From an uncultured Bacilli bacterium (GTDB taxonomy: Bacteria; Bacillota_I; Bacilli_A; RF39; UBA660): DNA of 42,707 bases. This document shows positions 1-42,707 of the stretch, in pieces. The stretch lies in NCBI GenBank assembly GCA_944331955.1, contig CALVIY010000008.1, positions 1-42,707 on the forward strand, read 5' to 3'. Within the stretch, counting starts at the first letter, position 1; each line of letters begins with the position of its first letter. The translations under genes and the position numbers were made by a program. Below the pieces are notes generated by a model, which was not told where the DNA came from, searched no databases, and saw nothing but the letters and a program-made list of their open reading frames with translations.

Positions 1-70
1 AAATACTTGATTGAAAGGAACATGTGGTTCGGGAAAGAAATATAAACAATGTTGTGGAAAGAACGCATAA
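1..70 (+). pseudogene. Tail of a SEC-C motif gene, left copy
   Basis: From position 23 to the TAA at 68-70 one frame reads CGSGKKYKQCCGKNA, the zinc-binding SEC-C motif found at the C terminus of SecA and other proteins. Upstream the same frame hits TGA at 8-10, whereas frame 1 reads KYLIERN, the sort of sequence that normally precedes the motif (usual form RND-x-CPCGSGKKY). It looks as if 11 or so bases are missing and the frame has shifted. The body of the gene lies outside the window, so an intact ending in another frame cannot be excluded. Confidence 0.5.
32..60 (+). repeat. 29-bp direct repeat, left copy (candidate attL)
   Basis: These 29 bases, coding for GKKYKQCCGK of a SEC-C motif, recur exactly at 4575-4603 in the same orientation. 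The pair brackets a segment with an integrase, a kinase and a toxin gene. That is the pattern expected when a tyrosine recombinase inserts an element into the 3' end of a gene and duplicates the core. The att role is inferred. Confidence 0.55.
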
Positions 71-133
71 ATAAAGGAAAAGTTAAAATTAGAAAAAGGT
101 AGCAAATTTATTGTTTGTCACCAAATTAATAAA

Positions 134-143
134 GATGTGGACA
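134..143 (+). repeat. GATGTGGACA repeat near the left end of the small element
   Basis: GATGTGGACA at 134-143 recurs at 4403-4412, and TGTGGACAAA (136-145) recurs inverted at 4423-4432. Both sets lie about 75-170 bp inside the 29-bp direct repeats. They could be arm-type binding sites for the neighbouring integrase. They also resemble weak DnaA boxes (TTATCCACA), so the assignment is tentative. Confidence 0.35.
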
Positions 144-159
144 AAAAGCATTGAAAATA

Positions 160-198
160 AAGGATGTCAGCGAAAATAAATTTGTTGACATCCTTTTT
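160..198 (+). terminator. Intrinsic terminator before the kinase gene
   Basis: AAGGATGTCA (160-169) pairs perfectly with TGACATCCTT (186-195), followed by TTTTT. It sits only a few bases before the kinase ribosome binding site. It either ends upstream transcription or acts as an attenuator for the kinase. Confidence 0.75.
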
Positions 199-215
199 GT
201 TGAAAGGAGGAAATA

Positions 216-1517
216 ATGAAAAGAACTATAGATAAAAAAGGTGGAAATGGTAACATATATTTTGATAATGAAAAAAACACTGCTACCAAATATTTGCGTA
301 ACACATCTTCTCTAGAAAAGATACAAAGATTTAGACAAGAATTAAGCGTTTTAAAAGAACTTAATTCAGATAATATTCCTAATATTGTCGAGGTACTTAA
401 TGTAAATATTGACGAAAAAGATATTTCGAAATCTTATATAACAATGAAAAAATATGATGGCTCTTTGGAAGAACTTTTACCAATTACCAGAGGAAATGTA
501 GAGTTGTCATTGAAATTAATTTTGCCAATAATTAAAACCTTAAAAACACTATCAGAATTACCAATTCCTATATATCACCGTGATTTAAAACCTGATAATA
601 TTTTATATAAATGTGATGATGAAAGCAATTATACATTGTACCTTGCAGATTTTGGAACATGTTTTTTGAAAAATGGTGAAGAAAGAATTACTCCTAATAA
701 TGTTGCGGTTGGAGCCAGAATGTTTATGTCTCCTGAATATGAAGTTGGTAGAGTAGAAAATGTAGATGAAACAGGTGATATTTTTTCTATTGGAAAAATT
801 ATATGGTGTATGATTAATGGTGAAAAAGATTCGTTTTTACCATCTAATTTTTGGTTCATAGATGAATATGATTTGTCACAAAAATTTAAGGATGACCCAT
901 CAATGATTAGTGCTAATTTAATAATATCTTCTTGTTTGAATATAAAACCAGAAAAAAGATGTAAATATCAAGAATTAATAAATATGATTGAAGAAACATT
1001 TAATCCACGAAAATTGACTTCCGATGATGATAAAAGAATGAAAGTAAAACAATATTTAGAAAAAAGAAATATTGAATTTATTGAAATTTTAAAAAAGAAT
1101 AAATTATTAGTTAATATTTTTAGTTTAAAATTATTAAGTGCTCTAAAAAGCATAATTAATATTTATCCAGAATTTTATATTTTTGAAAGAATATACGCAA
1201 AATATTCACAAAGATCTAAAGATGGAGTCGATTTTACAACAACTAATGTAGATAATAATTCAGCACATTATTTATATTCCTCAAGTTTTGATAATGGCTA
1301 TATATCTATAAATTATAATCCGGCTAATAAAGGAAAGAAGTATGCAAATATAACTTTTGATTATACAATCCACTCAAATCAAAAACGAGGTGAATTTTTA
1401 ATAGAATATAATGAAAAAGAAGTAATTGTTTGTTCTTATAATCAAGAAAAAAATATTTTGTCAGAAGAAGAAATAATGAAATTTTTAGAGGAATTAGTAT
1501 TAAATTATATAGAATAA
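216..1517 (+). CDS. Ser/Thr protein kinase-like protein
   Basis: This is a 433-residue soluble protein with a bacterial Hanks-type kinase domain in roughly the first 270 residues. It has a glycine loop (GGNGNIY, residues 9-15), an ATK lysine near 25, the catalytic HRDLKPDNIL near 121-130, the metal-binding DFG near 146 and SPE of the activation segment. The remaining 160 residues are lysine- and asparagine-rich and match nothing I recognise. There are no transmembrane or PASTA segments, so it is not a PrkC-type cell-wall sensor. The start is set by AAAGGAGG at 203-210. It is the first gene of a small integrated element, beside an integrase and a Doc-type toxin. Kinases in such places are often phage-defence proteins (Stk2-like), but that role is inference. 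Confidence 0.8.
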   Translation: MKRTIDKKGGNGNIYFDNEKNTATKYLRNTSSLEKIQRFRQELSVLKELNSDNIPNIVEVLNVNIDEKDISKSYITMKKYDGSLEELLPITRGNVELSLKLILPIIKTLKTLSELPIPIYHRDLKPDNILYKCDDESNYTLYLADFGTCFLKNGEERITPNNVAVGARMFMSPEYEVGRVENVDETGDIFSIGKIIWCMINGEKDSFLPSNFWFIDEYDLSQKFKDDPSMISANLIISSCLNIKPEKRCKYQELINMIEETFNPRKLTSDDDKRMKVKQYLEKRNIEFIEILKKNKLLVNIFSLKLLSALKSIINIYPEFYIFERIYAKYSQRSKDGVDFTTTNVDNNSAHYLYSSSFDNGYISINYNPANKGKKYANITFDYTIHSNQKRGEFLIEYNEKEVIVCSYNQEKNILSEEEIMKFLEELVLNYIE

Positions 1518-1548
1518 AAGAGTGTTCATTTAAAAGAATGCTCTTTTT
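1517..1548 (+). terminator. Terminator after the kinase gene
   Basis: AAAGAGTGTTC (1517-1527) pairs with GAATGCTCTTT (1536-1546) with one G-U pair, followed by a T run. It separates the kinase from the integrase transcription unit. Confidence 0.75.
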
Positions 1549-1572
1549 AATTTTTTATTTAGGAAAGGATAA

Positions 1573-2823
1573 GTGAAGATAATGATTAATATAAGAAAAA
1601 GAGGAAAAGTATATCAATATTGCTTTGAAGCTGGAAAAGTTAATGGTAAAAGAAAGCAAATCACAAAATGTGGTTTTAGAACTAAAAATGAAGCTTTTGT
1701 TGCTGGGCAAAAAGCATATAATGAATTTATTAATGGTGAGAGTACCACAGAATGTAATATATTATATTCTGATTATTTAGATTACTGGATGAAAGAGTAT
1801 TTTGAAATAAATTATAAGTATTCAACAGCAAAAAGATATAAAGAATCATTTGATAAGATAAAAGAAGAATTGGGTTGTTATAAATTATCCAAATTGACAC
1901 CTTTTATTCTTAATCAAGCATTATTAAAATTATATCAAACATCAACTACAAAAGAAGCGTTAAGAAATTATCAAAAAGTTATTAAGAGTTCATTAAGAGA
2001 TGCAACATATTATTTTGGGTTTATCAAAAATAATCCAGCAAGTGATTTGCAAATACCTAGAGTATTATCATTTGAATTAAAAAAAAATATAAGACATATT
2101 TATACTAATGAAGAAATAGAGATTATTTTAAATAGATTTAAAAATAATAAAGTATTTATATGCGCATTCCTTACTGCTTGTTATACAGGTATGAGAAAAG
2201 GAGAAGTGTTTGCATTAACTTGGGACGATATTGATTTAGACAATAGAGTAATCAAAATAACTAAAACTGTATATGCAAAAGATAAAGAAAATAAAGGAAG
2301 ATGGTATTTGGGTACAACAAAAACAACAGGTAGTTGCAGGGAAGTTTATATTTGTGATACCTTGCATTCAGTATTATATAATTATAAAAAATTACAAAAT
2401 AAATATAGGAAAGAATATGGAAAAAAGTATAAACGATATATTATCGAAGAAGTGAGAAATAAGTATGGTAAGTTAGTAGAATATAAGATAATTCAAAGTA
2501 ATGTTAAAAGAAATTATATTGAAATGGTATTTACTAGAAAAGATGGAACATACTCTGGAACAGATATTATAAAATATCCTTTTAAGATTATCCATCACGA
2601 ATTAAAAATAAATTGTAGGTTTTATGATTTAAGAGGGAGCTTTGCTACTATTAGTTTAAGAAATGGCTGCGAAATAAAAGATATTGCTGAAGTTTTAGGG
2701 CATAAAAGAGTTGAAACTACTGAAAAATATTATATTTTGAGTACAAGTAAAGATAAAATGAATGCTATTATTGATTTCGACAAAAAACACAATGATATTT
2801 ATGATGTGTCATTGTTGAAATAA
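1573..2823 (+). CDS. Tyrosine recombinase/integrase of the small element
   Basis: This 416-residue phage/Tn916-type integrase has an N-terminal arm-binding AP2-like region (about 1-55), a SAM-like core-binding domain (about 60-165) and a catalytic domain. Box I is TGMRKGEV and box II ends LGHKRVETTEKYY, giving the catalytic R, H and Y. The usual HxxRH of box II is YDLRG here, so the first histidine is replaced by tyrosine, and activity could be altered. Start is uncertain: GTG 1573 lies very close to AGGAAAGGA at 1561-1569, while ATG 1582 lies 12 bases away. It presumably moves the 4.5 kb element bounded by the 29-bp repeats. Confidence 0.85.
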   Translation: MKIMINIRKRGKVYQYCFEAGKVNGKRKQITKCGFRTKNEAFVAGQKAYNEFINGESTTECNILYSDYLDYWMKEYFEINYKYSTAKRYKESFDKIKEELGCYKLSKLTPFILNQALLKLYQTSTTKEALRNYQKVIKSSLRDATYYFGFIKNNPASDLQIPRVLSFELKKNIRHIYTNEEIEIILNRFKNNKVFICAFLTACYTGMRKGEVFALTWDDIDLDNRVIKITKTVYAKDKENKGRWYLGTTKTTGSCREVYICDTLHSVLYNYKKLQNKYRKEYGKKYKRYIIEEVRNKYGKLVEYKIIQSNVKRNYIEMVFTRKDGTYSGTDIIKYPFKIIHHELKINCRFYDLRGSFATISLRNGCEIKDIAEVLGHKRVETTEKYYILSTSKDKMNAIIDFDKKHNDIYDVSLLK

Positions 2824-2871
2824 ACTAATAATGGTATAATAATGATAATTATTTAACTTAAGGAGGTAAAG

Positions 2872-3894
2872 ATGGCAAAAGATTTAACAAATTCTGTTAT
2901 TGATCGTCAAAACATATTAAATAATGATATGGCAATAGAAGAAATTAAAAAAAATATTTCTGTTCCGGGAATTGCAATAGATGATAAAATTTATTTTACT
3001 GTGGAATATGTTGCTTCTTTCTACGAAGTGGATCCTAGAACAATTAGGAGATATATTGAAAATAACAGTAAGGAATTTAATGAAAACGGATATGAGGTAT
3101 TAACTGGGCAGAAATTAAAAAACTTTTTAAAAAAAATGGAGAATTCTGGTAAGGACATTAATGTCCTTACCAAAGAAAAAGTTACTAGATTATCTGTTTT
3201 TGATTTTAGAGCTTTTCTAAATGTTGGAATGTTATTATCTGAAAGTGAAAGAGCAAAAGAAGTTAGAAAATTAATTTTAGATATAGTTATAGATTTGATT
3301 AATAAAAAAACCGGTGGTGGAACGAAATATATTAATCAAAGAGATGAAGATTATTTAGAATCATGGTATTGTGAAGAAAATTATAGAAAATTATTCACGG
3401 ATGCATTACGTGATTATGTTGTGGAAGGAAAATATAAGTATGCTAGATACACTGATAAAATATATGAAAGTATTTTTAAAGAAAATACAAAAGAATATAA
3501 GGCGATACTTAATTTAAATGCAAAAGATAAAGTTAGAGATACTTTCTATTCTGAAGTTTTAGATTTAATATCATCGTATGAAGGAGGGTTTTCAGAAATA
3601 TTAAAGAATGAATATTTAAAAAAAGGTGCAAGGTTAGAATATTATGAAGTTGATAAGTTATTTGATGTGTTTTCAGAGCAAAAATTGTATGAACCTTTAA
3701 AAAACAAAGCGAGAAATAAAATGGCTAGTAGAGATTTAGCGTTTCGTGATGCTCTACACTTAAGGTTAACTGAATATATTAGTCCGTTAGATAAAACCGA
3801 ATTTGAAAGATTTTTAGGATTGAAAAGTCAAGAATTACTCGAACGTATGAAAGAGTCAGAAGAAGTTTTTAAGAGGTTAAAAGAACGTGAATAA
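2872..3894 (+). CDS. HTH/KilA-N-like DNA-binding protein, likely Doc partner
   Basis: This 340-residue protein sits directly upstream of, and overlaps by 8 bp, the Doc/Fic gene. Around residues 40-75 a stretch (FTVEYVASFYEVDPRTIRRY) looks like a DNA-binding helix-turn-helix that reads YEVLTG in the manner of RhuM/ORF6N-type N-terminal domains. The rest is charged, helical and unfamiliar, ending in a coiled-coil-like segment. AAGGAGG at 2862-2868 sets the start. By position it is likely the antitoxin or autoregulator of the downstream toxin. That partnership is inferred from overlap and order, not from a recognised antitoxin motif. Confidence 0.55.
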   Translation: MAKDLTNSVIDRQNILNNDMAIEEIKKNISVPGIAIDDKIYFTVEYVASFYEVDPRTIRRYIENNSKEFNENGYEVLTGQKLKNFLKKMENSGKDINVLTKEKVTRLSVFDFRAFLNVGMLLSESERAKEVRKLILDIVIDLINKKTGGGTKYINQRDEDYLESWYCEENYRKLFTDALRDYVVEGKYKYARYTDKIYESIFKENTKEYKAILNLNAKDKVRDTFYSEVLDLISSYEGGFSEILKNEYLKKGARLEYYEVDKLFDVFSEQKLYEPLKNKARNKMASRDLAFRDALHLRLTEYISPLDKTEFERFLGLKSQELLERMKESEEVFKRLKERE

Positions 3895-4345
3895 AAGAAT
3901 AATATATATACCTGAAGAATTGATTGAACAAATCCACTCTAATACAATTGATGTTAGTGGAGGTGGGGATAAAGGGATTATAGACATAGGAAGACTTAAA
4001 TCTGTATTAGTTCATATTCAAAATGATGATTATTATCCTTATTTTGTAGATAAAATAACACATCTTTTCTTTTGTGTTTGTAAGTTTCATGCTTTTGTTG
4101 ATGGAAATAAAAGGCTAGCCATAACATTATCAGCTCAATTTTTAATTTTAAATGGCTATGGATTAATATGTGGAAAATTTATTGAAGAGATGGAAAATAT
4201 AAGTTACCATGTTGCAGCAAATAATATAGATAAGGATTTATTGCATGAGATATTGGAAAGCTTTCTTGATGGAAATTATGATTCAGAAGAGATAAAGTTA
4301 AAAATATATGAAGCAATAACCAATAAGGAATTGGTTGAAGTATAA
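3887..4345 (+). CDS. doc: Death-on-curing (Doc/Fic) family toxin
   Basis: The 152-residue protein carries the Fic/Doc active-site loop HAFVDGNKRLA (about residues 65-75). The histidine acts as general base, and D-G-N-K-R binds phosphate. Doc of phage P1 phosphorylates EF-Tu; other Fic enzymes AMPylate proteins. The K in GNKR, where typical Fic proteins have GNGR, places this in the Doc-like branch. The start overlaps the preceding gene (ATG 3887 in its last codons), so translation is probably coupled. I saw no terminator right after it. Confidence 0.8.
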   Translation: MNKRIIYIPEELIEQIHSNTIDVSGGGDKGIIDIGRLKSVLVHIQNDDYYPYFVDKITHLFFCVCKFHAFVDGNKRLAITLSAQFLILNGYGLICGKFIEEMENISYHVAANNIDKDLLHEILESFLDGNYDSEEIKLKIYEAITNKELVEV

Positions 4346-4499
4346 TAGTATTTACACATTTTATAAAATAAGAAAATATGCTATACTTATATTAAGTGAA
4401 CGGATGTGGACATTGTCCTCAATTTGTCCACAGTAGATAAATATTTATAATAAAAATGATACTAATAATACAGATAATATAGGAATTACCTAGTCATAA
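4346..4499 (+). other. AT-rich non-coding end of the small element
   Basis: No gene is seen between the doc stop and the SEC-C remnant. The stretch holds GATGTGGACA (4403-4412) and its near inverted copy TTTGTCCACA (4423-4432), which echo the repeat at 134-145 at the other end of the element. The rest is low-complexity A/T sequence. Confidence 0.5.
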
Positions 4500-4613
4500 A
4501 AACTTAGAAATATCAATAATATTATAAATATTGATAGTATTGATAATATAAGGAAATTAACTTCTTGTGGAAGTGGAAAGAAATATAAACAATGTTGTGG
4601 AAAAAATAAATAA
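4500..4613 (+). pseudogene. Tail of a SEC-C motif gene, right copy
   Basis: An open frame without a start codon runs from 4500 to TAA 4611-4613 and ends NIRKLTSCGSGKKYKQCCGKNK, a SEC-C zinc motif lacking its usual RND-x-CP lead. It is followed by a good terminator at 4674, as expected for the original 3' end of a gene. With the copy at 1-70 it suggests that an element has split the 3' end of a SEC-C gene. The sequence upstream of the motif is N- and I-rich and looks non-coding. Confidence 0.5.
4575..4603 (+). repeat. 29-bp direct repeat, right copy (candidate attR)
   Basis: Identical to 32-60, in the same orientation, and in the same codon phase of the SEC-C motif. The immediate flanks differ on both sides, so the identity ends sharply at the core. 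Confidence 0.55.
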
Positions 4614-4673
4614 AGTTTAATTATATTAATGATAAAAATATCTATAAATATACTATTTATAAATTTAGGCAAG

Positions 4674-4710
4674 AACACTTATGACTTGATATGGTCATGG
4701 GTGTTTTTTT
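4674..4710 (+). terminator. Strong intrinsic terminator
   Basis: AACACTTATGAC (4674-4685) pairs over 12 bp (two G-U) with GTCATGGGTGTT (4694-4705), followed by seven Ts. It probably belonged to the SEC-C gene whose tail lies just upstream. Confidence 0.8.
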
Positions 4711-4844
4711 AAAAAATAAAATAGTTCTATACATTTTAAAAAGTGTATGTTAAAATATACGCATAACTAATAGAATACGCCTGCCATTTATAAAATAATT
4801 GTAATTTAATATTAGGAAAAATATGTAAATTAAAGGAGGTTTTC

Positions 4845-5852
4845 ATGGAAGAGAAAAACAACATTATAATATATCAATTGGATGATGGTAAGACAAAGAT
4901 AGATGTAAAACTAGAAGATGAAACAGTATGGCTATCTCAACAACAAATGGCTGATTTATATGATACAACTAAACAAAATATTAGTTCACATATAAAAAAT
5001 ATTTTTGATGAAGAAGAGTTAAGTGAGAATTCAACTGTCAAGGAATTCTTGACAGTTCAAAAAGAAGGAAATAGAAATGTTGAAAGAAAAGTTAAATATT
5101 ATAATTTAGATATGATTATTTCTCTAGGGTATAGAATTAAATCTAAAGTTGCTACTAATTTTAGAAAGTGGGCAACTGAAAGGTTAAAAGAGTATATGAT
5201 TAAGGGTTTTACCATGGATGATGAAAGACTTAAAGGTAATGGCGGTGGCAATTATTGGAAAGAGTTACTTGCAAGAATTAAAGATATAAGATCATCTGAA
5301 AAAGTATTATATAGACAAGTACTTGATTTGTATGCAACTGCAGTAGATTATGATCCTAAAGATAGTAAATCAATAGAGTTTTTCAAAATTGTCCAAAATA
5401 AACTTCATTATGCTGCTCATGGACATACAGCACCAGAAGTAATTTATGAAAGAGCGGACTCAGATAAACCATTCATGGGATTAACAACTTTTAAAGGTGA
5501 TCTACCAATAATGAGTGATGTTATAATTGCTAAAAACTATTTAACAGAAGAAGAGTTAAAAATATTAAATAATCTAGTCTCTGGATACTTTGATTTTGCT
5601 GAAATACAAGCGATAAAACATAATCCAATGCATATGACTGATTATATTAAACAGTTAGATATAATTCTTTCTAGTACTGGAGAAAAAGTGTTAAAAAATA
5701 AAGGTACTGTTAGTCATAATGAAGCGATAAATAAAGCTAAAGTAGAATATAAAAAATATCAAGTAAAAACATTAAGCCCTGTAGAAAAAGAATATTTAGA
5801 AACCCTAAAAGCTATAAGTAATAAAATAGATGATAAAGAAAAACATGAATAG
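4845..5852 (+). CDS. rhuM: RhuM family protein
   Basis: This 335-residue protein closely follows the RhuM (virulence protein) family: an N-terminal DNA-binding half with WLSQQQMADLYDTTKQNISSH (about 30-50) and FRKWATERLKEYMIKGF (about 105-122), and a C-terminal half with HGHTAPEVIYERAD and FMGLTTF. RhuM genes usually travel on genomic islands beside restriction or toxin genes. Their biochemical role is not settled, though the C-terminal half is distantly Fic-like. AAAGGAGG at 4834-4841 marks the start. An inverted repeat (ATACA/TGTAT, about 4729-4749) lies upstream in the promoter region and could be an operator. It lies outside the 29-bp repeats. Confidence 0.85.
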   Translation: MEEKNNIIIYQLDDGKTKIDVKLEDETVWLSQQQMADLYDTTKQNISSHIKNIFDEEELSENSTVKEFLTVQKEGNRNVERKVKYYNLDMIISLGYRIKSKVATNFRKWATERLKEYMIKGFTMDDERLKGNGGGNYWKELLARIKDIRSSEKVLYRQVLDLYATAVDYDPKDSKSIEFFKIVQNKLHYAAHGHTAPEVIYERADSDKPFMGLTTFKGDLPIMSDVIIAKNYLTEEELKILNNLVSGYFDFAEIQAIKHNPMHMTDYIKQLDIILSSTGEKVLKNKGTVSHNEAINKAKVEYKKYQVKTLSPVEKEYLETLKAISNKIDDKEKHE

Positions 5853-5876
5853 TGTTATCTACTAGCTAAAAACTGT

Positions 5877-5904
5877 AAAGTTATGCTAAAAAGTATAACT
5901 TTTT
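5877..5904 (+). terminator. Terminator after rhuM
   Basis: AAAGTTAT (5877-5884) pairs with ATAACTTT (5895-5902) and runs into Ts. Confidence 0.65.
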
Positions 5905-5966
5905 CTGTTAATTACATACTTTATAAAAATTAAAATGTTATAATAAATGTAGAAAGGAAGGATTAA

Positions 5967-7022
5967 ATGAAAGGATTAAGAATATTCCAATATGGATGTG
6001 GAAAAATGAGTGTTTGCACTATGCGTTATGTAATTGAAAATGGAGGGGAAATAGTCGGTGCCGTAGATATTAATCCAGATGTTATAGGAAAAGATATTGG
6101 AGAAATAATAGGTACTGATAAAGTAGGAGTTGTTGTTAATAGTGTTGATAAAGCAGAAGAACTTCTAACTGAATTAAAACCTGATTGTGTAATAGTTACA
6201 ACTATGAGCCTTTTAGCAGATGTAGAAGATGCCTTAATGCTTTGTGCTAAATGTGGAGTTAATGCAATTACTACTTGTGAAGAAGCGTTCTTCCCAATGA
6301 ACTCTAATCCAAACTTAACAGAAAAAATTGATAAACTTGCTAAAGAAAATAACTGTACAATTACAGGTAGTGGTTATCAAGATGCTTTCTGGGGTAACTT
6401 AATTACTACCCTTGTTGGAGCAACTCATAACATTACTAAAATTAAAGGAAGCTCATCTTATAATGTAGAAGATTATGGTATTGCCCTAGCTAAAGCTCAT
6501 GGAGCAGGACTTACTAAAGAAGAGTTTGAGGAACAAGTAGCAAGTGCCGATGAAATAAGTGATGAAGAAAGAATGAAAGTAATAGAAAGTGGTGATTACG
6601 CTCCATCATATATGTGGAATGTAAATGGATGGCTTTGTGATAAATTAGGTTTAACAGTAGTTAGTCAAAGACAAAAATGTGTACCACAGTTCAATGATTA
6701 TGATATTGAATCATCTACATTAGGGATGACTGTTAAAGCTGGTATGGCTACAGGTATGAGTGCAGTTGTTACAACAGAAACAAAGGAAGGAATTACCTTA
6801 GAAACTGAATGTATTGGTAAAGTATACAATAAAGATGAATTTGATAAGAATATCTGGACAGTATATGGAGAACCTGATACAACTCTAGTAATCGAAAAAC
6901 CAAGAACTGTTGAATTAACTTGTGCTACTATAGTAAATAGAATACCTGATGTAATAGCATCATCCCCAGGATTTATTCCAACATCACGTATGGGAGAATT
7001 AAAGTCTATAATAAATAATTAA
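5967..7022 (+). CDS. DapB_N-type NAD(P)-dependent dehydrogenase (2,4-diaminopentanoate dehydrogenase-like)
   Basis: The 351-residue protein opens with a Rossmann fold (RIFQYGCGKMSVCTMRY, then VGAVDINPDVIGKDIGE) in the arrangement seen in 2,4-diaminopentanoate dehydrogenase (Ord) and related DapB N-terminal-domain proteins. A long C-terminal domain follows. Ord deaminates 2,4-diaminopentanoate during ornithine fermentation, but no other ornithine-pathway genes are in the window, so the substrate is open. It is a single-gene unit with a TATAAT at 5939-5944, GAAAGGAAGG as ribosome binding site, and a terminator at 7026. Codon use looks like the host core genes. Confidence 0.7.
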   Translation: MKGLRIFQYGCGKMSVCTMRYVIENGGEIVGAVDINPDVIGKDIGEIIGTDKVGVVVNSVDKAEELLTELKPDCVIVTTMSLLADVEDALMLCAKCGVNAITTCEEAFFPMNSNPNLTEKIDKLAKENNCTITGSGYQDAFWGNLITTLVGATHNITKIKGSSSYNVEDYGIALAKAHGAGLTKEEFEEQVASADEISDEERMKVIESGDYAPSYMWNVNGWLCDKLGLTVVSQRQKCVPQFNDYDIESSTLGMTVKAGMATGMSAVVTTETKEGITLETECIGKVYNKDEFDKNIWTVYGEPDTTLVIEKPRTVELTCATIVNRIPDVIASSPGFIPTSRMGELKSIINN

Positions 7023-7025
7023 ATC

Positions 7026-7054
7026 AAAAAGGCTTCTTCGTGAAGTCTTTTGTT
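7026..7054 (+). terminator. Terminator after the dehydrogenase gene
   Basis: AAAAGGCTTC (7027-7036) pairs with GAAGTCTTTT (7042-7051), with TTCGT in the loop and Ts in the 3' arm. Confidence 0.7.
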
Positions 7055-7112
7055 ATAAAAATATTTACTTGTAATATTGTAGTTGAAATAAATAAAGAAA
7101 AATATTTAGATA

Positions 7113-7188
7113 ATAAAAAATAAGGAGCCAAAATTGGCTCCTAAATCTATAATATAGAGGATCTTCACACTTAACAGTGAACCTTCCT
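7113..7188 (-). ncRNA. Candidate small RNA on the minus strand
   Basis: Read on the minus strand, a hairpin (GAGG...TTCAC pairing with GTGAA...CCTC, 7157-7189, with an internal loop) is followed by a perfect AGGAGCCAA/TTGGCTCCT hairpin (7123-7142) and a U-rich run (7113-7121): a compact RNA ending in an intrinsic terminator. Upstream on that strand is a TATATT -10 just before the first hairpin and a weak TTGTAT -35 about 18 bases further. No minus-strand gene is nearby for the terminator to serve. The family is not recognised. Confidence 0.45.
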
Positions 7189-7233
7189 CACTAATAATAT
7201 ATGCAAGTTTCTATAAAATATACAAAAAATATT

Positions 7234-7262
7234 TTGTTATAAAAATAAATATCTTGTATAAT
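7234..7262 (+). promoter_or_regulatory. prfB promoter
   Basis: TTGTTA (7234-7239), a 17-base spacer and TATAAT (7257-7262) make a near-consensus sigma-A promoter 24 bases before the prfB start. Confidence 0.75.
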
Positions 7263-7285
7263 ACTAATAAAGAGAGTTGGTAAGA

Positions 7286-8411
7286 ATGAATAAAAATGAA
7301 TTATTAAGAGAATTAACAAGTGAAAAAGAAGAAATACTAAGTTTATGGAGGTCACTTTGACACTGATAATAAACTTAAAGAACAAGAGAAGTTAGAAAAA
7401 GAAACAACTAAAGAAGGCTTTTGGAGTGATCCTAATAAAGCAGAGACTGTTATAAGTGAGTTAAAGAGCCTAAAGGAAAGAACATCTAAGTTAATAGACT
7501 TAAAGAAAAAAATATTAGATTCCATAGAACTTTTAGAAATGCTAGATGAAGAAAGTGATAAAGAACTATTACAAACAATTGAAGAAGATAACAAAACTAT
7601 AAAAGAAGATTTAAAAAGTTTAAGTATTTATCTACTCTTTAATAAACCATATGATAAAAATAACTGTATTGTTGAAATACATCCAGGAGCAGGAGGAACT
7701 GAATCCTGTGACTGGGCAAATATGCTTTATAGAATGTATACAAGATACTGTGAAAAAAAGAACTTTAAAATAGAACTACTTGACTATCAAGCAGGTGAAG
7801 AAGCAGGACTTAAGAATGTCTCTTTTAAAGTAAAAGGTGAATATGCTTATGGTTATTTAAAAAATGAAAAAGGTGTTCATCGCCTAGTTAGATTATCACC
7901 ATTTGACTCATCTAATCGTCGTCATACCTCTTTTGCAAGCATCGATGTAACACCAGAAATATCTAAAGATATTAAAATAGATGTAAGTGAAAAAGATTTA
8001 AAAATAGATGTCTATCGTTCAACAGGGGCCGGAGGTCAAGGAGTAAATACAACAGATAGTGCCGTACGTATTACTCACTTACCTACTAAAATAGTTGTAA
8101 CTTGTCAAAATGAAAGAAGTCAAATTCAAAATAAAGAGACAGCTTTACAAGTCTTAAAAAGTAAGTTATATGTATTAGAAGAACAAAAAAAGGAAGAAGA
8201 ACTTGCTAAAGAAAAAGGTATTCAATCTAATATAGATTTTGGTAGTCAAATAAGAAGTTATATTTTACATCCATACTCTTTAGTAAAAGATCATCGTACT
8301 AATTATGAAACCAGTAATACTAAAGGAGTACTAGATGGAGAACTAGATAGTTTTATTGAAAGTAGTCTAAAAGGAGGACTAAATGAAGAAGAAGGTAAAA
8401 CAAAAAATTAA
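7286..8411 (+). CDS. prfB: Peptide chain release factor 2 with programmed +1 frameshift
   Basis: RF2 releases peptides at UGA and UAA. The first 24 codons run from ATG 7286 to CTT 7355-7357, then meet an in-frame TGA (7358-7360) followed by C. A GGAGG (7347-7351) lies three bases before the CTT codon. This is the classical RF2 autoregulatory frameshift site: CTT TGA C is re-read as CTT GAC, and the frame then runs to 8411. Later motifs are the SPF codon-recognition motif (RLSPFDSSNRR) and the GGQ catalytic motif (TGAGGQGVN). Annotation from the second frame alone would give a false start at 7539. A start overlap with the next gene suggests coupling. Confidence 0.95.
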
Positions 8412-9231
8412 AATTAAAGAGTTACTAGAATTTATTTTAGGCTGTTTTTTAGTAGCATTAGCTTTTAATCTTTTCATGTCTCCTAATAACTTAGTAGCAG
8501 GAGGAATAAGTGGACTTTCTCTAGTATTAAAATACTTTTTTGGTCTTAATCCTTCTATGATTATTTCTGTCGCTAACGTTTTCCTAATAATATTATCATT
8601 TTTAGTTTTGGGTAAAGAAAAAACTAAAGCGACAATACTTGGCTCTATTCTTTTCCCAGTCTTTGTAAGTTTAACAGAACATTTATCTACTTATATAAGT
8701 TTTAAAGAAAGCGAAATGATTCTAATCGCTGTCTTTGGTGGAGTTCTCCAAGGTCTAGGTGCAGGGCTTATCTTTAGAGCAGGTTATTCAACAGGTGGAA
8801 CAGATATACTAAATATGATAGTCTCTAAAATATTTAAAATTAGTCTTGGAAATAGTATGTTATTTACTGATGGTACTATTATCATAATAGGAGCTTTTGT
8901 CTTTGGTTTTAATCATTTAATGTACTCATTAATAATTCTTTACTTAATTTCTACTCTAACAGATAAAGTAGTCTTAGGAATATCTGATTCTAAAGCATTT
9001 TATATAATTACTAGCAAAGAAAAAGAAGTTAAAGACTTTGTTATTAATGAACTTAAACACGGTGTTACTGAATTTAAAGCAGTTGGTGGTTATAATAATG
9101 AAAATCAAACTGTATTAATGAGTGTAGTACCTACAAGAGAATATTACAAATTAAAAGAAGGTATACATAGTATAGATAAAAATGCTTTCTTTGTTGCTAT
9201 GGATTCTTATGAAGTAAAAGGTGGTGCGTAG
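8383..9231 (+). CDS. YitT family (UPF0750, DUF2179) membrane protein
   Basis: The 282-residue protein has about five or six hydrophobic segments in residues 10-200 and a soluble C-terminal DUF2179-type domain (KAFYIITSKEKEVKDFVI... VVPTREYYKLKEGIHSIDKNAFFVAMDSYEVKGG). This matches the YitT/YpjC family of Bacillota, whose transport substrate is unknown. AAAGGAGG precedes ATG 8383, which lies 28 bp inside prfB. Confidence 0.85.
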   Translation: MKKKVKQKIKIKELLEFILGCFLVALAFNLFMSPNNLVAGGISGLSLVLKYFFGLNPSMIISVANVFLIILSFLVLGKEKTKATILGSILFPVFVSLTEHLSTYISFKESEMILIAVFGGVLQGLGAGLIFRAGYSTGGTDILNMIVSKIFKISLGNSMLFTDGTIIIIGAFVFGFNHLMYSLIILYLISTLTDKVVLGISDSKAFYIITSKEKEVKDFVINELKHGVTEFKAVGGYNNENQTVLMSVVPTREYYKLKEGIHSIDKNAFFVAMDSYEVKGGA

Positions 9232-9233
9232 TA

Positions 9234-10088
9234 ATGTCTAAAGTATTAAAAATAGATAAAACTAAATTATGGTATAGATATGGAGTTTTAATATTTAGTT
9301 TATTTATCTCCTCTTTAGTATTTAATCTTTTATTATATCCAACAGACTTAGTAACAGGAGGAATGAATGGTGTTGCCATAATATTAAATCATATTTTTGA
9401 TATATCACCATCTTTAATAATATTAATAGGCTCTTTAATTTTACTAGGTATAAGTTACATATTTTTAGGACTTGACCAAACAGCAGGAAGTCTAATCGCT
9501 ACTTTAGTTTATCCTTTGTTTGTTTCTCTAACAGAACCTTTAGCAAGATATGTTGTAATAGATACAAACGACTTAATTTTAATGAGTATTTTAATAGGAA
9601 TACTTTTAGGAATAACTAATGGCCTTATGTATAAAGTCGGTTTTAGTAATGGTGGTTTAAATATAATTAGTCAAATAGTATATAAATATTTTCATATATC
9701 TTTAGGAAAAACAACCATGGTAATTAATTTTATAGTTGTCTTAATAGGAGGTTTTTACTTTGGATTTAATATGATGCTTTATGCTTTTATAATTATCTAT
9801 ATTAGTGGTTTTGTCATAGATAAAGTAATATTAGGAATTTCCAATAATAAAGCATTCTATATAACTACTAATAAGGAAAAAGAAGTAAGAAATTATTTAA
9901 TAAACGATTTACATCATACAGTTACAATTTTTGATGTTAAAGGAGGATTCTTAGAAAAGAAAAGAAGAGTTCTACTAGCAGTTGTACCTACTAGAGACTA
10001 CTTTAGACTAAAAGAAGGAATAAAAGAAATAGATCCTAAAGCCTTTTTTGTAGTAACAGATGCTTATGAAGTTAAAGGAGGAAAATAA
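9234..10088 (+). CDS. YitT family membrane protein, paralogue
   Basis: This 284-residue protein is a paralogue of the preceding gene with the same layout: hydrophobic segments to about residue 200, then a DUF2179 domain ending VVTDAYEVKGGK. It starts 2 bp after the upstream stop, and the two probably work as a hetero-pair or arose by tandem duplication. The GGTGGTG at the end of the upstream gene serves as ribosome binding site. Confidence 0.85.
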   Translation: MSKVLKIDKTKLWYRYGVLIFSLFISSLVFNLLLYPTDLVTGGMNGVAIILNHIFDISPSLIILIGSLILLGISYIFLGLDQTAGSLIATLVYPLFVSLTEPLARYVVIDTNDLILMSILIGILLGITNGLMYKVGFSNGGLNIISQIVYKYFHISLGKTTMVINFIVVLIGGFYFGFNMMLYAFIIIYISGFVIDKVILGISNNKAFYITTNKEKEVRNYLINDLHHTVTIFDVKGGFLEKKRRVLLAVVPTRDYFRLKEGIKEIDPKAFFVVTDAYEVKGGK

Positions 10089-10100
10089 ATCCTCTTTTTT
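10072..10100 (+). terminator. Terminator after the yitT pair
   Basis: The last codons AAAGGAGG pair with CCTCTTTT across the stop codon with one bulged G, and the T run follows. It is weak, so some read-through into ftsEX is possible. Confidence 0.5.
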
Positions 10101-10178
10101 ATTGTAAACTACCAATAATTTACTATATACATAGACTGCCGAAATATGTTATAATTTACTATGAATAGGATGATGTTA

Positions 10179-10868
10179 ATGGATTTAATTAGAGTCAAAA
10201 ATGTAAATAAACAATATAAAAATGGTGTTACTGCCATCTATGATTTAAGCCTAAGTATAAAAAAAGGATCATTTGTCTTTGTAATAGGCGGTTCAGGTTC
10301 AGGTAAAAGTACTTTTATTAAGATGCTTTACCGTGAAGAGAAACCTACTAGCGGAGAAATTATAGTTGGTGGTATTAATGTTGCTAAACTAAGAAATAAT
10401 AAAGTTTATAAATTAAGAAGAAAATTAGGAATTGTTTTTCAAGACTATCGTCTCTTACCTAAATTAACAGTTTATGAAAACGTTGCCTTTACTATGGAAG
10501 CGATAGGTGCTACTAAGCAGGAAACAAGAAGAAAAGTTTTAAAAGCCTTAGAACTAGTAGGACTAAAAGCTAAAATACATAATTATCCAGATCAATTATC
10601 AGGTGGAGAACAACAACGTGTCGCTATAGCAAGAGCAATAGTTAATGAGCCAAGAATTCTTCTTTGCGATGAACCAACAGGAAACCTTGACCCAGAACGT
10701 AGTATGGAAATAGTAAGAGTCTTAGAAGAAATAAATAAAACTTGTGGTACAACAATAATTATGGCCACTCATGATAAAGAAATAGTTAATAAGTTACAAA
10801 AAGAAGTAATCCTTTTAAAGGATGGTAGACTTATTAAACATCTTGAGAAAGGAGGCTATGAAGAATGA
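10179..10868 (+). CDS. ftsE: Cell division ATP-binding protein FtsE
   Basis: This ABC ATPase (about 229 residues) has Walker [10 protein letters not shown], the signature [14 protein letters not shown], Walker [13 protein letters not shown] and the H-loop MATHD. With FtsX it forms the complex that drives a peptidoglycan hydrolase at the septum. ATG 10179 (MDLIRVKNV) fits FtsE homologues and lies 8 bases after AGGA. The earlier in-frame ATG at 10161 would be almost leaderless relative to a TATAAT at 10150-10155. Its stop overlaps the ftsX start (ATGA). Confidence 0.92.
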
Positions 10869-11764
10869 AATTTTTTAGAACCCTAAGACGAAGTATTAGA
10901 GATGCCTTTAAAAGTGTCTTTAGAAATTTCAGTCTTTCCTTAGCATCAATCTCATGTATAACTATTACTCTTATCATCGTTGCCGTATCAATTATTATCA
11001 GTTTTAATGTTGAAAACTTCACTACAGAAATGGAGAAAGATTTAACTATTATTGTTTTCCTTGATACAGATACAACTGAAGAAGAAGTAACAGACATAAG
11101 AGAAAAACTAGAAAATATGAGTAATGTAGAAAGTTTAACATATCAAAGTAAATCAGCAGTAAAAGAAGAAATGAGTAAAGAAAGTGATGTCTTTGATGAA
11201 GTTATGAGTACTTGGAGTGATGAAGATAATCCTTTAAAAGATACATTTCAAGTAAAAGTAAAAGTAGTTGAAAAAATAGCAGATACAGCTAAAAGAATAG
11301 ATAGAATAGATAAAGTTAGTAGTGTAAAATATGGTGAAGGAATGGTAGATAACTTAATAGAAGCCTTTGCTGCTGCTCAAAAAGTATCATATGGAATGGT
11401 AATAGCCCTAATTCTTGTAACAGTATTCTTAATTATAAATACAATTAAATTAGCAATCTTTTCAAGAAAAAGAGAAATATCTATAATGAGATTAGTTGGT
11501 GCTAGTAACTTTACTATAAAAACACCATTCATAATCGAAGGTATGGTACTAGGACTATTTGGTTCCATTATTCCAATACTAGTAGTATGTTTTGGATATA
11601 TTGCCTTATATAATCATTTTGATGGATATCTTTATAGTAGAATGATTACCTTAATTGAACCAGAACCATTTATTTACATGGTATCAGGTATTGTCCTAGT
11701 AATTGGTATAATCGTAGGTATGATAGGTTCAGCTTCTGCTGTTAGAAAATATCTAAAAGTATAG
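10865..11764 (+). CDS. ftsX: Cell division protein FtsX
   Basis: The 299-residue FtsX has a cytoplasmic N-terminus, a first membrane segment (about 25-45), a large extracellular domain (about 46-170) and three more membrane segments, ending SASAVRKYLKV. The extracellular loop is where FtsX contacts PcsB-type hydrolases. Translation is coupled to ftsE through a 4-bp overlap, and a PcsB-like gene follows 38 bp downstream. Confidence 0.92.
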   Translation: MKFFRTLRRSIRDAFKSVFRNFSLSLASISCITITLIIVAVSIIISFNVENFTTEMEKDLTIIVFLDTDTTEEEVTDIREKLENMSNVESLTYQSKSAVKEEMSKESDVFDEVMSTWSDEDNPLKDTFQVKVKVVEKIADTAKRIDRIDKVSSVKYGEGMVDNLIEAFAAAQKVSYGMVIALILVTVFLIINTIKLAIFSRKREISIMRLVGASNFTIKTPFIIEGMVLGLFGSIIPILVVCFGYIALYNHFDGYLYSRMITLIEPEPFIYMVSGIVLVIGIIVGMIGSASAVRKYLKV

Positions 11765-11802
11765 ATTATTAATAAAAAGAATATAATTGGAGGTGTTATT
11801 AA

Positions 11803-12960
11803 TTGAAGAAAATAAGTTCTATAATATTACTGATATTATTAGCAGTGTTTTTAGTACCAGTTAATACTAGTGCTAAAACATTAAAACAATTAGAAGATGA
11901 AGTAAATAAGTTTACTGCCGATTTAGAGAGTAAAAATAATCAAATCGCTGCCAATGATGCTGAAGTTGCCGAAATTAAGAAAAAAATTGCCGATATAGAA
12001 AGTCAAATAAGTGCAATTCAAAATGAAACAGCAGTACTTGAACAAGAAATAAAAGAATCAAATGTTGAAATAGCAGAAAAAAGTGAACAGAGTAAATCTT
12101 TATTTCAATATATTCAAGTAAGTGAAGGAGAAAATGCTTATTTAGAGTATATCTTCGGTGCAACAGATGTTACAGATATGGTTTATCGTATGGCTGTTGT
12201 TGAACAATTAACAGAGTATAATGATCAAATTATGGATGAATTAACTCAATTAATAGAAGATAATAAAGTAAGAAAAGAAGAACTAGCTACTAAAAATACA
12301 GAATTAGAAAATTTAACAAAAGAATTAGAAGCAGAACAAGAAAAGATAAATGCTGAAACAGCTTCTATTAAAGATGCAATGCCAACTGTTGAGCAACAAA
12401 AAAGAGAAGCAGAAAAACAACTAGCATATTACAAAAAACTAGGTTGTGGAGAAAATGAAGATATAAACTCTTGTGAAATGAGAGTTAATGGAAACTCAGT
12501 TCCATCTGCATCAGGATTTTATCGTCCAATGATGAGTGGTTATGTTACTCAAAACTGGATGAATGCTGGACATTTAGGAATAGACTTATCAAATACTAAT
12601 AAGACCATTGAAATATATCCAGTAGCAAGCGGTGTTGTTTTCGCTAAATACTATGATAGTGCCGGAGCCTTAGTATTAAAAATAAGACACAATGTTAATG
12701 GTAAATATATTTATTCGACATATGCCCATTTATCAGCATGGTATGTAAATGTAGGCGATGTAGTAACTCCAGATACATTAATAGGAAGAATGGGTAATAC
12801 TGGTAACTCAACTGGTGCTCATTTACATTTAGAATTAACAACTTGCGATTGGCACGCCGGAGGTGGTTGTACTTGGTCAACATATCAAAAAAGTACAATC
12901 AATCCAAGACAATATATAGGATTCCCATCAGGACTTAGAGTTTGGTGGAACGGTAGATAA
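11803..12960 (+). CDS. PcsB/EnvC-like murein hydrolase with M23 peptidase domain
   Basis: This is a secreted 385-residue protein: signal peptide (1-24, cleavage after TSA), a long paired coiled coil (about 25-210), and an M23 LytM domain with GHLGIDLS (first zinc ligands) and HLHLE near the C-terminus, so the metal site appears complete. In Bacillota such proteins are recruited by FtsEX through the coiled coil and cut peptidoglycan at division. The catalytic domain is M23 rather than the CHAP domain of streptococcal PcsB. The start is TTG 11803, 8 bases after GGAGGTG. Confidence 0.9.
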   Translation: MKKISSIILLILLAVFLVPVNTSAKTLKQLEDEVNKFTADLESKNNQIAANDAEVAEIKKKIADIESQISAIQNETAVLEQEIKESNVEIAEKSEQSKSLFQYIQVSEGENAYLEYIFGATDVTDMVYRMAVVEQLTEYNDQIMDELTQLIEDNKVRKEELATKNTELENLTKELEAEQEKINAETASIKDAMPTVEQQKREAEKQLAYYKKLGCGENEDINSCEMRVNGNSVPSASGFYRPMMSGYVTQNWMNAGHLGIDLSNTNKTIEIYPVASGVVFAKYYDSAGALVLKIRHNVNGKYIYSTYAHLSAWYVNVGDVVTPDTLIGRMGNTGNSTGAHLHLELTTCDWHAGGGCTWSTYQKSTINPRQYIGFPSGLRVWWNGR

Positions 12961-12962
12961 TT

Positions 12963-12989
12963 AAAGCATAGGTTTTCCCTATGCTTTTT
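12963..12989 (+). terminator. Terminator of the ftsEX operon
   Basis: AAAGCATAGG (12963-12972) pairs perfectly with CCTATGCTTT (12978-12987) and ends in Ts. Confidence 0.85.
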
Positions 12990-13093
12990 AATATTGTCTT
13001 AAGATATAAAGTCTGTTATTATAATGTCATGTTAAGATAATTATAACTTAATTAAAAAATATTGAAAAATAATTACTATACTAAGGTGATAAA

Positions 13094-13307
13094 ATGAAAG
13101 TAAGATTAAATGACTATGCTCCCAATGACTTTATAAGAATCATTAGAGAATGGACAGAAACAACTCAAAAACAATTTGCTAACAGAATCGGAAAAGGAGA
13201 AAGAACTGTTCAAGCATATGAAAGCGGTTCATACAATTATAATATTAAAACTCTAAAAAAAAATCTGTGATGAATTTAATATAGAAATAATCGCCATTAA
13301 AAAGTAA
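13094..13307 (+). pseudogene. Small XRE-type HTH gene broken at a run of nine As
   Basis: From ATG 13094 (ribosome binding site AAGGTGAT) the frame encodes an HTH: RIIREWTETTQKQFANRIG, then GERTVQAYESG. At A9 (13255-13263) the frame stops at TGA 13268-13270. With one A fewer it would continue ICDEFNIEIIAIKK to TAA 13305-13307, which fits an XRE-like domain end. This may be a sequencing error, a true mutation or a slippage switch. The intact product would be 70 residues. Confidence 0.6.
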
Positions 13308-13521
13308 AAATAAGTAAAATTCAATATTACCTAGTTCTAAAATAGTTAAATTTTTGTTAGAATAATTACGACCCATATATATACCTCCATACATAATTTT
13401 CTGAACAAAAATATTGTACTATAGGTCAATGTATATGGGCATTATTTATTTCGGATATCCAAATTTAAATTTATATAGCTTTCGGATATCAATATTTTAA
13501 TTAACAAAAAATAAGTAAATA
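13308..13521 (+). promoter_or_regulatory. Non-coding region with paired direct-repeat operators
   Basis: No gene is clear in this stretch. TTTCGGATATC occurs at 13449-13459 and again at 13480-13490, 31 bp apart start to start (three helical turns), immediately upstream of the promoter at 13522. This is the arrangement of a dimeric regulator binding one face of the helix. The adjacent XRE-like gene is the obvious candidate regulator. A short minus-strand open frame at 13245-13376 has a good GGAGG but resembles nothing. Confidence 0.5.
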
Positions 13522-13550
13522 TTGTAAGTAAAAATGTATTATGCTATTAT
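13522..13550 (+). promoter_or_regulatory. Promoter of the coiled-coil operon
   Basis: TTGTAA (13522-13527), a 17-base spacer and TATTAT (13545-13550). Transcription would begin near 13557 and pass through the leader ORF and terminator below before reaching the operon. Confidence 0.65.
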
Positions 13551-13578
13551 TAGTGTAGAAAAAGAAAGAAGGAAAATT

Positions 13579-13701
13579 ATGGATTACTCATGTTTACAAC
13601 CTGTTACCTGTGGGGGCAGTTTTAGTAAAAGAAAAAGTAATAGTAAAATTACTTTCTTTCATAATATCTTAGAACAGGATAAAATATTCTGTTCTTTTTA
13701 G
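13579..13701 (+). CDS. Possible 40-residue leader peptide
   Basis: AAGGAA precedes ATG 13579. The frame reads MDYSCLQPVTCGGSFSKRKS and ends at TAG 13699-13701, exactly at the end of the terminator T run. Such nesting of a small ORF over a terminator suggests a translated attenuator leader. No homologue is recognised, and it may be chance coding. Confidence 0.35.
   Translation: MDYSCLQPVTCGGSFSKRKSNSKITFFHNILEQDKIFCSF
13671..13699 (+). terminator. Leader terminator/attenuator
   Basis: AGAACAG (13671-13677) pairs with CTGTTCT (13689-13695), followed by Ts to 13699. A second hairpin, AAAGTAAT with ATTACTTT, lies just upstream (about 13634-13657). Both fall between the promoter at 13522 and the operon start at 13727, so they can act as an attenuator. 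Confidence 0.65.
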
Positions 13702-13726
13702 TGCTTATAAATAAAGGAGAATGGTC

Positions 13727-15112
13727 ATGGAGTCAAAAGAAAAATATGAAAAACTATTAGAAGAACAATTACAATCATTAAAAAATGAACTTAATAATTA
13801 TAAAAAAATATTAGATACCGCTAATGTTTTAAGCATGCCAAGAGATAATATAAAAGAATATGTATATAATCTATTAGAACAACAAAAATTAATACTTCAT
13901 TTTTTTCCTGAATTAAGTTCTAATTTACAAATTATTAATTTCTTTTTAAATAATAATGCTTTAGAAATAGAACAAGTAACTATTGCTTTAAATAATATTT
14001 TAAAAAATGATAAAGTCAAAGAATGTATTGATAAAAAAGAAGAATATAAATCACAAATTAAAAGAATTGAACATACGATAACAGATTTAAATGAAAATAG
14101 TCTAAGTACAAAAGTATCTTTTATCTTAAAAACTAATATAACAGATGAAGAAAAAATAAGTATATTAAAAGATCTTGCCTATGAAAGTTGTATGAAAGGA
14201 ACCTTTAAAGAAGAAAAGAAAGAAGAAAAAGAGCCTCTTATTGAACCAGAAATATTATTTCCTATAGAAAATGAAGAAGAAAAAGAAAAAATAACAAACT
14301 TAAAGGCGTCATATTCAAAAGTAAAAGAAGAAATAGATTCTTTAATAAGTAAAAACTATTATTTAATTGATGGTAAAACATCTAAAGATCTTAATTATAT
14401 TAAACAAATGGATCAAATTATAAAAAAACAAAAAGAAAAACAATCAACAGAGTCACCTTATCTTGATATAAAAGATTTTGAATACAAAAATATTACTATG
14501 ACAATTTTACTTATAGATATGCTTGAAGCAAAACAAGAATTAGAAACACTATTTAAAAAGCCAAATGCATCCCTAGAAGATATAGAGTTTTATTTTAATG
14601 AATTAAAAGAACAATATAGTAAAGCTCAACAAGTAGATACAACTTTAACAGAAGATATAAAAGAAGAAGAAAAGGAAACAGATGATATATATTTCTTACT
14701 AGATGAAAATAATAATCCTTTTTTCCAATTAGATAAGTTTAATAAAGAAGATAAAAAACGTTGTAAGTCTCTTATAGAAAAGTTTGAAAAAAGCATCCAT
14801 GACTATGAAAAAGGAAAACATCATACCAAATTACAGTCAAGAAGAAATTTGTTTGATATATATGTTAATAAAAGTTCTAATATGTGCGTTTCTTATATAA
14901 GAACTAAAGATAATCAAGTATTAGTAATAACTTTCGCTCATTTAAATGACATTTTTGATGAGTCTAATAGTATCGCTCAAAACTATGATAATCTTATTGA
15001 AAGCACTTTAAGTAATATAGAAAATAAAAATACAAACTTTATAAATCACCAACAAGAGTTTTTTGAACAATTTAAAACTAATGTAGAAGTAAAAGGAGAT
15101 GAACATAGATAA
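13727..15112 (+). CDS. Coiled-coil protein of unknown function
   Basis: This is a 461-residue, highly charged, cytoplasmic protein with no signal peptide or membrane segment. Coiled-coil segments occupy about 1-30, 90-125, 190-225 and 270-310. The last 130 residues (NNPFFQLDKFNKEDKKRC...VSYIRTKDNQVLVITFAHLNDIFDE) look like a compact globular domain. I do not recognise the family. ATG 13727 is preferred because AAAGGAGA would touch the alternative ATG at 13721. It is first in an operon with an HTH-like gene (TAATG overlap), a second large coiled-coil gene and a small helical gene. Confidence 0.7.
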   Translation: MESKEKYEKLLEEQLQSLKNELNNYKKILDTANVLSMPRDNIKEYVYNLLEQQKLILHFFPELSSNLQIINFFLNNNALEIEQVTIALNNILKNDKVKECIDKKEEYKSQIKRIEHTITDLNENSLSTKVSFILKTNITDEEKISILKDLAYESCMKGTFKEEKKEEKEPLIEPEILFPIENEEEKEKITNLKASYSKVKEEIDSLISKNYYLIDGKTSKDLNYIKQMDQIIKKQKEKQSTESPYLDIKDFEYKNITMTILLIDMLEAKQELETLFKKPNASLEDIEFYFNELKEQYSKAQQVDTTLTEDIKEEEKETDDIYFLLDENNNPFFQLDKFNKEDKKRCKSLIEKFEKSIHDYEKGKHHTKLQSRRNLFDIYVNKSSNMCVSYIRTKDNQVLVITFAHLNDIFDESNSIAQNYDNLIESTLSNIENKNTNFINHQQEFFEQFKTNVEVKGDEHR

Positions 15113-15312
15113 TGGTAGAAGAAAAACTAGATAACTTATTTTTTAATATAAAAAATGATTGTATCGCTCTAATTAGAGAAAAAGATATTAGTTTAGAAGA
15201 ATTATCTTTTATATTAGGTATAAGTCCTAATGAATTTATTTCTAATTTCCAAACAAGAATTAAAGATTTCTCCTTTTACTTAGAAACATATCGAATATTA
15301 AGAGAATGGTAG
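15112..15312 (+). CDS. Small HTH-like protein
   Basis: This 66-residue acidic protein contains a stretch (ISLEELSFILGISPNEFISNF, about 27-47) with the spacing of a helix-turn-helix. It overlaps the preceding stop by TAATG and is overlapped by the upstream region of the next gene, so it is translationally coupled. It could be the operon's regulator or an adaptor, but has no clear family assignment. Confidence 0.6.
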   Translation: MVEEKLDNLFFNIKNDCIALIREKDISLEELSFILGISPNEFISNFQTRIKDFSFYLETYRILREW

Positions 15313-15320
15313 GTGTTATT

Positions 15321-17168
15321 ATGACATTAGCAGAAATTATAAAATCAAAAGTTGATGAATTATACGAAACTTATAATAGTCTTAATCAAGAAAAAGATAA
15401 AAATAATATTGAATCTTTAAAGAATGAAATAAATAAACTTAATACTTTAATTAGTTTATTAAGTAAAGAGTTTAAGAATTTTAAAGATTTAAACTATCAA
15501 GATATAAGTAATTATATTTCTCTTAAAGAACAAGATTTAAAAAATGTTCAACTAGTCTTAAAAGCTAAATATGATGCTAATTTACCAGTTAATTTAACTG
15601 TAACCCAACTAGAATTAATAAAAAATATACTTAAAGAATTAGAAGACAAACAAGAATTATTAATAAAAACAGTTAAAGAGGAAGAAGAAAAAACAAATAA
15701 TAATAAAGAAGAAGTATCAAAGATTGAAGAATCTATTTTAAATTTAGAATACTTACATGAAAAAGTAACCGCTGAAGATGATTATAGTCTTCTTAATTTA
15801 GAAGACTTTAAAAACTTATCTATAATCTTTGATGATAAAAACACATCATCTAAACTTAAGATAGACTTATTAAAGAGTATAATTGAATATAACGAAAATA
15901 TAGAAAATCATAATAAAAAAATAGTAACAACTACTAGTATTGAAGAAGTTAAAGAATATTTTAGAAGTTTTAATTTTAAAGAAGATATGTTTTCTTATAT
16001 TGATAAAAATAAAGAAGAAATATCTAGAAATATAGACTTAAATAATACAAAAGAAATACTAGAATATTTAGATAGTAAACATATACTAGATAAATTCTCT
16101 AAAGGAGCTTTATTAACAATTGTATTATATAGTAATAAGAATACTATTAGTAACCGCTATGAAGATTTAAAAGAACGTAAAGCCCTATTTACACCACTTT
16201 TTGAAATACCAAGTATCTGGGTAAATAATTTGCCAAGAAAAACTATAACTAGACATAAAACTCCAGCAAAAACTAGTAGAAATACTCAAAATAATAAATT
16301 AAGAAGCTACTCTAATAGAATTTCTTATGAAGAGATTATGACAAATGAAGAATTCTTAACTAATTTAGGTCTTAATGTTTCACTTTCTAATAAGACTAAT
16401 CTAAAGCTTTTACAAACACCAAAAGAAAAAATAATAGAGAATATCAATACTTATAAATTATATGGTTTCTTTAATGAAAAAGACATTTCTACTATTATTC
16501 CATCTGCCCTTGCATTTTATAAAGTAGCAGATAAATGTGATAAATTAATTGAAATTGGCTTATTACATAGTTCTAGTAATAATTATACACTCTTACATCC
16601 ATCTGTTATTCAATTAATGCGTGAAGAAAATTATGCTTTACTTTATATGCTAAAAAGAGAAAAAACAACTGAGGAGTATTATAAATTAATTTTTTCAAAA
16701 GCAAGAAGTTCAGGATTAGATAGATGTTTAACTACAAAAAGTCCTACCAAGTTTGGTTATAAATTATGTAGTGATGTTGAAATAGAAACTTTTAAACAAG
16801 AGAATTTTATAAATCAAATGGATGATAAATATATTTCTAATGCAAACTATTATGAAGAAATAATTACAAAAGAAAATCCTATTACTTATCAAGATGATAT
16901 TTTAACAGATGAAAAAATAAAAGTATTAGAAGAACAGTATAGAGTTGATAACAACCCATATCAATATAAAATAGGTAATGAGATAATTTCTAGGTTAAAA
17001 GTACTAAGGTGCTATAGTGCCTTAAAAGAAAAAGGGATTATAGATGATAATGCTTTACTATATTCAGTTACTAGAGGAATGTACCTTGATGAAAAAACAT
17101 TTAATACAATTAAAGCCGTAGTAAAAGGAAGAGGTGAATATGATAATGGATTATCTAACAAAATATAA
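15321..17168 (+). CDS. Large coiled-coil/helical-repeat protein, unknown function
   Basis: A 615-residue protein. Residues 1-150 are coiled coil; 330-615 are helical, with repeats such as TNEEFLTNLGLNVSLSNKTN and KIIENINTYKLYGFFNE that faintly recall mTERF-like helical repeats. A basic serine-rich linker (about 300-340, KTITRHKTPAKTSRNTQNNK) separates the two halves and could bind nucleic acid. The start is ATG 15321, after GGTAGGTG; an upstream in-frame ATG at 15306 is less likely. It belongs to the same operon as the preceding genes. Confidence 0.7.
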   Translation: MTLAEIIKSKVDELYETYNSLNQEKDKNNIESLKNEINKLNTLISLLSKEFKNFKDLNYQDISNYISLKEQDLKNVQLVLKAKYDANLPVNLTVTQLELIKNILKELEDKQELLIKTVKEEEEKTNNNKEEVSKIEESILNLEYLHEKVTAEDDYSLLNLEDFKNLSIIFDDKNTSSKLKIDLLKSIIEYNENIENHNKKIVTTTSIEEVKEYFRSFNFKEDMFSYIDKNKEEISRNIDLNNTKEILEYLDSKHILDKFSKGALLTIVLYSNKNTISNRYEDLKERKALFTPLFEIPSIWVNNLPRKTITRHKTPAKTSRNTQNNKLRSYSNRISYEEIMTNEEFLTNLGLNVSLSNKTNLKLLQTPKEKIIENINTYKLYGFFNEKDISTIIPSALAFYKVADKCDKLIEIGLLHSSSNNYTLLHPSVIQLMREENYALLYMLKREKTTEEYYKLIFSKARSSGLDRCLTTKSPTKFGYKLCSDVEIETFKQENFINQMDDKYISNANYYEEIITKENPITYQDDILTDEKIKVLEEQYRVDNNPYQYKIGNEIISRLKVLRCYSALKEKGIIDDNALLYSVTRGMYLDEKTFNTIKAVVKGRGEYDNGLSNKI

Positions 17169-17439
17169 TTTAACTAATGAAGATATAAAAGATATTATTA
17201 ACTCTATAGATGAAGATGATAAACTAGAATTAGAGTTAAATGAAGAAAGAGTATCATCTATAATAGATTACTTCTTATCATTAGGACTTACTAATATTAA
17301 AGATATTATAATTACTAAACCTAATTTATTTTATGATGATGTTAACTCTATAAAGATGAGAATAGAAAAATACTCTAATACTAATATTATTGAATTGCTT
17401 AAAGAAGATCCTATTAACTTTGATTTAATAGGGATGTAA
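17146..17439 (+). CDS. Small helical protein related in style to the upstream gene
   Basis: A 97-residue acidic protein. Its helical motif (SIIDYFLSLGLTNIKDIIITKPNLF) resembles helical units in the C-terminal half of the upstream protein and mTERF-type repeats. The gene starts 23 bp inside the upstream one. ATG 17146 lies 9 bases after AGAGGTG; ATG 17140 is an alternative. It is the last gene of the operon, followed by a bidirectional terminator. Function unknown. Confidence 0.6.
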   Translation: MDYLTKYNLTNEDIKDIINSIDEDDKLELELNEERVSSIIDYFLSLGLTNIKDIIITKPNLFYDDVNSIKMRIEKYSNTNIIELLKEDPINFDLIGM

Positions 17440-17442
17440 ATA

Positions 17443-17473
17443 AAAGAACTTTAATCCAAAACTAAAGTTCTTT
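17443..17473. terminator. Bidirectional terminator between convergent genes
   Basis: AAAGAACTTTA (17443-17453) pairs with TAAAGTTCTTT (17463-17473). A and T runs on both sides let it serve the plus-strand operon and the minus-strand gene. Confidence 0.8.
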
Positions 17474-17999
17474 ATTCATAATTTAACTTAAATTCTTCTT
17501 CCTTACATGTTTTATTATCCAAACAATATTCTATTACAACTTTAGTACCATCTTTAAAGTTATCCTTAGTAGCATTTTCAAAAGGACTATAAAGACATTC
17601 TCCATTGTTATTAGGACAGATTTTACCTTCATAAAAAGAAAGACTATCAAAAGTATTATTTAAATTGTTTAACTTATCAGTATTAAGATAAGTACCACTT
17701 AATTCATTATTAAAGTAAATATGAAGATATAAAGATTCAATACCATCTATTTCCTTTGTTTGTCTAAAGTCATCTAAATAAATTCTGTTTTCACTGCTAG
17801 AAAGATAGACTCTACCTACTTTAAATACAAAGTTATTACTTTTACCCTTAAAACTATAAGTAGGATTTTGAAATCTTTGATAAAGTGTAGAATTGATACG
17901 TTCAGTATTTTTATCAGGTCTTGATAAAAGTAAAATACTAGTAGTAGAGATAATAGTTATTATAGAAATAACTATTATTAAAATAACTATTTTTTTCAT
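17472..17999 (-). CDS. Membrane-anchored extracytoplasmic protein
   Basis: A 175-residue protein with an uncleaved-looking N-terminal membrane segment (about 4-26, IVILIIVISIITIIS) and no lipobox cysteine. The outside portion has four cysteines in the last 60 residues (KICPNNNGECLYSP and YCLDNKTCKE), suggesting two disulphides. No family recognised. It is transcribed away from uvrB, sharing the 117-bp intergenic region 18000-18116. GGAGAAC on the minus strand precedes the start. Confidence 0.75.
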   Translation of the reverse strand: MKKIVILIIVISIITIISTTSILLLSRPDKNTERINSTLYQRFQNPTYSFKGKSNNFVFKVGRVYLSSSENRIYLDDFRQTKEIDGIESLYLHIYFNNELSGTYLNTDKLNNLNNTFDSLSFYEGKICPNNNGECLYSPFENATKDNFKDGTKVVIEYCLDNKTCKEEEFKLNYE

Positions 18000-18068
18000 A
18001 ACCGTTCTCCTTTGGCTATATTATACCAACTAAAAGTAGATAAAAAAAGTTTTAATATACAAATTTCT

Positions 18069-18096
18069 TTGTCTGTATATGATTTAATGATATAAT
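18069..18096 (+). promoter_or_regulatory. Native uvrB promoter
   Basis: TTGTCT (18069-18074), 16 bases, TATAAT (18091-18096), then GAGGAGTG and ATG 18117. It now drives only the truncated copy, since the element separates it from the complete gene. Confidence 0.65.
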
Positions 18097-18116
18097 ACTT
18101 GCGAGGAGTGATACCT

Positions 18117-18392
18117 ATGTTCAAATTAGTATCAAAATTTAAGCCAAGTGGAGACCAACCAGAGGCAATAAAAGAATTAGTAGAAGGAATTAAAGAAGGA
18201 AAAAAAGAACAAGTTTTATTAGGTGCGACAGGAACAGGTAAAACTTTTACTATGGCAAATGTTATTAAAGAAGTCAATAAACCAACTTTAATACTAGCAC
18301 ATAATAAGACACTAGCAGGTCAACTTTATAGTGAAATGAAAGAATTATTCCCAGAGAATAATGTAGAGTACTTTGTATCATATTATGATTAG
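18117..18392 (+). pseudogene. uvrB: Native uvrB 5' fragment, cut by the element
   Basis: The first 91 codons of UvrB, including Walker A (GATGTGKTF), end YFVSYYD and then a TAG formed at the junction. The protein differs from the same part of the intact copy at 37455 at only five of 91 residues, though the DNA has diverged at many synonymous sites. The break falls in the codons for the conserved [12 protein letters not shown] hairpin. The promoter and ribosome binding site are the native ones. The fragment keeps a P-loop but none of the other helicase motifs, so it is probably inactive. Confidence 0.9.
18381..18391 (+). repeat. 11-bp attachment core, left
   Basis: TATTATGATTA, identical to 37719-37729. 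The next bases differ (GAAAA here, TTATC at the right), which fixes the left junction to within this core. Confidence 0.75.
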
Positions 18393-18489
18393 AAAAATAA
18401 ATATGTGTTATTTTCCCTTTTTTTATAACGTTTTGTCCTTTCTTAATACTTAAATAAAACATAGTAAAATTAGATAAAAAAACATAAAT

Positions 18490-18510
18490 ATGTGGCCGAA
18501 TAGTGTATTC
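18490..18510 (+). repeat. 21-bp subterminal direct repeat, left copy
   Basis: It begins ATGTGGCCGA and ends GTGTATTC. It matches 37356-37376 with a single mismatch and the same orientation. The two copies lie about 100 bp and 345 bp inside the element ends, so they are candidate integrase or Xis arm sites. CATAGTAAAA is also shared just upstream of both. An 8-bp inverted repeat (ATTCATTT/AAATGAAT, 18507-18541) overlaps this copy. Confidence 0.6.
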
Positions 18511-18584
18511 ATTTGTGTCCTAAAACATAGCATAAATGAATCCTTCGTATAACAAAACTAATATTATAAGAAAGGAGAGAGTGA

Positions 18585-20256
18585 ATGGATAAATGCGAGG
18601 TAATTGCTATTGCTAATCAAAAGGGTGGAGTAGGTAAAACTACTACCACTTTTAATTTGGGAGTAGCATTAGCACAAGAGGGAAAGAAGGTACTTCTTGT
18701 AGATGCAGATCCTCAAGGAGATTTAACTACCTATATGGGAGTGCATGATACTGATAATATTCCTACATTAGCTTCCCTAATGGAATGTTATATACAAGAC
18801 AGGAATATTAATACAGATAGTGCAATTACTATAGGTAATAAATCTGTAGTTGATACTAAAAATAATATTAAAAAAGCTAAAACAAAAATAAAAGATATAA
18901 AAGCTAAAGCTATTAAAAAAAGAAAAATTAAGACTATATCAAATAATTTAAAAATTAAGTCTTTAAAAACGAAAAATGGTGCTTTAACTCAAAATAAAGC
19001 GTTTAATTTAATGAAAAGGCAAAGAGTAACAGCTTTACAAAAAAATTTACATATGACAAAAGTTAATAATAAAGCTGGTACAGTAAAGAGATTAGGACAA
19101 ATATTTTTTAAATCAGTGAGGGCAGTTTTGATGGGGACTAAAGCATTAATAACTGCTTTAATAGCAGGAGGCTGGATTATTTTAATGATAATTATAGTTA
19201 TATGCTTAATAGGCTTATTACTAACTTCTGTTTTTGGCATTTTTTTTGGAAGAGAAGCAACAGAAAAAATGCAATAACTACTAGTAGTGTTGTGTCAGAA
19301 TGTAATAATGAATTCTATAATAGATTACAAGAAATACAAAATCAAAATCCTCATGATGATTATGTACTAGAAGGTAATATGGCATCATGGAAAGATATAT
19401 TACTTATATATGCAGTAAAGCAAACTGGTGGGGTGTATAAACAAGAAGTTGTAACAATGGATAATGCTAAAAGAATGGCTTTAAAACAAATATTTTGGGA
19501 TATGAATAGTTTAACATTTGTAGTAAATGAAGAAATAGTAATAGAGCAAGGTACAAATAAATTAGAGGCACCGAAAGAAGTTACAAAAAGAGTTCTTCGA
19601 GTTACTATAAACTCTAAAACAGCAGAGCAGATGAAGTAGAATATGCTCTTAATCCAGCACAAATTAGTCAAATAACAGAACTTTCTAGTGAAGAATATGA
19701 CTCTCTTTGGAGTGGAGTTATATATGGAGTTCAAAGTAATGGTGGTGGAGAATATATTAATTGGCGACAATATGGTGCTTCGTGGTCTAATATTAAAATC
19801 GGCAACACAGATAATACTATATCTGATACTGGTTGTTTAGTTACATCCATTGCTATATTAATAGAGAAATCTGGAATTGATAATCCGATTAAACCTTTTA
19901 ATCCTGGGACTTTTGTTGAAGCATTAAATAGGAATAATGGTTTTGATAGTAATGGAAATCTGCAATATAGTACAATTAATAAGGTAGTCTCTGGATTTAA
20001 GTATAAAGGGCAGATTAGTTTACAAAATAAAACCCAAGAAGAAAAGTACTCATTAATTAAGCAGTATTTTGATATGGGTTATTATCTTACAGTAGAAGTC
20101 AAAGGAGCTACACCAGGTAATCAACATTGGGTTGCAGTAAATAGTGTAGAAGATAATAATGTATTTATGATTGATCCAGGCTCTAATAATACTAATATGT
20201 GGTTTGCTTATGAAGTTAGTAAAACCTCTAAATTTAATTTTTTTAAAGTGATTTAA
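18585..20256 (+). pseudogene. ParA N-terminus fused to a broken CD1108-type conjugation cell-wall hydrolase
   Basis: Residues 1 to about 83 are ParA (Walker A KGGVGKTT, then [13 protein letters not shown]). The frame then runs directly into a basic linker and a membrane segment ([21 protein letters not shown]) typical of the CD1108 family of ICE hydrolases. A run of six As near 19264-19269 shifts the frame. A 5-bp tandem duplication (GCAGA twice, 19622-19631) shifts it again. The third frame holds a C39-like peptidase domain (TGCLVTSIAILIE, then HWVAVNSV) to TAA 20254-20256. A deletion must have removed the whole transfer region between parA and this gene. AAAGGAGAG precedes ATG 18585. Confidence 0.8.
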
Positions 20257-20490
20257 ATTATTTAATAAAAATTTCTTATTTTTATAGTATAATATTTTTA
20301 GCATTTTAGAGATTAAATAAAATAATTTTGTCAAAAAAAGCGCATATAATGTCACAAAAGGTAGGAATATGACAAAATACGGCTTTTGGTCGATTGTGTA
20401 TTTTCAATGGTAAAGTAAAGTGCTAAAATAAAAATAGGTAAACAACTTATGGTAAAGGTAGTAATTTTAGTAAAAATAGGAGGTAGAAAA

Positions 20491-20913
20491 ATGAAAAATT
20501 TTAAAATTTTATTTGTACTTTTAGGTATTACAGCAATAACTAGTGTAGGTAATGTTTTTGCTGATACCACTATCAGAGTTTTAGATGGTACGAGGATACC
20601 AGCACATAATGGTAGCTTTACAACTCCTAGAGTTTCACTAGGTGCTGCACAGATGGGTTATGAGTATAACATGGTTAAAAGAGTATCTATTGATCCTAGT
20701 GGAGATGAATTGGATGCAAGAATCATAAAATATGATCCAACACAGCGCTCAAATTGGAAAGTATTAAAAAGTGGTAGCAATACTCTTCTTAGTACTAACC
20801 CAACATATACTTTCAGTAGTGGTAGTTTTAGTTTACAAATTGATTCACGTTGGTATTATACTAAAACAACAACATTAAAAACTGGAACTTGGTTACTAAC
20901 TAACGATCGTTAA
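20491..20913 (+). CDS. Secreted protein of unknown function with ABC cassette
   Basis: A 140-residue precursor with a clear signal peptide (KNFKILFVLLGITAITSVGNVFA) predicted to be cleaved after VFA, leaving about 116 residues. The mature part has no cysteine, is rich in S, T, Y and W, and looks beta-stranded (TYTFSSGSFSLQIDSRWYYTK). AGGAGG at 20480-20485 fixes the start at 20491 rather than further upstream. Three membrane proteins and an ABC ATPase follow. This resembles bacteriocin-plus-immunity layouts such as lactococcin 972 loci, but the sequence does not match that family as I know it. A toxin or surface-protein role is inference. Confidence 0.7.
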   Translation: MKNFKILFVLLGITAITSVGNVFADTTIRVLDGTRIPAHNGSFTTPRVSLGAAQMGYEYNMVKRVSIDPSGDELDARIIKYDPTQRSNWKVLKSGSNTLLSTNPTYTFSSGSFSLQIDSRWYYTKTTTLKTGTWLLTNDR

Positions 20914-20955
20914 TTAAAATAAATTCATAAGTTGTTTGCTTATTATGGAGGTTTT

Positions 20956-21783
20956 ATGTTAAAATTAAAAGAGTATTTTAGATCTAAAGAGTTTATTATA
21001 TCATTTGTTATTATTTTTATTTTTATTATATATAATATATGTGATTTTATGTATTATACAACTGGAAAGGTAGATGCCTCTTTTCCAGAATTAGTGAATT
21101 GTTTTAGTTTTTGGCGACATACTATGTATTACAATGGTGGTAGTATCATAATGTTTTTGAGTCCCTTTATAATTGCTCTTTTATCTATTGGAAATATATT
21201 TTATAAATTTAAAGGTAGCTATTTTAAAGACTTATTATTAAGACAAAGTTATAGAAAGACAATTATAAAGGAATTTTTATGTTCTTATTTAAAAGCACTT
21301 TTCCTATTTTTATTTATTTCAGTAATTGTATTTATTTTAGGATTATGTCTATTTCCAACAGATATACCAAATATTAGTTTCTATGATGTTTATATAAGCT
21401 TCGATTATGAAGGTGTCTCCAATCCATTCTTATACGTTTTTTTAGTGCATATTGCTTTGATATTGTATGTGCTTGTTATTTCTAATATTAGTCTTATTGT
21501 ATTAAGAATCACTAAAAAAATGACTGTATCTATTATTTTATCATTTGCTTTAGTCAATGTAATAAACTATGTTATAAGTAATATAAGTTCTTTACTTAGT
21601 AGTATCATTAAAAATAATGTAATCGTTGACCATCTATATTTATTTAATATATACGAAGGATATATGGTTCAATCAACAGTATATAATGCTTTGATAAATA
21701 TGGGAGTTCTTTCTATTATAACAACTTTAATTGTACTCTTCATTTATAGAAATAAAGAACAGGTGGTGCGAGATTTTGAGTAG
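20956..21783 (+). CDS. ABC transporter permease-like membrane protein 1
   Basis: A 275-residue protein with six probable membrane segments in the layout of ABC-2 type permeases: first near 14-34, then a pair near 75-90 and 115-140, then three after 165. An extracellular loop lies between segments 1 and 2. ATG 20956 follows TATGGAGG. Its last codons overlap the start of the next gene. It forms one operon with the secreted protein upstream and two further permeases and an ATPase downstream. Confidence 0.75.
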   Translation: MLKLKEYFRSKEFIISFVIIFIFIIYNICDFMYYTTGKVDASFPELVNCFSFWRHTMYYNGGSIIMFLSPFIIALLSIGNIFYKFKGSYFKDLLLRQSYRKTIIKEFLCSYLKALFLFLFISVIVFILGLCLFPTDIPNISFYDVYISFDYEGVSNPFLYVFLVHIALILYVLVISNISLIVLRITKKMTVSIILSFALVNVINYVISNISSLLSSIIKNNVIVDHLYLFNIYEGYMVQSTVYNALINMGVLSIITTLIVLFIYRNKEQVVRDFE

Positions 21784-22522
21784 TTTTATTAAAAATGTAT
21801 GTGATTATATGTGGAATACTTGGGAATATAAAGCTATTTTAGTATATCTTTTTATGGGAATATTCTTTATTACTTGCCAGTTTTCTGGATTAAATTACGA
21901 ACAAATGCTAATTTCATCTTTTACTAATAAAATATTTCTTGTAGTTATATTATATCCAAGTTTTGTTGCTATGTTTTATCTAGCATATCAATATATAAAT
22001 AAAAATTATAGTTTACTTTTACGTATGAGTTCAAGAAAGAAGTATGTTAGTATATCTGTTGTTACCATGTTAGTTATGGCAATGCTTTTATTCATACAGA
22101 TTATTATTATGTTATTAATTTGTTGTAACATTATTACACATAGTGATTTTAAAATAACAAATGAACTTAATTATAATGTCAACGATTTTATTATATTTAT
22201 TATAGAAACAATAAAAATTTTTGGTACTGTTGTTATTATAGGCTTGCTTACTTTATTACTTCAGATTAGTTTTAAAAAGCAAGGTGTTGTAGCAATATTT
22301 CTAATAGCCCTTTTAACGCTTATATTTTTTGGGGATAGAATGTATCCAACAGGCATTATTATATTAGATATTTTTAATCCTGGCTTTCAGTCACATGGAT
22401 ACACATTAACTAATAGTTTATGGATTTTAATAGGGTATGGACTTATTTATTTTTCATTAGTTATATCATTATTATATTTTGGGGTTAGAAAGAAAATAAA
22501 AAAGGTTGATATAGGGATATAA
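21776..22522 (+). CDS. ABC transporter permease-like membrane protein 2
   Basis: A 248-residue protein with about six membrane segments. I choose TTG 21776, eight bases after AGGTGGTG and overlapping the upstream stop, rather than ATG 21731, which would overlap the upstream gene by 53 bp. It shares the general layout of its neighbours but not obvious sequence. Confidence 0.7.
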   Translation: MSSFIKNVCDYMWNTWEYKAILVYLFMGIFFITCQFSGLNYEQMLISSFTNKIFLVVILYPSFVAMFYLAYQYINKNYSLLLRMSSRKKYVSISVVTMLVMAMLLFIQIIIMLLICCNIITHSDFKITNELNYNVNDFIIFIIETIKIFGTVVIIGLLTLLLQISFKKQGVVAIFLIALLTLIFFGDRMYPTGIIILDIFNPGFQSHGYTLTNSLWILIGYGLIYFSLVISLLYFGVRKKIKKVDIGI

Positions 22523-22524
22523 AT

Positions 22525-23217
22525 ATGTTGTTACTTATTAAAAGAAATTTATTAATTTTTTTATCCAAAATATGGTATTTAATTTTAGCAATGCTTTGTA
22601 TATGTATTTTCTTTTTTACCCAATATAATTCATTAAAATATTTTGATAATAATTTTATTTATATAATAAGTGGAGTAGATAATACTGTAGGAACATTTCT
22701 TCTTATTAGCCTTACATTGGTTATTAATTCAATTTATCTACTTTATACATATTATTTATATAGTTATGACATATTTAAATGCAAAGAAGCTATCTTCTTA
22801 AGAATAAGTTATAAAAAATGGATTACTGCTAATATAATAAGCAATTGTATCATTGATTTTATAATCTCTCTAATTACTATCACTCTACTATTAATATATT
22901 CTTTTGTAGTTAATACAAATGTAGAGATAGGAATAATAACTTTAATAATCATATATTTATCTAAATTAGCTATGCAGTTTATATATTTATTAATTATTAA
23001 GTTTACTGGTAACTACGGTAGTATTCTTATGTTTTTAATCTTACTAGTAGGTCTTTTATTTAAGACAAAATCTATAATTTATATATATAGTTTGACATCA
23101 TCATTAAATAACTACATAATACTTTTAATACTTTTAACAATTAATGTTGTGTTAATATTAATTAATATTTACTTAAAGGATAATAATTTAGTTATGAGAG
23201 GAGAAATGGAAAAATGA
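22525..23217 (+). CDS. ABC transporter permease-like membrane protein 3
   Basis: A 230-residue protein with six probable membrane segments and almost no soluble domain. It starts 2 bp after the upstream stop, and its final ATGA overlaps the ATPase start. Three permease-like subunits with one ATPase is unusual; lantibiotic immunity transporters (LanFEG) have two permeases. Confidence 0.7.
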   Translation: MLLLIKRNLLIFLSKIWYLILAMLCICIFFFTQYNSLKYFDNNFIYIISGVDNTVGTFLLISLTLVINSIYLLYTYYLYSYDIFKCKEAIFLRISYKKWITANIISNCIIDFIISLITITLLLIYSFVVNTNVEIGIITLIIIYLSKLAMQFIYLLIIKFTGNYGSILMFLILLVGLLFKTKSIIYIYSLTSSLNNYIILLILLTINVVLILINIYLKDNNLVMRGEMEK

Positions 23218-23846
23218 AAATTGAAGTAAAAGATGTAACAAAAAAGTTAGACAAAGAACTAGTGTTAAATGATGTTTCATTATCTTTAGATAGTGGGAAA
23301 ATATATGGTCTTGTAGGAAGAAATGGTAGTGGTAAAAGTATGCTTTTAAAAACAATTTGTGGTTTTGTAAAGCCTGATAAAGGTTATGTAAAAGTCGGAG
23401 GGGAAGATATTTATAAAAATAATACTTTTCCTAAAAAAACAGCTGCTTTAATAGAAAGACCCAACTATTTACCAGATTTAACTGGCTATGAAAATTTAAA
23501 AATGTTAGCTTCTATTAATGAAGTGATAGGTGATAAGGAAATATTAAATACTTTAGAAAAAGTAAATTTACTAGAAGAAAAAGATAAAAAGTTTAAAAAA
23601 TATTCTTTAGGTATGAAGCAAAAATTGGGTATTGCTCAAGTTTTGATGGAAAATCCTGATATTATGATTTTTGACGAACCGTTTAACGGTTTAGAAGAAG
23701 AAAGTGTAAAAAAAATAAGGAAGCTTTTATTAGATGAAAAGAAAAAAGGCAAACTTATTATAATTGCAACTCATATTAAAGAGGATATTAATGAATTGTG
23801 CGATATAATATATAGAGTGGATAATGGTAAGATTATCAATAAATAG
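23214..23846 (+). CDS. ABC transporter ATP-binding protein
   Basis: A 210-residue ATPase with Walker A GRNGSGKS (about 36-43), Q-loop region ALIERPNYLPDL, signature SLGMKQKLGIAQ, Walker B IMIFDEPFNGLE and the H-loop histidine in ATHIKED. The signature is SLGMK rather than LSGGQ, as in the BcrA/drug-export and lantibiotic-immunity type ABC ATPases. It is the last gene of the cassette, translationally coupled to permease 3 and followed by a bidirectional terminator. Confidence 0.85.
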   Translation: MKIEVKDVTKKLDKELVLNDVSLSLDSGKIYGLVGRNGSGKSMLLKTICGFVKPDKGYVKVGGEDIYKNNTFPKKTAALIERPNYLPDLTGYENLKMLASINEVIGDKEILNTLEKVNLLEEKDKKFKKYSLGMKQKLGIAQVLMENPDIMIFDEPFNGLEEESVKKIRKLLLDEKKKGKLIIIATHIKEDINELCDIIYRVDNGKIINK

Positions 23847-23858
23847 TATTTTGTCAAA

Positions 23859-23892
23859 AAACGTAGAGTTATTTTTTATCAACTCTACGTTT
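23859..23892. terminator. Bidirectional terminator
   Basis: AAACGTAGAGTT (23859-23870) pairs perfectly with AACTCTACGTTT (23881-23892), between the ATPase and the convergent HTH gene. The minus-strand stop lies inside it. Confidence 0.8.
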
Positions 23893-24138
23893 ATTTATTT
23901 TATGCTCTGGAAAATATGTAATAAGATCACTACTGCTTACAATATTTTTATTAGCAAGTCTGTTAATTTCAGAAGCTAATTTATCTAACATTACAATAGA
24001 TGGCTTTTTATGTGCATTTTCCATTTCTATATAATATTTTAAGTCAGTATGGGTCGAGTGTGCAAATTCTTCTTGTGTCATATTTAAGAGGAATCTATAG
24101 TATTTTAAATTGATAGCTAATATTTCTTGGCTAGTCAT
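23869..24138 (-). CDS. XRE-family HTH regulator
   Basis: An 89-residue protein with an HTH (NLKYYRFLLNMTQEEFAHST, about 10-30) followed by a recognition helix with Y-I-E-M-E-N. The basic tail KINKRRVDKK may help bind DNA. AAAGGAGG precedes the start on the minus strand. It stands between the ABC cassette and a small membrane protein and could regulate either. Confidence 0.8.
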   Translation of the reverse strand: MTSQEILAINLKYYRFLLNMTQEEFAHSTHTDLKYYIEMENAHKKPSIVMLDKLASEINRLANKNIVSSSDLITYFPEHKINKRRVDKK

Positions 24139-24313
24139 TTGCGTTTCCTCCTTTTATGAAAAAAGTATAGGCCAAATAGTTAAATAAGTCCCTAGGGCAT
24201 TAGCCCTGTTTTAATCTTGAAAAATTACAATCTATGTTTTATACTATTTTTGTAGCTGTTCTTTATTAGTATGTAAACATATTTCATATTTTATTAGAAC
24301 AAAAAGGAGTAAA

Positions 24314-24667
24314 ATGAAGAATAAAAAAATTGATATTATCATTACAGTAATGAAAATTTTATTATTAGGTATGATGTTATCTTTGATATTTATTATTGTT
24401 GATACTATTTTTATAAGTAAAGGTAATATTAAAAGTTATAATTCGTTTAGTGAATTTATATCAATACCTATAAATATCGCTTATATTGTAATGCTTGCAT
24501 TTGCATTTATAAGTGGAATTATTTTAATCTATTTTGCAATAGTAGAAAGTAGAAAATCACGACCTAATTATGATAAATATACTGTTGTAGAAAAAGACTA
24601 TTTAAAGGAACTTAAATCTAAAATAGAAGAACAAGAAGAAATAATTAAAAGCTTAAAAAACAAATAA
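24314..24667 (+). CDS. Small membrane protein with C-terminal coiled coil
   Basis: A 117-residue protein with two membrane segments (about 9-32 and 52-76) and a cytoplasmic charged tail (KDYLKELKSKIEEQEEIIKS) of coiled-coil type. AAAAAGGAG precedes the start. Family unknown. The region upstream (24139-24313) shows only a short AGGGC/GCCCT hairpin (24198-24211). Confidence 0.65.
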   Translation: MKNKKIDIIITVMKILLLGMMLSLIFIIVDTIFISKGNIKSYNSFSEFISIPINIAYIVMLAFAFISGIILIYFAIVESRKSRPNYDKYTVVEKDYLKELKSKIEEQEEIIKSLKNK

Positions 24668-24690
24668 TTAACAAAAAAATATAGATTTTA

Positions 24691-24719
24691 TTGACAAAGT
24701 GTTAACTAAGCTATATTAT
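24691..24719 (+). promoter_or_regulatory. Near-perfect promoter of the six-gene operon
   Basis: TTGACA (24691-24696) matches consensus, the spacer is 17 bases, and TATTAT (24714-24719) differs from TATAAT at one base. Transcription would start near 24726, just before the structured leader. Confidence 0.8.
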
Positions 24720-24725
24720 ACGAAT

Positions 24726-24806
24726 TAGTTATTTGTGAGATGTTATTTATCAACTTGCAAATAAGGGCTAATATCTCACAAAGGGATAATTAGCCCCTTT
24801 TTATTT
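24726..24806 (+). promoter_or_regulatory. Interlocked antiterminator/terminator leader RNA
   Basis: Stem A pairs TTTGTGAGAT (24732-24741) with ATCTCACAAA (24773-24782). Stem B pairs GGGCTAAT (24765-24772) with ATTAGCCC (24789-24796) and is followed by a T-rich run, so B is an intrinsic terminator. The order A-B-A'-B' is a pseudoknot, with B and A' abutting without a gap. The two stems could therefore stack or compete. A small hairpin TTATTT/AAATAA (24743-24764) fills the first loop. Only 6 bases join A' to B', which makes both full stems difficult at once and favours a switch. No known riboswitch class is recognised. Confidence 0.65.
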
Positions 24807-24831
24807 ATATATTATGGGAGGAGAGGAAAAA

Positions 24832-25365
24832 ATGAATGAATTTTATGTTGATAAGAAAGGTTATCAAAAATTATTAGAAGAAGTTGAAGAAGCTGATAGA
24901 AAGTTAAGAGAACACAGAAAAACAAGAGGTGATTCTTATTCTTCAAGTGCTGGTGATGGATGGCATGATAATTTTGATTTTGAAGAAATGGAAAGACAAG
25001 AAAGATTATTAAGTGGAGACTTACAAACAAAACAAGAAAGACTAAAAAATGCAATTATTGTTGACAAACAGGATAATGAAAATGTTGTGGATATTGGTGA
25101 TGTTTTATCTTTGACTTTGATTTTTGGAGAAGATGATGAAGAAACAGATATTTATAAATTATCTGGTACAGAAGCTTTTAGTAAAGATGAGGACTATAAT
25201 ATAGTTTCAATTAATAGCCCATTAGGACAAGCTATATATTTAAAACCAATAGGGGAAGTAGTTAAATATAAAGTTAATGGTAATTCATTTGATGTAAGAA
25301 TAAATGAAAAAGTATTAAATGAAGAAAAGCAAGAAACCAAAGTTCTTAATAAAGTAAAAAAATAA
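24832..25365 (+). CDS. GreA/GreB-like transcript-cleavage factor
   Basis: A 177-residue protein with an N-terminal helical hairpin and a C-terminal FKBP-like domain. The hairpin tip reads GDGWHDNFDFEEMERQ (about 44-59), corresponding to the GreA tip GDLKENAEY; acidic residues that hold magnesium in the RNA polymerase channel are kept. Gre factors stimulate RNA cleavage in backtracked polymerase. This is probably an accessory paralogue, not the housekeeping GreA: the tip is longer and it heads a metabolic operon on a mobile element. The start follows GGGAGGAGAGG, just after the leader terminator. Confidence 0.75.
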   Translation: MNEFYVDKKGYQKLLEEVEEADRKLREHRKTRGDSYSSSAGDGWHDNFDFEEMERQERLLSGDLQTKQERLKNAIIVDKQDNENVVDIGDVLSLTLIFGEDDEETDIYKLSGTEAFSKDEDYNIVSINSPLGQAIYLKPIGEVVKYKVNGNSFDVRINEKVLNEEKQETKVLNKVKK

Positions 25366-25377
25366 AAGGAGAAAGAT

Positions 25378-25947
25378 ATGAATAATATTCATTTTATTGC
25401 AGGTCATCATGGAGTTGGAAAAACATTTTTAGTAAATGAATTAAAAAAAGAAATTGATTTAACCCATTTTGATACTGGTCCTATGATAAGATCATTATAT
25501 GCTAAATCAAATACTGATAGTAGTTTTAAAAATTGGATATTATCAGGAGAGGAAAAATATGGCGTAGATTTTACTAATCAAATTTTATGTCAAGAAATGG
25601 AGCAAAACTTAAAAAATAGTTCATCTAATATTGTGATAACAGGTAATAGAAGTTTAGAAGGTATAATGTATATATCTAAACATTTTTCAATATCATTACC
25701 TAGTATTATTTATTTAGAGTCTCCATTTGTACTTTTAAAAACTAATTATGAAACAAGAGAATGTATAAAATTATCAGATTTAGAATTTGAAAAGAAACTT
25801 CTTGAGGAAATTAAAGCTGGTCTATATAACATAAGAGACTATGTCTTCGAACATCAAGATACTTGCCTTTTTGCACATAGAATAAATAATGATGATAAAA
25901 CAATAGATATAGTAAAAAGAAAAATATTAATAAAAGGAGAAAGATAA
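25378..25947 (+). CDS. P-loop nucleotide-kinase-like protein
   Basis: A 189-residue protein with Walker A GHHGVGKT (9-16), then FDTGPMIRSL, in the style of small nucleoside or cytidylate kinases (AAA_18-like), and a lid-like segment with ETRECIKLSDLEFEKKL. The substrate is not evident. It begins 12 bp after the GreA-like stop, and its stop overlaps the start of the U32 gene (TAATG). Position among U32, GHMP and PLP enzymes suggests it phosphorylates a pathway intermediate. Confidence 0.7.
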   Translation: MNNIHFIAGHHGVGKTFLVNELKKEIDLTHFDTGPMIRSLYAKSNTDSSFKNWILSGEEKYGVDFTNQILCQEMEQNLKNSSSNIVITGNRSLEGIMYISKHFSISLPSIIYLESPFVLLKTNYETRECIKLSDLEFEKKLLEEIKAGLYNIRDYVFEHQDTCLFAHRINNDDKTIDIVKRKILIKGER

Positions 25948-27122
25948 TGAAGATTTCATTAGCAACTAATTTTGATGATGAGCTTATTGATAAAATAAAA
26001 GGTTATCCAATATATGAAGTATATGGAAAAATGAAAGAAGATATACTAGGTGGAGGAAGACCTGATAATACTTTAAAAGATGTGTCTAAAAAAAGATTAG
26101 AGGAACATGTAAAAAAAGTAAGAAATGCAGGTTTTAAATTTAACTATTTATTAAATGGTAGTTGCCTATCTAATCATGAACAGTCTGAAAAATGGCAAAA
26201 AGAGTTTTTAAATTTTTTAACATATTTATCTAGTATTGGTGTAAATGCTTTGACTGTTACTAATCCTTTTATACTTAAATTAATAAAGAAAAATTTTAAT
26301 AGGTTTACTGTTAGAATTTCGACATTTGCTTGTGTTGATAATTATGAAAAAGCAAAATTTTGGGAAGATATGGGAGCAGATATAATATGTGTTGATTTTG
26401 TTAAAATCAATAGAGATTTTAAAACACTAAAATACATGGTAGATCATTTAAAAAAATCTAAAATAGAAATATTAGTTACTAATAGTTGTATAAAAAATTG
26501 TCCTTATATATACACACATACATCTGCATTATCTCATGCTTCTAATTGTTATGATGATAATAATAAATATGTAGATTGGTGTTTATTAACATGTCAAAAA
26601 CATCAATTAGATAATGAATATGAATATATAAAGTCTCCTTGGGTTAGACCAGAAGATATAAAGTATTACGAAGAAATCGGTATAGAACATTTTAAATTAA
26701 CAGAAAGGGATTTTCCAACAGATGAGTTAGTTAAAAGAGTAAAAGCATATACTGATAGAAATTATGATGGTAATTTATTAGATTTAATTCAAGGACATGG
26801 CTGGACTACAGGTTTTAATAGTGATTATAAAATAGATATGAATAAAAAATTTAAAACTAAAGAGGATGTATTAAATGAAATATATAAGATTAGAGGACTT
26901 GGATGTGAAAGAAAATACCCTAGACACATATTTATTGATAATAAAAAATTAGATGGTTTTGTTGAATATTTTGTTTCTAATAAATGTACTGGGCATTGTA
27001 ATGAATGTGGGTATTGTAAAGCTATTGCTAAAAAAGTAATAACTAATAAAGAAGACATTTTAAATTATTTAAAATATTTATATAATCTATATGATGAAAT
27101 GAAATTGATTAATAAAGATTAA
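25947..27122 (+). CDS. U32 peptidase-family Fe-S protein
   Basis: A 391-residue protein of the U32 type. A TIM-barrel-like half (ALTVTNPFILKLI, VRISTFACVDNYEKAKFWEDMGADIICVDF) is followed by a cysteine set NSCIKNCPY (about 179-185), SNC (about 201) and WCLLTC (about 210-215) that should hold a 4Fe-4S cluster. The C-terminus adds CTGHCNECGYC (about 347-358), perhaps a second metal site. Characterised U32 proteins (RlhA, TrhP, UbiU/V) are O2-independent hydroxylases of RNA or ubiquinone rather than peptidases. The substrate here is unknown. Confidence 0.75.
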   Translation: MKISLATNFDDELIDKIKGYPIYEVYGKMKEDILGGGRPDNTLKDVSKKRLEEHVKKVRNAGFKFNYLLNGSCLSNHEQSEKWQKEFLNFLTYLSSIGVNALTVTNPFILKLIKKNFNRFTVRISTFACVDNYEKAKFWEDMGADIICVDFVKINRDFKTLKYMVDHLKKSKIEILVTNSCIKNCPYIYTHTSALSHASNCYDDNNKYVDWCLLTCQKHQLDNEYEYIKSPWVRPEDIKYYEEIGIEHFKLTERDFPTDELVKRVKAYTDRNYDGNLLDLIQGHGWTTGFNSDYKIDMNKKFKTKEDVLNEIYKIRGLGCERKYPRHIFIDNKKLDGFVEYFVSNKCTGHCNECGYCKAIAKKVITNKEDILNYLKYLYNLYDEMKLINKD

Positions 27123-27134
27123 AAGGAGAAAAAA

Positions 27135-28850
27135 ATGATAGAAAGATTTCCAATATATAAAGCTGATTATATTTTTAATGAGTTTTATGGTAAAATAAGT
27201 AATAACAAATCATTGCAATACAAAGAAATTTCTATATCTTATCCTATAAGATTAGATGCAATGGCAATTAATCCGAGTGCTGTTTGTTACAACGATAGTA
27301 TGATTTTTACTCCTGGTGAAGTTGTAGTTTCGGCAAATAAATTTATAAAAGTGTATATTAAGGTAACTAATAAAAATGATTCCGTTGAAATAAGCGACAG
27401 TACTAGAAGAAAAGTACTAGTAAAACATGCTTATTATTTAATGAAAAAAGTAATTAATTTTACAAATGGTTTATATATAGATGTTGATGATAAAGATATA
27501 CCCAAACATTGTGGCTTTGGTAGTAGTAGTTCAACAATTTCAGCAGTTGCAGCTGCTATTAATGAAATGTTTTCACACCCTATATCAAATGAAGACCTCA
27601 TAAAATATTTAGCAAGCAATCATGGCGAAGAAATAGATGATAATAATGAAAATGATTTAAAAATGGTACAATGTATTGGTGGTGGAGCAACAGGAGGATT
27701 AACAGAAGCAGGAATTATTATAATAGCAGGTAAATCTACTACTATTGCAAAAATGAAATATAATGCAAAAATACTTATAGCATTACCTAAAGACTTTAAA
27801 GAACAAAATGCAGATGTTTTAATGAAAAAAGAAGAAGAAAATTTATGGAAGTTTAAAGAAACTGGAGAAAAGTATTCAAAAGATATAGCATACCATCTAT
27901 TACATAAGTCATTACCTGGAATGGTAAATGGTGAAATTAAAGATTTATCAGATATTGTTTTTAAATATAGGTTTGATATGGGAAGTATAGAAAATTGTTC
28001 ATTTGTTTATGAAAAAATGGTGGATTTAGCAAATAAATTAAGAGTTTTATATGAAGAAAAAAGATGTGACTTTTTAACTTTATCTTCAGTAGGACCAGCG
28101 TTCTTTGCAATAACAACAAATGACAAAGACTTCCACTATTGTAAAGAATATATGGAAAATTTAGATATGAAAGTTATCGAAGCAGAAATATATAATAATA
28201 TTTACAGAATAGATAATTATAAATTATCAACTGATTTTGACTACTGGAATAAACAGGAAGTTGCGACATCTTTTGCTGATAGAAAGCCTTCAAAATATAT
28301 TACTGATGTTATAGATAGTATTATAAATAAAAATGTAAAATGTATAGATATTGGCTGTGGTGGGGGAAGATATTCTAAATATTTAAAGAAAAAGGGAACT
28401 CAAGTAATAGCAGTTGATAAATATACAAATATGGCAAATAGTCTTAAAGAATATAATATAGAATTTATTAATGCTAGTTTTGATAATTTACCATTAAAAA
28501 ATGAAAGCTTTGATTTAATATTATCAATAGGTGTTCTCCATAATGCAACTACATTAAATGAAATAGAAAAAGCATTTTCCGAAATGAATAGAATTTTACG
28601 AAAAAATGGAATGATTATTTTATCAATTTTTACAAATGATGTAATAACAGATGATTTAATTCACAATTCTGGATATTTATATAATATTAAAAACAGACCA
28701 CCTATGGTACTTTTATCAAAGAAAAAAATTATAGAATATGTTGAACATAATAATTTCAAAATTATTAAAAAAATTGATGAGCATATAACTGATGTTGGTA
28801 ATGGTGGAAAAAGAAATGTGTATTCATTATTATTACAAAAAGAGAGTTAG
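27135..28850 (+). CDS. GHMP-kinase-like / SAM methyltransferase fusion
   Basis: A 571-residue two-domain protein. Residues 1 to about 365 are a GHMP-family domain with the glycine/serine phosphate loop CGFGSSSSTIS (about 126-136) and IGGGATGGLTEAG. The architecture recalls threonine kinase PduX and beta-RFAP synthase. Residues from about 385 are a class I methyltransferase with motif I DIGCGGGRYSKYL (about 404) and LSIGVLHNA. Fusing these two activities is unusual. It lies 12 bp after the U32 gene and 2 bp before a CobD/HisC-like gene. With that neighbour it could make and decarboxylate, or transaminate, a phosphorylated amino acid. Confidence 0.75.
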   Translation: MIERFPIYKADYIFNEFYGKISNNKSLQYKEISISYPIRLDAMAINPSAVCYNDSMIFTPGEVVVSANKFIKVYIKVTNKNDSVEISDSTRRKVLVKHAYYLMKKVINFTNGLYIDVDDKDIPKHCGFGSSSSTISAVAAAINEMFSHPISNEDLIKYLASNHGEEIDDNNENDLKMVQCIGGGATGGLTEAGIIIIAGKSTTIAKMKYNAKILIALPKDFKEQNADVLMKKEEENLWKFKETGEKYSKDIAYHLLHKSLPGMVNGEIKDLSDIVFKYRFDMGSIENCSFVYEKMVDLANKLRVLYEEKRCDFLTLSSVGPAFFAITTNDKDFHYCKEYMENLDMKVIEAEIYNNIYRIDNYKLSTDFDYWNKQEVATSFADRKPSKYITDVIDSIINKNVKCIDIGCGGGRYSKYLKKKGTQVIAVDKYTNMANSLKEYNIEFINASFDNLPLKNESFDLILSIGVLHNATTLNEIEKAFSEMNRILRKNGMIILSIFTNDVITDDLIHNSGYLYNIKNRPPMVLLSKKKIIEYVEHNNFKIIKKIDEHITDVGNGGKRNVYSLLLQKES

Positions 28851-28852
28851 TT

Positions 28853-29914
28853 ATGAAAAAAGTATATTGTAAATCTAAAAGAGATTATTTAGATGATTAC
28901 TCACATCTTGAGTCAAAAAATATAGATATGACACTTTCGGGTAAATATTTATATAAATATCCATTTAAATTTGTATATAAATATGAATATGATAAATATC
29001 CAAGCAGTAAAGAAATAAATAAATTAATTGATAGTATTGCTAAAAAATATAAAGTAGATCTATCTTCTAAATCAATAATATTAGGATCAGGGACAAATGG
29101 ATTAATACAAAATATTATAAAAGTCCTTTTTTCAAAAGATAAAGGTAATTTGGTAACGAGCTATCTTACATTTAATCAAGCGGAGTATGCAGTTAGTTCA
29201 TTAGGCTCTGAAACTAAAAGAGTTTATCTAAAAGATAATTATCAAATTAGTTTAGAAAATATGGATTATTCAATAGATAATAATACAAAATTAGTTTATA
29301 TATGTAATCCAAATAATCCAACTGGTATATTATTAAAGAATAAAGATATTATTAATTTTGCTAATCGCCATAAAAAAACTTATATAATAATAGATGAATC
29401 AAATTTAGAATATTCAAATGAAGAAAGTTTAATATCAAAAAAATTTCCCAGTAATCTTATAATACTGAAAGGTTTTTCTAAAGCATATGGATTAGCAAAT
29501 ATGCGAATAGGTTATATGGTGTGTTCTAAAACGTTTAAAAATAAATACTTAAAATTAACAACTGTTAATGAATTTTCTGGATTATCATGTATATTAGCAG
29601 ATAAAGTTATAAATAGTAATTATTATTTAAAAAATGTAGAATTAATAAAAAAAGAACGAATATATTTAAAAAATGAATTAGAACAATTAAATATTAAAAT
29701 CATTGAGTCAAAATCTAATACACTTATGACTGAAACAACATTTGATGAGAAGTTTATGATAAAATTAGCAAATAATGATATTTCTGTAGTACCCATAATT
29801 GATGAAAGAAAAAGGTTACATATAAGAATAGCAGTCCAAGATAGAAAGACAAATAGAAAATTTATACACAACCTAAAGAACTGTTTAGATAATGAAAAAA
29901 ATATGTTATTATAA
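28853..29914 (+). CDS. PLP-dependent HisC/CobD-like enzyme
   Basis: A 353-residue fold-type I aminotransferase family protein: GSGTNGLIQNI, CNPNNPTG (about 150-157), DESNLEYS, and the PLP lysine in LKGFSKAYGLANMRIGY (about K209). The arginine of RLHIRIAV is suited to a carboxylate. It is nearest in look to histidinol-phosphate aminotransferase and L-threonine-phosphate decarboxylase (CobD). No histidine or cobalamin genes are nearby. Next to a GHMP kinase, a CobD-like decarboxylation of a phospho-amino acid is attractive but unproven. Confidence 0.75.
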   Translation: MKKVYCKSKRDYLDDYSHLESKNIDMTLSGKYLYKYPFKFVYKYEYDKYPSSKEINKLIDSIAKKYKVDLSSKSIILGSGTNGLIQNIIKVLFSKDKGNLVTSYLTFNQAEYAVSSLGSETKRVYLKDNYQISLENMDYSIDNNTKLVYICNPNNPTGILLKNKDIINFANRHKKTYIIIDESNLEYSNEESLISKKFPSNLIILKGFSKAYGLANMRIGYMVCSKTFKNKYLKLTTVNEFSGLSCILADKVINSNYYLKNVELIKKERIYLKNELEQLNIKIIESKSNTLMTETTFDEKFMIKLANNDISVVPIIDERKRLHIRIAVQDRKTNRKFIHNLKNCLDNEKNMLL

Positions 29915-29935
29915 TAAAAAGGAGAGAATAAAAAA

Positions 29936-30517
29936 ATGGAAAAATTAGTTTACTTAACAACAAATCCTCATAAAGTTGAGGAGGCAAATGAATTTTTTGG
30001 AAAAAAATATGGATTTAATTTAGAAATAATGAATCCAGATTTTGAAGTGATTGAAATACAAGCTAAAACTTGTGAAGAAGTAGTTAAATTTAGCGTTAAA
30101 TATGCTGCTGAAAAATTAGGATGTGCAGTTTTAAAATCAGATTCTGGGTTATATATTGATGCTCTAGGTGGTCTTCCAGGACCATATAATGCTTATTTTG
30201 ATAAGCAAATTGGTATTGATAAGTTTTTAGAACTTTTTAAAAATGAGACTAATAGAAAGGCAAGAATAGAGCATTGTTTTGCATATTGCGAGCCAGGGAA
30301 GAATCCAATCGTATTTACTGGTGGAGGAACTGGTACTATTGCAAAAGAAGCAAGAGGAACAAGAGGAAGATGGCATGATAAATTTTATATACCAGATGGT
30401 GAAACAAAAACATTAAGTGAGTTAAGAGATATTGATTATGAATATGAAGCAAGTTTTTGGGGAACAGCAAAAGACGATTTTGCTAAATGGTATAAGGAAA
30501 ATAAATTAGAAAAATAA
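29936..30517 (+). CDS. HAM1/RdgB-like nucleotide pyrophosphatase
   Basis: A 193-residue protein of the ITPase fold, with the N-terminal TTNPHKVEEANEFF and the signature KSDSGLYIDALGGLPGPYNAYF (family form DSGL-x-VDAL-x-GxPGxYSA). RdgB/HAM1 enzymes hydrolyse dITP and XTP to monophosphates. The usual C-terminal SHRxxA motif is absent; the end reads FWGTAKDDFAKWY, so the nucleobase preference may differ. AAAAGGAG precedes the start. It is the last gene of the operon, before a terminator. Confidence 0.75.
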   Translation: MEKLVYLTTNPHKVEEANEFFGKKYGFNLEIMNPDFEVIEIQAKTCEEVVKFSVKYAAEKLGCAVLKSDSGLYIDALGGLPGPYNAYFDKQIGIDKFLELFKNETNRKARIEHCFAYCEPGKNPIVFTGGGTGTIAKEARGTRGRWHDKFYIPDGETKTLSELRDIDYEYEASFWGTAKDDFAKWYKENKLEK

Positions 30518-30523
30518 AGTAAT

Positions 30524-30564
30524 AAAAGAATAAGTTTAATAAGAATAAAATCTTATTCTTTTTT
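30524..30564 (+). terminator. Terminator of the six-gene operon
   Basis: AAAAGAATAAG (30524-30534) pairs perfectly with CTTATTCTTTT (30552-30562) and ends in T6. The internal AAGAATAA offers an alternative shorter hairpin. Confidence 0.8.
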
Positions 30565-30625
30565 GCTAGATAATTTTTATAAATAAAAAGTAGTCATTAA
30601 TCATTAATAACTACTTACGAATTTT

Positions 30626-30880
30626 TTAATCATCAAAGTCTTCTCTAAAATAGTCAGAGTCAAAAAAATCTTTAATTTCAATTTTTAAGGTTTTACATAT
30701 TTTGTAAATAATATAAGTACTAGGGTTTTCAACATCATTTGCAAGTATTCGTCTTAAGTTAGTCGGAGGTATAGCAGATAATTCTGCTAATCTATTAGGT
30801 GTATAATCATAATTATCGCATAATTCCAATATTCTCTTACTAACAGCTTCTTTAAATCTCATCTCTTTCCTCCTATACAA
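30626..30880 (-). CDS. XRE-family HTH regulator
   Basis: An 84-residue HTH protein (NRLAELSAIPPTNLRRILANDVENPSTYIIYKICKTL), the compact XRE type common on Bacillota mobile elements, with an acidic tail SDYFREDFDD. AGGAGG precedes the start on the minus strand. Confidence 0.8.
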   Translation of the reverse strand: MYRRKEMRFKEAVSKRILELCDNYDYTPNRLAELSAIPPTNLRRILANDVENPSTYIIYKICKTLKIEIKDFFDSDYFREDFDD

Positions 30881-31000
30881 GAAAAGTTTAGCAGAGAGGC
30901 AAGCAAAATGTTCGCCGAAATCGGTTGACTTTTCAAAAAATATAAGATAAACTTTAAGAGAATATTAATATATAAATTGTAAATGTATAAATTAATAAAA

Positions 31001-31255
31001 CTAAATCATATCTACTCTAGGAGGTAATGATTTAGCTTTCCTTGCAGTTTCTTTATTAAATAAATCAGCTGGTTCAATTCCTAAAACCTTGGCAATATGA
31101 TCAATATTATTACAGGTCATATTAGCTCTACCACTTTCAATTAGACTTATATAAGCAATTTTAAAATTACTAATATCAGATAATTGTTCTTGTGTAATTT
31201 TTAACTTATATCTGTAATATTTAGTATTAAGACCAATTAATTCCATTGAGTTCAA
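31001..31255 (-). CDS. XRE-family HTH regulator, possible orf9 analogue
   Basis: An 84-residue HTH protein (LKITQEQLSDISNFKIAYISLIESGRANMTCNNIDHIAKVL). Its position on the minus strand, upstream of the sigma-like gene, parallels the orf9 repressor of Tn916, which represses the transfer-linked transcripts. It is divergent from the orphan gene at 31375, with a 119-bp shared control region (31256-31374). Confidence 0.75.
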   Translation of the reverse strand: MNSMELIGLNTKYYRYKLKITQEQLSDISNFKIAYISLIESGRANMTCNNIDHIAKVLGIEPADLFNKETARKAKSLPPRVDMI

Positions 31256-31374
31256 TTAAATCATCTCCACTTCTTAACTTTTAAATTATATATATAAAAA
31301 TTATAAAGTTATAGATTAATAAAATTAATACCTATAAACATTATTAAGTTTTACATTAAAAAGGGGCGAATAAC

Positions 31375-32709
31375 ATGAATACTAAAATATATTTTCCAAT
31401 ATTAGTTCAAGAAACAATAGACATTAGGTATAATGAAATGCAAATGCCAAAAAATAAAAATATAATAATCACATTTAATAATTTTATAGAGTATTTGTAC
31501 AATTACAATTGTGTAACCTCATATAATATTGTTGCAATAATAAAAAAATTATTTTCTATTGATGACATTAAAGAAAAAATTCTAAATGGTAATTCTGATA
31601 ATTTTAATAAAATAAAAACATTAATTGATGATTGTTTAGCAAGTTTAGATATTAACAATATTAACAATAAATTAATGAAAGAAAGTTTATATTTTGACTG
31701 TAATTATAAACAAACATATGTAATTAAGAATGAATTGGATATAAAAGATTTATTTATATCAGAAATAATTAAGCACGACTATATGTATAAAGACTATCTA
31801 TTTATGTTTTTTAATGATTTTGATTATAATGAAATTAGAAAAAATTGTCATATTTTTAAAAAGAGTAGTAATACTCTCTATATAAAGTATGTTGTTGATA
31901 TATTAAATTATTTTAACAGATTGTTTTATGAAATTGGTTTATTATTTGAAAAGGATATTTTGTTTCCATATAATTTAGTTAAATATGGAATTGTTAAAAA
32001 TTATAACTTCAGATTTAAAAGTATTATAAATAAATTAGCTGGTGGATATTATAGAGAAAATAATAATGATTTTGGCATAGTACATAGACTAGCTTTTGAT
32101 ATAATTTCTGGGTTAATAACTATTAAAACTTTTTATTATATAGAGTTTGATGGATTTAATAATTGGAATTCATCTAAATATAGTAGGTTGCCTTCATCTG
32201 AATTATATGAGCTTATAAAAAGTACTTTTAGCAATATTACTTCAGATAAAATTATTCTTTTATATAGAATAAGTTCAGTACCGCGTAAAGAAATAAAAGA
32301 AAATGATATAAAAGAAATTGACTCATTTATTTTAGAATTTAAAGATAAAGTGAAGAATAGTGTTGTAATTAAGCAAGGATTATCAACGAATAACAGGACT
32401 AAAGTAAAACATATAATAGAATATTTAAAAAGCTATAAAGATAATAATATTGCAATATACGATATAAAAACAAATTTAACTAGTTGTGAAGAAAGAGAAG
32501 TTAGTATTATTAAATGTAAAATAAATGTTATAAAAGAAAATATTACATTTGATGTTGCCCTAAAATCTATTTATGATGATATTGTTTGGTATATTTATTA
32601 TAATAATAAAATAGTAGCAAAAGATATTTGCTTTCGTCCTAATGATTTTGATAGAGTAATTTATTTTATTAATTATAAATGGAAAAATTGGGTTAAATCT
32701 TTAAGATAA
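31375..32709 (+). CDS. Hypothetical protein, 444 residues
   Basis: A large soluble protein, very rich in N, I, K and Y, with no membrane segment or motif I recognise. It is mostly predicted helical in the first 280 residues, then mixed. AAAAAGGGGCG lies before ATG 31375. Its base composition is more AT-rich than the core genes. It sits between an HTH repressor gene and the sigma-factor leader, a spot that holds accessory cargo in Tn916-like elements. Confidence 0.6.
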   Translation: MNTKIYFPILVQETIDIRYNEMQMPKNKNIIITFNNFIEYLYNYNCVTSYNIVAIIKKLFSIDDIKEKILNGNSDNFNKIKTLIDDCLASLDINNINNKLMKESLYFDCNYKQTYVIKNELDIKDLFISEIIKHDYMYKDYLFMFFNDFDYNEIRKNCHIFKKSSNTLYIKYVVDILNYFNRLFYEIGLLFEKDILFPYNLVKYGIVKNYNFRFKSIINKLAGGYYRENNNDFGIVHRLAFDIISGLITIKTFYYIEFDGFNNWNSSKYSRLPSSELYELIKSTFSNITSDKIILLYRISSVPRKEIKENDIKEIDSFILEFKDKVKNSVVIKQGLSTNNRTKVKHIIEYLKSYKDNNIAIYDIKTNLTSCEEREVSIIKCKINVIKENITFDVALKSIYDDIVWYIYYNNKIVAKDICFRPNDFDRVIYFINYKWKNWVKSLR

Positions 32710-32848
32710 TAACAATAATCATTATTCCTTGACTATACTCTTTATTATTTTCTTAATTTGTATTATTATATATAGCAATAGCAATGCAAAAGCTATGCAA
32801 TAAGATGGTAAAGAGAGTAATGGTAGGGTGAATGGTAATAGTAGTGAT

Positions 32849-32879
32849 AACTAGCAATTAGACATTATTGCTAGTTTTT
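32849..32879 (+). terminator. Terminator downstream of the orphan gene
   Basis: AACTAGCAAT (32849-32858) pairs perfectly with ATTGCTAGTT (32867-32876), followed by Ts. The 140 bases between the orphan stop and this point show no gene. Confidence 0.8.
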
Positions 32880-32880
32880 A

Positions 32881-32976
32881 TAATGATTAAGATTTTTTAA
32901 GCAGTATTTCTATAATCATTAAATATAGGCATTGCTTTAGGAGTTTGTGCCTATGGGGGAGAAATACTGCTTAAAA
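32881..32976 (+). promoter_or_regulatory. Nested long-stem leader upstream of the sigma-like gene
   Basis: A perfect 17-bp stem joins 32895-32911 to 32960-32976. Inside it ATAGGCA (32925-32931) pairs with TGCCTAT (32948-32954). A competing 9-bp stem pairs TAATGATTA (32881-32889) with TAATCATTA (32913-32921), and the two outer stems cannot easily form together. AGGAG (32940-32944) precedes GTG 32947 and ATG 32953, which open a frame (MPMGEKYCLKYYNK then GFYALF) running through the next terminator. The layout recalls the tet(M) leader-peptide attenuator of Tn916, though no tet gene is present. Confidence 0.55.
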
Positions 32977-33011
32977 TACTATAATAAATCGTATAATTTC
33001 AATATAAAGTT

Positions 33012-33058
33012 AATCGGGTTTTATGCTCTATTTTTGAGTATAAAGCCCGATTTTTTTT
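33012..33058 (+). terminator. Very strong terminator/attenuator
   Basis: AATCGGG (33012-33018), TTTAT and CTC pair with GAG, ATAAA and CCCGATT (33036-33052) to give about 17 pairs, followed by T8. It stands between the leader above and the sigma-like gene and would stop transcription unless read through. Confidence 0.85.
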
Positions 33059-33086
33059 GTTGCTTTAATTGTAGAGATCCTCCTTT

Positions 33087-33117
33087 CTCCAATTGTTTTG
33101 GAAAAGACGATTGGAGG
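33087..33117 (+). promoter_or_regulatory. Hairpin hiding the sigma-gene ribosome binding site
   Basis: CTCCAAT (33087-33093) pairs with ATTGGAG (33110-33116), which contains the GGAGG of the sigma-like gene (33113-33117). Folding would block ribosome binding, so translation of the gene is probably controlled. Confidence 0.55.
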
Positions 33118-33121
33118 AAAA

Positions 33122-33595
33122 ATGGAAAAATTGCCTAAAAGAAGGAAATATAAAGACAATCCTTATAAAATAGAGCAACTTAATGATAATAAATATTCAG
33201 TAACTTTTAAAGATAATAAGAACACTACACATATTGTATATATTAGCCAAGATATTTATATGGCATTTAATGAGTTTGAACTTATAGATTTATCGCAACT
33301 AAATGAATTTGATAGACATATAGAACATTTAGATTTACGTGAAGAAACAATTAATAAACGTGCTATTCTTAAGCAAAAAAGTGTTGAAGAAGATGTAGAA
33401 GAATTAATAGAACATGAAAATTTAAAAGAAGCTATTAATAAATTATCATCTATACAAAAGCGTAGATTAAAAATGTATTATTTTGATGATATGACACTAG
33501 ATGAAATAGCTTTGATTGAAAAGTGTAGTCATCAAGCAGTTAGCAAAAGTATAAAAAAATCTTTAGAAGAATTGAAAAAAAATTTAAAAAGTTAG
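33122..33595 (+). CDS. Sigma-70 region 4-like protein of Tn916/Tn1549-type elements (orf7-like)
   Basis: A 157-residue protein opening MEKLPKRRKYKDNPYKIE. Its C-terminal HTH (SIQKRRLKMYYFDDMTLDEIALIEKCSHQAVSKSIKKSLEEL) is of sigma region 4 type. Such proteins occupy the orf7 place in Tn916 and the equivalent place in Tn1549 and promote expression of downstream xis-int or transfer genes. ATG 33122 is the start; the TTG frame at 33098 lies within the RBS hairpin. Its expression appears controlled by the terminator and SD-masking hairpin upstream. Confidence 0.8.
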   Translation: MEKLPKRRKYKDNPYKIEQLNDNKYSVTFKDNKNTTHIVYISQDIYMAFNEFELIDLSQLNEFDRHIEHLDLREETINKRAILKQKSVEEDVEELIEHENLKEAINKLSSIQKRRLKMYYFDDMTLDEIALIEKCSHQAVSKSIKKSLEELKKNLKS

Positions 33596-33625
33596 GTTGC
33601 AAAAATTGACTTAAGTGAGGAAATA

Positions 33626-33652
33626 GGTGAAAGGGATAAAATCTCTTTCACC
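33626..33652 (+). terminator. Hairpin after the sigma-like gene
   Basis: GGTGAAAGGGAT (33626-33637) pairs with ATCTCTTTCACC (33641-33652). The downstream sequence is only moderately T-rich, so termination may be partial. Confidence 0.6.
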
Positions 33653-33684
33653 TGATTTTGTTGTATAAAACAAAATATTGATCT

Positions 33685-33713
33685 TTGACAACTTTTAATC
33701 AAGTCATTAAAAC
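33685..33713 (+). promoter_or_regulatory. Promoter of the structured RNA
   Basis: TTGACA (33685-33690) with a 17-base spacer and TAAAAC (33708-33713). Transcription would begin near 33719, where the RNA's closing stem starts. Confidence 0.65.
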
Positions 33714-33716
33714 GTT

Positions 33717-34022
33717 CCTATTATGTTGAAAACAACAAGCACGTTAGCAAGTACGCTTGACGATAAATACTTGGCTATAAATTTTAAGTGGCTCTTAAAA
33801 CTGCAATGATCAATAATAGGTATAATGATACTCCTGCCTAGCCATAGTCACAAACAATGGGGGCAGTCTTGAGAGGACCTCAAGATGGTGAAAGTCCAGT
33901 GAATTGATTAGCTATCAATATTTAATGACTTCCTATACTGAGGGCGAGACAATATCAGTATTAACTAAATAAATTCAAAGTGAGAACTTAACATACCTTT
34001 AGTAAAAGTTCTCACTTTTTGT
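33717..34022 (+). ncRNA. Structured RNA gene, about 300 nt, class unknown
   Basis: There is no ORF here, but the stretch is densely structured. The 5' end CCTATTAT (33717-33724) closes with ATAATAGG (33813-33820). Hairpins: GTTG-AAAA-CAAC (33725-33736); TGCC/CCAT with ATGG/GGCA (33835-33865); CTTGAG/CTCAAG (33868-33884); ATTGAT/ATCAAT (33903-33919), set inside AAGTC/GACTT (33892-33931); ATACTGA/TCAGTAT (33935-33961). It ends in a 13-bp terminator. GGTGAAAGTCC and GAGGGCGAGAC look like conserved single strands. No group I or II intron core, tmRNA, RNase P or SRP signature was found. It lies between the sigma-like gene and xis. Confidence 0.65.
33977..34022 (+). terminator. Terminator at the end of the structured RNA
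   Basis: AAAGTGAGAACTT (33977-33989) pairs perfectly with AAGTTCTCACTTT (34006-34018), then Ts. It lies immediately before the orf8-like gene, so that gene requires read-through or a separate promoter. Confidence 0.85.
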
Positions 34023-34042
34023 TTTTAAAGAAAGGACAAATT

Positions 34043-34285
34043 ATGAATAAGAAAATATCAGATATAAAAAGAATAACAAAAGATTATTTAATAACTATTA
34101 AGAAAATAGAAATAACAGAAATGATGGTAAAAGAAACTAGCAAAGCTAAAGCTATAAATAAAGTTGATACTCTTCTTAATAACTGTATAGAAAATAATGT
34201 TAATTTAAGTAAAACTTTTAATAAAAAACCAATTTTTAAATATCACGCAACTATTATAACAGAAAAGGATTTGTCAAATGTATAA
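34043..34285 (+). CDS. Small orf8-like protein of the integration module
   Basis: An 80-residue basic protein (MNKKISDIKRITKDYLITIKK...). AAAGGA precedes ATG 34043. By position (after the sigma-like gene, before xis) it corresponds to orf8 of Tn916, though the sequence was matched by place only. Its stop overlaps the next start (ATGTATAA). Confidence 0.6.
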   Translation: MNKKISDIKRITKDYLITIKKIEITEMMVKETSKAKAINKVDTLLNNCIENNVNLSKTFNKKPIFKYHATIITEKDLSNV

Positions 34286-34382
34286 ATTAAAAAATTGCAC
34301 ATTCGTAAATTGCCAAGATACTTGGTATGTTGTAAGTGCTATAGCAAATGACTCTATCAAAAGGACTTTGAAATATGAATGA
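34278..34382 (+). CDS. 34-residue ORF coupled to xis
   Basis: MYKLKNCTFVNCQDTWYVVS and 14 more residues. It starts in the last codons of the preceding gene and ends on TGA 34380-34382, inside the first codons of xis. Overlap at both ends suggests translational coupling, as for orf10 of Tn916. It may act only as a coupling device. Confidence 0.5.
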   Translation: MYKLKNCTFVNCQDTWYVVSAIANDSIKRTLKYE

Positions 34383-34569
34383 TAAATTAGAGAAAAAAGT
34401 TTATAGTGCTTCAGAAGTTCAAAAAATATTAGGATTAGGAAGAAATAGGCTTTATGACTTTTTAGACAAAGTTTATAAAGAACAGTCGCCTTTTAGAGTA
34501 CTAAGATTTGGGAAAATATATAAAATTCCAAAACAACCATTTGATAATTGGCTAAATAAATACTTATAA
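34375..34569 (+). CDS. xis: Excisionase (Xis)
   Basis: A 64-residue protein with a winged-HTH of the Tn916 Xis/HTH_17 type: YSASEVQKILGLGRNRLYDFLDKV, then FRVLRFGKIYKIPKQPFDNWL. Tn916 Xis has 67 residues and bends DNA at the element ends to favour excision. It precedes int by 19 bp. Confidence 0.85.
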   Translation: MNDKLEKKVYSASEVQKILGLGRNRLYDFLDKVYKEQSPFRVLRFGKIYKIPKQPFDNWLNKYL

Positions 34570-34588
34570 GATTAGGAGATGTTATATA

Positions 34589-35776
34589 GTGAGTGATAAA
34601 AAAATAATTAAAGGTAAAAGTGGCGTAGCTTTTTATGAATACACTTCTTGGGCTCATAGATACAAAAAAATAGATATAAATGGAAAAATTAAATTATGTA
34701 AGAAAAAAGGATTTAAAACCGAAGAAGAGGCTATAGAAAGCTATAATAAATATAAAAAAGAGTTTGAAGAAGAATTAAAAAAGTTTCATATAACAGTGGA
34801 TAAAGATATTACAATTAGAGAGTATCTAACACATTGGTTTGATAATATATATTCTGAAAGAATTGAAAGCAAAACAAAAATGGTAGGGTTATACATACTA
34901 AATAGTTTAATATTACCTAATATTGAATATGACATAAAAGTATCATTAACTACTAAAGAATATTTAGATGATATTTTAGAAAAAGCTTCAAAATATACAA
35001 AATGTAGTGGTTATGCTGCAAGAGGAATGATAATTTTAGCATTTAAGGACGCATATAAAGGTGGATATATTAATTATAATGTTGCTTTACAAACAAAAGC
35101 TTATATAAGAGAAAAACCTAATATAAGAATATTTAGTAGATTTCAACTAAAGAGATTTTTAAATACTGTTAAAAATAATTCTTATTACCTTGAGATATTA
35201 TTAGGAGTATTTTGTGGATTACGCAAAGGAGAAATATATGGATTAAAATTTAAAGACTTTGATCTTGAAAATAATATCCTATCTATAAATAGGCAATTAA
35301 AATTAGAGTTTGAATATAAAGATAACAAGATTGTTAGTAGTAAATTAGTAGAAGCTCCTCCAAAAACTCCAGAATCAAAAAGAAAATTAAAATTTCCCGA
35401 AATAATAAAAATAGAACTTATAAAAAGAGCAGAATTAGTTGAAGAAAACAAAAGAAAGTATGACTATAAAGATAATGATTACATAAGCTGTCAAAAAAAT
35501 GGTTTGCCTCACTATCCTGGTTGCTTAAATAAGGTCTTATATAAAATTTGTAATGAATTAAGCTTACCATCAATTAGTGTACATAGTTTAAGACATATGT
35601 GTGCCACTATACTTATAGAAAGTGGAGTTACTCTAGCTAAAATTGCTGCTTTTTTAGGACATACATCTATACATACTACATTTGAATATTATTGTGAAGT
35701 TATGGACGAAAAACAAAAGATACTAAATTTTATTAATGATAACTTTAGTGAGGAGATTATAGAAAATGAAACCTAA
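34589..35776 (+). CDS. int: Tyrosine integrase 1 (Tn916-like)
   Basis: A 395-residue integrase: AP2-like arm-binding N-terminus (about 8-50), core-binding domain (about 65-170) and a catalytic domain with CGLRKGEIYGL, HSLRHMCATIL and LGHTSIHTTFEYY, so R, HxxR, H and Y are present. GTG start at 34589, after TAGGAG. Tn916 Int has 405 residues. Its last 11 bases overlap the next small gene. Confidence 0.88.
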   Translation: MSDKKIIKGKSGVAFYEYTSWAHRYKKIDINGKIKLCKKKGFKTEEEAIESYNKYKKEFEEELKKFHITVDKDITIREYLTHWFDNIYSERIESKTKMVGLYILNSLILPNIEYDIKVSLTTKEYLDDILEKASKYTKCSGYAARGMIILAFKDAYKGGYINYNVALQTKAYIREKPNIRIFSRFQLKRFLNTVKNNSYYLEILLGVFCGLRKGEIYGLKFKDFDLENNILSINRQLKLEFEYKDNKIVSSKLVEAPPKTPESKRKLKFPEIIKIELIKRAELVEENKRKYDYKDNDYISCQKNGLPHYPGCLNKVLYKICNELSLPSISVHSLRHMCATILIESGVTLAKIAAFLGHTSIHTTFEYYCEVMDEKQKILNFINDNFSEEIIENET

Positions 35777-35972
35777 AGTTACTAGATGTTGTAGTTATAT
35801 ATTTATATATAAAGAAAACGACAAAACTTCTAAATATAAAGTTGTATTAAGAAAAGAACTAAATAATAATAAAGTATGTAGAAAAATATATCAATTTAAT
35901 GATTATAAAGCAGCTAAAAATATGTTAAAAAATATCAAAAAGGAATATAAATGCTTAACGAAACAATTTTAA
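35766..35972 (+). CDS. Small protein between two integrases
   Basis: A 68-residue basic protein (SYIFIYKENDKTSKYKVVLR...) that overlaps both neighbours. Its short beta-rich start resembles the arm-binding region of an integrase more than a helix-turn-helix, so it could be a recombination helper. No assignment. Confidence 0.55.
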   Translation: MKPKVTRCCSYIFIYKENDKTSKYKVVLRKELNNNKVCRKIYQFNDYKAAKNMLKNIKKEYKCLTKQF

Positions 35973-37249
35973 ATAGAAAGTATGTTAATTATAATATATT
36001 TTCTGTTATGAAATTAAAGGATAAATATGGCTTTAGAGTAAAACTGTTTTTTAATGATGGAAGTGAAGAAATAAGACAATTTGGAGGACATCAAAAAAAG
36101 AAAGATGCCGAAATAGAAAGAAATAAAAAAATAGTACAACTAGAAAATCATACTTTTGTAGTTATTCCAAAAATAAAATTTAAAGATTATATTAATTACT
36201 GGTTGGAAAAAGTTATGAGACCTAATATTACATATAATAGTTATATGTCATATAGAAATGTAGTACAAAACTATGCTATTCCATATTTTACAAATTTATA
36301 TTTAGAAACAATTAATAGAGGACACATACAAAAATTTTATAACACCACTGCCGAAAAATACGAGTCAGTAGGAAGACTTGCAAAAGTAGTTATTACAACA
36401 GCTATGCAATATGCTAAAGATAAAAATTTAATTAGTGTAGATCCAACTATTGATGTAGAATTGCCTAAAAATATCAAAAAGAAAAAATATAGGATTTTAG
36501 AAATAGATAAAGATAAAGTTTTAGATTTAGAACAAGTAAAAACATTAATTAGAGCAAGCAAAACTACACCAATATACTTACATATAATATTTGCAGTTTT
36601 AATGGGGTTAAGGAAACAAGAAATTAATGGCCTAAAATTTTCAGATGTTGATTTTGTTAATAAAAAAATTCATATTCAAAGACAATTAGGAGTTGATCCT
36701 AAAAAAGCAAAGAAGGACTGTAATCCTAAAACATATACAAAACAAGAGATTAAGCTAAAGACATATAGTAGTGATAGAGTGCTAGATATACCAGATTTAG
36801 TTTTCGAAGCCATTTTGGAAGCTAAAAGTAGATATGATAAAAATAGAAGCAGGAGAATAAATGATAAAAAAAATCCATTCCTTGATGAAAATTATATATG
36901 CTGTTCTACCTATGGCAAGCCTAGAAGCAAAGGATTTATTAGACCATATTATAAAAAACTACTAAAAGAAAATGAATTACCAGATATTAAATTTCATGAC
37001 TTAAGGCACACATATACTACATTATTGCTAAAAAACAATAAAAATTTAAAAGCAATATCAGAAATATTAGGGCATGCTTCAACCATCATTACCTCAACTG
37101 TTTATTTTGATAAAGATAAAATAATAGTTGATTGTAATGAAGAATTAAATGCTTTTATCAGAGAAGTTGTTCCTAAAACAAACCATAATGATAAAGTTAT
37201 TGATTTGGATACACCAACAATTTTTAGTGAGTTTTTACAGTACCTATAA
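35951..37249 (+). CDS. Tyrosine integrase 2
   Basis: A 432-residue integrase, distinct from integrase 1. Catalytic motifs: MGLRKQEINGL, KFHDLRHTYTTLLL, LGHASTIITSTVYF. AAAGGA precedes ATG 35951. The last gene before the right end of the element, so it is the better candidate for the enzyme that recognises the uvrB site; integrase 1 may be a relic or act together with it. A terminator follows. Confidence 0.85.
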   Translation: MLNETILNRKYVNYNIFSVMKLKDKYGFRVKLFFNDGSEEIRQFGGHQKKKDAEIERNKKIVQLENHTFVVIPKIKFKDYINYWLEKVMRPNITYNSYMSYRNVVQNYAIPYFTNLYLETINRGHIQKFYNTTAEKYESVGRLAKVVITTAMQYAKDKNLISVDPTIDVELPKNIKKKKYRILEIDKDKVLDLEQVKTLIRASKTTPIYLHIIFAVLMGLRKQEINGLKFSDVDFVNKKIHIQRQLGVDPKKAKKDCNPKTYTKQEIKLKTYSSDRVLDIPDLVFEAILEAKSRYDKNRSRRINDKKNPFLDENYICCSTYGKPRSKGFIRPYYKKLLKENELPDIKFHDLRHTYTTLLLKNNKNLKAISEILGHASTIITSTVYFDKDKIIVDCNEELNAFIREVVPKTNHNDKVIDLDTPTIFSEFLQYL

Positions 37250-37256
37250 AGAATGC

Positions 37257-37288
37257 CAAGAAACTTCTAGCATAAGTTTCTTGTTTTG
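37257..37288 (+). terminator. Terminator after integrase 2
   Basis: CAAGAAACTT (37257-37266) pairs with AAGTTTCTTG (37274-37283), followed by a T-rich run. It insulates the integrase genes from the rebuilt uvrB. Confidence 0.75.
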
Positions 37289-37355
37289 TTGTAAAATAAG
37301 TGTTAGAATAGGTTACCAAGTATTAATATGTGTTATATAGTGTTACATAGTAAAA

Positions 37356-37376
37356 ATGTGGCCGAGTAGTGTATTC
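37356..37376 (+). repeat. 21-bp subterminal direct repeat, right copy
   Basis: One mismatch to 18490-18510 (GAGTAG here, GAATAG there), same orientation. It lies between the integrase terminator and the element-borne uvrB start, in the region that must hold the new uvrB promoter. Confidence 0.6.
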
Positions 37377-37454
37377 TGTGAAAAAAAAGAATAATTTCAG
37401 ATTAAAATACAAATTAAAAAAAGATAAAAACTAACCTAAAAAAGGAGGAAAATT

Positions 37455-39410
37455 ATGTTCAAATTAGTATCAAAATTTAAACCTAGTGGAGACCAGCCAG
37501 AGGCAATAAAAGAATTAGTTGAAGGAGTTAAAGAAGGCAAGAAAACCCAGGTTTTACTAGGGGCTACGGGTACTGGTAAGACATTTACTATGGCCAATGT
37601 AATCGCCCAAGTTAATAAACCAACCCTTATTCTTGCCCATAACAAAACTCTTGCAGGACAACTCTATTCTGAAATGAAAGAATTATTCCCTGGGAACAAT
37701 GTAGAGTATTTCGTCTCTTATTATGATTATTATCAACCAGAAGCTTATGTTCCAAGTACTGATACTTATATTGAAAAAGACTCATCTATAAACGATGAAA
37801 TAGATGAATTAAGACATGCTGCAACATCTGCATTACTATCATCAAAAGATACTATTGTTGTCGCTAGTGTTTCTTGTATCTATGGTATTGGAGAAGTAGA
37901 AGAATACAAAAACAAAATGTTAACACTAAGAGTAGGAGAAGAAATAGAACGAAATGAAGTCTTAGTAAAACTTGTAGAAATGCAATATGCAAGAAATGAC
38001 TTAGACTTTCATCGTGGTACTTTTAGAGTAAGAGGAGATGTCTTAGAAATAATTCCTACTAATCAAAACCAAACAGGTTATAGAATAGAATTCTTTGGTA
38101 GTGAAATAGATAGAATTAGTGAAATAGATGTTTTAACAGGAACAGTAATTTCTAACAAGAAAAACGTTAGTATCTTCCCAGCTAGCCACTTTGTAATTAG
38201 TGATGAGAAATTAAAAGAAGCGATTAAAAGGATAAAAAAAGAATTAAGAGAACGATTAGAGGAACTTAAAAGCCAAAACAAGTTACTAGCAGCAGAACGT
38301 CTAGAGCAAAGAACTAACTATGATTTAGAGATGCTAGAAGAAACAGGATTCTGTCACGGTATTGAAAACTACTCAGCACCTATGGCAGGACGTAAGCCTG
38401 GAGAAACACCAACCACCCTAATGGATTTCTTTGGAGATGACTATCTTTTAATAGTAGATGAATCTCACGTAACACTACCTCAAGTAAGAGGAATGTATAA
38501 CGGAGATAGAGCAAGAAAACAAAACTTAGTTGATTATGGATTCCGTCTACCTAGTGCCCTTGATAACCGTCCCCTAAAATTTGATGAATTTGAAAAGAAA
38601 ATAAAACAAGCGATATATGTATCTGCAACCCCAGGAGATTATGAACTTGAAAAAACACAAGGTAAGTTTGTTGAACAAATAATTAGACCAACAGGACTAC
38701 TTGATCCAACTATTGAAGTTAGAAAAACAGAAGGGCAAATAGATGACTTAGTAGGAGAGATAAATGAACGTATTAAGAAAAACGAAAGAGTCTTAATAAC
38801 CACTTTAACTATTAGAATGAGTGAAGAGTTAACTAACTACTTAAAAGACCTAGATATCAAAGTAGCATACCTTCATACCGAAATTAAAACTTTAGAACGT
38901 TTACAAATTATTCATGATTTAAGATGTGGAATCTATGATGTTGTTGTTGGAATAAACCTTTTACGTGAAGGTATAGATATTCCAGAAGTATCACTAATCG
39001 CTATATTAGACGCTGATAAAGAAGGATTCTTAAGAAGTGAGCGAAGTCTTATCCAAACAATTGGACGTTGTGCAAGAAATGCTAATGGTCATGTTATCAT
39101 GTATGGAGATAATATTACAGACTCTATGGATAAAGCGATTAAAGAGACAAAACGTCGTCGTGAAATCCAAGAAGCTTACAATAAAGAACATGGCATAGTT
39201 CCTAAAACAATAGAAAAAGAAATAAGAGAAGTTATTAGTAATGTCGATACAAAAGATACTACTAAACCTAAGAAGAAATTAACTAAGAAAGAAAAGATGT
39301 TAGAACTAGAGAGAATTGAACAAGAAATGAAAGAAGCCGCTAAGAACCTTGACTTTGAAAGAGCTATGGAACTAAGAAATGCCTTGTTTGAAATGAAGAG
39401 TGAGGGATAA
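37455..39410 (+). CDS. uvrB: UvrABC system protein B, rebuilt by the element
   Basis: A full 651-residue UvrB: Walker [10 protein letters not shown], the damage-probing hairpin [12 protein letters not shown], Walker B DESH, helicase motifs VSATPGDYE and QTIGRCARN, and a C-terminal UvrC-binding coiled coil ([18 protein letters not shown]). UvrB receives damaged DNA from UvrA and guides UvrC incision. The first 88 codons come from the element; the join to host DNA is at 37719-37729. It uses the element's AAAAAAGGAGG ribosome binding site, and its native promoter stays upstream of the element. No uvrA follows in the window. Confidence 0.95.
37719..37729 (+). repeat. 11-bp attachment core, right
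   Basis: TATTATGATTA, identical to 18381-18391, in the codons for the YYD hairpin of UvrB. Here the reading frame continues into the host 3' part. Confidence 0.75.
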
Positions 39411-39411
39411 A

Positions 39412-39945
39412 ATGAATAATTTAGAATTACAAAGAAAAAATTTAAAATCAATTTACGATAAAACAATAGAAAAATATGAAACTGCCTTAATCAGAGATTT
39501 TGACTGTGATTATGATAAGTGCAATATGTTAGATTTATTTTTTGAGAGTACCTATGAAAATGTTATAACAGATATGTTTGCTAACTATAGAAAAATGCTA
39601 ATAAAAAGAAATAGTGCAAATGAATTTAAAAATATTCAACTATCAACACCAGTTATAGTTGTAGAAAAATTATCAAATGAAGAAAGGACATATTTATTAT
39701 CGTTATATATAAATAAATTAATTGAACTAGATATGGACGATTTAGGATTAACAAGTATAAATATTTTAAAAAAATGGCAAAGTAAAGATCATATAAATGA
39801 CGAGATAGTTTTTAGTAAAGATAAAGAAATATATAAAAGTGGAAATCTTTACGTCTTAGAAACAGAATTTTCCATAATTAAGTATTTCTCTAAAATAGAA
39901 CATCAAAAAAATTCTGCGAAAAAATATGAGAAAACACTAAAATAA
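39412..39945 (+). CDS. Unknown protein, paralogue of the gene at 40953
   Basis: A 177-residue, charged, soluble protein. ATG 39412 follows GAGGGA within the uvrB stop, so it is probably co-transcribed with uvrB. The middle segment ERTYLLSLYINKLIELDMDD, followed by LGLTSINILKK, is closely matched in the gene at 40953. The pair therefore arose by duplication, and they flank a radical SAM gene. No recognised family. Confidence 0.65.
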   Translation: MNNLELQRKNLKSIYDKTIEKYETALIRDFDCDYDKCNMLDLFFESTYENVITDMFANYRKMLIKRNSANEFKNIQLSTPVIVVEKLSNEERTYLLSLYINKLIELDMDDLGLTSINILKKWQSKDHINDEIVFSKDKEIYKSGNLYVLETEFSIIKYFSKIEHQKNSAKKYEKTLK

Positions 39946-40018
39946 TAATTTTATCGAGAAATAGCAGAAATAAATTTAAGGAGAAATTAACTAAAAAAGA
40001 AATGAAGCGTGAATAGTT

Positions 40019-40858
40019 ATGAAGAAAAGATTTAACCGTATTTATATCGAAATAACTAATAAATGTAATCTAAGTTGTTCCTTCTGTAAAAAATCTATAA
40101 GACCGTTAAAAGAAATGTCAGTAAGTGAATTTAAAGAAGTAATATCTAAAATAAAAGGCTATACTAATACTATCTGTCTTCATGTAAAAGGAGAACCTTT
40201 ACTGCATTCCAATTTAAGTGAAATTCTAAATATCTGTGATGACAATAATATAAATATAAGTCTAACTACTAATGGAACTCTATTAAAAGCAAAGATAAAT
40301 GAATTAATTAGTCATGAATCATTATCTAAGATACATATTTCTTTAAATGCCGAAGTAAATAACTTAGATTATCTTAATGGTATATTTAAAGCCGTTTCCA
40401 AATTTCCGCAGGATAAGATAATAATATATAGACTTTGGGCTCAAAAAGAAAACAAATTAGATGAAAAATCAACAGAAATAGTGGAAAAACTAAAAGAACA
40501 ATATCGTTTATCCACAGAAACTGTTGAAAAAATTAAAAATAATAAAAATACTAAAATAGATATCAACAAATATGTGGATAAAGATTATCTCTTTGAATGG
40601 CCAACTGTATCTAACGATAAAACTAACGGCTTTTGTGAAGGTTTAAAAAGTCAACTAGCCATACTATCGAATGGTACAGTAACAGCATGTTGTCTAGATG
40701 ATGATGGTATTATTAACCTGGGAAATATCTTCGAAGAAGATTTAAAAGATATATTAGAAAAAGATAAAACTAAAAAAATAATAGAAGGTTTTAGAGATAA
40801 TAAATGTGTTGAAGACCTATGTCAAAGTTGCTATTATAAAAATAGATTTAAGAAATAA
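40019..40858 (+). CDS. Radical SAM protein with SPASM-like C-terminus
   Basis: A 279-residue enzyme. NKCNLSCSFCKKS (about 14-26) holds the CxxxCxxC 4Fe-4S cluster that cleaves SAM. KGEPLLH is the usual GGEP-type loop, with K in place of G. The C-terminus has further cysteines (FCEG, TACCLDD, CVEDLCQSC) in a twitch/SPASM arrangement for auxiliary clusters. The substrate is unknown; SPASM enzymes often modify peptides. The ribosome binding site is weak, and a four-codon minigene (ATG 40001 to TAG) after AAGGAG may couple translation. The neighbours on each side are paralogues. Confidence 0.8.
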   Translation: MKKRFNRIYIEITNKCNLSCSFCKKSIRPLKEMSVSEFKEVISKIKGYTNTICLHVKGEPLLHSNLSEILNICDDNNINISLTTNGTLLKAKINELISHESLSKIHISLNAEVNNLDYLNGIFKAVSKFPQDKIIIYRLWAQKENKLDEKSTEIVEKLKEQYRLSTETVEKIKNNKNTKIDINKYVDKDYLFEWPTVSNDKTNGFCEGLKSQLAILSNGTVTACCLDDDGIINLGNIFEEDLKDILEKDKTKKIIEGFRDNKCVEDLCQSCYYKNRFKK

Positions 40859-40871
40859 TTTTTTATAAATT

Positions 40872-40934
40872 ATATCCACAAAGGCAGTGGAAAAACTAAA
40901 ACTATAATCACTTTATCAACAGATATGTGGAAAA
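40872..40934 (+). promoter_or_regulatory. Cluster of three DnaA-box-like sites
   Basis: ATATCCACA (40872-40880), TTATCAACA (40913-40921) and the inverted TGTGGAAAA (40926-40934) each differ from TTATCCACA by one base. They fill the 94-bp space before the paralogue gene. They could let DnaA control that gene; an origin is unlikely. Confidence 0.4.
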
Positions 40935-40952
40935 CAGAAAGGATTATAAAAT

Positions 40953-41489
40953 ATGAAAAAAATAGAACAAGCTAAAATTAGTGCTAAAGATACGTTTGAA
41001 GAAGTTAAACCAACTTATCAAGAAAGCCTTAATAACAGTTTCGATTTAGATGAGTATACAAAAGAAAGATTAACAACATTCTTTAATAGAACTAGTGAAG
41101 AGGTTTTAAAAACATCACTATTTAAATATCAAGCAAAGTTAGTAAAACAAGAAGAAAAGTATGATATAGGTAATTTTAATGTAGAAGTTCCTATTATAAC
41201 TAAATCACAATTTGCAAAAAATGAAAGACTATATTTACTTTCTTTATATATTGATAAACTAGTAGAATATGACTTTGAAAGTTTAGGATTAACTAGCATA
41301 GATATTATAAAGAAATATATAGCTTATCGAGATGTTGATGAAAATAAGGTATATGATACTACAGATAGAAATAGTCGTAGCGATAATTCATATAGTTTAA
41401 AGCTAGGTTTTTCTCTAATAAAAACATGTATTAAAGAAAATCATCATAATAGTAAAATGAAATCTAATAATTATATGGTTGAAGATTAA
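40953..41489 (+). CDS. Unknown protein, paralogue of the gene at 39412
   Basis: A 178-residue soluble protein. ERLYLLSLYIDKLVEYDFES and LGLTSIDIIKK mirror the upstream paralogue. AGAAAGGA precedes ATG 40953. Outside that shared core the two differ, particularly in the C-terminal tail. The pairing around a radical SAM enzyme suggests substrates or partners of that enzyme, which is inference. Confidence 0.65.
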   Translation: MKKIEQAKISAKDTFEEVKPTYQESLNNSFDLDEYTKERLTTFFNRTSEEVLKTSLFKYQAKLVKQEEKYDIGNFNVEVPIITKSQFAKNERLYLLSLYIDKLVEYDFESLGLTSIDIIKKYIAYRDVDENKVYDTTDRNSRSDNSYSLKLGFSLIKTCIKENHHNSKMKSNNYMVED

Positions 41490-41499
41490 AATAATTTTA

Positions 41500-41564
41500 G
41501 AAAAACACTTGACTATCATTATACTTTGTGGTAATTTATGCTTAAGCACTGAGAAGTGTTTTTC
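41500..41564 (+). promoter_or_regulatory. secE promoter and flanking 11-bp inverted repeat
   Basis: TTGACT (41509-41514), 17 bases and TAATTT (41532-41537) form the promoter. It is bracketed by GAAAAACACTT (41500-41510) and AAGTGTTTTTC (41554-41564), a perfect 11-bp inverted repeat. The repeat may be a terminator for upstream transcription. Confidence 0.55.
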
Positions 41565-41596
41565 TTTTAGAAAAAAATACAAAGGAAGATGTGTAT

Positions 41597-41893
41597 ATGG
41601 CAAAGAAAAAAGAAGAAACTAAAGAAATTAAAAAAGAGTCTTTAAAAGAAGTATCTAAAAAGGAAAATAAGAAATCTTCTTCTAAAGGTAAAAAGAAAGA
41701 AAAAGTAAATATATTTACTAGAATAGGAAATTTTATTAGTGGTGTTAAAACTGAATTTAAAAGAGTAAAATGGCCTTCAAAAAAAGATATGGTTAAATAC
41801 TCTATCGCTACAATAGTATTTATTGTTTGTTGTTCATTATTCTTCTATTTAATAGATATAATATTAGCAGCACTACATTCATTAGGTAATTAG
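41597..41893 (+). CDS. secE: Preprotein translocase subunit SecE
   Basis: A 98-residue SecE: a long lysine-rich N-terminus (about 1-40), the conserved amphipathic FISGVKTEFKRVKWPSKKDM and one membrane segment (VFIVCCSLFFYLIDIILAAL). It is the single-spanning subunit that clamps SecY. ATG 41597 follows AAAGGAAGATG. It lies 15 bp before nusG. The usual rpmG gene upstream is absent here. Confidence 0.92.
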   Translation: MAKKKEETKEIKKESLKEVSKKENKKSSSKGKKKEKVNIFTRIGNFISGVKTEFKRVKWPSKKDMVKYSIATIVFIVCCSLFFYLIDIILAALHSLGN

Positions 41894-41907
41894 AAAGGAA
41901 AATAATT

Positions 41908-42441
41908 ATGGAAAAACAATGGTATGTCGTTAATACTTATTCAGGACATGAGAAAAAAGTTCAAGAAAAACTTTTAATGCGTGCTGAATCAATGAATATG
42001 CAAGATTATATATTTAGAGTAATTGTTCCAGAACAAGAAGAAACTGAGATTAAAGATGGAGTTAAAAAGACTAAAGTAAAAAAACTATTCCCAGGTTACA
42101 TCTTAGTTGAAATGGTTATGACAGATGAAGCTTGGTATATCGTTCGTAATACTCCAGGAGTTACAGGATTTATTGGATCAAGCGGTAAAGGTGCTAAACC
42201 TACTCCATTACAACCTAGTGAAGTAGATCATATCTTAAAGAATATGGGAATTAGTAGAATTGATGTTGATAAAGAACTACAACCTGGTACTAAAGTTAAA
42301 ATAATAGGTGGACCATTTACAGGAATGTATGGAACTATTGAAGAAGTTGATAGTGAAAATGAAAAAACCGTTCTAAATGTTGACTTATTCGGACAAGAAA
42401 CACAAGTCGAGGTTGAATTAACTCAGATAGAAAAAGCTTAA
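41908..42441 (+). CDS. nusG: Transcription termination/antitermination protein NusG
   Basis: A 177-residue NusG: NGN domain beginning WYVVNTYSGHEKKVQEKL, with FPGYILVEM and NTPGVTGFIG, then a C-terminal KOW domain (GTKVKIIGGPFTGMYGTIEEVD). It modulates RNA polymerase pausing and Rho action. AGAAAGGAAAA precedes ATG 41908. Confidence 0.95.
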   Translation: MEKQWYVVNTYSGHEKKVQEKLLMRAESMNMQDYIFRVIVPEQEETEIKDGVKKTKVKKLFPGYILVEMVMTDEAWYIVRNTPGVTGFIGSSGKGAKPTPLQPSEVDHILKNMGISRIDVDKELQPGTKVKIIGGPFTGMYGTIEEVDSENEKTVLNVDLFGQETQVEVELTQIEKA

Positions 42442-42472
42442 TTTACTTGTGATAGAAAAAGCTTAATTTACT
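42426..42472 (+). repeat. 22-bp tandem duplication over the nusG stop
   Basis: The 22 bases at 42426-42447, covering the last codons IEKA and the stop, recur exactly at 42451-42472, separated by TGT. The duplicate lies just before the rplK promoter. Confidence 0.85.
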
Positions 42473-42473
42473 C

Positions 42474-42502
42474 TTGTCAAATAAAAAAAAGTATGCTATT
42501 AT
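42474..42502 (+). promoter_or_regulatory. rplK operon promoter
   Basis: TTGTCA (42474-42479), 17 bases, TATTAT (42497-42502). Confidence 0.75.
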
Positions 42503-42509
42503 TTAGGGG

Positions 42510-42680
42510 CTATATTAATTTAATATAGATTAATATTAGTGGGAAGCAAAAAGTGCAGTAATGCAGATATTGAGATATTAAAATCTTGATACTAAAATTG
42601 GGATATAAAAATCCTACTATTGAAATGCTAAAATGCTATTATAACCACTCGCGAAAACGAGTAAGAAAGGATGTGTTTTT
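42510..42680 (+). promoter_or_regulatory. Long 5' leader of rplK with several hairpins
   Basis: About 170 bases with no ORF and several small hairpins: GTGCAGTAATGCAG, GGGAT/AATCC (42600-42615) and ACTCG-CGAAAA-CGAGT (42647-42662), the last just before GAAAGGATG. L11-L1 operons are usually autoregulated by L1 binding the leader, so this is a plausible L1 operator. I did not verify the L1 motif. Confidence 0.45.
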
Positions 42681-42681
42681 C

Positions 42682-42707
42682 GTGGCAAAGAAAGAAGTTG
42701 TAAAGAA
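42682..42707 (+). CDS. rplK: 50S ribosomal protein L11, start only
   Basis: GTG 42682 opens MAKKEVVK, the L11 N-terminus, and the gene runs off the window. The secE-nusG-rplK order supports it. A GAAAGGATG ribosome binding site lies at 42665-42673. Confidence 0.85.

Follow-up and report, generated by a model that had tools for sequence, protein, structure and literature searches.

Gene organisation and transcription signals

The analysed stretch of DNA (the window, 42,707 nucleotides) carries an operon of six forward-strand open reading frames, each with a match to a protein family (Table 1). These six genes had been described in the original prediction as tightly spaced (four of five junctions within 12 bp), preceded by a single consensus promoter, closed by one terminator and forming a single unit, and the present analysis bears out this description in full. 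The six genes lie where they had been placed, the successive junctions measure 12, -1, 12, 2 and 21 bp, the promoter is the sole 11/12 match in the region scanned, and the last gene is followed by an A+T-rich hairpin with a T-run. The position of the promoter and the short same-strand gaps support the six genes as one transcription unit. Weak promoter-like sites numbered 63 in all, which is not above the count in shuffled sequences. Additionally, the terminator-like hairpin was missed by a G+C-based terminator scan.

Table 1. Features of the operon and of the element that carries it (window coordinates)
Feature	Coordinates	Strand	Evidence
Mobile element in uvrB	18104-37454		83% repeat 18116-18391/37454-37729; ORFs; near-identical copy in G024
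Promoter TTGACA-17-TATTAT	24691-24719	+	11/12 match, best in region
Attenuator-like leader	24729-24796	+	Folds with z -3.5 to -3.9
GreA-like RNA polymerase secondary-channel factor, tip GDGWHDNF	24832-25365	+	Pfam GreA_GreB C-terminal domain; GreA models below cut-off
P-loop kinase, NMP/adenylate-kinase type (GHHGVGKT)	25378-25947	+	AAA_17/AAA_18; weak adk/UMP-CMP kinase matches
U32-family Fe-S TIM-barrel protein, phage-type subfamily, extra C-terminal CxxxCxxCxxC	25947-27122	+	PF01136; phrog_5757 E 2e-35
GHMP domain (aa 1-370; beta-RFAP synthase/ForT-like) fused to SAM methyltransferase (aa 385-560)	27135-28850	+	Family matches; 59% identical to G040 fusion
PLP enzyme, aminotransferase I/II fold, HisC/CobD-like	28853-29914	+	Below both cut-offs; 48% identical in G040
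HAM1/RdgB-like NTP pyrophosphatase without SHR motif	29936-30517	+	PF01725 E 3e-32
A+T-rich intrinsic terminator-like hairpin with T-run	30524-30564	+	Fold z = -3.6

Between the promoter and the first gene lies a leader that was absent from the original prediction. It is composed of an upstream hairpin, a mutually exclusive alternative hairpin (24735-24779) and a terminator-like hairpin with a T-run (24765-24796), and these are overlapped by a possible leader ORF of 17 codons (24740-24793; MLFINLQIRANISQRDN) with a weak start context. Because the terminator-like and mutually exclusive hairpins overlap this possible ORF, transcription probably passes an attenuator before it reaches gene 1. The sister operon of a relative in the family (G040) is preceded by a leader of the same layout (L013, 6358-6505), in which an ORF of 36 codons has a good ribosome-binding site and ends inside the terminator hairpin, and we infer that both leaders may function as translation-coupled attenuators.

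Mobile element and conserved core

The element is bracketed by a 5' uvrB fragment (18104-18392) on one side and an intact uvrB at 37455 on the other, and carries two ORFs (34589-35776 and 35951-37249) which, on inspection by eye, we take to be integrase-type genes. A second species of the genus (G024) carries positions 21405-37715 at approximately 99.96% identity, with seven differences over two contigs, while the left part of the element (18827-21404) is absent from the shared stretch. As the uvrB sequence beyond the shared stretch and the left flank are only about 89% identical between the two genomes, the near-identity of 21405-37715 points to recent transfer of the element between two gut-type bacteria of different species. 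The earlier proposal that the operon constitutes mobile-element cargo is thus supported by both the uvrB repeat and the G024 copy.

In G040, the genes for the GHMP-methyltransferase fusion, the PLP enzyme and the U32 protein (the last being 66% identical to that of the window) are located side by side, in an order other than that of the window. Since these three genes recur in another order, the clustering of this core is not attributable to chance. The G040 core is followed by a gene whose product has an N-terminal part weakly similar to the P-loop kinase of the window (E 4e-4) and lacks the P-loop; it likely represents a degenerate kinase relative fused to M23. No RdgB or GreA gene was found in the G040 sister operon. 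Four other species of the genus have chromosomal genes whose products are approximately 90% identical to the RdgB-like protein. GreA-like proteins sharing the GDGWHDNF tip also occur commonly in the genus, their genes being positioned beside that of a large helicase (identified by eye, presumably HelD-like). Because both genes are missing from the G040 operon and have close or common relatives in the genus, they are placed outside the core, and the operon thus consists of a conserved core and two genes that come from the host genus. Chance clustering, which had been expected to reveal itself through different neighbours at every homologous locus, therefore fails as an explanation for the core, but holds for RdgB and GreA.

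These observations also suit a partly accidental assembly, in which a core pathway was joined by a GreA-like and an RdgB-like gene of housekeeping type, both from the host genus, without joint function. Such an origin, which would be compatible with any function of the core, is a serious possibility at somewhat less than even odds: the 90% identity of the RdgB-like protein to genus chromosomal genes, the frequency of GreA-like relatives and the absence of both genes from G040 speak for it, while their place within the one transcription unit, set off by short gaps and with GreA first after the promoter, speaks against it.

The core is rarely encountered. When 291 genomes of the family were searched, this GHMP domain was detected in three of them; the version in G596 is truncated and has no phosphate loop. 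The U32 subfamily was detected, besides G024 and G040, in two of the 392 genomes searched in the phylum. Scans of viral contigs with the U32 protein alone, with the GHMP-methyltransferase fusion and with the GHMP profile identified no relatives, and the plasmids searched contained no U32 relative. The fusion is matched by plasmid sequences over no more than 36% of its length, and the matches listed fall in the methyltransferase half. Only two independent operons are known, which counts against the pathway favoured below. The operon is nevertheless real, rare, conserved and recently mobile; no described counterpart was found, and nothing encountered contradicts the original view that the gene set belongs to no described pathway.

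The U32 protein and the GHMP-methyltransferase fusion

The U32 protein matches PF01136 with 41 bits (cut-off 22.4), and its predicted structure is a U32 TIM barrel with 5d88 as top fold match. Its subfamily is mostly viral, being encoded by T4-like and other phages, and seven cysteines, including those of the C-terminal CxxxCxxCxxC, are invariant between the window protein and its phage homologues. The T4-like phage protein (RB69ORF050c type, phrog_5757), the activity of which is only putative, displays this same cysteine set at 28-30% identity over 85% and similarly has an NMP-type kinase nearby; unlike the window gene, however, it is accompanied by arabinose and glycosyltransferase genes. 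In metagenomic phages, the U32 genes adjoin dNMP-type kinase, glycosyltransferase-like and sugar-nucleotide genes (neighbours named by eye). A literature search on the phage U32 gene returned no paper. The possibility that the phage U32 protein generates 5-hydroxy-dCMP was set aside, as in Mosigvirus a thymidylate-synthase relative is credited with this step (PMC13390438), and the phage parallel therefore does not fix the U32 substrate.

The U32 proteins studied so far are required for C5 hydroxylation of RNA pyrimidines, with prephenate (PMC6599085). The O2-independent hydroxylases TrhP and RlhA resemble the window protein in the U32 TIM barrel and perhaps in conserved cysteines of the motif region: by alignment, the invariant C181 and C185 fall in the region of the essential C170 and C177 of TrhP, with a different spacing. 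Conversely, the window protein belongs to a distinct subfamily with the C-terminal CxxxCxxCxxC, and no prephenate route was seen in the host. Since no chorismate synthase was found in the host genome (94% complete), the host is probably unable to make prephenate, which counts against the pathway favoured below.

The predominantly viral character of the U32 subfamily would agree with a nucleotide- or nucleic-acid-modifying module for defence or counter-defence, whose U32 protein, kinase and methyltransferase alter the cellular or phage nucleotide pool. The location of the operon on a mobile element is in keeping with this, as is a U32 gene in G092 that comes after an anti-phage dCTP-deaminase-like gene and a guanylate kinase-methyltransferase fusion; additionally, a solved Ham1 relative is KomB, which is part of an anti-phage system. 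Such a role is nonetheless quite unlikely, given that the window proteins lack a convincing full-length match to a defence model (the mad2 match of the fusion covers the methyltransferase only), that GreA apart the operon encodes no effector, sensor or nucleic-acid-binding part, and that G040 has no defence neighbours.

In the GHMP domain of the fusion, the best matches of the N-terminal half are, by a small margin, homoserine kinase models, which counts against a C-nucleotide function, whereas the C-terminal half alone matches only the beta-RFAP synthase (RFAPS) models NF040726 and TIGR00144. An assignment as homoserine-type kinase was revised after the C-terminal half had been tested alone; the name 'GHMP kinase' denotes the fold only, and kinase activity is doubtful. 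The G040 protein follows the beta-RFAP synthase model collinearly over a single stretch (36-319 of 327). In hhalign comparisons, for which ForT residues were obtained from the PDB via a custom-written consensus probe and annotated RFAP synthases were taken from plasmids, the GHMP domain gave 93% (E 2e-7) with RFAPS plus ForT, 53% with RFAPS without ForT and 78% (globally) with ForT alone, versus 33% locally and 0.1% globally with homoserine kinases of the same class (ThrB). A search of 295 genomes of the phylum identified no RFAP synthase. The AlphaFold model of the fusion, built with two sequences, was unusable (pLDDT 46).

In ForT, Arg19 is needed for PRPP and His99 binds pyrophosphate (PMC8183095), while His98 of the RFAP synthase MTH0830 was modelled at PRPP (PMC6787355). 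The two ForT residues align with R39 and H125 of the GHMP domain, which are invariant in the window and G040 operons and have no counterparts in the aligned homoserine kinases. Among the ForT PRPP ligands compared (Arg19, His99, Thr106, Arg135, Ser139 and Ser142), S132 and T186 of the GHMP domain represent conservative counterparts, while Arg135 and Ser139 are unconserved. Further points count against a C-nucleotide function: the alignment places Q, G and G opposite ForT R135, T138 and S139, the acceptor pocket of ForT (K263, Q266) differs, and the stretch ahead of GGG is similar to the DN...GG region of homoserine kinase as well. Since Arg135, Thr138 and Ser139 are replaced and the score with the curated RFAP synthase model NF040726 (33-35 bits) lies far below its cut-off of 328, the domain is best described as RFAPS/ForT-like, and not as a member of the family.

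With the C-nucleotide synthases of formycin (ForT) and pyrazofurin (PyfQ) production, the domain has in common the GHMP fold, the PxRL and PxHxGFGS motifs, an LSxxGPAxFAxT end and the collinear C-terminal half (the ForT sequence only being compared); it differs at the positions of ForT Arg135, Thr138 and Ser139 and of the acceptor residues, in its fusion to a methyltransferase and in its neighbours and host. With the beta-RFAP synthase of the methanopterin pathway it shares the phosphate-loop His and, in G040, the full-length collinear match, but it lacks the methanopterin genes that are found around a genuine beta-RFAP synthase gene. To our knowledge, C-nucleotide synthases with a GHMP fold are confined to methanopterin synthesis and to the producers of formycin and pyrazofurin.

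Were the GHMP protein a true small-molecule kinase, the product would be a non-nucleotide metabolite, with the kinase, PLP enzyme, methyltransferase and U32 hydroxylase acting on an amino-acid or amino-sugar scaffold. The homoserine kinase scores, the unconserved ForT ligands of the PRPP 5'-phosphate and the aminotransferase-like PLP enzyme lend this reading some weight. It remains doubtful, as Arg39 and His125 match RFAPS/ForT and not kinases, the C-terminal half matches RFAPS families only, and the operon already encodes a separate P-loop kinase.

A possible pathway to a nucleotide-like product

The reading that we favour, at a probability of roughly 40%, is that of a mobile biosynthetic operon which would produce a modified nucleotide-like small molecule. 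An unusual nucleotide-like product is proposed because the supposed kinase more closely resembles the rare enzymes in which a ring and ribose become linked through a C-C bond. The GHMP domain would join a ring acid to PRPP to yield a C-ribosyl 5'-monophosphate, as in ForT and beta-RFAP synthase, while building or decorating the ring would be the task of the PLP enzyme, the U32 protein (by O2-independent hydroxylation) and the methyltransferase part of the fusion, and the P-loop kinase would add phosphates. The RdgB-like enzyme may then remove stray triphosphate, and the GreA-like factor may rescue polymerase following incorporation of the product. The order of the genes, their families, the conserved core, the recent transfer and the RFAPS/ForT-like features are established by the analysis; the substrates, the order of the steps, the product itself and the protective roles are inferred.

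The GreA-like protein possesses the GreA_GreB C-terminal domain (31 bits, cut-off 26.9) and an acidic tip, the acidic pair being kept where GD..HDN aligns with GD..EN of GreA (1grj), and it is a candidate cleavage factor. The RdgB-like protein matches the Ham1 domain with 112.6 bits (cut-off 22.5) and has EASFWGTAK in place of SHR. The missing SHR had been seen as hinting at a non-standard nucleotide; this argument is weakened by the chromosomal homologues in the genus, which at about 90% identity likewise lack the motif. The Ham1 fold is shared with RdgB and KomB, from which the window protein differs in being a genus-level chromosomal variant without SHR. HAM1 overexpression shields yeast from nucleotide analogues (PMC5940212, PMC3792807).

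In its most specific form, the favoured reading becomes an O2-independent C-nucleotide antimetabolite pathway, encoded by a mobile operon in an anaerobic bacterium with a reduced genome and combining a GHMP C-ribosyl synthase-methyltransferase with a phage-type U32 protein, and with the RNA polymerase rescue factor and the triphosphate-cleaning enzyme as immunity. This version is unlikely. If true, a mobile C-nucleotide synthase in gut-type bacteria together with an O2-independent U32 protein would imply that a class of nucleoside analogues has gone unrecognised, and the role of the phage-type U32 subfamily would become testable.

Two pathways had been put forward in the original prediction, of which the nucleotide-analogue route fits better. 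Its nucleotide part gains from the C-nucleotide-synthase-like GHMP domain and from the phage-type U32 protein, found beside NMP-type kinases, while protection by RdgB and GreA, both absent from G040, is conjectural. The other was a PduX-CobD-like route, in which the GHMP protein phosphorylates threonine or serine and decarboxylation by the PLP enzyme yields an amino-alcohol phosphate. Apart from the adjacency of a GHMP fold and a CobD/HisC-like PLP enzyme, the evidence makes this route highly improbable: no PduX model was matched, the C-terminal half of the GHMP domain matches beta-RFAP synthase only, and the U32 protein, NMP-type kinase, RdgB and GreA would be left unexplained. Furthermore, the PLP enzyme scores far below the cut-offs for both CobD (128.9 versus 290.55 bits) and HisC (170.5 versus 276.6), and carries Val at the first of the two C-terminal Arg positions of HisC.

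Other cargo and an RNA motif in the window

The mobile element that carries the six-gene operon also holds a group of genes that, judged by eye, is bacteriocin- or immunity-like cargo, and a pemK RNA motif was identified in the window (Table).

Table. Positions and content of the additional features
Locus	Positions	Content	Basis
Window	20449-23846	Gene for a small secreted protein resembling a precursor, three membrane-protein genes, ABC ATPase gene	By eye
Window	33822-33902	pemK RNA motif	Rfam RF02913
L102 (G596)	594-4980	CYTH-like, AdoMet-decarboxylase-like, aminopropyltransferase-like, thymidylate-kinase-like	Most by eye
L011 (Nitrospirae MAG)	8060-12017	Methyltransferase-like, cyclase-like, ketosynthase-like	By eye
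L013 (G040)	10424-15924	M23 peptidase fusion, kinase, glycosyltransferase; NDK-like, CYTH and 5'-nucleotidase family look-alikes	Look-alikes by eye
L014 (G092)	3741-10180	In order: anti-phage dCTP-deaminase-like, GP88-like, guanylate kinase-methyltransferase fusion, unknown 248-aa protein, phage-type U32
L091 (G071)	2893-9423	Single cluster: two GreA-like genes, thymidylate-kinase-like gene, long U32 gene

Loci with U32 or GHMP relatives

The Nitrospirae locus encodes a phage-type U32 relative (35%), from the mainly viral subfamily to which the U32 protein of the window operon belongs, and the genes beside it suggest ring hydroxylation within an aromatic pathway. The five consecutive genes of G092, one of which is a phage-type U32, possibly represent a new defence cassette. 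In G596, a truncated GHMP domain devoid of the phosphate loop adjoins a methyltransferase. The related operon of the family relative G040 extends through the tabulated stretch.

GreA-like genes elsewhere

At three loci of the genus (L083, L088 and L090), a GreA-like gene with the GDGWHDNF tip motif of the window protein lies immediately 3' of a large helicase gene that, judged by eye, resembles HelD, and the two products may constitute a conserved polymerase-rescue pair.
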